This document shows positions 1 through 64,000 of a stretch of 64,000 bases of DNA, in pieces. The notes under the pieces were generated by a model. It saw nothing but the letters and a program-made list of their open reading frames with translations, had not been told where the DNA came from and did not search any database. The position numbers and the translations under genes are program-made. Source of the DNA: Blepharisma japonicum (taxonomy: Eukaryota > Ciliophora > Heterotrichea > Heterotrichida > Blepharismidae). Location of the stretch: positions 62,001 to 126,000 of the forward strand of contig CATKHK010000037.1 of NCBI GenBank assembly GCA_949751835.1. Reading direction: 5' to 3'. Within the stretch, counting starts at the first letter, position 1. Each line of letters begins with the position of its first letter.

Positions 1-221
1 TTTTCATAGAAAGCGAAGCCGGAGTTTGGACACTTGATGTAATTATTATTTAGGAAAGCAAGGCTATGGAGTATAAACTACAAAAGGTTGATGAAATTAA
101 AAAAATAAAAGAAAAGAAGTATGAATCAAAACTATATAAAAAAAAGATGTTAAAGTCAACTGAAGCAATGAAGGAGCTGATAGCAATTAGTTATTTATTT
201 ATTAACAGTTTAGAGTCTTAA
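1..221 (+). CDS. 3' end of an X-family winged-helix-like protein (partial at window edge)
   Basis: The gene enters from the left edge; the frame begins at base 3. It reads FIESEAGVWTLD, then a 15-nt GT...AG intron at 39-53, then a charged helical tail rich in Lys and Glu ending at TAA 219-221. The WTLD end of the folded domain and the intron position match the X genes at 35578, 55902 and 58175, so this is another family member. The family fold looks like a winged helix followed by a coiled coil; that is inferred from the pattern of the full copies. Only about 68 codons are visible. Function is unknown. Confidence 0.75.
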
Positions 222-1007
222 ATCTATATAGTTAATATATTTTTATTTATTGACTTGAATAAACAAGCTAGGGAATAAATTTGAAATATATAATTTTTTA
301 TTAAGAAATTTATAGAGGAGCTTTATAAGTAATGCTAATATTTAAGGAGTCAATTCAAACTAATTTCACTTTAATTTCATCCACCCAAAGAAAAAATGTG
401 TCAAGAAATTAACTATTAAAAAGTGCAATCGAATAAGTCAAACTGTCAATTTTAGTGCTTTGCGAAAGAGAAAATACTTAAAATTCTAATTAATTCAAGT
501 CTTAAATATATGCTATTAGTTAAAGCAATATAATTAAAATCCCAAAATAAATTAAAATGACTTTGAAAATTAAAGTTTATTCTGCAACAAAAAGAGATGA
601 AATGATTATTATATTTTTCTTTTTACCTTTAATAAATGCCTTCTATTTAAAATTATATGAAAAGTCCAAACTAAAGTACCTGAAAGCCCTTATCTCTTCC
701 ATAATGATTTGTAACTTGCTTTCAAGTCAGAACACAACCTTGGTCTGTGTACTCCTTACGGATAAAAGCTCCACTCGGCTCCTAGTACACAAAAGGTTTA
801 TTTAGTGTTAAATTCTCTAAGTAATTAAATTTAGTTAAATATAGCTAAGCTACAAAAGAAATGAATAAATTGGACTCTTGATATAAATATTAGGATTTTA
901 ATCGAGCATTAATTTCGAGAATGATATTGAGATTAAATTCCAATCTAATAATTTATTAGCTTGCATCATATTAACTTCCATATATAACCTAAATTTATAA
1001 AATTAAA
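222..1007. other. AT-rich spacer and upstream region of receptor gene 1
   Basis: No convincing gene. An 82-codon open frame at 557-805 (+) has no recognisable features and is probably chance. The last ~190 bases (from about 820) resemble the upstream DNA of the paralogues at 8620 and 22862. Confidence 0.6.
955..1007 (+). promoter_or_regulatory. conserved upstream block of receptor gene 1
   Basis: The block TAACCTAAATTTA followed by AATTAAAATG at the start codon recurs in front of the receptor genes (at about 8590, 20345 minus and 22830). Conservation in otherwise drifting spacer suggests promoter or leader elements. No individual box can be named. Confidence 0.5.
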
Positions 1008-4000
1008 ATGAAAGTTCGCCTTCTCTATTTTGCTCTGATTTCATTGAGTTTACTATTTGCAAACTCACTTGATGCCTCAGATGTTGTTTTAGCTATCAAT
1101 TCAGGGGATGTAGCATATGCATCCTCATTAGGTTTTTCATATTTTGGTGATGAATTTTATACTTCAGAAAGTCGAACTTCCTCTAGAGTAGTAGGAGATA
1201 TTAAAGACACAGTAAATAAATCTATTTATCAAACTGAAAGATGGGACACTAAAACTTGAGGATATAATATTCCTATTAGAACTGATGGAAGCTACGTACT
1301 TATTCTCCAATTTGCTGAAATTTTTATGTCATCAGCCAATACCAGAGTTTTTACTGTGAAAATTGGAAACTATATTGTTGCTGATCATTTAGATCTAATC
1401 GCTGAAGTAGGACCAAATACAGCATATGATATATTTACACCTTTCGACCTTTCGAATGGGGAAGTATCTATCAATGGAAATACCATATCACGAGCTTACT
1501 CAGGCGGCAAATTATCAGTTCGATTTTATGTAAATATTGATAACCCAAAACTTTCAGGATTAATTTTAGTAAGAGGGGATTGTAGCGTAGCTGATAATTG
1601 CAATATGTGTTATCAAGCAAGATGCTCGGAGTGCAATGTTGCAGATTTGACTTGTAAAACTTGCATCACTAATGCGAGCCCTACAGATGGAGTATGTTAT
1701 TGTAATGCAGGCACTTTCTGGATAGTATCATCAAGATCGTGCGTCTTTTGTGACAATTTATGCATAGCATGCAGCTCAGATAATTTTGTCTGTTCGGCTT
1801 GCTCAGGGACAAATGTTTTAGTTTCAACTGTTTGTTTAAGAGCATGCCCATATGGATTCGACTCATCTTGTGGCTCAGTTTCAATGCCAGCTATTGATCA
1901 AAATTTTGCAAATTATTTTTATGGGTCCTATGGGCTATTCCAAACAGGGACAAGTTCAAGCACTTTTTATTTTTTTAATACCCCTGAAACTGTAGATCCC
2001 ATTCCAGCTAAAAATCGAGGACTATACTTTTCTGATGGTTCCTATCTTCAAGCTACATCAGCTGTCTATATTTCTTTAAATTTTTCGATTGGGATGTGGG
2101 TGTGGATATTATCTGGTTCAGGAGATATCCTGTCAAAAGGAAATAAAATAACGATAGTTGCAAGTGGAGTTATGACTATCATATTAGAGAGCAAGACAGA
2201 AACTATGACTACAGTAGCAACAGCAGCACTCAATCCTTCAAATTCAGTTTGAGCTTACATTTCGTTTATTATTTCATTTTCATCATCAACAGTTTCTACA
2301 ACAATTGTTCCTTATCTCAACAATTCTCCACAAACCTCTATCTCATCCAGTGGGTATATATTTAGAGACGCTATAGATAGTATTCTAATTCTTGGGAAAA
2401 GCTCATCCAGCAATTTTTTTGGATATTTATATCAATTTACACTGTGGAATGCAGCTTTTTCAAACTTTAATACCCAATACTCAGATCAAATATGTGGGAC
2501 TGGAGCAATATCTAGCTGTCTTTGGACGTGTCCTTTAAACCAATGAATGAATGGAGCAACATCTGCAAACTGTAAATCATGTACAAATGGATGTGTCAGG
2601 AGTATATCTTGCAATGTTTGTGATGACCCTCTTTGCAGTATATGCACAGGATTCTTAGCAGGCCTTTGCACCCAATGCATTTCTAATGCATCTGGAATTC
2701 CTTGTGCTTGCAATGCTGGCTATTATTGAGATTCAACGACAGAAAAATGCGAAATTTTATACGAAATTTTATGCGATTATACATGCAAAACTTGCATATC
2801 GTCAGCCTCCAGTGATTGCATAACTTGTGCATCTGGGTTTTATATGTACTTAGGATGGTGCATTTCTGAGTGCCCAAATGGATTTATAGAAAGTGGATCA
2901 GTTTGTGTTGAAAGTGATACTTTCATATTTTACCTCTCATTTGATACTCTAGAAGGGGTTGTTTATGACAAACAAAGCAAAATTCCAGCATTAACTGGAA
3001 ACAGCACAGATTTTTACCCTGACTATGATAAATTTGATCCAGTGGCAGCTTTTTATAGAGGGTTTTATTTTAATGGAGTTAGCTCAGTAATGCATCTGCC
3101 TATTTATTCTAGATACAGTAGTCCAGTTCTCAGCTTTGGCTACTCTTTCACTTTTTCTATATGAATTAATATGGAAAATGGCTTTGGAACTATCCTCTCA
3201 AAGCAAGATTTGCTTTATAATCCAATCTTTTCTCTCCAATTATCAGCTGGAGTTCCTCTTATTTCTTTAAACTTTAAAGCCGCTGGATTGAATCCCTTCT
3301 TTTATTTGCAAAGTCTTGAATCATATGCATGAACCCATATTGCATTCGCAGTAGAATATACAAATTTGAAAGAGACCAAAATGATCTTTTACTTAAATGG
3401 AGTAATAGACCATCAGAAAGACTTTGGATCTGACTATTTTAAAGATATCAAAACTGATATCACTTTTACAATAGGAGCAGAAAAAGATTCGTCAGGCTAT
3501 AATAGTTATTTTAAAGGGTTTATTTATGAGATAAAGGGCTATAACTCAGTAATAAGTATATTTTTACTTGTATTTCCTGCAGAGCAGTGCACAGAAAATT
3601 GCAAAGCATGCTTAACAAATGGAATTTGCATTCCAAATTGTCTAATTAGTCAATATTGGAATGGCCCACAATATAATAAATGCTACAATTGTAGCAGTGG
3701 GTGCCTAAGCTGTAGGGATTCCAGTAATTTTTGCAACCTTTGCAATAGCCCAAAATGTGCATCCTGTTATGATTTTACCTCAGAATCTTGCCTTCAATGT
3801 ATGTCTGGCACTTTCAATACATCAAATTGCCAATGTGACTATGGTCTTGCTTGAAACTCTACCTTAAGAACCTGTGAAGCTTGCAATCAATGGCAATTCG
3901 AAGCAAGCGATTCCTGTTATGACTGCCCTCCTCTTTGTACTCAATGCGATAACGAAAGTAAGTGCACATGATGTATTAGCAATGCTACACTCAGTTCTGG

Positions 4001-5624
4001 AAGTTGTATTTGCTCTCCTGGATATGCAGGAACAATAACATGCACACATATCCCCTTTGATGTTTTTCTTAGCATTAACAAAAATAACACCTTAGTTTTA
4101 ATTTTCAGTGATTCTTTAAAGCAGGATTTAAGAAATGAACAAATTTTGATACAAATTCGCAATAATACAATTCCATCATGATCAGTTTCCAAATTCTCAA
4201 GATCAGAATATTTAATATCATGCAGTTTTGATGGAGACATTTCAGCAGGCACGATTATTGCAGTATATTTTATAAATTCGACAAGTATTGTATCTATTTC
4301 TGGAGGCGTAATTCATGAAAAGATTTTATTAGGCTCTTTATACAGCTCTTCAATGAGCACTGAGGAGCAAGAAGCCTTTCAAATTAAAAATTTATTTTCT
4401 TCAGGATATTTGGTTGTCATAAGTGTTGCTTTGTCAATGTTTAATCAAAATCCTTCATTACTCTGAACTAATCTGAACAGTGTTCAATTACTCTCTTATA
4501 TACCTTATGCAAACTATCCTTTGACAGATAATGTTTCTGAATTTTTTAAGTTGTTAGGCGACTTCAAAATTATTCCAAACTTGTTTTTATTTTGTAATGA
4601 TGAAAGTCAAAGCAATTCTCCTTATTATCAGGCAAAAACATACGGTTATGACAGCTATTTGATAATCGAGAATATTGGAGATTATTTAGGTGTTTTGTGC
4701 GGTCTTATAGCTATAATCCCTCTGGTTTATTACTTTTCTGAGTGCACTCAAAGATGCGTTGCAAAGAGGTTTAAAAAAATGCTTAAGGATTATAAATTTG
4801 GGGTCTTTTTAAGATTTTGGATTGTATGCTATCTTAAAATTAGCTTTGCCTCTATAATTGGAGTTTTGAGTACAAAAGGAAATAAAATCTTAAAAAACTC
4901 TCTTAGCTTTGCAAACTATCTTTTTTGCTGATTTTTAATCGTAATGATAATTTAGGTTCTTATAGCTATTACTCCGTTTCTTCATGCATATTTTTGCTTA
5001 AAAAATTACAAGAAAATTATAAATAAAAGCGATAAAAAATGATTGACTACTTGAAAATCCTTATATTATGAGTTCAAGAACAACTCAGGATTTATGAGCA
5101 CACAATTTTATACTTTATATTTTGGAAGGCGATTAATTTTTGTTTCTGTTCAAATATTTTTAAATGACTTTTCTTATGTTCAGCTCACAGTAAATGCAGC
5201 TTCATCTTTATGTGTAATCTTTATATAGATCGCTTTATTTTTAATTTTGTATCGACCTTTTGATGATTTTGTTAATCAATTAATTAACTTAATTACTGAG
5301 CTTGGAACTTTTGCAATATTTATATTCCTTAGTCCATATTTTTTTGACCAAGAATCATTTAGCGTTAAAACCATGGACAATTTAATTATTTATTTTACTA
5401 CCTTTCTCATATTAGCTCAAATAGCTGGACTCCTATTAAATTCTTTAAAAGAAATTTATTACGTTATTAAAAGAAGAAAGATAAAGCACGTTCACCTGAG
5501 TTTGAAGGAGCCTCCTAAAGATGATAATAGTTTTATTATAAGCACTCAAACAGAGTCCTTGGAAGCTCCATGGTCACCAACTTTCAGAAGTAATGGTAAA
5601 ACTTATATCACTTTAGGAACTTAG
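1008..5624 (+). CDS. malectin/LamG/Cys-rich multipass membrane protein, copy 1
   Basis: 1,528 aa after removing two 15-nt introns (4941-4955 and 5214-5228) and reading TGA as Trp. The order is: signal peptide (1-23); malectin-like domain (about 26-190, with YVLILQFAEIF and YDIFTPF); Cys-rich block (190-290); LamG-like domain (290-500, with GLYFSDGSYLQ); Cys-rich block (510-640); second LamG-like domain (645-865, with RGFYFNGVSS and WTHIAF); third Cys-rich block (870-1010); about six hydrophobic segments from residue 1228 onward, one before the motif YRPF; and a cytoplasmic tail containing APWSPTFRS. Malectin and LamG domains bind carbohydrate in known families, so a surface lectin-type receptor or adhesion protein is likely, but the ligand is unknown. 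It heads an array of four paralogues. The start is supported by the signal peptide and the conserved upstream block. Confidence 0.9.
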
Positions 5625-6190
5625 CAAAATTTATTTAAATATTTTTATAGTTAAAAGTATATTTTATAGATTTAATATGCAAACTCTTTTTTTATATACT
5701 TTAATATAAAACATTATTTAAATTAGATCAAAATTTTTGTTGATTTAGTATTCGCACAAGATGATGATAAAATGTTTGACTGACCACTATAAGAATTCTA
5801 GGCTTTTTAAAATCTTATTAGTCAAAGACTTGTCAATAATTAATATTTATTTCATAATTAGAAATTAAAAAAATATAATATTAATAATGCTTTGATCTAA
5901 ATATCTATGTCTCAATATTTAGTATATATTTTCAGTCATGTTGCATCTAAAATAATTATTAAGATATTAATATTCTTATACGCGATTGATATAAACTGCT
6001 TATAATAAAGAATAATTAAGTTATAGTTAGCACAGATTTATTTGGTGCTAATAAATAATCCTATTTTTTGCATTTCAAAGGCAAATACAAATAGATATGT
6101 TAACTTATTGACTGGAAAGCGCGAAGCTTTAGCATTCAAATGAAATTAATTATTTCTTTATGTGAAAATTATATAAATTAAGGATAGAAA
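5560..6190 (+). repeat. 3' flank of receptor gene 1, duplicated at 7020-7690
   Basis: The last codons of copy 1 and about 560 bp of downstream spacer align along their length with 7020-7690. Shared blocks include the GTAATGGTAAAACTTATATC stretch, the CAAGATGA block, and the TTTATTTAGCGCTAATAAATA/TTTATTTGGTGCTAATAAATA block. This marks a former gene copy; see the relic at 7020. Confidence 0.7.
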
Positions 6191-6255
6191 ATATGCATAG
6201 ATCATAATAATAAAGCGAGTTCTAGATATTTTTTAGTTTCAGTATAAACACGCCT

Positions 6256-6279
6256 TTTAGTGAGAGTTTTCTCACTAAA
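6256..6279. other. perfect 10-bp hairpin followed by T-run
   Basis: TTTAGTGAGA and TCTCACTAAA are exact inverted copies around a 4-nt loop, followed within 10 bases by GGCC and a run of T. It could be an RNA 3'-end structure or chance. There is no matching gene next to it. Confidence 0.35.
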
Positions 6280-7019
6280 TGGGCCTTTTTTAAGGTTGGA
6301 GTTGCATATATTATACTCTCCTCTTGTATCATTGACTATTGAAATATATAAAAATCTTTGCTTTGAGAGAAAATTAAAGAAAGTTCATTGGTAAGGATTG
6401 ATTAAAAGTTACTTTGATTTCAAATACACAAAAAATATGAGTTTACAATTTTTTTTGCGCATTATGTTCTTTTGTTTTTGAGCATTATAGAAATTTAAAA
6501 ATCCAGAAATGAATCGCATTTTGCAAGGAAGTACTTTTAAAAAATATGATTGCTGTGAGCAAAAAAAAATTTTGTTAAGGATTTAAGGATTAAACTTTGG
6601 TTAACTTTGACTACCTGTGCCACTTTACAGCTTTCCTTATATTGGTTTTTAACACAAAATAACAGATAAAAATTTGTAGATCAGCATTTTTATTATTGAA
6701 GTGAATTAGGAGGACTTGACCAGTCATAGCAGCCAATTTCCTCAATGAAAAGGGTTTTTACTGTTTTATTAAGTGAGTAGTTTTGACTCATTAGACACTT
6801 CTTGAGCACGAGTTACAAACTTATTAACATCTCTTTATATAGTGTATTTAGGCTAAACTGGCTTGAGCAACTTCCACAGCACACTCTGCAATAATTTTTT
6901 ATCAACCTTAAGGAAGAAACCAGGCTCGATGACCCAATAGAAGAGCATTAGCAATGAAAAATAAAAAAAATTTACTCTTATCAACAAATCATCCCTATTA
7001 CAAATAGCCTTTTAGGCTA

Positions 7020-7091
7020 TCGACAACTCCATCTTGCTAAATTATCTCCAGGAGTAATGGTAAAACTTATATCAATGTGGAAACCGAATAA
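7020..7091 (+). pseudogene. relic 3' tip of a fifth receptor gene
   Basis: The sequence matches the last ~24 codons of receptor copy 1 (the APWSPTFRS...SNGKTYI tail) and ends in an in-frame TAA at 7089. The DNA after it (to about 7690) matches the 3' flank of copy 1. Nothing upstream of about 7020 resembles the rest of the gene. A fifth copy has therefore been almost wholly deleted, leaving its tail and 3' flank. Confidence 0.65.
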
Positions 7092-8559
7092 AATTTCTTT
7101 CAATATTTTATAGTTAAAAATATATATTTTAGATTTAATTTATAAACCTCTATCTTTTTGATATATTTTTATATAAAAATGATATTTAAATCAAAATATT
7201 TGATTTTAAGTAATCTCTTGATAATAATTTTTCATCCTCGCAAGATGACAATAAAATCTTTAGCTGACTACTAAAAATTTTAGACTTATTAAATATTATT
7301 GAGTAAAAAAATTTCAATTTTAAGCTTAAAATAAATTTTATTTCATAATTAGAAATTAATAAAATATTAATATTAGCAATTCTTTAATTTAAACATCTAT
7401 TTCTAAGTTTTTGGTAGATACATTCCGTCATGTTGTATCTGAAATAATTATTAATTTATCAATTATCTAATGATGGCTTGATTTAAATTGTTTATAATAA
7501 CGAATATTAAAATGATGATAATGCATAGATTTATTTAGCGCTAATAAATAACTCGATTTTTACATTTTAAAGGCAAATGTAATATACTTATTAATCTTAT
7601 TTACTGGAAAACGTGAAGTCTTAATTTTAACATTTAAGTGGAATAAATTGTCTTTATGCTAAAAAATAATTGAATTAGATATTGAAAAATAATTAGAATA
7701 ATAAAAAGAGTTATATCATATTCACATTGTTTAGTAATCAAAATGCGTGAGATATTTTAAAATCATTTACCCCTAAATTTTTGGAAGTTGAAAATTACAA
7801 GATTCTTATCTTTTTAATGATTAAGTGAAGTTTCGCAAAGGTATAAAAAATTCTATAGGTCAAAGATTAACTTATAAACAATACTTAATCATCAAGGAAA
7901 ATAAGATAGCAATAATAATTAATTTTATGATTGCAGGTGCATAATCTATTGCAACCTATTCCTATTCCTTAATCTAGTTTTAAATATTAAATTTATCATT
8001 ATCAAGTTTGATTAAATGATTGCGAAAAGATAGTTTGGTTTCTTTGAAACCTTAAAGTGAGAAGATCATCTTTCTAATTAAATTATTTTTTTACTTCGTA
8101 AAATGCAATAGAAATTCAGAATGTATTGCAATTTTCAAGTTTGACAACGATTTATATTAGAATTCGCATTTGTATAAAAAGGCAAAAGTATAATGGTGCC
8201 ATATTATATATAGATAAAGCTATTCAAGATGTAAAGGAAATCAGTTTTTTTTTTTAGACAACTATTTATTTATTATCTGAGTCTTTTATTAGCAGAAGAA
8301 AAAGACAAAGAATGATTTTAATACGCGTAGAATAAAAATATAAATTAATATATTTAGCATTTCAAGTGATAATACGGAAATCACCCAAGTATAATTAAGT
8401 ACAAATAAAAATTAGGATTTTTGATAGAAATAAAAAATTTCAGAAGAAAATGAATTAAATTCGTTTATTATCATATAAATATTAAGGTTTTAATGAGCAT
8501 CAACTTCAAACATAAGAAATAAATTTTTATATAGATTACAACTTAGATCTAATAATTTA

Positions 8560-8619
8560 TTAATTTACTTTATATTAACTTACTTATAACCTAAATTTAC
8601 ACAATTTATATAAATTAAA
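8560..8619 (+). promoter_or_regulatory. conserved upstream block of receptor gene 2
   Basis: Same TAACCTAAATTTA then AAATTAAAATG arrangement as upstream of copies 1, 3 and 4. It is conserved against diverged spacer. Confidence 0.45.
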
Positions 8620-11600
8620 ATGAAAGTTCGCCAGCTCTATTTTGCTCTGATTTCTTTGAATTTATTATTTATTTACTCACTTGATGCCTCAACTATTGTT
8701 CTGGCCTTCAATGCAGGAGGTTCATCATATAATTCTTCTTGAGGTTTTTTATATTCTAGTGATGAATATTATACGTCAGGAAATGGCTATGCAGCTGACT
8801 CATTAACAGTTATTAAAGATACAGTAAATCAACTTATTTATAGAACGGAAAGATATGATGATAGAGATTGAGGATATAATCTGCCTATTAGTGTAGATGG
8901 AAGCTACGTACTTATTCTCCAATTTGCTGAAATTTTCCAAACAACAGCCAATTCCAGAGTATTTACTGTGAAAATTGGAGACTATATTGTTGCTTATCAG
9001 TTAGATCTATTCGCTAAAGTAGGGAAAAATACAGCATACGATATATTTACACCTTTTATTCTTTCGAATGGAGCTATTTCAATTAATGGAGCAGCAATAT
9101 CAGGAGCTTACTCGGGGGGCAAATTGTCAATCCAGTTTGAAAAAATAACTGAAAACCCAAAAATTTCAGGATTAATTTTGGTGAAAGGGGATTGTAGTGT
9201 AGCTGATAATTGCAATATGTGCTATCAAGCAAGATGCTTGGAATGCAATGCTGCAGAATTGACTTGCGAAACTTGCATCACTAATGCGAGCACTACAGAT
9301 GGAGTATGCTATTGCAATGGAGGCACTTTCTGGGTAGCATCATCAAGATCTTGTGTCTTTTGTGACAATTTATGCATATCATGCAGCTCAGATAATTTTA
9401 TTTGTGCAGCTTGCTCTGGCTCAAATGTGTTAGTTTCAAGTGTTTGTTTAAGAGCGTGTCCATATGGATTTGACTCATCTTGCGGCTCAGTTTCAGCAGC
9501 AGTTATTGATCAAAACTTTGCAAATTATTTTTATGGGTCCTATGGGCTATTTCAAACAGGGACAAGTTCAAGTACTTATTATTTTTTTAATACTCCTGAA
9601 AATGTAGATCCCATTCCAGCCAAAAATCGAGGACTCTTCTTTTCTGGAGGATCCTATCTCCAAACGACGTCAACTATCTATATTTCTTTAAATTTTTCGA
9701 TTGGAATGTGGGTTTGGATATTATCTGGTTCAGGAGATATCCTGTCAAATGGAAATAAAATAACGATAGCTGCAAGTGGAACTATGACGATTTTACTAGA
9801 GAGCAAGGAACTAACTATGACTACAGTAACAACAGCAGCACTCAATCCTTCAAATTCAGCTTGAGCTTATATTTCATTTATTATTTCATTTTCATCATCA
9901 ACAGTTTCTACAACAATTGTCCCTTATCTCAACAATTCTCCACAAACCTCTATAATATCTAGTGGGTATATCTTTAGAGATGATATTAATAATATTCTTA
10001 ATCTTGGAAAAAGCTCTTCAAGCAATTTTTTGGGATTTCTACACCAATTTACACTATGGAATACAGCTATATCAAACTTCGATACCCAATACTCAGACCA
10101 AATATGTGGGACAGGAGCAATATCTAGCTGTCTTTGGACGTGTCCTTTAAGCCAGTGAATGAATGGTGCAGCATCTGATGATTGTAAATCATGCACAAAA
10201 GGCTGTGTCAGAAATATATCCTGTAACGTTTGTGATGATCCTCTTTGCGGTATATGCACAGGATTCTTAACAGGTCTTTGCACCCAATGTGTTGCTAATG
10301 CATCTGGAACTCCTTGTGCTTGCAATACTGACTATTATTGAGATTCAACGACAGAAAAATGCGAAATTTTATGCGATTATACATGCAAAACTTGCACGTC
10401 ATCAGCCTCCAGTGACTGCATAATTTGTGCATCAGGCTTTTATATGTATCTTGGATGGTGCATTTCTAAGTGCCCAGATGGATTTATAGAAAGCGGGTCA
10501 ATTTGTGTTGAAAATGATACTTTCATATTTTACCTCTCATTTGATATTCTGAAAGGAGTTGTTTTTGACAAGCAAAGCAAAATTCCAGCATTAACTGGAA
10601 ACAGCACAGATTTTTATCCAGATTATGACGAGTTTGATCCAGTGGCAGCTTTTCTCAGAGGATTTTATTTTAATGGAGTAAGCTCAATGATGCATCTACC
10701 ACTTTATTCTGGATACAGTAATCCAGTTCTCAGCTTTGGCTATTCCTTTACTTTTTCTATATGAATTAATATGGAAAATGGCTTTGGAACTATCCTCTCA
10801 AAGCAAGATTTGCTTTATAATCCAAAATTCTCTCTCCAATTAGCAGCTGGAGTTCCTCTTATTTCATTAAACTTTAAAGTGACTGGATTGAATCCCTTCT
10901 TTTATTTGCAAAGCCTTGAATCCTATGAATGAAGCCATATTGCATTTACAGCAGAATATACAAATTTGAAACAGACCAAAATGGTCTTTTACTTAAATGG
11001 AGTAATAGACCATCAGTTCGATGCCGGGTTTGACTATTTTAAAGATACCAAAGCAGGCATCACTTTTACATTAGGAGCAGAAAAAGACTCATCAGGCTAT
11101 AAGAGTTATTTTAAAGGGTTCATTTATGACATCAAGGGCTATAACTCAATAATAAGTATATCATCACTTGTATCTCCTGCAGAGAAATGCACAGAAAATT
11201 GCAAAGCATGTCTTACAAATGGAATTTGCATTCCAAATTGTCTGATTAGTCAATATTGGAATGGTCCACAATATAATAAATGCTACAATTGTAGCAGTGG
11301 ATGCCTAAGCTGTAGAGATTCCAGTAATTTTTGCAATCTTTGCAATAATCAAAAATGTGCATCATGTTATGATTTTACATCAGACTCTTGTCTTAAATGT
11401 ATCTCTGGCACTTCCAATACAGTAAATTGTGAATGTGACTATGGTCTTGCTTGAAATTCAACTTTAGGAGTCTGTGAAACTTGCCATCTTTCACAATTCG
11501 AAGCGAACGATTCCTGCTATGACTGTCCTCCTCTTTGCACTCAATGCGATAACGAAAGTAAGTGTACATGGTGTATTAGCAATGCTACACTGAGTTCTGG

Positions 11601-13347
11601 AAGCTGCATTTGCTCTCCTGGATATATTGGAACAACTGCATGCACATATATCCCCTTTGATGCTTTTCTTAGCGTTAACAAAAATGATACCTTAATTTTG
11701 ATCTTTAGCGATGTCTTAAAGCAGGATTTAGCAAGCGAACAAATTTTGATACAAATTCATAATAATACAATTCCATCATGATCTATTTCTAAACTCTCAA
11801 GCACAGAATATTTAATATCATGCAGTTTTGATGGAGAAATTTCAGAAGGCACGATAATTAAAGTGCTTTTTATAAATTCGACAAATTTTGTATCTATTTC
11901 TGGAGGAGTAATTCGTGAAGAGTTTTTATTAGGCTCTTTATATAGCTCTTCAATGACCCCTCAAGAACAAGAAGTCTTTCAAATTAAAAAAGTATTTTCT
12001 TCTAAAACAGGGATTTTAGTTGCCTCAAGTGTTGCTTTGTCGTTGTTTAACCCGAATCCTTCATTACTGTGAAATATTTTGAACAATATACAATTACTCT
12101 CTTATATTCCTTATGCAAGCTACCCTTTGACAGATAAAGTTTCTAAGTTTTTTAAGTCGTTAGCAGATTTCAAAATTGTTCCAAACTTGTTTTTATATTG
12201 CATTGACCAAAGCAAAAGTAATCCTCCTTATTATCAGGCAAGAAAATACGGCTATGATAGCTATTTAATACTTGTGAATGCTGGTAATGATTTATGTGCT
12301 TTGTCTGGCCTTATAGCTATAATACCGATAGTTTATTTTCTTTCTAAGTGCCCCTTATCATGCATTGCGAAGAAATTAAAACAAATGCTTAGAGATTATA
12401 AATTTAGTGTCTTTTTACGATTTTGGATATTATATTATCTTGAAATTAGTTTTTCCTCTATAATTGGGGTTTTGAGCACAAAAGATAATAAAATATTAGA
12501 AAATCCTCTAGAATTTACTAACTATCTTATTTGCTGATTTTTAATTGTATTTCTAATTTAGATACCTATAGTTATTACTCCGTTTCTTCATGCATATTTT
12601 AGCTTCAAAAATTCGAATAAAATTATAAATAAAAGAGATAAAGAATGATTGGTTACTTGAAAAACCTTATACTGCGAATTCAAGAACAACAGAGGATTTA
12701 TGAGCACGCAATTTTATACTCTATATTTTGCAAGGCGATTAGTTTTTATTACTGTCCAAGTATTTTTAAATGATTTTCCTATAGGTCAGCTCGCAATTAA
12801 TGCAGTTTCATCTTTATGTGTATACTTTATATAGATTATTTTATTTTTAATTTTTTATCGACCTTTTGATGATTTTGTTATTCAATGAGTTAACTTAATT
12901 ACTGAGCTCGGGATTTTTGTTATATTTATATTGCTTAGCCCATATTGTTTTGAATTAGAATCACTCAATATTAAAATAATGGACAATTTAATTATTTATT
13001 TTACTACTTTTATCATGGCAGTCCAAACAGCTGGACCTTTTATAAATTCTTTAAAAGAAATTTATTATATTTATAAAAGAAAGAAAAAAAATCATATTCA
13101 TCCGGATCTGGAAGAGCCAGCCAAAGATGATAGTTTTTTTATAAAGACTCAAACTATGTCTTCTGATACACCATGGTCACCAACCTTCAAGAGTAGAAAT
13201 TCAAAGACTCAAACAATGACTTCGGATACGCCATGGTCATCAGCCTTCAGGAGTAGAAATTCAAAGACTCAAACAATGACTTCGGATACGCCATGGTCAC
13301 CAACTTTCAGGAGCAGTGGCAAAAGTTTTGTTGTTTTAGAAGCTTAA
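8620..13347 (+). CDS. malectin/LamG/Cys-rich multipass membrane protein, copy 2
   Basis: 1,565 aa with TGA as Trp and 15-nt introns at 12547-12561 and 12820-12834, at the same two places as in copy 1. The architecture is that of copy 1: signal peptide MKVRQLYFALISLNLLF, malectin-like domain, three Cys-rich blocks, two LamG-like domains and about six membrane segments. The malectin part and first LamG differ clearly from the paralogues, while the third Cys block (CTENCKACLTNG...) is nearly invariant. The cytoplasmic tail is longer than in the other copies because the TQTxxSDTPWSPTFRS unit is present three times (residues about 1498-1557). It converges with the inverted copy 3. It looks intact. 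Confidence 0.9.
13141..13320 (+). repeat. three tandem 60-bp units coding the tail motif
   Basis: Three exact-length 60-bp units (13141-13200, 13201-13260, 13261-13320), each encoding a 20-residue segment with KTQTMTSDTPWS and F(R/K)S. The other receptor copies carry a single unit. Units 2 and 3 are the most alike, which suggests recent expansion. Confidence 0.9.
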
Positions 13348-15733
13348 TAAAATTTATATCAATATTTTGATAGAAAATTATATTCTTCCAGATTTAATTT
13401 TTAAAACTCTTTTTTAACGAAAAAACAAATATTTCGAGCTACATCAAAAATTGTTTTATATAGTATTTTATTATAATTTGTTTCCGCACAAAATGATAAT
13501 TAAAAGATTAGAATTGAGTGATACATATTTATTTTATTTTATAATTTGATATTTTCCTCTTTGGTGCATTGGAGTTCTGGAATTTCACACCTCCATATGC
13601 AAGCTCATTAAATTCCAGCAATCAAATAATGCAATGTACTATAAGTTCAAATTTTAATATCTTCAATTTAAATCTTACTTATAAATATGGAAATCCAATT
13701 AAAAGATTGCAGCTTGTATCCATTATTATAAAAATTTAATATAGGTACTTCTGCCTGATATCAAAGCAAAAGGTGCTGTGATAGTTTCTGTCCAATGCAG
13801 AAAAAGGTTTATAAATATGAAAATAAGTAAATTAAGCAATAATATAAATAGCAGTATAAATTAAGACTTTATTTAACTTGAATCCTAATTAAGGAATTAA
13901 TTGTCCTTTTATAAGCAGATTTTGAAAGATTTTTATTATTTATTTTGCTACTAGATATTTGAGAAATAATATATAAATCAAACGGTTTTAATATTGAGTT
14001 GCTAGAAAATAGCTAAAATATGTGCTTCATAAATATTTAAATTTTATTGGAGACTCATAGCTCTATAAGAAACTATGAAAAACTTGCTTATAAATAAAGC
14101 TCATGATTGTTTACTTATAGATCAAATGATTATAAAAACTTGATCTAAAGCCTCTTAATCTAGCTGATTTATTTTAAAATTCGTCTATATGTCTTGCGCT
14201 TTTATATCTTATATAATAGTTGATTTTTAATGTATATTCACCATCAGTTCTCAATGTTAAGCTACCGCTATAACATCACAGTCATACTTATGTGCCAAGT
14301 CAATATCCAAGATTGGCATATATACCATTAATTGCACAGATATCATCTATATTAAGAATTATTTTGTATCACATAAACATATTATCAATATTGTATCTGA
14401 TAATACTAATGCATGGCTCAAGATAGAATATTAAACTATAAACTTTTTGTCACAAATTATAGCTTTATCTTAATCCTATATCACAGATGATCACCTTATT
14501 ATTGTATCAAAGTAGAACGAAGCAAAAAACCCTCTGCAAATGCACATCATAATCTTGTAAGTCATCCCAAGCAAATGATATGCAGTTTGCTGCGAACCTT
14601 AGGCCATATCAATCATTAGTACATCATTTGAATATGTTACAACTGATTTAGTAATAGCTATGCGCAATTTATAAAATATTAAATCAGAGGATGTAAAGCA
14701 ACTGTTGCGAATTGTCATAAAAAGCCTTATCAGTTCACACTATCTGGCATAGCGATGAATCATTGCAATCAGTCAAATATTTAAATATTGCAAAGCATCA
14801 TAATTACATATCAGAAATTATGACATGCTAATACTAAGATATGTTGCAAATTTTTAATGAAGATTTCAAGCTGTAAACCTTATATAGTTTTACCAAAAAG
14901 CGTTTATTATCGCGTTCTTCATGGGAATTATGAATATCACATGTATGTGTTTGCCTCTTATGGCATTTGTGTATATATAAGGATTCCAGTAAGGTTTACC
15001 CTAATAAATTGTATAAATGTAAAAATTTCCAAAATTAATTTGGTAAATTCCAATTTATTAATTATTTATATAACTTTTCCCTTCTTTTTAAAGCTAAATT
15101 TATTTTTTCTTCTCTTCTGCATGACTACATCTATGCAATTGGCTCAAAAATATGATCATATGGTCCAAATAAAAATCCGCCTGTTTATTGATATCTCATT
15201 TAATTGAAGAGAGTTCAATAGCTGAATTCGCTTCTCGAGCCAAGCATGTATTGGCCTATTTTTGATTTATAATCCTTTTACACTGAAGATATCATCTTTT
15301 CTTTCCAGTTTGAATGCCAATCTGCAATTATCCCCGCATTTCACTTGCTCTAAAAACCGTTAAATTTTTGTTATCAATTTAAAATGTTTATAAATAAGAT
15401 ATTAACGCTAATAGCTAATATGCAGAAGGTAAAAAATAGAAAGTAGAAATCTGAGGAAATACAAAATTAGTTTTATGTGCAAAATATTTTAGTTACAAAA
15501 TTAATTTAAAGGATTGGCTACTTTTAATATTAATTTTATTATATTCAGTTCTATATCATCCTCTTCAAGATTGGTAATCATAATAAAGTTTATGCTTGCT
15601 TTCTCATCTCTCAAACATTCATACATATAGATGTATTAAGACTATATATTGTTTGCAAAAATATATATATGTCAAAAATCGAGTTTTAAAAAAGAATATA
15701 TTTTTAATTGCCAAAATATTGATATAAATTTTA
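13348..15733. other. spacer between convergent receptor copies 2 and 3
   Basis: 2.4 kb of AT-rich DNA. The only long frame, 14857-15363 (+, 168 codons with TGA as Trp), has no recognisable domain, signal or paralogue, and I do not call it a gene. No RNA gene or repeat was recognised. Confidence 0.5.
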
Positions 15734-18700
15734 TTAATTTCGTAAAATGATAAAATTTTTACCATTACTCCTGAAGGTGGGTGACCATGGGGCCTCAGGG
15801 GACGTTGTTTGAGTCTTTATAAAAAAACTGCTATCTTTCGTTGACTCTTTCTGATCCAGAAGAATACGGCTTTTTTTGTTTCTTTTAATAGTATAATAAA
15901 TTTCTTGTAAAGAAATTATTAGGGGTCCAGATGTTTGGGCTGCCATGAGAAAAGTAATAAAATAAATAATTAAATTGTCCAATATTTCAATGCTGAATGA
16001 TTCTAGATCAAAAAAATATGGACTAAGAAGTATAAATAAAGAAAAAGTCCCAAGCTCAGTAATTAAATTAATCCATTGAGTAACTGAATCATCAAAAGGA
16101 CGGTAAAAAATTAAAAATAAAGCAACCTATATAAATCATACACATAAAGCTGTAACTGCATTAATTGTGAGCTGAGCTATAGGACAATTATTCAAAAATA
16201 TTTGCACAGCAAAATAAACTAATCGCCTTGCAAAATATAGAGTATAAAATTGAGTGCTTGTAAATCCTGCATTGTTTTTGAACTCATAGTACAAGGAATT
16301 TCAATACGCCAATCATTTTTTATCATTTCTATTAATAATTTTGTTCAAATTTTTGAAACTAAAATATGCATGAAGAAACGGAGTAATAACTATAGGAATC
16401 TAAATTATGATTACAATGAAAAATCAGCAAAGAAGATAGTTAGTGAATTCGAGAGAATTTTCTAATATTTTATTATCTTTTACGCTCAAAATTCCAATTA
16501 TAGAGGCGAAACTAATATCAAGGTAGCATACAATCCAAAATCGTAAAAAGAAGCCAAATTTATAATCCCTTAGCATTTTTTTAAATTTCTTTGCAATGCA
16601 TCATTGGGAACAATTTGAAAGAAAATAAACCATAGGGATTATAGTTACAGAGCCAAGCAGAGCACATAAATTATCTCCAATATTCACAAGAATCAAATAG
16701 CTATCATACCCAAATTTTTTCGCTTGATAATAAGCAGGATTAATTTGATTATTATCAATAAAATATAAAAACAAGTTTGGAACAATTTTGAAATCTGCAA
16801 ATGACTTAAAAAACTCAGAAACTTTATCTGTCATAGGGTAGCTTGCATAAGGTACATAAGAGAGTAATTGAATATTGTTCAGAATACATCACAGTAATGA
16901 AGGATTTGGGTTAAACATTGACAGAGCAACACTTGAGGAAACCAAAATTCCCGCCTTAGAAGAAACTATCTTTATAATTCGAGAGATTTCTTGCTCTTCA
17001 GTATTCATTGAAGTTGAAGAACTATACAAAGAGCCTAATAAATATTTTTCACGAATTACACCTCCAGAGATAGACATAATACTTGTCAAATTTATAAAAA
17101 GCACTGTAATTATTGTATCTTCAGAAATTTCTCCATCAAAACTGCATGATATTAAATATCCTGTGCTTGAAAGTTTAGAAACTGATCATGATTGAATTGT
17201 ATTATTATTAATTTGTATCAACATTTGTTCATTTCTTAAATCTTCCTTTAAGGCTTCAGTGAAGTTTAAAACTAAAGTGTTATTTTTGTTAATACTAAGA
17301 AAAACATCAAAGGGGATATATGCATTCAGTTACTCCTATATATCCAGGAGAGCAAACGCAAATTCTAGAGCTCAGTGCAGCATTGCCTACACACCTTGTG
17401 CAAACACTTTCGTTATCGCATTGAGTGCAAAGAGGAGGGCAATCATAGCAGGAATCATTTGCTTTGAATTGCCATTGATGGCACGTTTCACAGACTCCTA
17501 GAGTTGAGTTTCAAGCAAGACCATAGTCACATTGACAATTTGCTGTATTGGAAGTGCCAGTGGTACATTCAAGGCAAGATTCTGAGGTAAAATCATAACA
17601 TGATGCACATTTTTGATTATTGCAAAGGTTGCAAAAATTACTTGAATCCCTACAGCTTAGGCATCCACTACTACAATTATAGCATTTATTATATTGTGGA
17701 CCATTCCAATATTGGCTAATAAGGCAATTAGGAATGCAAATTCCATTTGTAAGGCATGCTTTACAATTTTCTGTACATTGCTCTGCAGGAGATACAAGTG
17801 ATGATATGCTTGTTACTGATTCATAGCCCTTGATTTCATAAATGAACCCTTTAAAATAGCTAGTATAGCCTGACGAGTCTTTTTCTGCTCCCAATGTAAA
17901 AGTGATATCTGTTTTGGTATCTTTAAAATAGTCAAATCCGACATTAAACTGATGGTCTTTTACTCCATTTAAGTAAAAGACCATTTTGGTCTCTTTCAAA
18001 TTTGTATACTCTGCTGTAAATGCAAGATGGTTTCATTCATAGGATTCAAGACTTTGCAAATAAAAGAAGGGATTCAATCCAGTCGCCTTAAAGTTTAATG
18101 AAATTATAGGAATATTGGCTGCTAATTGAAGAGAGAAGATTGGATTATAAAGCAAATCTTGCTTTGAGAGGATAGTTCCAAAGCCATTTTCTATATTGAT
18201 TCAGATAGAAAAAGTGAAGGAGTAATCAAAGCTGAGAACTGGGTTACTGTATCCAGAATAAATAGGTAGATGTATCATTGAGCTTACTCCATTAAAATAA
18301 AATCCTCTGAGAAAAGCTGCAACTGGATCAAATTCGTCATAATCTGGATAAAAATCTGTGCTATTTCCAGTTAATGCTGGAATTTTGCTTTGCTTGTCAA
18401 AAACAACTCCTTTCAGAGTATCAAATGAAAGGTAAAATATGAAAGAATCACTTTCAGCACAAACTGACCCGCTTTCTATAAACCCATCAGGGCACTTAGA
18501 AATGCACCATCCTAGGTACATATAAAAGCCTGATGCACAAATTATGCAGTCACTTGAAGCTGCTGATGTACAAGTTTTGCATATGGAATCGCAAATTTCG
18601 CATTTTCAAGTTGTTGAATCTCAGTAATAGCCAATATTGCAAGCACAAGGAGTTCCAGATGCATTAGAAACACATTGGGTGCAAAGACCTGCTAAGAATC

Positions 18701-20345
18701 CAGTGCACACACTGCAAAGAGGGTCTTCACAAACATTGCAAGATATACTTCTGACACAGCCATTATTACATGAATTACAGTTTTCAGACATTGCTCCATT
18801 CATTCACTTGCTTAAAGGGCACGTCCAAAGACAACTAGCTATTGCTCCTATGCCACATATTTTGTCTGAGTATTGGGTATCGAAGCGTGAAACAGCTGTA
18901 TTCCACAATGTAAATTGGTATAAATATCCTGAAAAATTGCTTGAAGAACTTTTCCCAAGAATTATAATGCTATTGACAGCATCTCTATATATATATCTGC
19001 TAGATGTAATTGAGGGTTTTTGAGAATTGTTGAGATAAGGAATAATTGTTGTAGAAACTGTTAGCGATGAAAATGAAATAGTAAAAGAAATGAAAGCTCA
19101 AGCTGAATTTGAAGGATTAAGTGCATCAGTTTTTACTTTTATTGGACTAGCTCTTCCCTTAGTTTCTAATGAAATAGTCATAACTCCACTTGCATCTATC
19201 GTTAATTTATTTCCATTTGTTAAGATATCTCCTGAGTCAGATAATATCAAAACCCAAATTCCAATTGAAAAGTTCAGAGAAATATAGACAGCTGACGTTG
19301 TTTGAAGATAGGAGCCTCCAGAAAAGTAAAGTCCTCGATTTTTGGCTGGAATGGGATCTACAATTTCAGGGTTATTAAAAATATAATAAGTGCTTGAGCT
19401 TGTTCCTGTTTGAAATATTCCATAAGCTCCATAAAAATAATTTGCAAAGTTTTGATCAATTACTGCATTCGAAACTGAGTTGCAAGGTGAGTCAAATCCA
19501 TATGGACACGCTTTTAAGCAAACACTTTCAACTAGCACGTTTGACCCCGAGCAAGCTGCACAAAGAAAAGTATCTGAGTTGCATAATATGCATGGGTTAT
19601 CACAAGAGACACATTGTCCTGATGATGCCTGTCAGAAAAGCTCTTGTTTACAATTGCACACTCCGTTAATAAGGTTAGCAGAAGAAATGCATTTATTACA
19701 AGTTAAATCCGGCATATTGCATTCCAAGCATCCTGCTTGATAACACATATTGCAATTATCAGCCACACTACAGTTTCCTTTCACCAAAATTAATCCTGAA
19801 AGAGTTGGATAATTCGAATTTTTCTCAAACTGAACTGAAAATTTGCCATCTGAGTAAGCTCCTGATATTGAGGTTCGATTAATAGAAACTGCTCCATTTA
19901 GCAAGTTGAAAAGTATAAATATATCATATGCTGTATCTGATCCTACTTTATCGAATAGATTTAAATGATCAGCAACAATATAGTCTCCAACTTTAACAGT
20001 AAATTCAAGTTTATTAGACAAATCCAAAAAAATTTCAGCAAATTGGAGAATAAGCACATATGTTCCATCTTCACTAATAGGAAGATCATATCCTCAATTT
20101 CCATCATATAATCGTTGAGTTTGGTAAATAAACTGATTCGCTGTATCTTTAATAGCTCTATTAACGGATCTGGAAGCACTACTTTCTTGGGTATAATATT
20201 TATCAGCTCAGTATAAAAAGCCGGAAGTGGATGTATATTCTGTACCTCCTGCATTGATAGCAAAAACAATAGTTGAACTATCAAGTGAGAAAATAAATAA
20301 TAATTTCAAAGAAAGCAGGGCAAATCAAAGCTGGCGAACTTTCAT
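15734..20345 (-). pseudogene. malectin/LamG/Cys-rich membrane protein, copy 3 (frameshifted)
   Basis: An inverted copy with the family start MKVRQLWFALLSLKLLF, malectin domain, two LamG-like domains, Cys-rich blocks, membrane segments, the tail motif APWSPTFRS and 15-nt introns at 16400-16414 and 16127-16141. Compared with the other three copies it lacks 2 nt near 17320, just after the third Cys-rich block (TGCATATATCCCC here, TGCACATATATCCCC in copy 2). The upstream frame then ends at TAG 17297-17295 after 1,016 aa, before all membrane segments. The downstream frame stays open to the normal stop and keeps both introns, so the break is recent or is a sequence error. No 15-17 nt GT...AG intron can explain it. 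If translated as is, the product would be a secreted ectodomain. Confidence 0.8.
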
Positions 20346-20440
20346 TTTAATTATAAGAATTGCATAAATTTAGCTTATATGAGTCAGTAACCATGTAGTA
20401 AATTACAAATTATTAGATTGAAATTTTAATTACAAAAAAG
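20346..20440 (-). promoter_or_regulatory. upstream block of receptor copy 3
   Basis: Read on the minus strand it carries the family leader: AATCTAATAATTTGTAATTT, then a CTAAATTTATGCAATT block, then AATTAAAATG at the start. Similarity stops near 20440, about 25 bp before the NOP56/58-like fragment, so a rearrangement junction probably lies there. Confidence 0.45.
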
Positions 20441-20463
20441 AATATCCCTTTTTATGGTGAAAA

Positions 20464-20864
20464 ATGGCTCTCTATCATCTGCTTGAGACTGTAGCAGGCT
20501 ATTATCTATTTTCAGGCGAAGCTATTGAAGAATTAGGAGTAATTCTATCATTAACCCAACAATTACTTAAAGATTTCAAGAAATTCAAGAAGAAGATGAA
20601 ACTCGAAGCTATTATCAATTTTCATCAGCTGATCAAGCACAAGAAAATATCCAAACTATCACAAATGGGCTCTGTCCAAAGGATCTTGCTGAATTTCTCG
20701 AAAAACATCTCTCTAGTGCCACCAAGTTAAAATGCAAGCTTGCAGTAGAAGACGCACACCTTCCAGCTGCCATTTCTTTATGTTTGAAATCGATGCCAAT
20801 CAAATCTCAATATTTATGGCATAGCGAACATATTTTAATTAATTTTTTCCTAAAGCTTTGCTAG
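20464..20864 (+). pseudogene. truncated NOP56/NOP58-like N-terminal fragment
   Basis: The first frame begins MALYHLLETVAGYYLFSGEA and IEELG, matching the start of the Nop56/Nop58 snoRNP core proteins (VLFExxxGYALF pattern). After about 40 codons the homology moves to another frame: ...ITNGLCPKDLAEFLEKHLSS, then KLAVEDAHLPAAIS, which is the continuation of the same Nop5 N-terminal domain. It ends at TAG 20862. The rest of the protein (coiled coil and snoRNA-binding Nop domain) is absent. I found no short GT...AG intron that would join the frames. It is probably a broken gene piece carried by rearrangement, head to head with receptor copy 3. The family assignment is good; function of this copy is unlikely. 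Confidence 0.7.
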
Positions 20865-21429
20865 TTCTAACAAAAAATCCTTATTCTTACTTGTACTTAG
20901 TTACTCTCGAGTATTTTCATATTTATCACTTGAAATTCTAACTATATTAATGCATAATTTAGCGTGCACGATCAAAATCATTATTTTCTTTTCTTTTTCT
21001 GATTAATAAACAACTTGCGCACAAAATCATTATAATTAATTGTCGAAAAAATAGAATTGAGCTTAATTTCATTTCGAATAACTTAATATACATAATATAA
21101 CAACATTATAATTTGTCTTTTATTATTAAAATTATATGCAAATGTGAATTGATTTTCGAATAAGAAAGATTTTAAATAATTAGATAATTTCTCATTTTTC
21201 CTTCTTAATTATTTAATCAAATTCTCTCATTTGCTCTAGGGTAAGGAGAAAATCATCACAACAGCAGCAGCACCTTGGCAGTCTATGGCATCAGAACCAA
21301 GGAAGGAGCAATATGACTTTCTAGCTAAATTGTCTAGCAAATTATCTTAACCATCAAGATTCAACTGAAATCTTGCAAAGAGGATGAATATCTTAACAAA
21401 TCCTTTGTGATTGGATTGATTCTGTGGCC

Positions 21430-21739
21430 AGGATCAACTTATTTCCATACCGTATTTTTCCTTGCATACGAGAGAGTTCCTTGAGTAATTCTTCTAAATC
21501 TGCTCCACTGTGTTGCTCATCTTCAATTTCTTCGTTTTCTCCTTTCTCATGATCCTCTACGAAGTAAAATTCATCTCTAAATCAAGATAATCATCTAACA
21601 AATCATCTAAAGTCCCTTAATCAATTAACTGCTCATATAAATAGTCTGGAATAGGGTCTACTACGGTTACTGCATATTCACACATACCCAAGCGAGCAGC
21701 TCTATACATTTCCCCATCGCCACTAGCTGCATATTTCAT
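21430..21739 (-). pseudogene. decayed coding fragment, unknown protein
   Basis: From ATG at 21739 on the minus strand it reads MKYAASGDGEMYRAARLGM... then YLYEQLID, a TAA, then GTLDDLLDDYLDLEMNFTS. After a frame change it reads VEDHEKGENEEIEDEQ and DLEELLKELSRMQGKIR. The acidic, protein-like composition and the codon-like pattern suggest a former gene with at least one stop and one frameshift. No family was recognised. G+C is higher than in the surrounding spacer. Confidence 0.4.
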
Positions 21740-22799
21740 ATATACCTTCCTTTAAATATGAGATAGCATTTAATTAATTTATGTTATAACTACTTGATAA
21801 AAAGCAAGGATCTAAGATAGATAAAATCTTTACTAATAGGTCTTTTAAAATATACATAAAAAGTTGGCCTTAAAAATTTTGAATCAAAATCGGCAAAAAT
21901 AATTAAAATCTTTATATATTTAAATGACAAATTATAAACATTTTTACACAGTAGGCAAAATCCTGTTAAACATGTAAAAATTTTTGAAATGAAGAAGAAA
22001 GGTAGAGGAAAAATTGAATTTTTGTAAATTGTAATAAAAATTGGAGCTTTAATTTAATCTGCTTAATTATACTTGTAATGTCAAGATCAGTCTCTATATT
22101 TGCATATATTGATGAATCAGCTTTAAATTTGGAAAATTATAGCAACGATTTTATAACTAATATATAATTTTTTATTGATACAAATCAAAAATCTAGATTG
22201 CTTTTTGTAAAGGTATAGCTTATTGTGAAATGTCTTGCATTGGTCTCAATTGGTTAAAATGATTTTGCTACTTTTAAAGATCACTACTCTTGAGGATTAT
22301 TTCAATTGAGTATATACAAAATTAACAATAAAAGTAAGCAATCACTTGAGCTGTTTTTATGCTAATTTAATACCTTCTTAGATTTCTAAATTATTTACCT
22401 TCTGCAATAAAAGCTGCTAGAGTTAATATGATTTAATAATAAAAAGTTAAAATATAATGCTGCCATATTAAATTTCTTAAATTATTCTAAATGAAAGTAA
22501 GCTCTATTCTATTTTCTCGACAATTATTTTTTTTGCATGAGCTTTGTACTAATCCGATAGGGCAATGTTTTAATCTTTAGACTAAAATTAAAATTAATAT
22601 AGTTAGCATTTCAAGTGATACCCAAGAGTAATTAAGCACAAATAACGAATTAGGATTTTTGTTAGAAGTAGCCAAGCTTTAGAAGAAAATGAATGAAAAT
22701 TTGTTCACTATGATCTAAATATTGAGATTTTGATTGAGCATCAATTTCAAGCATAAAAATATATTTTTAATTGTAATTAAATTTTGATCTAACAATTTT

Positions 22800-22861
22800 T
22801 TAGTTTATTCCATGTTAACTTACTCATATAACCTAAATTTATGCAATTTTTATAAATTAAA
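22800..22861 (+). promoter_or_regulatory. conserved upstream block of receptor gene 4
   Basis: TATAACCTAAATTTA, ATGCAATTTTTATAAATTAAA and then the start codon: the family leader again. Confidence 0.45.
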
Positions 22862-25800
22862 ATGAAAGTTCGCCTGCTCTGTTTTGTTCTGATTTCTTTG
22901 AAATTATTATTTATTTTCTCACTTGATGCCTCAAATGTTGTTTTGGCTATCAATGCAGGGGGTACAGCATATAATTCCTCTCTTGGTTTTTCATACTCAG
23001 ATGATGATTATTATACGCCTGGAAGTACGCCTTCCACTTTCATTAATGAAATTATTAAAGATACAGAGAATCAGTTTATTTACCAAACTGAACGATATTG
23101 CAATAAAAGTTGAGGATATGATCTCCCTATTACGGCAGATGGAGCATATGTACTTATTCTTCAATTTGCTGAAATTTTTTATAATCTCTCTAATCAAAGA
23201 GTATTTAATGTGTTTATTGGAGATTATACTATTGCTGAAAATTTAGATCTAATCGCTAAAGTAGGAAAATTCACAGCTTATGATATATTTACACCTTTCA
23301 ATTTCTCAAATAGAGAAATCTCTATTAATAAAACTACGATAAGAGGAGCTTACTCAGATGGCAAATTATCAGTTCAGTTTGAGAAAAATATTGAAAACCC
23401 AAAACTTTCAGGATTAATTTTGGTTAAAGGAGACTGCAGCGTGGCTGATTATTGCAATATGTGTTATCAAGCAAGATGCTTGGAATGTAATGAAGCGGAT
23501 TTAACTTGTGATAGTTGCATTGCTAATGCTATCAAAACTAATGAAATGTGCAATTGCAATGCAAATGCTTTCTGAGTAGCATCATCAGGACTATGTGTTC
23601 CTTGTGATAATTTATGCACGTTATGCAACTCAGATATTTTTATTTGTGGAGCTTGCATAAACGAAAATGTGCTAGTTTCTGGTGTTTGCTTAAGAGCGTG
23701 CCCATATGGATTTGACTCACCTTGCAGCTCAGTTTCGAAAGCAGTAATTGATCAAAACTTTGCAAATTATTTTTATGGAGCTTATGGAATATTCCAAACA
23801 GGAACAAGCTCAAGCACTTACTATTTTTTTAATAACCCTGAGACTGTAGATCCCATTCCAGCCAAAAATCGAGGACTCTACTTTTCTGGAGGCTCCTATC
23901 TTCAAACGACGCCAGCTGTCTATATTTCTCTGAACTTTTCAATTGGAATATGGATTTGGGTATTCTCTGACTCAGGAGATGTCTTTATACATGGAAATAA
24001 AATAACGGTAGCTGCAAGTGGTGCTATGACTATTTGATTAGAGAGCAAGACAGAAACTACAACAAAAATAATAACTGAAGCACTCAATCCTTCAAATTCA
24101 ACTTGAGTTTACATTTCATTTATTATTTCATTTTCAGAATCAGCAATTTCTACAACTATTACTCCTTATCTCAACAATTCTCCAAAAACTTCTACAACAT
24201 CTAGCAGGTATTTATATAGAGACGCTATTAGTAATACTCTAATCCTTGGGAAAAGTTCTTCAAGCAATTTTTCAGGATATTTATACCAATTTACATTGTG
24301 GAATACAGCTGTTTCAGGCTTCGATACCCAATACTCAGACCAAATATGTGGCGCAGGAGCGGCAGCTAGTTGCCTTTGGGTGTGCCCTTTATCCAAGTGA
24401 ATGAATGGAGTAACATCTGCAAACTGTGGTTCGTGTGCAAATGGCTGTGTCAGAAGTATATCCTGCAATGTTTGTGAAGACCCTCTTTGCAGTGTATGCA
24501 CAGGATTCTTAGCAGGGCTTTGCACCAAATGTGTTTCTAATGCATCTGGAACTCCTTGTTTTTGCAATGTTGGCTATTACTGAGATTCAACAACATGAAA
24601 ATGCGAAATATGTGATTTCACATGCAAAAATTGTGCATCAGCAGCTTCAAGTGACTGCATAGTTTGTGCATTAGGCTTTTATATGTACCTAGGATGGTGT
24701 ATTTCTAAGTGCCCAGATGGATTTATAGAAAGTGGGTCAGTTTGTGTTGAAAATGATCCTTTCATATTTTACCTCTCATTTGATACTCTAGAAGGAGTTG
24801 TTTTTGACAAACAAAGCAAAATTCCAGCCTTAACTGGAAATAGCACAGATTTTTATCCAGATTATGACGAGCATGATCCAGTGGCAGCTTTTCTCAGAGG
24901 ATTTTACTTTAATGGAGTAAGCTCAATGATGCATCTACCAATTTATTCTGGATACAGTAATCCAGTTCTCAGCTTTGGTTATTCATTCACTTTTTCTATC
25001 TGAATTAATATAGAAAATGGCTTTGGAACTATCATTTCAAAGCAAGATTTGCTTTATAATCCAATATTCTCTCTCCAATTAGCAGCTGGAGTTCCCATTA
25101 TTTCATTAAACTTTAAAGCCACTGGATTGACTCCATTCTTTTATTTGCAAAGTCTTAAATCCTACGAATGGACTCATATTGCACTCACAGTAGAATATAC
25201 AAATTCGAAAGAGACCAAAATGGTCTTTTACCTAAACGGAATAATAGATCACCAGCTTAATTTTGGATCTGACTATTTTAAAGATACCAAAACAGATATC
25301 ACTTTTACTATAGGAGCAGAAAAAGATTCAGCAGGATATAGGAGCTATTTTAAAGGATTTATTTATGAAATCAAGGGCTATAACTCAGTATCGAACATAT
25401 CATCACTTGTATCTCCTGCAGAGCAGTGCACAGAAAATTGCAAAGCATGCCTTACAAATGGAATTTGCATTCCAAATTGTCTGATTAGCCAATATTGGAA
25501 TGGTCCACAATATAATAAATGCTATAATTGTAACAGTGGATGCCTTAGCTGTAGGGATTCCAGTAATTTTTGCAATCTTTGCAATAACCAAAAATGTGCA
25601 GCCTGCTATGATTTTACCTCAGAATCTTGTCTTAAATGTGCCCCTGGAACTTCCGATACAACAAATTGTCAATGCGACTATGGTCTTGCTTGAAATTCAA
25701 CATTAGGAGTCTGTGAAACTTGCCATCAATGGCAATTCAAAGCAAATGATTCTTGCTATGATTGTCCTCCTCTTTGTGCTCAATGTGATAACGAAAGTAA

Positions 25801-27467
25801 GTGCACATGATGCATTAGCAATGCTGAACTGAGCTCTGGAAAGTGTGTTTGCTCTCCTGGATACATAGGAACAAGTACATGCATATACATCCCCTTTGAT
25901 GTTTTTCTTAGCATTAACAAAAATAACACCCTAGTTTTAACCTTCAGCGAAGCCTTAAAGCAAGATTTATGAAATGAACAAATGTTGATACAAATTAAAA
26001 ATAGTACAATTCAATCATGATCAGTTTCTAAACTTTCAAGCACAGAATATTTAATATCATGCAGTTTTGACGGAGAAATTTCAGAAGGCACGCTAATTAC
26101 GGTGTTTTTTATAAATCCGATAAGTATTATGTCTATCTCTGGAGGTGTAATTCATGAAAAATATTTATCAGGCTCTTTGTATAGCTCTTCAATGAATAAT
26201 GAAGAGCAAGAAGTCTTTCAAATTAAAAAATTATTCTCTTCTAGAACAGGGATTTTAGTTGCCTCAAGTGTTGCTTTGTCGTTGTTTAACCCAAACCCTT
26301 CATTACTGTGAAGTATTCTAAACAATATTCAATTACTCTCTTATATACCTTATGCAAGCTACCCTTTGACAGATAAAGTTTCTAAGTTTTTTAAGTCTTT
26401 AGCAGATTTCAAAATTGTTCCTAACTTGTTTTTATTTTGTATTAATGAAAGTGAGAGTAATAATCCTTATTATCAGGCGAGAAGATATGGCTATGATAAT
26501 TATTCGATGCTTGTGAACATTGGGGATAATTTATGCGCTCTATGCGGTCTTATAGCTATAATCCCTCTAGTTTATTGTCTTTCTAAATGCCCCCTAAGAT
26601 GCATTGAAAAAAAATTTAAAAAAATGTTCAGAGATTATAAATTTGGTGTCTTTTTACGATTTTGGATAGTCAGCTATCTTGAAATTAGCTTTGCCTCTAT
26701 AGTTGGAATTTTGAGCACAAAAGATAATAAAATATTAGAAAATCCTCTAATATTCACTAACTATATTCTTTGTTGATTTTTCATCGTAATTATAAATTTA
26801 GATTCCTATTGTAATTTCCCCGTTTCTTCATGCATATTTTAGCTTCAAAAATTTGAACAAAATTATAAATAAAAATGATAAAGAATGATTAACAACTTGA
26901 GAATCCTTATACTACGAGTTCAAGAACAACGCAGGATTCATAAGCACGCAATTTTATACCCTATATTTTGCAAGACGATTAATTTTTATTATTGTTCAGA
27001 TATTTTTAAATGATAGCCCTCAAGCTCAGCTCATAATTAATGCAATTTCATCTTTATGTGTATGCTTTATATAGATTGTTTTATTTTTAATTTTCTATCG
27101 ACCTTTTGAGGATTCAGTTATTCAATGAATTAACCTAATTACTGAGTTTGGGACTTTTATTATATTTATTCTCCTTAGTCCATATTTTTTTGATCTAGAG
27201 TCATTCAGCATTAAAATAATGGACAATTTAATTATTTATTTTACTACTTGTCTCATGGCAGTCCAAACAGCTGGGCCTTTAATAAATTCTTTAAAAGAAA
27301 TTTATTACATTTCTAAAAGAAAGAAAAAAAAGCATATTCATCCGAATCCGGAAGAGCCAACTCAAGATAATAGTTTTTTTATAAAGACTCTAACAATGTC
27401 CTCGGACACACCATGATCACCAACTTTCAGGAGCAATGGCAAAAAATTTATCATTTTAGGATCTTAA
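22862..27467 (+). CDS. malectin/LamG/Cys-rich multipass membrane protein, copy 4
   Basis: 1,524 aa with TGA as Trp. Introns are at 26786-26801 (16 nt, the only one of this length in the window) and 27060-27074 (15 nt), at the same positions as in the other copies. The order is signal peptide (MKVRLLCFVLISLKLLF), malectin-like domain, Cys-rich block, LamG-like domain, Cys-rich block, second LamG-like domain (WTHIALTVEYTN with FYLNGIIDHQ), invariant third Cys block, membrane segments (LCGLIAIIPLVYCL, FLRFWIVSYLEISFASIVGIL) and the tail TPWSPTFRS, with the tail Trp encoded by TGA at 27414. The stop is TAA 27465-27467. The frame is intact. Likely a cell-surface carbohydrate-binding receptor or adhesion protein. 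Confidence 0.9.
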
Positions 27468-27584
27468 TAAAATTTATATCAAAATTTTGATAATTATTAT
27501 ATTCTTTCAGAATACTCTAGCTACTCACAAATTTTCTTGATTTAATATAATCTTTGACAAACATTTATATATAATAAATAAAAT

Positions 27585-28241
27585 TTAGTTATATATTTCA
27601 TCAAACAATCCTTCAGTGCTTTCTTTTATTTCTCCTGCGGAACTGACTCGTCAATATTCAATTGTCCTTTCATCGATATCTAAAATTACTGAAATCGGTT
27701 TGGCATATCCAACTTGATTCACTAGAGCCACAATTTCTTGTTTAATATCGCTCTCAAGCCATTTATTTTTCTTTGTCTTCGCGATTTTCAATATCTGCTT
27801 AATTTCTTCACATTTATCAATAATTTCTTTTGATAAAATACTTCTGACTTCATTGATATAAGAAAATTTATTAGATTCTTCTTTTTTCTTAATTTCTTCA
27901 AATAAGGGTTTCTTTTCTATAGATTCTTTAGTTTCTTCTGTGTCATCTATGCAGATTGTTGGCTTATTAGTTGTAAGTGTATTTACGCTAGAAAAACAGT
28001 TGGGATTTTCTTTTAATTTTTTTCTTCAGGCTCTTAGTCGTTTAGAAGAAATATTAAAAAGCTTTTTGAAAACGCCAGATCCGCCGTACTCGTCATATAT
28101 TTTTACAAGCTCTTCTTTGATGTAGTTTGGAATTTCTCTCTTTTGGCCTCTGTTTATATTCATTGGTGTAAGCAAATCACGGATTCTAACCAGTCTATCG
28201 GCCAATGCTCTAATTTTTTCTTCTTCAATTAAATTCGACAT
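27585..28241 (-). CDS. small protein with two helix-turn-helix-like segments
   Basis: 218 aa from ATG 28241 to TAA 27585, reading two TGA codons as Trp. Two segments share a helix-turn-helix pattern of the transposase/homeodomain-like kind ending in W or YW: residues 38-75 (YIKEELVKIYDEYGGSGVFK then ISSKRLRAWRK) and 163-200 (DIKQEIVALVNQVGYAKPIS then IDERTIEYWR). Between them is a Lys/Glu-rich helical linker (105-160). A DNA-binding role is likely. No DDE nuclease or other catalytic domain is present, so it could be a transcription regulator or a relic of a transposase N-terminus. It converges with receptor copy 4, with 117 bp between the two stops. No paralogue is seen in the window. Confidence 0.7.
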
Positions 28242-28592
28242 TTAATATGTATCCCCCTAATTTATGCGGAAACAAAATAAGCTCCTTGCAGATTTCAGTA
28301 ATTTCTTTCTCAAATTTATTTTATAAATACCAATATTTAAGAGAAAACTAATAAATTTATATATAATTATCCAATTATGGCAAAAGGTTCGTTTAAAATG
28401 AGGAGCAGTTAGACTTTTTATTTGTATTAATATAAATCTTTCAATTAATACAATACTAACAATTGCTTCAGGTCTTTAATTAAATTAATCAAATTTACTC
28501 TGAATTTAAAGTTATTGACAAAATCTCAGTACAAAAAAGCGTTGTAATTAATAAATTTTCCTTATCCTTTATAAAATCTAATATCTTCATTT

Positions 28593-28647
28593 CCTATTTA
28601 TAAACATTTTTAAACTATAACAGAAATTTAACGGATTTGATTCTGCA
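28593..28647 (+). repeat. direct repeat, left copy
   Basis: The block CTATTTATAAACATTTTTAA, then ACTATAACAGAAATTTAACG and GATTTGATTCTG, matches 29657-29712 with few differences. It may mark the ends of a decayed insertion of about 1.06 kb. Confidence 0.5.
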
Positions 28648-29656
28648 ATTTTTGGTGATTTTTGATTTTGATTTTAAAGACAGACTTTTACAGGAACATA
28701 AATTATAAACATGATCTTAGAATCTATGATTCTGCTGAGTTTTATCATTACTTGATAAACTCAAGGTAGAGGAAATTTAAATGCACAATGAGAATGTTTA
28801 GCCTTTGTATATAGATAATAGAGACGATTTTTTTATGCATTTTAATTGATCTTTTATAAAGAAATTCAATGAAATACGCAAACGCTTATTACAATAGAAA
28901 AAGAATTTCATGACTATTGAAAAGGGCATCCAAATTTAGAATTTTTAAGATTAAATGTGAAATTTTGTTTATTGTGAGCATTATAAAGCTAAAAAATACC
29001 ATTTGAATAATAATTTATTTGAATTTTCTATCTGTTTCAACATTAAAAAAATAGTATTATAGTAAACTGGGCTTAGAGAAAAAACATATTAAATAATATA
29101 GGCACAGCAAAATTTGTGCTATATATTTTAAAGAAAAATATGCAACACTAAAGAATTTATCCATGAGTCCATCCTTGAAAAAATTAACTGCAGAAAATCT
29201 ATAAGGAGTCCTATTTTAATTTTTTTGTAGATATGAGTGAATATATATATCATTTAACTTGCTATATTTCAGGAGAAACAATATATCAAATAGTAAGAAG
29301 AACAAAAAATAGTGAAATGAGAGACTCACAGTACGTGTGAAAGCATCAAAATATTCATTATAGCTACAAATTTCTAATATCGTAGAGCGGCAAGATATAA
29401 ATATAAAGAACTTATACTCAGTACAAAACCTATTTATTATCATTTATTTGATCTCAATACTGAATTGATTAATGCGAAATTATTGCTTTATACAATCATT
29501 TCATTCAATTAATATTTAAATCTGTTTTTATGATAATATTAATTTTTCAAAGTATCATTTTCAAATGATAAGTGAGTTTATTAGTACATTAAAGTAGCAA
29601 GATTAATGCAGCTCAATAAATGACCATATTTTCATTAATTAGTTTGATACTTTTGT

Positions 29657-29712
29657 ATCTTATTTATAAACATATTTAAATTATAACAAAAATTTAACGG
29701 ATTTTAATCTGT
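29657..29712 (+). repeat. direct repeat, right copy
   Basis: CTTATTTATAAACATATTTA, then AATTATAACAAAAATTTAAC and GGATTTTAATCTG; partner of 28593-28647 in the same orientation. Confidence 0.5.
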
Positions 29713-30198
29713 TGCAGAAGAAAAATATTGATCTTGAATTAGATAATCATCCGTCACAAAAATATCAGATTATGAGTATAATTCGAAGACTTTATGAAGA
29801 TTATCAAGTTATACCACCATTTCCATTAGCCAAAGCAATTGAAACAAAAAATTAGGTTGATAAAATAAAATCGTTCACTAGGTTAGTCTATAGATATAAT
29901 TGCAGGATATCGACAAAATCTAGCATAAGGCATTTCCAGATTTTGATGTAAATAATTATGCTATATAGAGTCCAAATCTGCAAAAACATTATTAGCATCT
30001 CAAAGACTCCACTAAAAATTAAACATATGAATTTTCCATTATTAAAATTACTTAGCAAAGCATTAATATAGTTTTCACAGCCATATTGGCTGTTGTTGGT
30101 CTGTAATATTGCTTTAGTAGACTTCACATAACAGATTCCTTAGCCCAAAGAAGGACGCTAATAAACTAATTATTTAGTTCATTAATCTAGAGAAGAAA

Positions 30199-31353
30199 AT
30201 GCCTTTTAATATGCCATTTATAAAAATAAAAATACTTAAAAGGAAAAGATCAGATCTTGAAATTTCATATAATTTAATTGAAGATCTAAATAAAAAGCTT
30301 GCAGAAATTAAAGAAAAAGTCGAACCATTATTTTCAGATTACTCATCAAGGTTCTTAAGCTGCTATGGATTAGAAGAATTTCATAAAAATGTATTTTCAC
30401 TCGAGGAAGAGTTGGAAAAGTTAAAGATATTTGATAACGAATTAAAACATGCGTGTGAAATAAATAGCGACATTACTGTTCAATGTTTTAATTTACAAAG
30501 AGAAATTAATGAAATTTCTAATAAATTTTATGAATTTAAGGAAAAATTCGATTTTGACTCAAGGTTTGTATATTATTTTAATTACAGAGGAACAATAAAG
30601 AGCTATTATTTTGGCCTGTATGATATCAAGGCTAGAAAATGAAATAAAATAAATATAGATTTTGCAATTGATTCAAAGCATAAAGAATCATGCCTAGCCC
30701 AGCTTCCAAATTCTGAACTCTTCTATCATTTCAAAAATTGAAAAATGAGATGTGGTACGAGCTATATTATTGATTTAAAATCTTATACAATTAAAAGAGA
30801 TTTGCCTAGTGTGCATGGATTATATGATTCTTCATGCGTTTATTATGAAAATTATATTTATGTTTTTGGTTGGTATCATTCAAAACAATGAGAAAAAATC
30901 AGAGCACTAAAATTTGATTTACTAAAAGATAAGTGAATTAAATTACCTTCAATTTTGGAAAGTCACAGCAAATATTGCTTAGAAATTTTTAAAAAATCGA
31001 TATTATTTGTTGCAGGCTGTAAAGGTAAAATATTTAAATATGATTTAGGAATTGAAAGCTACTCAATTTTAGACTTAGAAATTCCGACAAAATGAGGTGG
31101 CGTAGGAATTATTTCATGAAATTCGAGAGTGTATGTCTTCGAGAGCAGTAGTTTTTTGTATGAAAGTGAATTTGATAACGAATATGTTTGACAAAAGATT
31201 GGAAAATTCGGCTTCAGATTTTATGAAGTTCCTTTCAAGAAATATAATAATGGTTCTATTTTTGTCACAATGTCTTCTGGTGATGGACTTCGGGTTTATA
31301 GATTTGATATAAAATCCAAAACCTTTAAAATGACGAAAGATATTAAATATTAA
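30199..31353 (+). CDS. coiled-coil plus kelch-like repeat protein, copy 1
   Basis: 384 aa with TGA as Trp (eight or so), ending at TAA 31351-31353. Residues 14-120 form a predicted helical, heptad-rich region (KRKRSDLEIS..., EEELEKLKIFDNELKH). The remainder is beta-rich with repeating hydrophobic strands, each with an aromatic and GG/W pattern as in kelch-type propellers (YENYIYVFG, KIRALKFDLLKDKWIKLP, RVYVFESSSFLYES, YRFDIKSKTFKM). Kelch domains bind proteins, so a scaffold or adaptor is the best guess; this is inference from pattern only. A second ATG at 30211 is an equally possible start. It is followed by a tandem paralogue 162 bp downstream. Confidence 0.75.
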
Positions 31354-31515
31354 TAAAAATTATTTTTAACTATATTAATATATTATTATAAGTTGAATTA
31401 ATTGGAAATAGAAAATTTAACTTTTAATTATAAATACGTTCATTATCTAAGAGAAACCTTCTCTGTAAAGAGTTTAGACTAGATATCTATCTAAAATTTT
31501 TTGAATTAGCATTTA

Positions 31516-32658
31516 ATGCTTTATATTTTTATTCCAGAGCAAATTTGGAATATAATGATTAAACGGAAAAGATCAGATCTTGAAAATTCCTGCAGTACAG
31601 CTGAAGACTTGAAGCTAAAATGCGAAAAAATATTAGTAATTAAAGAAAAATTACAATATTTATTATCAGAATACTTATCGAAATTCTTAAATTGTTATAA
31701 ATTAGAGAATCTAAAAAAAGAAGTGTTTTGGCTTGAAGAAGAACTAGAAAAATTAAAAATTTTTGACAATGAGTTGAAATATTTATGTGAAATAAATAAT
31801 GATGCTAAAGAACAGTGCGCAAATTTAATTTCCGACCTCAGTGAAATCACTAATAAATTTTTTGAATTTAAGGAACAATTCAACTTTGACTTAAGATTTA
31901 TATATTATTTTAATTATAGAAATACAAAGAAGAGCTATTTTCTTGGCTTATATGACGCTGAAGTTCGAAAATGGAATAAAATAAATATAGATTTTACAAT
32001 TCAGTCATATTCAAGATCATGCTTTACCCAGCTCCCAAATTCTAAATTATTCTATTATTATGAAAATCTTGATATGAATCGTGGAAATTGCTATATAATT
32101 GATTTAAAATCTTTCTCAATTAAAGAAAATTTACCTTCTATACCAAAATTAACATCCTCAGTTTGCATTTACTATGGAAATTTTATTTATATTTTTGGAA
32201 AACCATTAGCGCTTAAACTTGATTTATTAAAAAATAAGTGATATATGCTACCACCAATTTTAAGCAAATCAACAATGTGCTTGGAAATTTATAAAAATTC
32301 TATATTGATCGCTGGGAGTCCTCTATTGCAAATTTTTAAATATGATATAGAAATCGAAAGCTATTCAGTAATAGATTTAAAATGCCCATCAACATGAGGC
32401 TGTGCGGGAATTATTTCATGAGACTTAAGAGCATATGTTTTTGTAAGCAATGGCTTTATTCATGAAAGTGAAATAGATAATGAATATGTTTGACAAAAAA
32501 TAGGAAAATTTAGTTATAGATTTCTTACAATTCCTTTCAAAAAATACAGCAATGGATCAGTCTTTATGACAGTAACTACAGGATATGGCCTACGGGTTCA
32601 TAGGTTTGATTTAAAATCGAAAGGCTTTAAAATGCTGAGAGAAATTAAATATGCATAA
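31516..32658 (+). CDS. coiled-coil plus kelch-like repeat protein, copy 2
   Basis: 380 aa, stop TAA 32656-32658, TGA read as Trp at five or so places. It is paralogous to the gene at 30199 throughout: KRKRSDLE, EEELEKLKIFDNELKYLCEI, RFIYYFNYRNTKKSYFLGLY, then kelch-like strands (CIYYGNFIYIFG, LKLDLLKNKWYMLPP). The N-terminus before KRKRSDLE differs from copy 1, and ATG 31555 (MIKRKRSDLE) may be the true start, giving 367 aa. It is a tandem duplicate with clear divergence, so not recent. Soluble protein; role unknown. Confidence 0.75.
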
Positions 32659-33296
32659 ATATATTATATTTAATAGAATTAAATAAATTATTATTATTCT
32701 TTTATAAATTTTAAATTTTGATTAATAATTGGATAAATTAATATTTACGATTTATATTTTTATAAACTAAATAAGGCCTTTGCCATCTTCAGGCAAGAAG
32801 TGCTAATTTTCATAAAATATAGAATCAATCATTTTCAATGTATCAGAATTATATTTTTAATGATTTTTATTATGCCAGTATATTAAATTAATTTTGTTCT
32901 ACTAAAATGTATAAACAGAAATATTAAATTATTCAAATGAAAATACTTTGTTTTCTCGCGGAGTGGTTAATTTTCAAACAGAAATATGATTTTTCAATTG
33001 TTTTCTTATCTAGCGGAAGGAGTATTATCCTTTTTTAAATTTTGGTAATCTTAACTTTCCCTTCAAGGGTTAGCTTGCAGAACCCTTTTAAGATTAAATA
33101 CCCACTAATAAATTTAAACCTTGCAAACCCAGACAGAATATTAAATCAAGCCTTCAACACTGAAGCAGCCAAAAGCATCTCCTTTAAAAATAAAGAAGTA
33201 TAATAAATAAGGGATAAAAACAAAAAAGTTATTTTAATCCTTTGGAAGATTCGAAGTGTTTTTAAATTATTTAATCTATTTACAATTAGAAAAATT
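32659..33296. other. spacer between kelch-like gene 2 and small RNA gene A
   Basis: No gene recognised; AT-rich with C-containing patches near 33055-33180. Confidence 0.5.
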
Positions 33297-33390
33297 AAAA
33301 AAATCACTGTGCCAGGAGAAGTAGTTTATACCCGAAGGCATTGTCGCATCTTCTCAAGAATGAAATGAAGTATCTCCTTAGCATTGGACT
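33297..33390 (-). ncRNA. small structured RNA gene, copy A (pol III type-3 layout)
   Basis: Read on the minus strand: box TCCCATAATAAAAAT (33450-33436), 21 bp later TATA box TTTATAAA (33418-33411), and about 28 bp later the RNA, ending in a 7-T run (33303-33297). GCTAAGGAG (33382-33374) pairs with CTCCTGGC (33318-33311) through four pairs, one bulged A and four more. Between the arms lies CAATGCCTTCGGG. The same layout recurs at five other sites in the window. The box-TATA spacing and T-run are those of U6-type RNA polymerase III genes. No known RNA family was recognised. The 5' end is estimated from the TATA position. Confidence 0.65.
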
Positions 33391-33459
33391 ATTCATGATT
33401 TGTTCGTTCTTTTATAAAGGGCAAAAAAATGGAGCATTTTTATTATGGGAAATTATAAG

Positions 33460-35577
33460 AGTTTTAATTAAATTTATTTTATTGTTTTTTTCAATAATTA
33501 TTGAACTAGCAAATTAGATTTCTGTAAATTTCAATATTAGAAATAAGCAAATATATTGCATACTCTAATAAAAATACTTATCCCTTGTTGCTCATTCACA
33601 GTCTTAATCTATTTTAAAAATTTTATATTAATTGGCTTATGCAAGATTGCATCAAATCTTTGTATACTTTTATTCTAATATTTTATTGAACCTGAAATCA
33701 AAATCATCCCTATAAAAAATTTAAAAATTGATTTTTATGCAATACTCAAGTTCAACTTTAAATTTTTAATTATTCTAAACTAAAATTCAGCTCTCTGCTT
33801 ACTGATTATCTTTTATGTATTCCATCCTTAAACAGTATGATTTAGACATATCTAGGCCCCCTTTTTAAGTTTAAACTATTACCTTATGAATCATCTCCTT
33901 CAGGGTTTTATATCAAATTAAGTTATGGAGTATTCTATCAAATGCCACAACTAACTGGGAAAAAAATCTTGCATAACCCTCTCTCTTGCTTGTCTCCAGC
34001 ACGTGTTCCGCCTAAGGGTATCCTTCCTAGTAGCAAGTATATAAACTCTATGTCCTTTAATATCAAGGATTAGAGTCCTAGCCTATGGTAGAGCTTTCAT
34101 CATATAGCTAGGGATAAAAATTCACTGTGCTGACCCATAATAATTAATTTTATGAGGACGGGAGTTCACAAAAAGGATTAATTCTGGCGAAATCATTTAA
34201 TAAATTTTAATTTCCTTCTTTTTTTAATCTAAAATGATAGAATTATTTGGAATTGATTGGCTAGTAATTTTTTTTCCCTCAGCTTTCTTCGTTATTTTAT
34301 CAGATTGTCCAGTTTGACCACTCAAAGTCATCAGCCTTGGTATTCTTTCTTTCATGATTTTCTTTTCCTAGCTATATAATATCTAGAATATCATAACTTT
34401 TCTCAGGTAGAGCTATGCATTGCTATCTTGATTTGTATACATGACTTTGCTAGATTTTGAAAGATATTACAATAAAAGGTTTTATATTAAACAGATTTAT
34501 TGTCATTAATTTATTCATATTGCTTGCGTTTTTTGAATAGTTTACATGATAAAATATCAAATCATATTATAATTTAATTCACATATAATTCTTACAATTT
34601 CTTAAAATTTTATAGATAAATTAGCTTAAAAATTACCTATTTATCTTGATTATTGAGTAGTAAAGGTTCTCATTTAACTAAATTATGGCCTGCATTTGTA
34701 TAGCTAAGTCCTTAAATATGTTTTTATTGCTGCTATTCTTATTCGGCTAAGATGTCTCAGAATAAATAAATTTTTAAGATTATTGCTATGAAATTTTAAT
34801 TCATTTACAGTGATTTGATAATCCTAGCATTAAATCATCAAACTTGCAATAAACTAGTGTGGAAGGCCAAGATATTTATACATTAGCCAGATATAACGAT
34901 TTACTTTGGGAAATTCTTTTTCTATAGAAATGATAATTTAATTAATTACATACAAAAAATCATTTTAAGTTGCTTTATTAAACAGAATTATTTTTAAAAG
35001 AGTCCCTAATTTATATATATTGGTTTTATTAAGATCTCTGTGATTAAACTTAGTAATTCGAAAAATTTAGATATTGTGAAACAATTTGATTTTAATATTA
35101 AAATTTTATTTATCCTTTTAAGAAATATTTTAGGTATATAAAAACTGAATTATTTACAAAAATAATGCTTATCAAATTAAATAAAGTTATTCTTTTTGTA
35201 AAAGTTTAATAGTGATTTATATATTTTATCTTTTTTCTATATGGAGAGTATAATTTTATATAAAAAAATTAAAATATTTAAAAGCTAAGGTCACTGATAA
35301 TAAAATTGCTGTTTCTAAATTAAATTAATATTATTTTCTATTGTTTTTGACCCAAAAATATCCTTTTTAATCTTCTTAACTTTAAAAATGACACCGCGCT
35401 ATCAAAAAAAATTAAACGCATGAAAAAACGCTTTTTTTTGATTTTGATATTTTATTGAATTTTTATATAAATTCAAAGAAGCATGCAATCGTTTGGCTTA
35501 CTAAGTATTTTAAACTAAAAATGTAACGTAAAATTATAACTTTTAGGTATATTTTTAGTAGATTCTTATAATATTAA
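33460..35577. other. spacer between small RNA gene A and X1
   Basis: 2.1 kb with no supported gene. A patch at 33980-34150 is clearly richer in G+C and has several short inverted segments (for example TAGCTAGGGAT against ATCCTTCCTAGTAGC). It might be a structured RNA or decayed gene, but no tRNA fold closes convincingly. The rest is plain AT-rich DNA. Confidence 0.45.
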
Positions 35578-36153
35578 ATGGAAAACAGCATGATAAGAGA
35601 AAGTTCTCCGGAGTCAACTTTCAATAGTTTTGCCTATCAATTTAATAACACAATCGAAGGAACCGTAATTAGGCACCTCAGAAGCTATGGCCAAACCACC
35701 CTGCACATATTAATAGAGATTGTGATTAACAATAAGAACCTTCGGAATAAATACTCAAAAAGATATAGAAACCAAAATATTGAAAAGCTAACTCTATCAA
35801 AACTCGTAGCCAAACAGCATATTTTCATCGAAAACCAAAACGGAATTTGGACACTTGATGTAATTATTATTTAGGAAAATGCTGCAACAGAGTATGAGCA
35901 AAAAAAAATTTCAGAAATCAAAGAAATAAAAGAAAAAAAGCATGAGTTAAAGGCAAAACAAAATAAAAAAGATAAAAACAAGGAAAATGAGGAAGAAAAA
36001 TTCAAAATTTTTAACGAGTTGATCGATATGGATATTTTTGTTAAGCTCGAGCAGCTTGAAGAGATTTTGGAATCTTCAAATGAAAGTGCTCAAAAACAAA
36101 TTTTTGAGTTTTTTAAACCTTTATCAATTAGTAATATAATTTCTAACAGCTAA
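35578..36153 (+). CDS. X-family protein X1: putative winged helix plus charged coiled coil
   Basis: 186 aa. Exon 1 is 35578-35859, then a 15-nt intron GTAATTATTATTTAG (35860-35874), then exon 2 to TAA 36151-36153. Without splicing the frame would stop at the TAG inside the intron. Residues 22-94 look like a winged-helix fold (TVIRHLRSYGQTTLHILIEI, ...KLTLSKLVAKQHIFIE, G-WTLD): helix, helix, helix, then strands ending in W-T-L as in HARE-HTH type domains. Residues 95-160 are a Lys/Glu-rich coiled coil. A DNA- or protein-binding nuclear role is plausible but unproven. It lies 348 bp upstream of Y1 in the same orientation; the same pairing recurs at 55.9 and 58.2 kb. Confidence 0.8.
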
Positions 36154-36501
36154 ATTTATTAAAGCCTCATTTTTTACATTTAATTATTATCGTTATCACT
36201 AATATTACTTTAATACTAGCATCCAAGTAAGCATTCAGTGCAAATTTAATATAATTTAATCTTTATCAAGAAAGAAGTGACTATAAGTGCAATTTTACTA
36301 CTCTTGTCCTGGTGATGACCCAACTATGCATAATTTCCATCTTGATTTTTGCATCTCTAGAACACTCTATCAAGAATTTTATTCCAAATATATACACCTG
36401 AAAAAAATCTAATTATTGATCGCAATATTCACATCAAAAGAGAAAGGCTCAATTTTAAGTCTTAAATATATCTATTTATCTAATATTTGATAAAAATTAA
36501 G
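36154..36501. other. spacer between X1 and Y1
   Basis: 348 bp, AT-rich, with no gene. It probably holds the 3' end of X1 and the promoter of Y1. TCTAATATTTGATAAAAATTA just before the start resembles the DNA before the ATG at 56533 and 58815. Confidence 0.5.
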
Positions 36502-37212
36502 ATGGTCAAAATTAATATTGAGGCCAAAACTCAAAAGGAACTTTGAAACATTGAAGATTTTCCTGTTATTGAAGAAGAGCAAGTAATTAGAATTCCTCCT
36601 TATTATAATCTTCAAGAAATCCCTCCAAATCAAAATTTAAAACCGAAAAGTATAAAAGGGCAGTCGAGTCAGCTTGATAAGTCATCTGCGGTTTTTTCAA
36701 AAACCGCAGTTGGATGTATCATAAATTTTTTAAGAAAACAAAGCCCATCACCTATTGAAAATATAATTCAGCATGTGAAGTCTAATGAAGACTCTCTTAT
36801 AGCTTCAAATAAAGGGAAATACAAAAAAAATGCTTTTCAAATAGTAGATTATGCATTAACTTGGTACCCAAAAATATTCCCATTGAACGATAGCTTTCAC
36901 TATTGCTTAAATGTAGATTTTATATAGGAAGAAGAGGCTCAGAAATATGAAAGAAATTTTATTTTAAAGACTGTAACTCTTTCCAAGAAAAACAAGTCGA
37001 TATATAGGGAAAAAATAAAGCAAAAAAGAGAAAGAGCTGAGAAAATAAAGAGAATTAAAGAGAAAATTGAGGCAGAATTGAGAAATAGTGCAAGTGAGAC
37101 TTCAATAATGACGAAAACTTACCTGATGCTAAAGTCAGGTAATGAGAAAGCAGCTGAAGAGCTACGGTTAGCGATCAGAAATGCTTATCTTACACTTAAA
37201 AATCTAGTTTAG
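36502..37212 (+). CDS. Y-family protein Y1: putative winged helix plus helical tail
   Basis: 231 aa. Exon 1 is 36502-36912, then a 15-nt intron GTAGATTTTATATAG (36913-36927), then exon 2 to TAG 37210-37212; TGA at 36544 is read as Trp. Residues 65-137 (TAVGCIINFLRKQSPSPIEN, ...KYKKNAFQIVDYALTWYPKI) share the layout of the X domain, and the intron falls directly after it (YCLN^EEE) as in X genes (WTLD^). After it come a basic/acidic coiled coil and a helical end (TKTYLMLKSGNEKAAEELRL). It is most like Y3 at 59761. X and Y are probably ancient paralogues acting together; function unknown. Confidence 0.8.
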
Positions 37213-38086
37213 TGTCTGAGTAAAGGTAATTCAATTAATTAATTATCTTATGGAATTTGAAAAGTTCTAGTGTCTCAATTCATAATTTTAATGATTTTTA
37301 TATGAAACCAAAAATCTTATTTTAGCCTGTAGCTTTGTTTCACATATTCTCTAAGCTTTTTTTATAAGTTTAAATCAAGCTTACATATGAATTTCTTAAT
37401 TGGCGCTTTTTGGCTTTATTCTAGCCGACATATTAAATCTCCAGTAATTCGCATGTACCGCATCCATTTTATTCGACCTTTTTATAAATAAAATTCTGAA
37501 GTTGAATTATAGAATTCCTTCTTCTCCTACTTTTCTTAAGGAGAGAGATATTTATTTAAGCTATAAATGCAAATTAAAACACTCTGGCAAAATTTCTTTT
37601 AATTTTATCAAGTTTTGTAAAAATGTAACTCATTAAAATTATCAATTTTTAAGCCAAAAGTTGCCCTTCTTTTCTCAGCTTCCACCCATGAGTGCCGAAC
37701 AATTTTTTAACCAGAAAGAGCTCCTATTAAATGCTTCTACCAATCTATTACTCAACCCTTGAATCCTTCTTAATCAGGAGGTTCCAAAATTTACCCTAAA
37801 AGCAGGTCTAGCGGCCTATCCCAACCTTCCTTATTTCCAATTTTAATCTCCTTTCTACCCCAAAATCATCTAGAATCGTTTCCCTACCTTTCCATCTACT
37901 TCCCAGGGGCGGGAGCTAAAGTTTTGTTCCCTGCATCTTTATTATTATAGAGTTCCCCAGTAAAAGTCCCTATACTACACATAAATATGAAATCTCCCTT
38001 CCTTCGCAAAAACAAAAATCGTTAAAATTTTTTCAGATTCATGTTTTGTAACGCACTTAAGCCGAATCAAGTTTTCTAACTCAAAA
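37213..38086. other. spacer and promoter region upstream of Z1
   Basis: It contains an unusually C-rich patch (37680-37950). A 52-codon frame starting MSAEQFFNQKELLLNASTNL (37688-37846) lies in it but has no paralogue and is not called. The last 150 bp resemble the DNA before the Z pseudogene at 61320 (AAAATTTTTTxCA..., CTCAAAAATG). Confidence 0.45.
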
Positions 38087-41000
38087 ATGAAAAGTCTGAT
38101 AAGCTTTATTGCTTTAATATGACTTGCTTTAGCTGACCCTACAATGAGTTCGAAGAATGGATACTTAGATCCTGGAAGAATTACTTGGTGGCAAGATAAG
38201 TGGGCTCCTAATCCAATTGAGCTCACTCAAACTAATTCTGGGACCAGCAATGTTTATGTGGTTGTCCATTTTAGACCTTTTACATCTATAAATTCTAGCG
38301 GAAACTCTGGAATTGTACAATTGATTGTCCCATCATCCTTCTCAAGCCAGGGAACTTATTCCTCATCCTCAATGACAATTACAGGAGGAACTGATATGAC
38401 AACACAATTCCTGTTATCAACTTCTTTACCTTCTGCAGGAGTTTATGGACCTTTCCAGCTGATTACTAGATCTTCAACAACTGGGCAAATCTACGATACA
38501 AACTACGTATTCGGTTGTGTCGCAGTTTCTGCCTCAGTCACAAGCTCATCTTCTCTGACAGTATCTGCTGCCACACTAACTGCAACAACTGGCATTGTCG
38601 GTTCAAAGGATGCCCTCATTTTCTCTTTTTCACTTCCTTCTGGCACTAATCTTTGGAAGCATGACATTTTTGAAATTGTCCCTGATAGCCATTGGACTAT
38701 CAATGCAAGCCCTACTTGTGCATCAGTCGACATTTCTACAGTGACAAACTATATCAAAGGCCCTAATGGTGATGATTCTTTACCTTGTGCAATTGCAGCT
38801 ACTGGAGGCGCTAATGGAGGATTTAGCACTTCAGCATCAACAGCTACTCCTGCTACAAATAGTATATATATATATGGACTGTCTCAAGATGCGATTATTA
38901 ATTCAAGCTACCAGATCAAGCTTCAAGTTTCTACCTTTACTTTTCCATCATCTGCAGTTACATCATCAAGCTACTCTTGGACACTAAAATTATGGAGATG
39001 GGGAACAACTAATTTACTTGCCCAATACACTGGAAGTGGACCTTTTACCCCAGCTACAGGAGCAGTCACAGTAACTTCATGGGTTCCTTATAATTCAAAT
39101 GTGGCTAATACAGATATCCCAAGCACTAATAGTTTTTCAATCTTCACCAAGCTTACTTTTCAATTAGCTCATCCAATTTCATCAGGAACAATTGCTATTA
39201 CCTTTTCTGGTGCAGATATATCAACAAAAAATTGGTATCAAGATGAAGCAAGTGGCTCAGGGACACCTGGATTGTGCTATTTGAATAATTATGTATCTGG
39301 AGTAACTTGCTCCGTGTCCTCTTCAACTGCAACGATAACTATAAGCGGAGCTACTTTGACAAGTTCTTCATCAATTTCAATTACACTTTTGACTCAGTTG
39401 CAATCAACAGCTAAAGTCAGTACAATAGTTAGCAATGATGGAACTGCAAATATCGATGCATTGGCTACTGCATATTCCTGGACTTTCAGCTCTGCTTCTG
39501 CTTCTTCTTATGCAGCAATGACTACCTTCACGTTTTTTGCAACTGACCAGGATAAGTTTCTTGGTTATACTGGACTCACCCCAGGGATACAAATAGGAGG
39601 CAATCTTGCTACTAGTCAGTATTTACAATGGTTTGTGCAGCCATCAACTTCATGGGGGACTGGATCAACTCTAAAGGTTTATTTACCTTTCTCTACTACA
39701 GGAGTACAATTAACCCAGACTTTTATAAAATCATCTGCACTGTACTCGGATTTAACTTTTTCTAGTACTTCAACAGACCAAGCACTTTCGACATCGAATG
39801 GAAATACTGTAACACCTACTTCTGGTACTCCAGGATCTATTTCAATTGCTTTTGCTTCATCAAATGCTCCAGTAGTAGGCACTACTCCATACTTTGTTTT
39901 TTCATATGGAGATCCAGCATCAGGTGACACAAAAACAACTGCTCTACCATTCGTTCGATCAAATAAAGGCACTTTCTATGAGTGCTGGGCAAAAGGCTTT
40001 ATGTCAAGCAGTTCAACAACAGCAGTTGAGTTCTCCAGTTTTGTTTTCTCAGTTTATAGTTCACAAACAGATAGTCTCTTGACGGCAACTCCAATGTGCA
40101 CAGACAAATTTGCTGGAATTCCTCTTATTGTTAATTTTCACGCTTTAAATACAGCCTTTAACTTTGGAGATACAACAAATCATTATTCTCTTGATGTGTC
40201 ATTTACTAGCGGTGTTGCTACTAGTAATTTGGGTTCTGGTCTAGCAGATGGTAGCACTATTCCAGTGACTTCTACATCAGCTTCAGTCAGCCCAACAGCC
40301 ACTATTACCTCAAATACAGTGACAATATCTGGATTAGGAAATGTAAGCAGTGGCAGCACGGTTACTGTATTGATACCAAATGGATTGCCAACTACAACAA
40401 TAGCTGCGAGCATAACATTTTACTATGTTCCATCAGGATCAGATCCTTCTTTACAATATGTTTTGTATACTGGATCATCTACAACAAGTTTAAACAGTGG
40501 TTCTGCTGCTGGATACGCAAGCAGCTCAGTAACAAGCCCTACATCTTATACAGTTGGTGGCAGTGCAGCTACTACTTCTGGATCTGCTATGGTTAGCACT
40601 GCAGCTACAGTTAATTCTGGAGATTGAATTGGAATCGGCTTGCCTGCAGGCTTCACTCTGTCATCATCTGGCTACTCAGTGGCATTAGGAGGTGTATCAT
40701 CAACAGCTTACACTGTTTCTTCATCAAGTAACTCATTTACTGGAGGATTTATAGTTGGAACTGTTGCAAGTGCCATTTCCCTTTCAACATCTACAGCAGC
40801 AACCTTTACAATTGGTGGCTTGATTCCTTCAACAACTGCAGGGTCAAGTACAACTCCACATTCAGCCAGCTTAGTTGTTTTCTCTGCATCTCAATCTGCA
40901 ACATCAGCTGCATGCTATTCAGTAGGTAGCATTACAGTATCTATTGCCGCAGCTACAATTACATCTGACACATGCACAATCGATAAAGCATTTACTCAAG

Positions 41001-44000
41001 GCTCAGACTCTGTAGATTCCACCCTTACTCTTACATTCACAACTGTCAACACTATCCCTGGACAAGGAACAATAACACTTACCCTTTCTTCTAGCACATG
41101 GACTACGAGCTCATCAGCTGTAGCTACCACTTGCGAAGGAGTTGGCTTTACTGATTATTCTAATGCTGTTACTAAAAGTTGTGCAATTTCTGGAACAACT
41201 GTGACTTTAACAGGATTTGCTTCAATCGCAGCAGGAGTTGTTACTATCAAAATCTATCACATAATTCCTACTACTACAACTGCAGGATCAATTACCTGTT
41301 TTTCAGCTGTAAGCACATTTGATTTAAGTGGCAATATTATAGATACCCTTGGCGCTGCAGTAAATTCTGCCTCTTTAACAGCTTCAACAGCTGCCGGCTC
41401 AACAAATAGTGGACTAGTAGCTAAAGCATATCCTAATATCGCTGGAGCAACTTCTGACATCTATTTAAGTTTTTCTTTTTCTAAATTAATCCCTGCTGGG
41501 AGTATTATACAGATCAACCCTGGATTTGTTAGCTCTTGGGCCTTATCCTCGTCCACTATTCAAAATTCCTGCTGGACTGACCAATACACTTCTTCTTGCT
41601 CTGTCTCTGGTAGTTATGTATCTTTGACATTAGGAAATTCTCTGTCTGCCAGTCAAACAATGCAAGTTTACCTTGATGGTGCTTTAACTTTGCCTACTAC
41701 TAACTCTACTACAGCCGGATGGACAATTTCAACTACATGGAATGGAGTATCAATCACTGCAGATTCTACATCAGGCGCTACTGCAACTTTCCCATTCGTC
41801 ATTGGGACTGCTGTTAGTAATGCTATTACATTGTCATCTATTGTCCAAGTTAATACGACTACTGCAGGAGAAGTTTCTTCCTATCTTTTTACATTTTCAT
41901 CAGCATCAGCTGTGGCAACTACTGATTCATTCATTATTCAGTTCCCTAAAGACTTTGACCCCCATGTAGGAGATGCAAAGCCAGTCTTAAATGATTGCTC
42001 CCCTAATAACTTTTATCTTACTTGTGGATCAAGCGCACTTGGGATTCCAAGTGGAACACTTTGCAGTGTTGACCATTGGTATGTTGTTGTTACAGGAATT
42101 ACTAAGACATTAGCCGTATCTACAAGCATTGATATTCAAGTCAACATGGTCCAAAACCCACAAGTAGGAACTACCAGTGGAAAATTCAGCTTTTACCAAT
42201 ATGGATCAGATGGATCTGTAAAGTCTTATCTCCAATCAGCCAGCACTGTTACAATTGGAAGCAACGTGGCAAATATTGTTTCACTTAAAAACGTTACAGT
42301 TGATACCACAGAGCTAGCAAACTCAGCCACCTACACTTTTAACTTCTACGCAGCAGCTACATACACCCCAGACTACATCATTTCTATCTTATTCCCTCAA
42401 CAATTCAACAACCAATTGAAAATGGGCACTTCATCTACTTGCAAATCTGTTTACTATGACGAGTCTTCCTCATCTACAAGCACTACTACCAGCACTGCAT
42501 TTAGCTCTGCAACATCTTGTTCTGTAAACGGAAATAATGTCACCCTTTCATTCCCATCAGGGACAAGTATAACAGCAGCATCCACCTCAAGACTCCAAAT
42601 CCAACTTACTTCTTTCTACAACCCTGAATGGGGATTCACCAGGACTGCTGGCTGGGATGTAACAGACTATGGAACATTTACTGGAACAACTTCTCCTGAC
42701 GAATGGAGTAATAAATTCGATATTGCAGTTTCTCAATTCAGCACAGGCAAAACATACGCTAGAAGCTATGGTGTCCTCCACTCAGCTTTTATTGGGTATA
42801 CATTAAGCACTACTGATATTAGCATTGGAAGTTATGATCCAACCAATACTTCAGGAGGGATAAAATTACTGCCTGGACAACAAAGCTCCGATATCACTAT
42901 TTCACTTCTTGATAGTAATAGCTGGCCTATGAAATCAAAATCACTCAAACTGACCCCAACTTCAAACGCTAATTACCCTGATGGCGGAAACCTCAAATAC
43001 ACATCTGCTCAGTATAGCTTCACAGCCTTCCAGATGATTTCTCAAATTAAATTCAGAGTAGCAGCATCAAGCAGCGCAGCATCTGGAATTTATTACATAG
43101 ATTGGGGAACACCTGTTGAAACATTACAAGATGGAGTTTCTAGTCCTTTATACAGCGCCCCATTGAACATCTTGGTTGAAGTTTGCAGTTCTTTAACAGC
43201 TATATCTATTACAGTGGATCCTCTACCAAGCATTTACCAATACTACATCAGTCTTCCAATCAGAGTGGCTCCTGCAACTCCTCCAGCAACTCAATTAATA
43301 GTAACCCCTTCAGCTTCAGTCACAGGATTTACAATCACCCCAACTTCCCTTACATTTGGCCCTGATGTAAATGAGCTTTATTTCCAAGTTCACGTTGGTT
43401 CTACTTATGTAGCCTCCTCAACATCCCCATCTATTACATTTACCCTCTCAGGAACTGATGCCGCTGCCTTTACAGCCCCAAGCAAGGTGACTGCTACTGT
43501 TTTAACAACCTATCCTTCTGTTGTTGCAGCCACGCCAGGATTATCAGGGACTAAAGTAAGTGCATCAGAATACAAGATTGCAGTGACGACGTCAATAGCT
43601 GGAGTTTTGTATTGGGGTCTTGGATGCCAAGGTTCTCAGGTCCTTACTTTCTCTGGGCTCTCCTCTTTGGTTTCAGATCTTGTTACCCCATCCAGTAGCA
43701 TCTTAACCCTTGAAGAACAATTAGCAAATGAGTATAAGAGCACTGAGACAGATATTAATACTTCTAAAGGTGATACTGATATCAATTCTTTCTTCAAAAG
43801 AATCCATGCTGAGCATTGCAATGATTATTGGGCTTCATCACAAGTTATTACAACTTCAGGCGTTACAGTTGACTTAAACTGGCTTATGGCAGGAACAAGC
43901 TACACCTTTACAGCTTATATTGCTACAAGATTGACCAATGATACAACAGTTTACCCGATCAAGACTTATAACTTTACCACAGATGCTCTTGCTTCTATCT

Positions 44001-44770
44001 ACAGCACATCAGTCACTTTTTCACAATCTGTTACTGCTAGTTCTAGTAGCAATATTGCTAAAGTTTTGGCTAAGAATATGGGTGTGAATCCTTCATGGTT
44101 AACTTTAACAGGGACATCATCTACTAGGCTGCTTCAAAGCAGTACTACTAGCACTACAACATTTACTTATAATGTTCTTGCTGACAGTAGATATCCACTC
44201 TATACTTCTTCAGCTATGATAGCAAATCTCAATACAAACCAAGCTCAGGCAACATCTGACTTCACCAACTTATATGCGTTGACTGCTACAAGTGTGGGAA
44301 CATCCACAGCTGTTTCAACTGGAACAACTCCATCATGGACTACTGCCCCAGCAAAATCTACAGTCGCTGATACATCTGCGACTTTTACAGCAACTTCTTC
44401 ACAGGCAGGAACCATATACGTATCATGTTCTGATAATGATTTGACTAGCCGCATTACTTATGCCTGGCAAGTTATGGATGGATTAGATGCTGCATCTTCT
44501 TCAGTGCCATCATCCAGCGTTGCAAGCGTTGCTGCTACAAGTGAAACTCTTACTGTCTCTGGCTTGACAGCAGGCACTGCTTATGTTTGCTACTTTACAG
44601 CATGTAATAGTTATCCATTAAATCCACTTTGTATTGACTATGTCGCAACCAGCTCTACTGCTCTGGCAAGTGTTTCAATTACAACTTCAGGATCTTCAAG
44701 CAGCTCAAGCAATGCAGTTTTTATGGAAGTGAGCGCAGCGTTGGCGTTCCTCTTAATCTTACTTAACTAA
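38087..44770 (+). CDS. Z1: giant Ser/Thr-rich surface protein, probably GPI-anchored
   Basis: 2,227 aa in one exon. Signal peptide MKSLISFIALIWLALA (its Trp is TGA), then a conserved start GYLDPGRITWWQDKWAPNPI. A long series of beta-sandwich-like modules rich in Ser, Thr, Ala and Gly follows (for example VTISGLGNVSSGSTVTVLIP, TLTFTTVNTIPGQGTITLTL). A C-terminal region contains YWGLGCQGSQVLTF, NDYWASS, WLMAGTSYTFTAYIATRLTN and LAKNMGVNPSWL. It ends with a Ser stretch and a short hydrophobic tail (AALAFLLILLN), typical of a GPI-attachment signal. No membrane span remains in the mature part. Tryptophan is TGG 31 times and TGA only twice (codon 11 and codon 847). Likely a major surface-coat or adhesion protein; the family was not identified. 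Z2 follows in tandem. Confidence 0.9.
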
Positions 44771-45537
44771 AGCATTTTACTTAAATCACTTTTATTAATC
44801 CATCTGATATAAGTAAGTATTTAATTGATAATTCCTATTTTTATTCTTATTTAAACAAAATAAATAGCTTAAATATATTTAATTTTTAACTTTAAAAATT
44901 TTAATATAAATAGAAAAATTAAAATCAATATTTAAAGCCAGATAAAGAAATGCCCTAAATGAATATTTTGTCAGGAACTCTTTTTAAGGCATCATCATAA
45001 TTGATTTAGGAATAAAAATTAATTGAATCCAAAGTTTAATAAAGCATTCAATATAATTTTTACTATTAAATATATCTACCAAATAATAATAAATAAACCA
45101 AATAAACGAAATAGAATTTTAGAAAGGTATTGCTTTGGTTTTTTTACTAAAATTACAGGATATATCATTTTTTAAGTCAAAAGTATTATCGACAGATTAT
45201 TCCTTTGAAGAAATGAAAATGCAATTTTTAAAAAATTAAATGCGTCCTTAGAATGCCATAAGAAAATTCAAGTCCCTTGCTATAGACAGCTCATTATGCC
45301 CATATGCCCATATGGCCAAGTCCATGTTTTTAATTTCCCTTTAACCTTGGCTTATTTTTTATAGCAATTTTTTATTAAAAGCTACTTTATATAAAATCAA
45401 AAATTTTTAAAAATTATTTTTATTTCAGAAGCTCTCCTATTTAGCCTTCCTTGGAAAACCTAGTCGATTTGAATACAAATTTCAATAATCCACATTTTAA
45501 GTAATATTATAGAAGGAAATTTAAAAATCTTATTGTA
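44771..45537. other. spacer between Z1 and Z2
   Basis: 767 bp, AT-rich. ATGCCCATATGCCCATATGGC near 45297 is a small internal repeat. No gene and no copy of the small RNA family, unlike the DNA after Z2 and after the Z pseudogene. Confidence 0.5.
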
Positions 45538-48500
45538 ATGAAAAGTCTTATAAGCATAATAGCAATTATATGACTTGCTACTTCAGATCCTACAATGATA
45601 TCGAAGGATGGGTATCTAGACCCTGGCAGAATAACTTGGTGGCAAGATAGCTGGGCTCCAAATCCAATTGAGCTTTCTCAAACCAATGCAGGAACGAAAA
45701 ACGTATTGATTACAGTAAATTTCAGACCTTTCACATCTATAAACTCAGATGGAAGCCTTGGAATCATCCAAGTGACAGTCCCATCAAGTTTTTCAAGCTC
45801 TACAACAACTACAACATACACTTCAAGTCTCATGGAAATCTTAGGCAGCACTGATTATACTTTTTCATTCAAAGTCTCATCTTTGCCTTCTCCAGGAGTT
45901 TATGGGCCAATTCAGATCGTTACAAGATCTACAGCGACTGGGCAGATTTACGACGCAAACTACGTATTTGGCTGCATTGCTGTTGGGCCTTGGACTTCAG
46001 GTCCTGCTTCAAATTCCTTAAAAACAGCTCCAGCTACGCTAACTTCGACAAATGGCTATGTTGGCTCAAAAGATTCAATTATTTTCACTTTTTCAATTCC
46101 TGCTGGGCTAAATTTGTGGAAGCATGACATTTTTGAGATAATTCCTGACAAATATTGGATTATTTCTACAGGTAATTCTACTTCTATTAGCTGCTCTTCA
46201 ATAGACGTTTCGGCGAATTCTACTAACTACATTACAGGTCCTCAAAACGATAACAGCTTACCGTGTGCTGTTGCTATGTCAGGAGGCGCAGGTGGAGGAC
46301 TTCAGCCTTCTCAATCAGCAGACGGACAGACAAATAGTGTTTATATTTATGGACTTTCTCAAGACGTGATTGTGACTTCAGCTTACGATGTCCAGCTTAA
46401 GGTTGGAAATTTCATTTTTCCTGGATCAGCTAGGCCTATGACAGACTATTCTTGAAAATTAAACATTTGGAGATGGGGAACAACAACTTTGCTTGCCCAA
46501 TTCATGGGAAGTGGACCTTTAACTCCAGCAACAGGATCCATAAAAGTAATTTCATGGGCTCCTTATAACTCTAAAGTTCAATCTACTGATATTCCAAGCC
46601 CTAACACCTTCTCTATCTTTACAACAGTAACTCTTCAAGTTTCTCACGCAATAGCTACAGGAACAATAGCAATTACCTTTTCTAATGCAGATATTTCAAC
46701 TGCCAAATGGTATCAAGACCACGCAGATTCTTCATCAGGCACCGCTGGGTTATGCTATCTCAATAGCTATGCTCTGGGAGTGTCTTGTAAAGTTAGCGGT
46801 TCAATCGCAACGATTACTTTTGACAGCACAAGTGCAGGTTTAGCAGCTGAAAAGTCAATTTCTATTACATTATTAAATAAGTTATCAGCAAATGCTCAAA
46901 TTAGTTCAATAGTAAGTAGTGATTCTGCTGCAAAAATTGATAAACTGGACTCTGCATTCGCTTGGTCATTCGGCACTTCTTCATCTTATCATGCAATGAC
47001 AGGTTTTGAATATTTTGCGACAGATTCATATAAGTATAAAGGAAATTCTGGATTTACTTCAGGCCTCCAAATAGGAGGTAACCTCGCCACAACCCAATAC
47101 TTAATGTGGTTTATGCAGCCATCAACAAGCTGGGCTGCTAACACTAAACTTACAGTCAATTTGCCTTTATCTACTTCTGATGTACAATTAGCTCAAACTT
47201 ATATCAATATTGCCTCTCAGTATTGTGACGGCGTTTTCTCTGATTCAACTGTTGATACTACCCTAAATCCTCCCTCATCTACTGGCAATTCTCCTAAGCT
47301 TTCTAATGACTCTCCCGGGTCAATAACAATCACTTTTGCCGCAGGCAATTTTCCATCTGCTAATCAATATTTCTCCTTTGCATATGGAGATCCATCCTCT
47401 GGTGACACAAAAACGACAGCCCTTCCTTTTGTTCAATCTAATGTCGCTACTTTTTATGAATGTTGGGTACAAGTTACACCATCAGGGAGTTCCTCGCCTA
47501 CTGAGTTTTACAATTATGTTTATTCAGTCTACACCTTGCAAACAGATCCTAGCTTGACGGTTGCTCCATTATGCACTGATAAATTTGTAGGAATCCCTAT
47601 TGCTGTCACTTATCATGCTTTGAATATGGCTTTCAGTTTTGGGGATAAAATCAATTCTTATTATCTTGATGTTGCTTTTAGTGATGGTGGAATCAATTTA
47701 GGCACTGGGCTAAGTGATGGGAGTAGTTTGCCAGTGGCTTCTAAGAAGTCTGATGTGACTCCTGTCGCTACTATAACATCAAATACTGTGACTATTTCAG
47801 GGCTTGGAACTGTTTCTAGTGGAACTTCTATAGTGATTTTGATGCCTAATGGAGCGAGTGGTGGATCTTTATCAGGGACTGCAACTTTTTATTATGTGCT
47901 AGTTGGAGGAGATCCTAATATAAAGATGCTATTGTATTCTAAGTCATCCACAAACAGTTATAGCAGTGGCAATACAAATGGCTTTAGTTCTTCAGCAATT
48001 TCTACTCCTCAAAATGCAGCTTTTACCGTAGGAGCAGCTTCAGCTACATCTAGCGGAACTTTTCTGGCATCTTCTTCAGGAACAGTTTCGCTATCAGATT
48101 GAATTGGGGTAGGCTTGCCTTCTGGATTTACCATTGCAGCATCTAGCGCTTCATTAGGATTTGGTGGAACTTTATCAACAACTTATGTAGTTTCTTTATC
48201 AACTAGCTCATTTATTGGAGGATTTATAGTAGGGACAATTTTAAACCGAATCTCACTTTCAACGACTTCAGCTTCAAGCATTTTAATAGGTGGCTTGACT
48301 GCACCATTGTCGACGGGACAAACTACTGATACAGCTTCTAATAATTTAGTAGTTTTTGCAGCATCAGCAACCGCAGGATCAGCGTGTACAGTTATAGGGA
48401 ATGTAGGGATAACAGTTAGTGCAGCTAAAATTACATTCGATTCATGTGTGCTTGATAAGCCATATACCCAAGGTTCAGATTCTGTGGATTCCACTTTAAT

Positions 48501-51500
48501 TCTTTCTTTTACAACTGTAAATCCTATTCCTGGAAATGGAAAAATCATTATCACCTTGGCTTCGAGTACATGAGCGTTGCCAAACTCTTCGCCTTTGATT
48601 GCAACTTGTGAAGGGAAATCATTTGCTGATTATTCTGAAACTATCCAAAGAGCTTGCACTATATCAGATACAACTATAACCTTAACAGGATTTGCTGCGA
48701 TCTTAGCAGGACAAATTTCTGTAAATATTTACCATGTCATTCCATCATCGACTACAACTAGTTTGCCTTGCTGTACAGATGTAAACACATATGATGCAGG
48801 TGGATTTCTTATAGACTCTGCCAAAGCTTTAACAAACACTATTTCAGTCGCAACTTCTAGTGATATAGGGAAAACAAATACAGATTCTTTTACAGCAAAA
48901 GCATATCCCAATGTAGCAGGAGCAGTTTCTGATATTTATCTGAGCTTTTCTTTCTCAAAGCCAGTTCCTCAATATAGTATAATAAAAATAAGCCCAGGAT
49001 TTGTAAGCTCATGATATTTCTCTGGCGATATTACCAATTCATGCTGGACGAATAAAGATACTTATTCTTGCTCTGTTTCTGATAGTTATGTATCACTGCA
49101 GCTGGGTAGAAGTCTTTTAGCTAGTGAGCAAATCCAAGTTTATCTTGATAGTGCACTGACTTTGCCGGCTTCTTCATCAACTTCTGCAGGTTGGACACTT
49201 TCGACATCATGGAATGGGACTCCAATTACAGCGGATCCGAACCCGTCAACTTCATTTTTATTCACTGTGGGAAGCTCAGTTGCGAATAGCATTTCTTCCC
49301 TAAAAATATCGCAAGTTAATTCAAACAGCGCTGGAGAATCTACATCATATGCTTTTACTTTCAGCTCAAGCTCAAACATAACAGTAACTGATTATTTTGT
49401 TATAAAGTTTCCTAAGGAATTTGATCCACATATTGGAGGTGCAAAATTGGCGCTGACTGATTGTTTTTCAAGCAATTGGTATCTTATTTGTAGTTCTACA
49501 GCGTTAGGAATTGATAGCGGCTCACTTTGTAGTGTTGATCATTGGAAACTTACTGTATCTGGAATTACTAAAGCTGTGACAGATACTTCAGCAATTATTG
49601 ATATTACTGTTAATATGATCCAAAACCCAGCTGCAGGAACCATATCTGAAAAGTTTAGCTTGTATCAATATGGATCAGATGGATCTATAAAAGCATATAT
49701 TCAAAATACTGGTTCATTGACTATTGGAAGCGTTGTAGCGAATATTATCTCTCTTAGAGATGTCACTGCTAGTTCAGTCGAGCTTTCTGCCTCTACTACT
49801 TATACTTTCAATTTCTATGCGGCAGCTACATATACCGCAGACTACATTATCTCTATCAACTTCCCACAGCAATTCAATATGAAACTAAGAAATAAAAGCA
49901 CTATCCAATGCGATTCTCATTATTTTGATGAATCATCCTTATCTAAAAGCTCAACAAGCGTGCAATTTAGCAGTGCAACCTCTTGCAGTATAAATGACAA
50001 TAATATAAATCTCCCTTTTCAATCAGTATTTAACTTAGATTTAGCATCAACTTCAAGAATTCAAATCACATTGACGTCCCTTTACAACCCTGAATGAGGG
50101 TATACAAGAACTACTGGGTGGGATGTAACAGACTATACTACCTTTACAAATGCTTTACCTGATGTATGGAGTAATAATTTTGATATTACAATATACGAAT
50201 CAAGCACTCCAAAAACATATGCAAAAAGTTATGGGGTCCTAAATTCAGCTTATGCTGGATATACATTAAGCACAACTGATATAAGTGCTGGAGCTTATAA
50301 ACCAAATACAGCATCTGGGGGTGTAAAACTACTGCCTGGGCAACAAAGCAAAGATATTACTATTTCTGTTGTTGATAGTAAAAAATGGCCTATGAGGTCG
50401 AAAACATTGAAGCTTAAGCCAGCAACAAATGCGAATTATCCAGATAATGGAAGCATTAAATATACTTCTGCTTTTCACAATTTTATTACTTACCAGATGG
50501 TTTCTGTAATTAATTTCCGAGTATCAGCTACAATAAGTGCAGCTACAGGAATTTATTATATTGATTGGGGAACACCAGTAGAAACATTACAAGAAGGAGT
50601 TTCAAGCGCAATATATAGTGCACCAGTAAGTATGTTGATCGAAGTCTGTGGCTCTTTGCCCGCTTTATCTATTTCTGTAGATCAGTTGCCCACATTCTAT
50701 CAATCCTTCGCAAGTCTTCCTATTAAAGTTTCTTCTTCATATCCTCCTGCTACCCAATTAATAGTAACCCCATCATTTTCAGTATCCGGGTTAACAGTCA
50801 GCCCTGCTTCTCTTACATTTGGCCCTGATGTGGATGAGCTTTATTTCCAAGTTTACGTTGGCTCTACTTTTTCAAGCAAGGAAACTTCAGTATCTCTTTC
50901 ATTTAAACTCTCAGGAATAGATGCTTCTGCTTATGCTGCCCCAGCTAAGATGACAGGATCAGTTTCTTCAACTTTACCCAAGGATGTAACAACTACTCCA
51001 GTCATTGCAGGGACATCGATAAGCGGGTCTGAATATAAGCTATCTATAAGTACTACACTGCCAGGAATTTTATACTGGGGACTTGGATGTCAAGGCAAAA
51101 AAATACTAAATTATGGAGATTTAGTATCTACAATATCTGATCTTGTAAATCCTTCTAGTGATATTCAAACACTTCAAGAGCAATTGGCATATGAATATCA
51201 ACATACAGAAACTGATATTAATACTGCAGAAAAGGATACGGATATATATTCGTTTTTTAGAAGGGTCCATGCTGGGCATTGTGATAACTATTGAGCATCG
51301 TCTGAGGTTATTAGTACTTTAGGGACCACGCTTGATTTAAATTGGCTAATGGCAGGAACGAGCTATACATTTATAGCTTATATTGCAACAAGATTGACTA
51401 ACAATACAGCCGCTTACCCCCTGCAGACTTATAATTTTACCACAAATAGCATTGGACAGCTATATACCACCTCAGTCACTTTCAACGGAACTGTTTCCAG

Positions 51501-52188
51501 CAACTCTAACAACGCTATCAAAAATGTTTTAGCGAAGAATATGGGGGTCAATCCTTCATGGTTAATTTATAAAACTTCATCGAGAAGAAGATTAGTTGAT
51601 ACTGTTACTACAACATTTAATTATAATGTTCTATCTGACAGTCGATATCCAGCATTTACTTCACAAGCTATCATTGAAAATCTCAATACAGCCCAAGCTG
51701 TATCTGACTTTTCCAGCTTAGGTTTTACAATCATAAATATTGGAGGGTCTAATGCAATTTCAGCTGGAGAAACCCCTCAATGAACATCATCTCCAGTAAT
51801 GCAGTCAATTACAAAAACATCCGTGACCTTAGTGGCAGCAACATCTGTGGCTGGAAAAATTTACACTTCATGCACTGTTAATGATATTACAGGCCATAGG
51901 ACTTATGCTTGGCAGATTGTTGATGGATTAGATGCTACTTCCACTAGGGTTAAAACAGGGAGTGCTGTGAGCACTGCATCTAATATAGCTCCTATTATTG
52001 TTTCAGAATTAGATGCTGATACTTTTTATATTTGTTATTTTACAGCTTGCAATGATTATCCATTGGCTCCTACCTGCATTGATACAAATTTACCAAGCTA
52101 TTCAATTAGAACTAAAGGCGATTCAAATAATGCACAAATGATGGGAATAAGTGCGACTTTGGTATTAATTTTAGTTTTTCTTAGCTAA
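45538..52188 (+). CDS. Z2: giant Ser/Thr-rich surface protein, probably GPI-anchored
   Basis: 2,216 aa, one exon, collinear with Z1 from signal peptide (MKSLISIIAIIWLA) to the hydrophobic end (SATLVLILVFLS). Shared landmarks are GYLDPGRITWWQDSWAPNPI, NLWKHDIFEIIPD, GDPSSGDTKTTALPF, TSRIQITLTSLYNPEW, YWGLGCQGKK, LMAGTSYTFIAYIATRLTNN and LAKNMGVNPSWL. TGA is read as Trp at about eight places, including the two places where Z1 keeps TGA (signal peptide and DWIG, here codon 855). It is more AT-rich in codon choice than Z1. Predicted role as for Z1: an external coat or adhesion protein fixed to the membrane by a lipid anchor. Confidence 0.9.
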
Positions 52189-52629
52189 TAATATATTTAA
52201 GTTTGTTTTAATCGAAAATGTGAGCTTAGTGTATATTAGTGTCTTTATGGTAATTATTGAAATTATAGTAAGTGATTATTATGAGATGGAACGAAGCAAA
52301 AGACACAAAAATGCAAAAACAAACGCTATCTCATAAAAAATCATTCAATTTCTTTTGAATTTTGCAAAGAAGCGTTTTTGGTTGTTATTGTTGCTATTTC
52401 CATTATGAGATTTATAAAAAATTCTTGAAATTATAGCAAATAATTAGACTTTAAATAGATAATTGATTTCTATACATAAATAAAACTTTTGAATTTTGTT
52501 AATACAATTAAAATATAATTGAAATACTAAGAAAGATAAAAATAGATTAAGCTTTTTTATTCTATTCAAAGAATAGGCACAAGCAAACTACCAAACTTTT
52601 ACAAAATTAATAAAACATCTTTATACAAT
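52189..52629. other. spacer after Z2
   Basis: No gene. TTATGAGAT (52276-52284) and ATCTCATAA about 45 bp later form a short inverted pair and the first arm recurs near 52404; possibly a 3'-end structure of Z2. Confidence 0.35.
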
Positions 52630-52715
52630 AAAAAATCACAGCACTAAGAAATGCGTTTATACCTTAAGGGATTGTAGCTCAAATAAATGAATTAGCTCCT
52701 TGGCATTGAACGATT
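52630..52715 (-). ncRNA. small structured RNA, copy B (degenerate)
   Basis: Minus strand: box TCCCAAATAAAAAT (52751-52738), a weak TATA-like stretch (TTTATTAAAC), then CGTTCAATGCCAAGGAG, and a final GTGATTTTTT (52635-52630). The 5' stem arm is intact but the 3' arm (TTCTTAGTGC) has lost most pairing. Clearly a family member, perhaps decayed. Confidence 0.4.
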
Positions 52716-53150
52716 ATAGTTTAATAAATTTTTGTTCATTTTTATTTGGGATAATTCTAATATATAAAATCATGCATTAAAAAACCAAATAAAAATTCAA
52801 TAACAAAAATTTTAATATTTAATATTTGACTAATGCATCCTCATATATTAAGTAAAGTATTCAAACTATAAACTGATAAAAATTTTCAACTCTAATAAAT
52901 TACATTATTCATACAAAAACCTTTGTCCCAAATTATTTTAGCTAATTAATTTTTGGACTTTATTGCATTAATATCAGATGAGAACCGAATTTAATTTCTT
53001 AGCGGCCCATCAAAACTTTAGATAGTTTTTTTGGTTATAAAAGAGATACTCCATAGCATACTTATCAGCAAGCTATGAGTAAATAAATGTGCAAGATTGA
53101 AAAATTAAAATCTTTTGCAAGGTGTTTAAACTTTCTCTAAAATTGTAGTT

Positions 53151-53240
53151 AAAAAGCCATTGCGCCAGGAGATGTAATTTTGGCCCGAAGGCAATGTTTT
53201 GATGAAAGATAAAGAAGTATCTCCTTGGCATTGAGCCAGC
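53151..53240 (-). ncRNA. small structured RNA, copy C
   Basis: Minus strand: box TCCCATAATAAAATT (53297-53283), AT-rich TATA-like stretches at 53275-53257, then GGCTCAATGCCAAGGAGATA, an internal GCCTTCGGGC that can form a UUCG-tetraloop hairpin, then CATCTCCTGGCGCAATGGC and a 5-T run (53155-53151). GCCA[A]GGAGAT pairs with ATCTCCTGGC with one bulged A. Same family as copies A, D, E and F. Confidence 0.6.
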
Positions 53241-53299
53241 TATAATTTGCAAAACCATTTAAAAACTTTATAAAATCTGAAGAATTTTATTATGGGACC

Positions 53300-55574
53300 C
53301 TTTTCGTATTCAATATATGAGCATAAATAGTTTTGAATGCTTTTAACTAAATATTGCATAAAGAATTATTGCAGCACAAATTAAAACCCTAAAATATAGC
53401 TTAATTTCCTGAAGAAAGCTATAAAAATGATATGTATTAAAAATCAAAAAGAGGCTCTTTATCTAAAGAAAATGTTATAGAGAATAAATGATATTTCAAA
53501 GTATCAAAAGATACCAAGAATTTCATTTGTATAAAAAATTTAGAATCTTGAGGAATCATTAAAAGAATGCATCATTTAGGAGCATTTAATGTAAAATAAA
53601 TAGCTTGTATAAATATTTTATATTGCAGTTATAAAAGATTAATTGATTCTAGATTTGTTTTTAGAAATTTCAGAATTTTAAAAAATCTGTAGAGTTTTCA
53701 ATAAATTTGCGCAAATATTTTATACATATTTAAGGGTTTTTATAAATCTCTATAGAACTTTAATCACTATAAATCAAAATAAGATTATCTACTGAAATGC
53801 TAGCACCAGAAATATTCTAAGGAAGAGTCAAAGCTTAAGCGAAGAGGCTTGAAATAAAAAAATCAACTTATCTTTGAATATAATAAAAATTTGGCGTAAT
53901 CCAAATTTTATGCTTTTCAATCAGATATCTTTATTAGCCAATTTTTAAATATGAGGTTTGATTTTCATAACAAACTTATACAAACTATAGAGAATATAAG
54001 AGACAATTATGCTTAGCATAAGACTCCTTAGGAAAATAGAATTTTCTAAATTGGACCATCAACTCAAACAAACTCCCTGGCGACGTTTCAAAGTGGGATA
54101 ATCCAATTCGGGATACTTGGTGACTGAGGATCAATAGTTGGAAGTAAACCTGTAATGATGTTAATGCTAATAAAGTGTAACCAACAGATGATGGAGGCTG
54201 AGGTTTAGGATACTTTAAGGATTCATATTGGTTAAGCCTAGATCTGAGAGAATAAATGAAGAGAAATTCAGATCAAAATATAAAGTGCTTAATGCTAATA
54301 GCACGAGATAATCTGAAGAAGGGACAGATATGGTATTTGATGCTAAATGAGACAGAAGTTATTAATTTAATTCATTATTAGACAACCATGTGCCAATCAG
54401 CATAGCATCTACACACAAAAAGGAAGAATTTAGCTTTAAATTTGCTAATAGATATGCCAAAAATTACGAGCATCTCAACAAAGATTTTCTAATAATGCCA
54501 GTAAGGATTGTTTAAAAGAATTTCAATTACTCATAAAAATTTACATTAAATTTTAAATATAAACTCTATAATATCAAAAATAAAAATTGATAAAATTAAT
54601 TCAACAATATTCAAGCTCAAAAATCTACAGTAATAATTCTAATTTCGTTGATTTTCCTTATAAGAATGATTAATTGTAAATATTTTTTAAAATTTTAGGT
54701 GTGTTTTCAAAAGCTTTATATATGAAATGCTTAGGGATAAGAATAAGTTACCTTCAATTTATTAATTGTCAAGCTAATTCATTTTTATTTAATATTCAAA
54801 GCTATAAAAGCCTAAATCTAATTTATAAAAAGGAAATTTGCTTTGCTAAGAAATCTAAACCAAAATGTCTTTTGAAAAAATAGGGTTTATCCTATAATTT
54901 GACTCAAATTGCATATTAGAGTTTTTCTTAAAAATATTTTAAAATTAGCATATAAAATCGCTTCAGTTCCCTATGTCCTTTATATTTGCTTAAATCATAA
55001 AAACACTATATATCATTCTGATTTTAATTTATCAAATTAATTACTCATGATTACCTTTCTTGCTCACAAATTTCATAATCTTTTGATATGGGCTTAAAAG
55101 AATAAGATACAGGGATGATAAACATTTTAAAAATCTTCACCATTAGGATTTAAAATTTATAAAATCAGAAGCGCTAAACATTTCAGGGGATTAAGAAGAA
55201 TATGATAAAGATTATCAGCAGTAATGATAAGATGATTAAATCATAGAGTATTAAAATAAAAGACGATTAAGCATTAAGAATACTAGTGTTTAGTTAAAAA
55301 ACAGGAAAAGCTATTAATTATATTAAAATTTAACTTCGGTTCTAGAAAGATCAGGCATAGCTTAAGCTCCTTAATCTTCTGGCTTTTAAATTGCTTTTAA
55401 ACTCATTCTTATTAAAGAATTTATTTAAATATTAATTTTATTATCAAAATTGATGATCTACATTTATGCTCCATTTGTAAATCTTTATGCAAAATATCAT
55501 CACATCAAAAATAACTAAAAACTACAAATTATAAGATATCTTTTCAAAAGTATTTTTCTCTGAAGATTAAAAAT
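53300..55574. other. spacer after small RNA copy C
   Basis: 2.3 kb with one decayed gene (54050-54512). The 60-codon frame at 54701-54883 shows no features. The rest is AT-rich without recognisable content. Confidence 0.5.
54050..54512 (+). pseudogene. decayed protein gene, unknown family
   Basis: Protein-like stretches rich in Trp and Asp read GDVSKWDNPIRDTWWLRINS, NDVNANKV, PTDDGGWGLGYFKDSYWLSL and, in another frame, NEEKFRSKYKVLNANS, HVPISIASTHKKEEF and FKFANRYAKNYEHLNKDF. They are separated by several TAA/TAG codons and at least one frame change. TGA again falls at likely Trp positions. No family was recognised. Confidence 0.5.
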
Positions 55575-55901
55575 CAAATATGCGCAATATAATTTCAGCA
55601 AACGTGGATATTTGCCGAATTATCTAATTATAAGTTTAGTTTAATAATTTTGCTTTTTTATACAATTTTTGTTAGAACCGTTAGATTATAAAGTAAAGCA
55701 AATAGATTTTTATATTAAAAATATTATTTATATTTTTTAGATATCACTTCTATTCTTAACTAATTTCTTTAAAATAAAGAGAAAGATAATTATTTGAAAA
55801 TAAGATAAAAATCAACATTTCTCCGAGGAGAAGAAGTTAAAAGTATTGTGAATTAAAATAATAAATATTTCTTCATCATTTCGATTCGTTGATAAAAATT
55901 T

Positions 55902-56456
55902 ATGGAATCAGAGATTTTAGGCTCAAAAGGACTTAAAAGAAATCCTTTATACCGATTTTATAATACACTTGAAGGATCAATAATAGAATTCATTCGAAAT
56001 CAAGGGCAAGTTTCGCTGCATCAAATAATAGAGCATGTCGAAAACAAAAAGGAAAGACTAAGGACAATATCTTCAAAAAAATACAAGAAAGAGAGTGTTG
56101 AAGGCTTGGTCTTCCCAGTTCTGCTCACTAAGAAGCAAATATTTTATGAAATTTCGGTGGGAGTTTGAACAATCAATGTAATTCAAATATAGATTAATGC
56201 TGCAATGGAATATGAACAAAAAGTGATTGAGGAAATGGAAAGAAAAAAGGAGAAAAATAATCAAGAAAGATCTGAAAGGTCTAAAGAGCATAAAATAAAA
56301 CTACAAGAACAAGAAAAATTCAAGATTTTTGAAAAAAATATCGAAAGTGATATTTATAATAAGCTTGATCAATTGGTTGAAATTATGGAATCCTCAAATG
56401 AGGAAATACAAAAGCAATTAATAGCATTTATGGAACAATATCAAATACAAAAATAA
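55902..56456 (+). CDS. X-family protein X2: putative winged helix plus charged coiled coil
   Basis: 179 aa. Exon 1 is 55902-56177, then a 15-nt intron GTAATTCAAATATAG (56178-56192), then exon 2 to TAA 56456. Domain residues 16-92: YRFYNTLEGSIIEFIRNQGQ, SLHQIIEHVENKKERL, ...LLTKKQIFYEISVGVWTIN, with TGA for the Trp. The coiled-coil tail (IEEMERKKEKNNQERSER) ends KLDQLVEIMESSNEEIQKQL, which matches X1's KLEQLEEILESSNESAQKQI, a conserved C-terminal helix. Nearly the same as X3 in the second tandem unit. It looks intact; function unknown. Confidence 0.8.
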
Positions 56457-56532
56457 TTCAATAGGCTTATTTCCTAATATAAAAAAATGATAATTTTTGT
56501 TACGATTATTTAACTATTGCAGATAAATTAAA

Positions 56533-57905
56533 ATGGTAAAGATTAAACCTTAAAGTGAAGAAAGTGAGATAAAATAAGATCTAGAGCTTGTAGAAGGAAA
56601 TTAGAAGCTTTATGACACTAATAAAAAACACTTTCAAGTTTATCAGCTGGGACTTATTAGACAATGGGATAAAAAGCGCATAACAACTTCCCATCAAATA
56701 AATAATATCCTCCTGATATTAAGAAGGATATATTCACACATGCATTATAAATATTGCACTTGTTTAATATCATTTGGTTTAGAGAGAACTCATTTTTACT
56801 CTTTGCGCAAAATATTATTAAAAAGCAAAAAAGGGAATCAAATAAGGTAATTAAAATTAGAGCTAAGAAGTATAATAATAAGATAATTGAAGCTATTGAA
56901 TAAAGGATTTTTGAATCGTTATTTTGAATTTAAAAAAATAATTACAGAATAATAAATTATTTCAGAACTTTGGGCAGCAGATTAAAACTCAGCAACTAGA
57001 TTCTTTTGCAGTTTTTTGTCATAATTTAATAGAATGGATTAAGTATGGAAAGAAGATTTAGGACATAGAAGCTACTGATGATAGGGATAGTTGAGAAAGA
57101 AGCTGGGTAGAGATAAAAACAAGGCATTAATGAGCTCTTAGAAAACCCCAGAATATCTGTGCTCGCCATCTTGAGATGATAAATATTTTAGCTTATAAGT
57201 TTCTTTTGGGCTAATTAGATGATATTCCTCCAGAAATTGATGGCAAAATGCTAAAATATTAGAAGAGTTAAAAGTAAAGAATAATCGTACAGTCTCAAAG
57301 TAGCTCAGAAATATTAAAAGCTCATTATAAAGAGCTTACAATTATAGAGATTGGTAGCGATTTGGTCCAAAGCCCATTCCTATTTATGCTGAGTTTTTGC
57401 TAATACAAAAATTATTGACAAGATTCATCATAATGCATAAAATAAGCAATGCAAGAAAGCCAAATTCAAAATTTAAACAATGAAGCGATAGCCAGCTTAG
57501 CTAACAAAAATAAGCTGCAAAACTTTATTCAAGGCCTGTGAAACAAATTTAGATTAAAAGGTTTGAATAAATTAACCAAATGGCATTAAATCGCTGAAAA
57601 TTTTAAATACTTAATTTGAGGATTTAACCATTTTATTTACGATTGTTAGACTTATGTAGATAATTTAAAAGATTCTGAAGAAAAGCATTGCAGGCAAAAT
57701 TTAGGATTACAATCAAGAAGAAAAAGGATAAAGATCTAATATTTAACATGCAGGCCACTTAGAAATCATATTACCCAGCAGAAGTCTATATTGCTTGAAA
57801 ATGCATACCAAGAAAGTAGGAAAGATCTGCTTATAAAGCTTAAAATCACTGAAGTAGGCTGTATGATCAATTTTCTGATTTATCTTACAAATTATGCGTG
57901 AATAA
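56533..57905 (+). pseudogene. decayed Y-family gene (Y2)
   Basis: It starts like a Y gene (ATGGTAAAGATT, MVKI) after X2, but carries many TAA/TAG codons and frame changes. The last 270 bp align with the start of Y3 (QEEKG...SNI.HAGHLE...PSRS, then CTTATAAAGCTTAAA and VGC.I-FL) and stop abruptly inside the winged-helix region at about 57900. The region 56533-57640 aligns with 58815-59740 of unit 2, so the ancestral Y protein of this subgroup probably had several hundred more N-terminal residues than Y1. Confidence 0.65.
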
Positions 57906-58174
57906 AAATTAAAGATACGCAAATATATATTTCAACAAATGTGCATATATTTGCCGAATTATTTAATTATAAGTTCAGTTTAATAGAGTTTTGTTATTTT
58001 ATACAATTTTAGTTAATATTCTAAGATTACAAAGTAAAAGAATAGATTTTCATACTAAACAAAGCTATTCACTTATTTTGGATATCACTTCTATTTTTAC
58101 CAAAAATATAAATTATAATCTTAGAATAGAATTAATAAAATATTCTAATAATTCAATTCCATCGACAAAAATTA

Positions 58175-58717
58175 ATGGAATCAGAAACTAAAAATTCAAA
58201 AATACCTAAAGGAAAACTTTTATATCGATTTTACAACACACTTGAAGGAGCAATGATTGAATTCATTCGAAATAAAGGGCAAGTTACTCTGCATCAGATA
58301 ATTGAGTATGTAGAAAACAAAAAGGAAAGACTTAGAACAATTTATTCAAAAAAATATAAGAAAGAGAGTGCTGAAGGTTTGGTCTATCCAGTTTTGCTCG
58401 CTAAGAAGCAAATATTTTATGAAGTTTCGGCGGGAATTTGAACAATCAATGTAATTCAAATATAGATTAATGCTGCTATAGAATATGAACAAAAAGTGAT
58501 TGAGGAAATGGAAAGAAATAAGGAGAAAAATAATCAAGAAAGATCTGAAAGGTATAATCAGCGTAAAATAAAACTGCAAGAGCAAGAAAAATTCAAGATT
58601 TTTGAAAAAAATATCGAAAGTGATATTTATAATAAGCTTGATCAATTGGTTGAAATTATGGAATCCTCAAATGAGGAAATAAAAAAGCAATTCATAGCAT
58701 TTATGGAACAATATTAA
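58175..58717 (+). CDS. X-family protein X3: putative winged helix plus charged coiled coil
   Basis: 175 aa. Exon 1 is 58175-58450, intron GTAATTCAAATATAG (58451-58465, identical to the intron of X2), exon 2 to TAA 58715-58717. The domain is LLYRFYNTLEGAMIEFIRNK, TLHQIIEYVENKKERL, FYEVSAGIWTIN. The coiled coil and C-terminal helix are as in X2. The stop falls four codons earlier than in X2 because CAA became TAA (X2 ends QYQIQK, X3 ends EQY). Otherwise the two are very close, consistent with a fairly recent tandem duplication. Confidence 0.8.
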
Positions 58718-58814
58718 ATCCAAAAGTAATTCAATAGGCTTATTTCTTAATATAAAAAATTATAATGATTTATTATTTTGTTACGATTATTTGGTTATTG
58801 TAGATAAAATTAAA

Positions 58815-59760
58815 ATGGTAAAGATCAAACTTTAAAGGTGAAATAAAGTGAGATAAAATAAGATTTAGAGCTTGTAGAAAGGGAATTAGAAGATTTATGA
58901 TATCAAAATAAAGCACTTTCAGAGTTATCAGCTGGGATTTATTAGACAATGGGAAAAAAGAACATAAAATATTCCCACCAAATAAATAATATCCTACAGA
59001 TATTAAGAGGGATATGCTGGCACATGAAAGTAAATAAAATTAAAGCTAGTTGAAACTTTTGAGTAAACGATTCTAAAATTAACACTTTGAATTAAATAAA
59101 ATTATTATTATTATGGAAAAATGAAATTTTTACTCAGTATTGCCCTTGACTTTTTTTGGTAGTTTTTTGTCATAAATTAATAGAATGGATTAAATATGAC
59201 AATTAGAGATTTAGGGATAGAAGTTGCTGATGATAATACTAGTTCAGATAGAAGCTGGGTCAGAGATAAAATCTTTGGCATTCATAAGCCTTCAAAAGAC
59301 CTAAAAAGATCTAAATTTATGATCTTGAGCTAGTAAATATCGCAAATAATTAGCTTCTATAAACTTATTTCGAAGCTCTTTAAGCTGGAAGCTAATAAAA
59401 AAATTAATAACAAAATTCCAAAAGTAAAAGAATTCAAAGAAGAGGACAATCATATAAGTTCAAAGCCGTTCAAAGCTTAAAGTTTATTATAAAGAGCTCA
59501 TCATTTACAGATTTTTATAAATTTATTCATAAATAAGCTAATAGAGGCATTGAAAGAGAGCTAAACTCAAAATTCAATAACGAAGCCACAGTCATCTTAG
59601 CCAATGAAAATAAGTTGCTAAATCAATTCAAAGTTTTGATAACAAATTTTTAGATTAAAAGAGTTAAATGAATTAAACCAATGGCACTAAATCGCCAAAA
59701 TTTAAAAAGCGATTTAACCATTTTATTTACGATTGTTTGACTTATGTAGATAATTTAATA
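58815..59760 (+). pseudogene. decayed upstream part of Y3
   Basis: It begins ATGGTAAAGATC (MVKI) at the usual Y distance from X3, followed by TAA/TAG codons and frameshifts. Protein-like pieces remain (IRDLGIEVADDNTSSDRSWV, VILANENKLLNQF, HFIYDCLTYVDNLI), the last of which runs in frame into the open Y3 reading frame. The same segment, differently damaged, is in unit 1. Confidence 0.6.
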
Positions 59761-60486
59761 ATGGTGAAGAATAATATTGCCAACCAAACTCAGGTTTGCA
59801 ATCAAGAAGAAAGAAACTGAAGTGAAGAAGAAAAAGGAGAAACCGCTAATATTGAGCATACAGACCATTTAGAGAGCATTCCATCCAGCAGAAGCTCTAG
59901 CATGCGAGAAAATCCATATAGTCAAGAAAGTGAGGATAATCGGCTTATAAAGCTTAAAAAGACTGCAGTTGGTTGTATTATTGATTTTCTAAGAGAGCAC
60001 AGCCCCTCCCCAATAGAAAGTATAATAGAATATGTGAAGTCCAAAGAGCAAACCCTTGAGGGCTCAAAAAACAGAAAATACAAAAAGGACGCCTTTAAAA
60101 TTGTAGATTATGCACTGACTTGGTACCCAAAGCTTTTCTTATTAAACGATCACTTCCACTACTACTTAAACGTAATTTAAAATTAGGAAGAGGAAGCTCA
60201 AAAGTATGAGACAAAGTACAAGCTTGCTAATAACGTATACCTAGAAAAAAGTAAAATAAAATACAATGAGAAAACTAAAAAGAGAAGGGAAAAAATTGCG
60301 AAAATGCAGAAGATAAAAAGGCAGATTGAAGAGGACTTGATAAACAATACAACTGATCCTTCGATAATAACCAAAACTTATTTGGTTCTGGCTTCAGGAA
60401 ATAAGCAGGCGGCTGAGGATCTTAAAATGAGGATAAGATCAGCTTATCTTTCATTTAAGGGAATTAATCCTAAAGATAATTCATAA
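59761..60486 (+). CDS. Y-family protein Y3: putative winged helix plus helical tail
   Basis: 236 aa. Start ATG 59761 (MVKNNIANQTQVCNQEERNW) was chosen because it is the first Met in an open frame; an internal Met at 59902 is also possible. Exon 1 runs to 60171, then a 15-nt intron GTAATTTAAAATTAG (60172-60186), exon 2 ends TAA 60484-60486. The winged-helix-like part is TAVGCIIDFLREHSPSPIES, KYKKDAFKIVDYALTWYPKL. The tail is TKTYLVLASGNKQAAEDLKM as in Y1. The upstream part of the ancestral gene is broken, so this may be an N-terminally shortened but still open gene, or a gene in early decay. Confidence 0.7.
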
Positions 60487-61319
60487 CTTTCTTTAGTGTT
60501 TTTCAAATGAATTTGGCTAAAAGGGAATATGGGCTTTTTTCCAATTTTTGGTCTTTCCTAAACAGTAATTTGCTTTGATTTTGATTATTGATCTCTCACT
60601 ATTTTCGTAGTAAATTTTATTTTTTAAAATGTGTATTCACAGGCCTTTAGCACTCTTGATTTTATCTTATTGAATCTTTCAAACATCGGCTGCGGTCTCA
60701 TTATATTCTTATGAGCAGCATCAAGAATTATTACACGTTTCTATTGTTTCCATATTTTTATAGCTTTAAAAAGCTAAAAGTGAATTGTTTTATCTCTTTT
60801 ATTTTATAAATTTAGCTATTTTGCTCTTATCCTAAGACTAAATGAAGGCTTATATATTATTATTTACTTCTTAATTACCTTAATTCTCCTTTTAACTATA
60901 ATTTTCATTCCAAAAGTTGACCTTAAAATACAAAATCTATCCATACAGTTTAACCCATATTTTAAGCTAAGACTTCTTACCTAATAAGCTCAAAATTGTC
61001 AAAGTATGAATTCTTCAATACTGATAAAACAAACTGTTCCAAATGTAGTCCAAAAATCAGAACTTAGAATCCTATTCATTCCTAGATTTTTCATAAGAAG
61101 AATATTTAAAGCACCTTCTATATATTCCAACCTCTTTCTAGGAGCAGAAGCAAGATTTTTGTTTCCCCCTTTATTAAAATTATAAACCTCTCATGCAAAG
61201 ACTGTATACTAAGTGAAAAATGGAAAAGGTCCCATACGCGCATAAACAAAATTCGAAAAATTTTTTGCAATGCCCAATTTTGAATCACTTTTAGGCAAAT
61301 TTGATTTTCTTAGCTCAAA
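60487..61319. other. spacer upstream of the Z pseudogene
   Basis: No gene. The last ~170 bp resemble the upstream DNA of Z1 (CGAAAAATTTTTTGCA, AGCTCAAAATG), so the duplicated segment included the promoter. Confidence 0.5.
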
Positions 61320-62230
61320 ATGAAAAGTCTTATAAGCTTTCTAGCTTTTATATGACTAGTTAATGCAGATATTTCGATACAGCTAAGGTGGATGCTTAGA
61401 TCTGGGAAGAATCACTTAATGGAAAAATAGTTGGGCTCCTAATCCAATTGAACTCTCTTAAGCCAACTCAGGATCAAGCAATGCTACTACTACTGTGCAT
61501 TTTAGGTCGATAATATCTTTACCTACTACAGGAAATATGGAATACGTCACTATTATTGTGCTATCGGCTTTTCCAAGCACTAAATTTACATTTCTAGCTC
61601 CGTGGTAATAAAGGTAAAGGCAGAAGTTGATACCTCATATTATTCACCTTATCAACAATTTTACCTTATGCAGGAATCTATGAACCTTTATAGATCTTGA
61701 CCAGAGCTTCTGCATCTGGGCAAATCTATGACGTAAACTACATTTTTGGTTGTGTTGCAGTTGCAGCCACAGTGTCAAGCACTTCTTCTAATTCTTTATC
61801 AATAACTGCAGCTACCTTAGCATCTGCCACATCTATTTTTGTCTCAAAAGATGGACTCTATTTCTCATATACAATTCCTAATGGAGTTAGTCATTGAAGT
61901 ATAATATTTTTGAATTATCCTAATTTTCAATGAGCAATCCCTTCAAGCCCAAACATAAATTTATTGTGGCCTGAGATATTGGCATAGACAGAACATCCAA
62001 GGGTATGTTAAAATAAGGGGAAAATTCTAGCTAAGGAATGAAGCCAACATATATTTTGAAAGAATTTGCTGTTTGCCTATTATCTAAATATGTTTGCCTA
62101 GGATTTATGATTATTTTTCCAAAAATTATTGAGCTAACATAAGGAAGCACTCTTTTTCTTGTTGGTGGTAAGGATCTATTTCCATTTCATTTGCATCAGG
62201 GAAAGCTCCCATGACTGGAACCTTCTACTA
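61320..62230 (+). pseudogene. decayed and internally deleted Z gene (Z3)
   Basis: It begins MKSLISFLAFIWL like Z1 and Z2, then keeps TTAGATC.GGAAGAATCACTT, TGGGCTCCTAATCCAATTGA, GCATCTGGGCAAATCTATGA and VSKDGLYFSYTIPNG, with many frameshifts and TAA/TAG codons. Near 62170-62230, GGATCTATTTCCATTTCATT matches Z1 around 39834, so about 1.2 kb is missing between. The remaining three-quarters of a Z gene are absent. It follows the X-Y tandem just as Z1 follows X1-Y1. Confidence 0.75.
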
Positions 62231-62296
62231 CGCTTTTACTTCAAAGAAAAGGGAAAACATGAACGCGATAAGCTATAACAAGCTAATTTTTAAGAT

Positions 62297-62397
62297 AAAA
62301 AGCCACTCTGCCAGGAGAAGTAATTTTTTAAAGGTTCTCAGAATGAAGAAATGAATGAATAAATAATTTAAGTACCTTTTAGGCATTGAACCATCTG
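62297..62397 (-). ncRNA. small structured RNA, copy D
   Basis: Minus strand: box TCCCATAATAAAAGA (62451-62437), a poor TATA region (CCTTAATAGAAGG), then GGTTCAATGCC, and a 3' part CTTCTCCTGGCAGAGTGGC followed by a 5-T run (62301-62297). The 5' stem arm is altered (TAAAAGGTACTT), so pairing is weaker than in C, E and F. Family membership is clear; activity is uncertain. Confidence 0.5.
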
Positions 62398-62451
62398 TGC
62401 TTTGCTTATCCTTCTATTAAGGATAAAAAACTGAAGTCTTTTATTATGGGA

Positions 62452-62658
62452 TCTTACAAATCTCTAATGAAATATTTTATGAACAGTTAAAAATAGATCA
62501 TCTCATCCAAGGTAATTAGCATTTCTCTAGCAAAGGAGACAAAACAATTTAATATATCTAAAAACTTCAAATAGGTTTACGTAAAAGACTAAAATTCGAC
62601 TTAATAATTATTAAATCAGATTATTGCATCAAATATGTATTTAGTAATCGCAAAACTT
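62452..62658. other. spacer between small RNA copies D and E
   Basis: AT-rich, no gene. Confidence 0.5.
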
Positions 62659-62748
62659 AAAAGCAACTGCGCTAGGAGAGATAATTTAAACCTGAAAGCA
62701 TTTTTTTGATTTCACCATGAAGTATCTCCTTAGCATTGTGCCAATTCT
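62659..62748 (-). ncRNA. small structured RNA, copy E (compensatory stem change)
   Basis: Minus strand: box TCCCTTAATTAAAAAT (62802-62787), 16-20 bp later TATA box TTTATAAA (62770-62763), then GGCACAATGCTAAGGAGATA, and 3' CTCTCCTAGCGCAGTTGC with a 4-T run (62662-62659). In this copy both stem arms changed together: GCTA pairs with TAGC where other copies have GCCA with TGGC. This supports the base-paired stem in the RNA. Confidence 0.6.
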
Positions 62749-62802
62749 ATTTTGCCCAGTCTTTTATAAAGTTAAAAAAGTTCGTCATTTTTAATTAAGG
62801 GA

Positions 62803-63126
62803 TACTTATTGATATATCATTTTTGTCCTATTTAAATGAATTTACTTTTTATCTCTCACATGATTTAAAGCTTAATTGCTTTCTATTAATTTGGATTTTT
62901 AAATTAAAACTCTTTCAATGTAATTACTTTGCCTTAAGTGAATCTTAGAATTTACTTATAAATAAGCATTTTAGCAGAGAAATCAATTACTCAGACTCTA
63001 TTAAATATACTTAAAAGCAAAATGAAGAAATATCGCTGAAGTCTGGCCTAAAATAATAAAAAGTTTAAAACTATTTATAATGCCTTGACTTGCAAACTTT
63101 GGCTATATAATAATTTCATAAATAAT
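62803..63126. other. spacer between small RNA copies E and F
   Basis: 324 bp, AT-rich, no gene recognised. Confidence 0.5.
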
Positions 63127-63212
63127 AAAAAGCTATTGCGCCAGGAGAGGTAATTTTAACTAGAAAGCATTGTCTCCATTTAATAAGAAGTATCTCCTTG
63201 GCATTGAGTCAA
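63127..63212 (-). ncRNA. small structured RNA, copy F (best-preserved)
   Basis: Minus strand: box TCCCATAATAAAAAT (63270-63256), exactly 21 bp later TATA box TTTATAAA (63238-63231), then GATTGACTCAATGCCAAGG, AGATACTTC, a variable middle, GACAATGCTTTCTAG, AATTACCTCTCCTGGCGC, AATAGC and a 5-T run (63131-63127). The closing stem is GCCA[A]GGAG with CTCCTGGC. Spacing of box, TATA and T-run is the same as in copy A, 30 kb away. Confidence 0.65.
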
Positions 63213-63270
63213 TCGTAATTTTCGCATCCTTTTATAAACCTTGATACAATTAGACATTTTTATTATGGGA

Positions 63271-64000
63271 TACTTATTGTATCCTTAATAAGCAAGAAAA
63301 TTTAATTTTTGCATCTTTAAGCAAAAATTTTTCTAATATCGATGTCATATGATTGCTTTGATTAATAGAAATTTTATTTTATTAGTATTTGTACATAGCA
63401 TGCTTTCATTCACAATTTTCAAAGCATATTAAATCTGTTTATTTGATAAATTTAATTTTTTATCGTTATTTAATCTCATGCATCATAACTTAACTAAACG
63501 GATGCTTTTGATGTGAGTTTTTACTAATGATCGATTTGTAATTTCTTGCATAAATAAAAAATTGATCTTTAATTTAACGATTTGCTTAAAATATTAAAAT
63601 CAGTATGGCTAGAGGAATCAATCAATATCAAGTGGAAAGCTCTTTGAAGAAGGTTTGGCTAATAAAAAAATTGAAAAAGTAATTATTGAGCTCTTCCTGC
63701 GATAAATTTAACTCAAATCTGCACTTAGCAATTGATTGAACTTAAAAGATAGAGATTTTCGATTCAAAGAAATGAAAATTAGCCAATCAGATAGCATAAT
63801 CCTTACTTAAAGCAAATATATAATGATAGAAACTAGTTATAAGCTGGCAGTTTTAAGAGACAAAAATACACTACCTTTAGTTTGAGAATATATAGCATCT
63901 CAAAGAATAAAAACATTGGTATTTGAAGATATTCCTTAAGTCATGTCAGATTGATTTAAACCAATTTAAAGTGTGCAATTCTCTGCAATAATAACTACAA
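63271..64000. other. right-end spacer
   Basis: 730 bp with no gene, RNA or repeat recognised. Confidence 0.5.

What the first reader, a model, noticed from the sequence alone, without database searches (positions are those of the whole stretch)
63127..63270. A dispersed family of U6-like (pol III type-3) genes for an unrecognised ~90-nt RNA
Six minus-strand units (A 33.3 kb, B 52.6, C 53.2, D 62.3, E 62.7, F 63.1) share an upstream box TCCCATAATAAAAAT. The best copies have a TATA box 21 bp (A, F) or 16-20 bp (E) further on, a conserved RNA region beginning about 28 bp later, and a terminal T-run. The RNA has a closing stem with one bulged A and a conserved CAATGC near each end. Outside these blocks the copies differ freely, as expected of functional elements. 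Known U6, U6atac, tRNA, 5S and SRP RNA signatures do not match. In general shape (short RNA, bulged terminal stem, oligo-U end) it resembles Y or stem-bulge RNAs, but no Y-specific motif was seen.
Basis: partly seen in the sequence, partly recalled or inferred. Interest (0 to 1): 0.85.

Follow-up and report, generated by a model that had tools for sequence, protein, structure and literature searches.

The report
Vault-RNA-like gene family in a ciliate
A single-celled ciliate, probably a Blepharisma, carries about 26 scattered copies of a small RNA gene with a U6-type promoter, and the RNA looks like the vault RNAs known from animals and trypanosomes, which would make it testable whether ciliate vault particles carry RNA.

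Summary
The six minus-strand units belong to a family of at least 27 loci (26 near-complete, one fragment) in the 45 Mb genome. In 24 of 27 a box (T/A)CCCATAA lies 58-62 bp before the conserved start; the one U6 gene found has the same box at the same distance and TATTTAA at -28. A type-3 pol III promoter is thus well supported; transcription was not measured. Homology mostly stops at the gene's ends, so this is not a transposon end. Covariation supports a terminal stem, internal loop and second stem with a bulged A, the layout of vault RNA. Rfam's vault model matches 4 of 22 copies scanned, full length, at 21-28 bits, below its cut-off of 34; it matches none of the six window copies. A genome-wide scan gave one match, a family copy, at E 0.75; 7 of 14 control genomes also gave sub-threshold matches. 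Three major vault proteins and three TROVE proteins are encoded. Best reading: candidate vault RNAs, not filed as RF00006 members.

The parts
63127..63210 (-). Copy F: RNA from the predicted +1 to the T-run
   Evidence: R1 match 63127-63214, 95.2 bits; +1 taken as the first base of the terminal stem
63256..63270 (-). Copy F: upstream box (PSE) TCCCATAATAAAAAT at -60
63230..63236 (-). Copy F: TATAAAA at -26
   Evidence: coordinates counted from +1
62659..62742 (-). Copy E: RNA
   Evidence: R1 match 62658-62746, 94.7 bits
62788..62802 (-). Copy E: upstream box TCCCTTAATTAAAAA at -60
62762..62768 (-). Copy E: TATAAAA at -26
   Evidence: coordinates counted from +1
62297..62392 (-). Copy D: diverged RNA copy, not in the training set
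   Evidence: R1 match 62297-62396, 45.5 bits; no TATA found by the script
62437..62451 (-). Copy D: upstream box at -59
53151..53237 (-). Copy C: RNA
   Evidence: R1 match 53151-53241, 99.6 bits
53283..53297 (-). Copy C: upstream box TCCCATAATAAAATT at -60
52630..52712 (-). Copy B: probably decayed copy, box altered and too close
   Evidence: R1 match 52630-52716, 34.7 bits; promoter not found by the script
33298..33390 (-). Copy A: RNA
   Evidence: R1 match 33298-33394, 88 bits
33436..33450 (-). Copy A: upstream box TCCCATAATAAAAAT at -60
33410..33416 (-). Copy A: TATAAAA at -26
   Evidence: coordinates counted from +1

Best explanation
The units are genes of a multigene family of small structured RNAs, most likely the vault RNAs of this ciliate. 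(1) RNA polymerase III is recruited by a gene-external type-3 promoter, box (T/A)CCCATAA at -60 and TATA at -26/-28, as in the genome's own U6 gene, and stops at a T-run (promoter shown by comparison; transcription inferred). (2) The RNA, 80-160 nt, closes its ends with a 4-bp stem, an internal loop and a longer stem with one bulged A, followed by the strand UACUUC, and has a variable middle (shown by covariation). (3) This end structure is the part shared with vault RNAs and is inferred to bind a TROVE-domain protein; the genome encodes three. (4) The RNP is inferred to sit in vault particles built from the three encoded major vault proteins, or to be partly free, with the variable middle available to other partners. 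Steps 3 and 4 are inference.
For: Vault model RF00006 matches four distinct family copies full length, in register with the independently drawn structure, at 28.0, 26.5, 22.2 and 21.4 bits; no vault row falls elsewhere in the 42.9 kb scanned or in the 64 kb window. Aligned features: start G, terminal stem, internal loop, GCU-A, bulged A, GGAG, UACUUC, GCGC, terminal stem, U-run. The whole-genome RF00006 search returned one match, a family copy. The vault 5' arm (16 nt) is matched at 10-13 of 16 at the same place in 23 of 24 copies computed, window copies A, C, E, F (11-12 of 16) included. Three MVP genes; two scanned have all five Pfam vault domains. Three TROVE proteins of about 600 residues; TEP1's TROVE domain followed by vWA binds vault RNA (PMC7916137, passages). 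Size, pol III type and terminator fit.
Against: All vault scores are below the Rfam cut-off of 34; 18 of the 22 copies scanned and all six window copies give no vault match at E <= 10. In one search the match has only E 0.75, 7 of 14 control genomes also gave sub-threshold matches at E <= 10, and only 49 of 2815 candidates were scored, so the better-scoring copies were not reached. In one search the 3' arm is in register in 19 of 24 copies and five copies (two on C2, one on C62, B and D) are matched or beaten by 10-81 of 400 shuffles; the arms were chosen after the match was known. No usual box A then box B order was found. TROVE proteins also bind Y RNAs. No expression or binding data.
Confidence: 0.7

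Rival explanations
1. The RNAs are Y-RNA-like partners of Ro60-type TROVE proteins and not vault components; the end stem resembles that of vault RNA because the same protein fold reads it.
For: Three TROVE proteins of about 600 residues, nearer in size to Ro60 than to the 240-kDa TEP1; a Ro60-type vWA match just over the cut-off in one and just under it in another, none in the third.
Against: No Y RNA row in any Rfam scan of the family, also at permissive E-values, while vault rows recur; MVP genes are present. In PDB comparison human RO60 is only a marginal match (E 0.23).
Confidence: 0.15
2. A ciliate-specific class of pol III RNAs, unrelated to vault or Y RNAs, comparable in kind to the Class I RNAs of dictyostelids; the vault matches are convergence or chance.
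For: Vault scores are below the cut-off and absent for most copies; Class I RNA genes also have an upstream element about 60 nt before the start, a covarying end stem and a variable middle (PMC7919456, passages).
Against: Four copies match the same model full length and in register, out of 4227 families tried.
Confidence: 0.12
3. The block is the end of a transposable element or a SINE-like repeat.
For: Dispersed copies on 11 contigs, some truncated.
Against: For most pairs similarity begins just above the box and ends at the T-run; longer similarity is limited to duplicates (C144, C186, C213 and, older, one C37 copy; C80; C2) and one 333-bp, 67% match between flanks of two C37 copies. Stems are kept by compensatory changes.
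Confidence: 0.02

Closest known systems
Vault RNAs of deuterostomes (Rfam RF00006)
   Same: Terminal stem, internal loop, 4 bp, bulged A, 4 bp, UACUUC strand, GCGC at the 3' internal loop, variable middle, oligo-U end; small size; MVP in the genome.
   Different: Terminal stem 4 bp instead of 6 in the model; scores below cut-off; promoter appears wholly external, whereas animal genes have internal boxes A and B plus, in some, external PSE and TATA (PMC7058938, PMC10491885, passages); 26 copies instead of 1-4.
Vault RNA of Trypanosoma brucei (TBsRNA-10)
   Same: Proposed on short conserved 5' and 3' stretches forming a bulged terminal helix, pol III product; the genome has three MVPs (PMC9326685, PMC12547018, passages).
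   Different: A single vault RNA there; association with TEP1 and MVP was shown there and not here. Its sequence was not compared.
Y RNAs
   Same: Pol III product, oligo-U end, closed ends with a bulge, TROVE partner.
   Different: No Rfam Y RNA match in the scans made; Y-specific stem motif was not compared letter by letter.
Class I RNAs of dictyostelids
   Same: Multigene family, covarying end stem, variable middle, upstream element about 60 nt before the start (PMC7919456, passages).
   Different: 42-65 nt, 11-nt motif, other end sequences.

Membership tests
Vault RNA (RF00006) | Score at or above the Rfam gathering cut-off of 34 bits | tested here: not met
   Best 28.0 bits; 4 of 22 copies matched at E <= 10; 0 of 6 window copies
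Vault RNA (RF00006) | Terminal stem, internal loop, second stem with bulged A, UACUUC strand, U-run end | tested here: met
   cmscan alignments of copies on C37, C46 and C80; structure in 27 copies
[quoted passage not shown]
   Best box-B match is at the 5' start in 24 of 27 copies and best box-A match near the 3' end in 19 of 27, the wrong order; only best matches were scored, and T. brucei shows that the class is also drawn wider
Vault RNA (RF00006) | Association with the vault particle or TEP1 | not testable with these tools
   MVP and TROVE genes are present; binding unknown
Vault RNA (RF00006) | Transcription by RNA polymerase III | tested here: inconclusive
   U6-type promoter and T-run; no transcripts available
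Y RNA (RF00019) | Match to the Rfam Y RNA model | tested here: not met
   No Y RNA row at E <= 10 in 22 copies or the window
U6 snRNA (RF00026) | Match to the U6 model | tested here: not met
   The genome's one U6 match is another gene, C30:85468-85571; no U6 row on the family
Dictyostelid Class I RNA | Length 42-65 nt | tested here: not met
   Family copies are about 80-160 nt against PMC7919456
Dictyostelid Class I RNA | 11-nt motif next to the 5' stem | not tested
   Motif letters were not retrieved
Transposable element end | Homology extending beyond the box-TATA-RNA block in most copies | tested here: not met

The most novel reading that the evidence does not exclude
Vault RNA is an ancestral eukaryotic RNA that this ciliate has kept and expanded into some 26 genes under a purely U6-type promoter, with a constant TROVE-binding end and a different middle in nearly every gene, so that the vaults or TROVE RNPs of one cell carry a set of distinct RNAs.
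Probability: 0.35. Interest if true: 0.78.

Novelty: new variant of a known kind. Interest (0 to 1): 0.62.

Why it matters
Experimentally validated vault RNAs are listed for vertebrates, sea urchin and T. brucei (PMC7058938, passage), with candidates in other trypanosomatids (PMC9326685, passage), although vaults themselves are inferred for the last eukaryotic common ancestor (PMC12547018, passage). A vault RNA family in a ciliate would put the RNA in a further, distant part of the tree and make it testable whether vault RNA is as old as the vault. About 26 natural paralogs would also show which part of the RNA must stay constant. Searches for earlier reports: 'vtRNA' with 'ciliates' gave one paper, a trypanosomatid review; 'vault RNA' with 'Tetrahymena' gave 18 papers, 15 listed, of which I looked into two, PMC7916137 and PMC6315972, the latter with a passing mention only. 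The Blepharisma stoltei genome paper has no occurrence of 'ncRNA', 'Rfam' or 'vault' in its main text (PMC9942806). Most subscription papers are outside this library, so an earlier report cannot be excluded.

Tried and rejected
Chance: rejected. Transposon end or SINE: flank comparison, rejected for most pairs. tRNA: none in the window (ARAGORN, bacterial code). U6 itself: a different gene. Rfam at curated thresholds: no match in the window. Folding energy of single copies: no support. Other genes under the same promoter: CCCATAA-N23-25-TATTTAA gave 16 sites, namely 9 family copies, 1 truncated family copy, U6, and 5 with no R1 match; the backward-pattern control gave 13, so those five may be chance. 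Relatives in other collections: two MAG contigs share the 20-base word but do not match the model, no viral contig does. Family copies next to MVP or TROVE genes: none convincing in L051-L053 and L056-L058 (best 14 bits, E 0.42, inside the L053 TROVE gene); the same call shows a weak 16.5-bit, E 0.086 match on C62 (L061) that I did not follow.

Papers: PMC12547018, PMC7916137, PMC7058938, PMC10491885, PMC7919456, PMC9326685, PMC9942806, PMC9841428 and PMC6315972 were seen as passages through 'find', none in full. Kolev 2019, Stadler 2009 and Poderycki 2005 are not held and are known to me only from citations in other papers and from recall.

Full report
Setting. Long frames appear when TGA is read as tryptophan; six long genes hold 2-14 TGA codons each and end in TAA or TAG. 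Code and size fit Blepharisma (B. stoltei: 41 Mbp, UGA = Trp; PMC9942806, passages). The genus is an inference.

Observation. The six units are present. A DNA search with copy F finds nine places; patterns for the 5' and 3' blocks find 29 and 11 places, against 4 and 0 for the patterns read backwards. Not all 29 are family members. A covariance model R1 from nine copies gives 27 matches, all at distinct genome positions, in the 17 loci searched at E <= 0.1: nine on C37 (A-F and three outside the window), three on C2, two on C30, one on C46, two on C62, one on C72, five on C80, one each on C144, C186 and C213, and a fragment on C118. The loci on C144, C186 and C213 share long flanks (88-92% identical), so they may be recent duplicates or alternative haplotypes. 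Further broken pieces lie in the C80 and C62 clusters. The genome could not be searched with the model itself, so 27 is a lower bound.

Promoter. With the first base of the terminal stem as +1, the box (T/A)CCCATAA lies at -58 to -62 with at most one mismatch in 24 of 27 copies, at exactly -60 in 17; the exceptions are B, one C30 copy and the C118 fragment. A TATAAAA- or TATTTAA-like site, up to one mismatch, lies at -26 to -29 in 17 of 27; the script keeps one candidate per copy, so this is a lower bound. The one U6 match found (C30:85468-85571, 92.8 bits; 47 of 6053 candidates scored) has TCCCATAA at -60 and TATTTAA at -28 when counted from the base just before the model match, that is -61 from the match itself. 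Ciliate telomerase RNA genes are also described as type-3 pol III genes (PMC9841428, passages). A U6-type promoter is therefore well supported; transcription was not measured.

Structure. RNAalifold on nine copies, unguided, draws a 4-bp terminal stem and a longer stem with one bulged A; four pairs have both-side changes. On all 27 copies 93.5% of cells pair (shuffles 87.7%), 31 cells have changes on both sides (shuffles 10.7; 0 of 500 as high), and sliding the partner by 1-3 columns destroys the signal. The clearest pair is G-C in 16 copies and A-U in eight. That alignment was fitted to the structure and the copies are related, so the numbers lean in its favour. Seventeen copies have letters at the columns of the small hairpin (94% of cells pair), ten have gaps. 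Single copies do not fold better than shuffles.

Boundaries. For most pairs the similarity starts just upstream of the box and ends at the T-run, about 150 bp, with unrelated flanks. Longer matches belong to duplicates on C144, C186, C213 and, older, one C37 copy, and on C80 and C2; one 333-bp match at 67% between the flanks of two C37 copies is unexplained. This is a gene with its promoter, not the end of a transposon.

Identity. At curated thresholds Rfam finds nothing in the window. In permissive mode on 14 loci holding 22 of the 27 copies, ten rows came back: five are vault RNA, on four distinct family copies, full length; the other five are five different families at E 1.6-6.2, none on a family copy. 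The four copies score 28.0 bits (C37, just outside the window), 26.5 and 21.4 (C80) and 22.2 (C46). The alignments put the start G, terminal stem, internal loop, GCU-A, bulged A, GGAG, UACUUC, 3' strand, GCGC, terminal stem and U-run in register with the structure drawn beforehand from other copies. Against this: every score is below the cut-off of 34; A-F give no vault row at E <= 10 in the 64 kb scan, nor D-F in a 1 kb scan. The whole-genome search with RF00006 gave a single match at E <= 10, the C80 copy at 21.4 bits and E 0.75; it scored only 49 of 2815 candidates and so missed the better copies, and 7 of 14 control genomes also gave sub-threshold matches. Scaling the best E-value (0.00019 for 201 bases) to 27 copies gives roughly 0.003; this is my arithmetic.

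Arms. An ungapped comparison with the two vault arms was computed for 24 of 27 copies before the script stopped. The 16-nt 5' arm matches at 10-13 positions at the same place in 23 of 24 (all but D); the 13-nt 3' arm is in register in 19 of 24. In 19 of 24 at most 2 of 400 shuffles do as well; the two C2 copies, one C62 copy, B and D are reached by 10-81 of 400. The window copies A, C, E and F are reached by 0, 1, 0 and 1. The arms were chosen after the match was known, so this describes the likeness and is not an independent test.

Partners. Three genes match the MVP shoulder domain at E 3e-49 to 7e-44; the two scanned hold all five Pfam vault domains. Three TROVE proteins have open frames of about 600 residues. 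A Ro60-type vWA domain is just over the cut-off in one, just under in another and not seen in the third. In TEP1 the TROVE domain, followed by vWA, is responsible for vault RNA binding, and TEP1 is related to Tetrahymena p80 (PMC7916137, passages).

Conclusion. Because the Rfam cut-off was tested and not met and no binding is known, I call it a candidate vault RNA family and do not file it under RF00006. Animal vault genes combine internal boxes with external elements, at least in some genes (PMC7058938, PMC10491885, passages); here only external ones are evident. The T. brucei vault RNA was proposed from short conserved arms forming a bulged terminal helix, and was shown to co-precipitate with TEP1 (PMC9326685, passage); the second kind of evidence is what is missing here.

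Noticed in passing
window 1008-4955 (+), 8620-12561 (+), 17295-20345 (-), 22862-26842 (+): Four paralogous proteins, 75-80% identical; the two scanned carry a malectin and a laminin-G-like domain.
   Followed up: partly
window 38087-44770 (+) and 45538-52188 (+): Two paralogs of about 2,220 residues, 58% identical, with no Pfam match at E <= 0.001.
   Followed up: partly
C80:170114-173792 (L023, L025, L076) and C62 (L037, L084): Clusters of family copies with truncated pieces beside them, a 5' fragment with promoter on C80 and a 3' fragment on C62, suggesting gene birth and decay by tandem duplication.
   Followed up: partly
C80 copies (L023, L025): These copies lack the small hairpin; three share the string AGTTCTATCC in the middle part, loosely like a box B.
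   Followed up: no
C61/C62 neighbourhood, L061 4147-4224 (-): Weak R1 match, 16.5 bits, E 0.086, on C62 downstream of the two copies there.
   Followed up: no
window 8026-8090 (+): Weak match to the bacterial SurA sRNA model, 26.4 bits against a cut-off of 100, probably chance.
   Followed up: no
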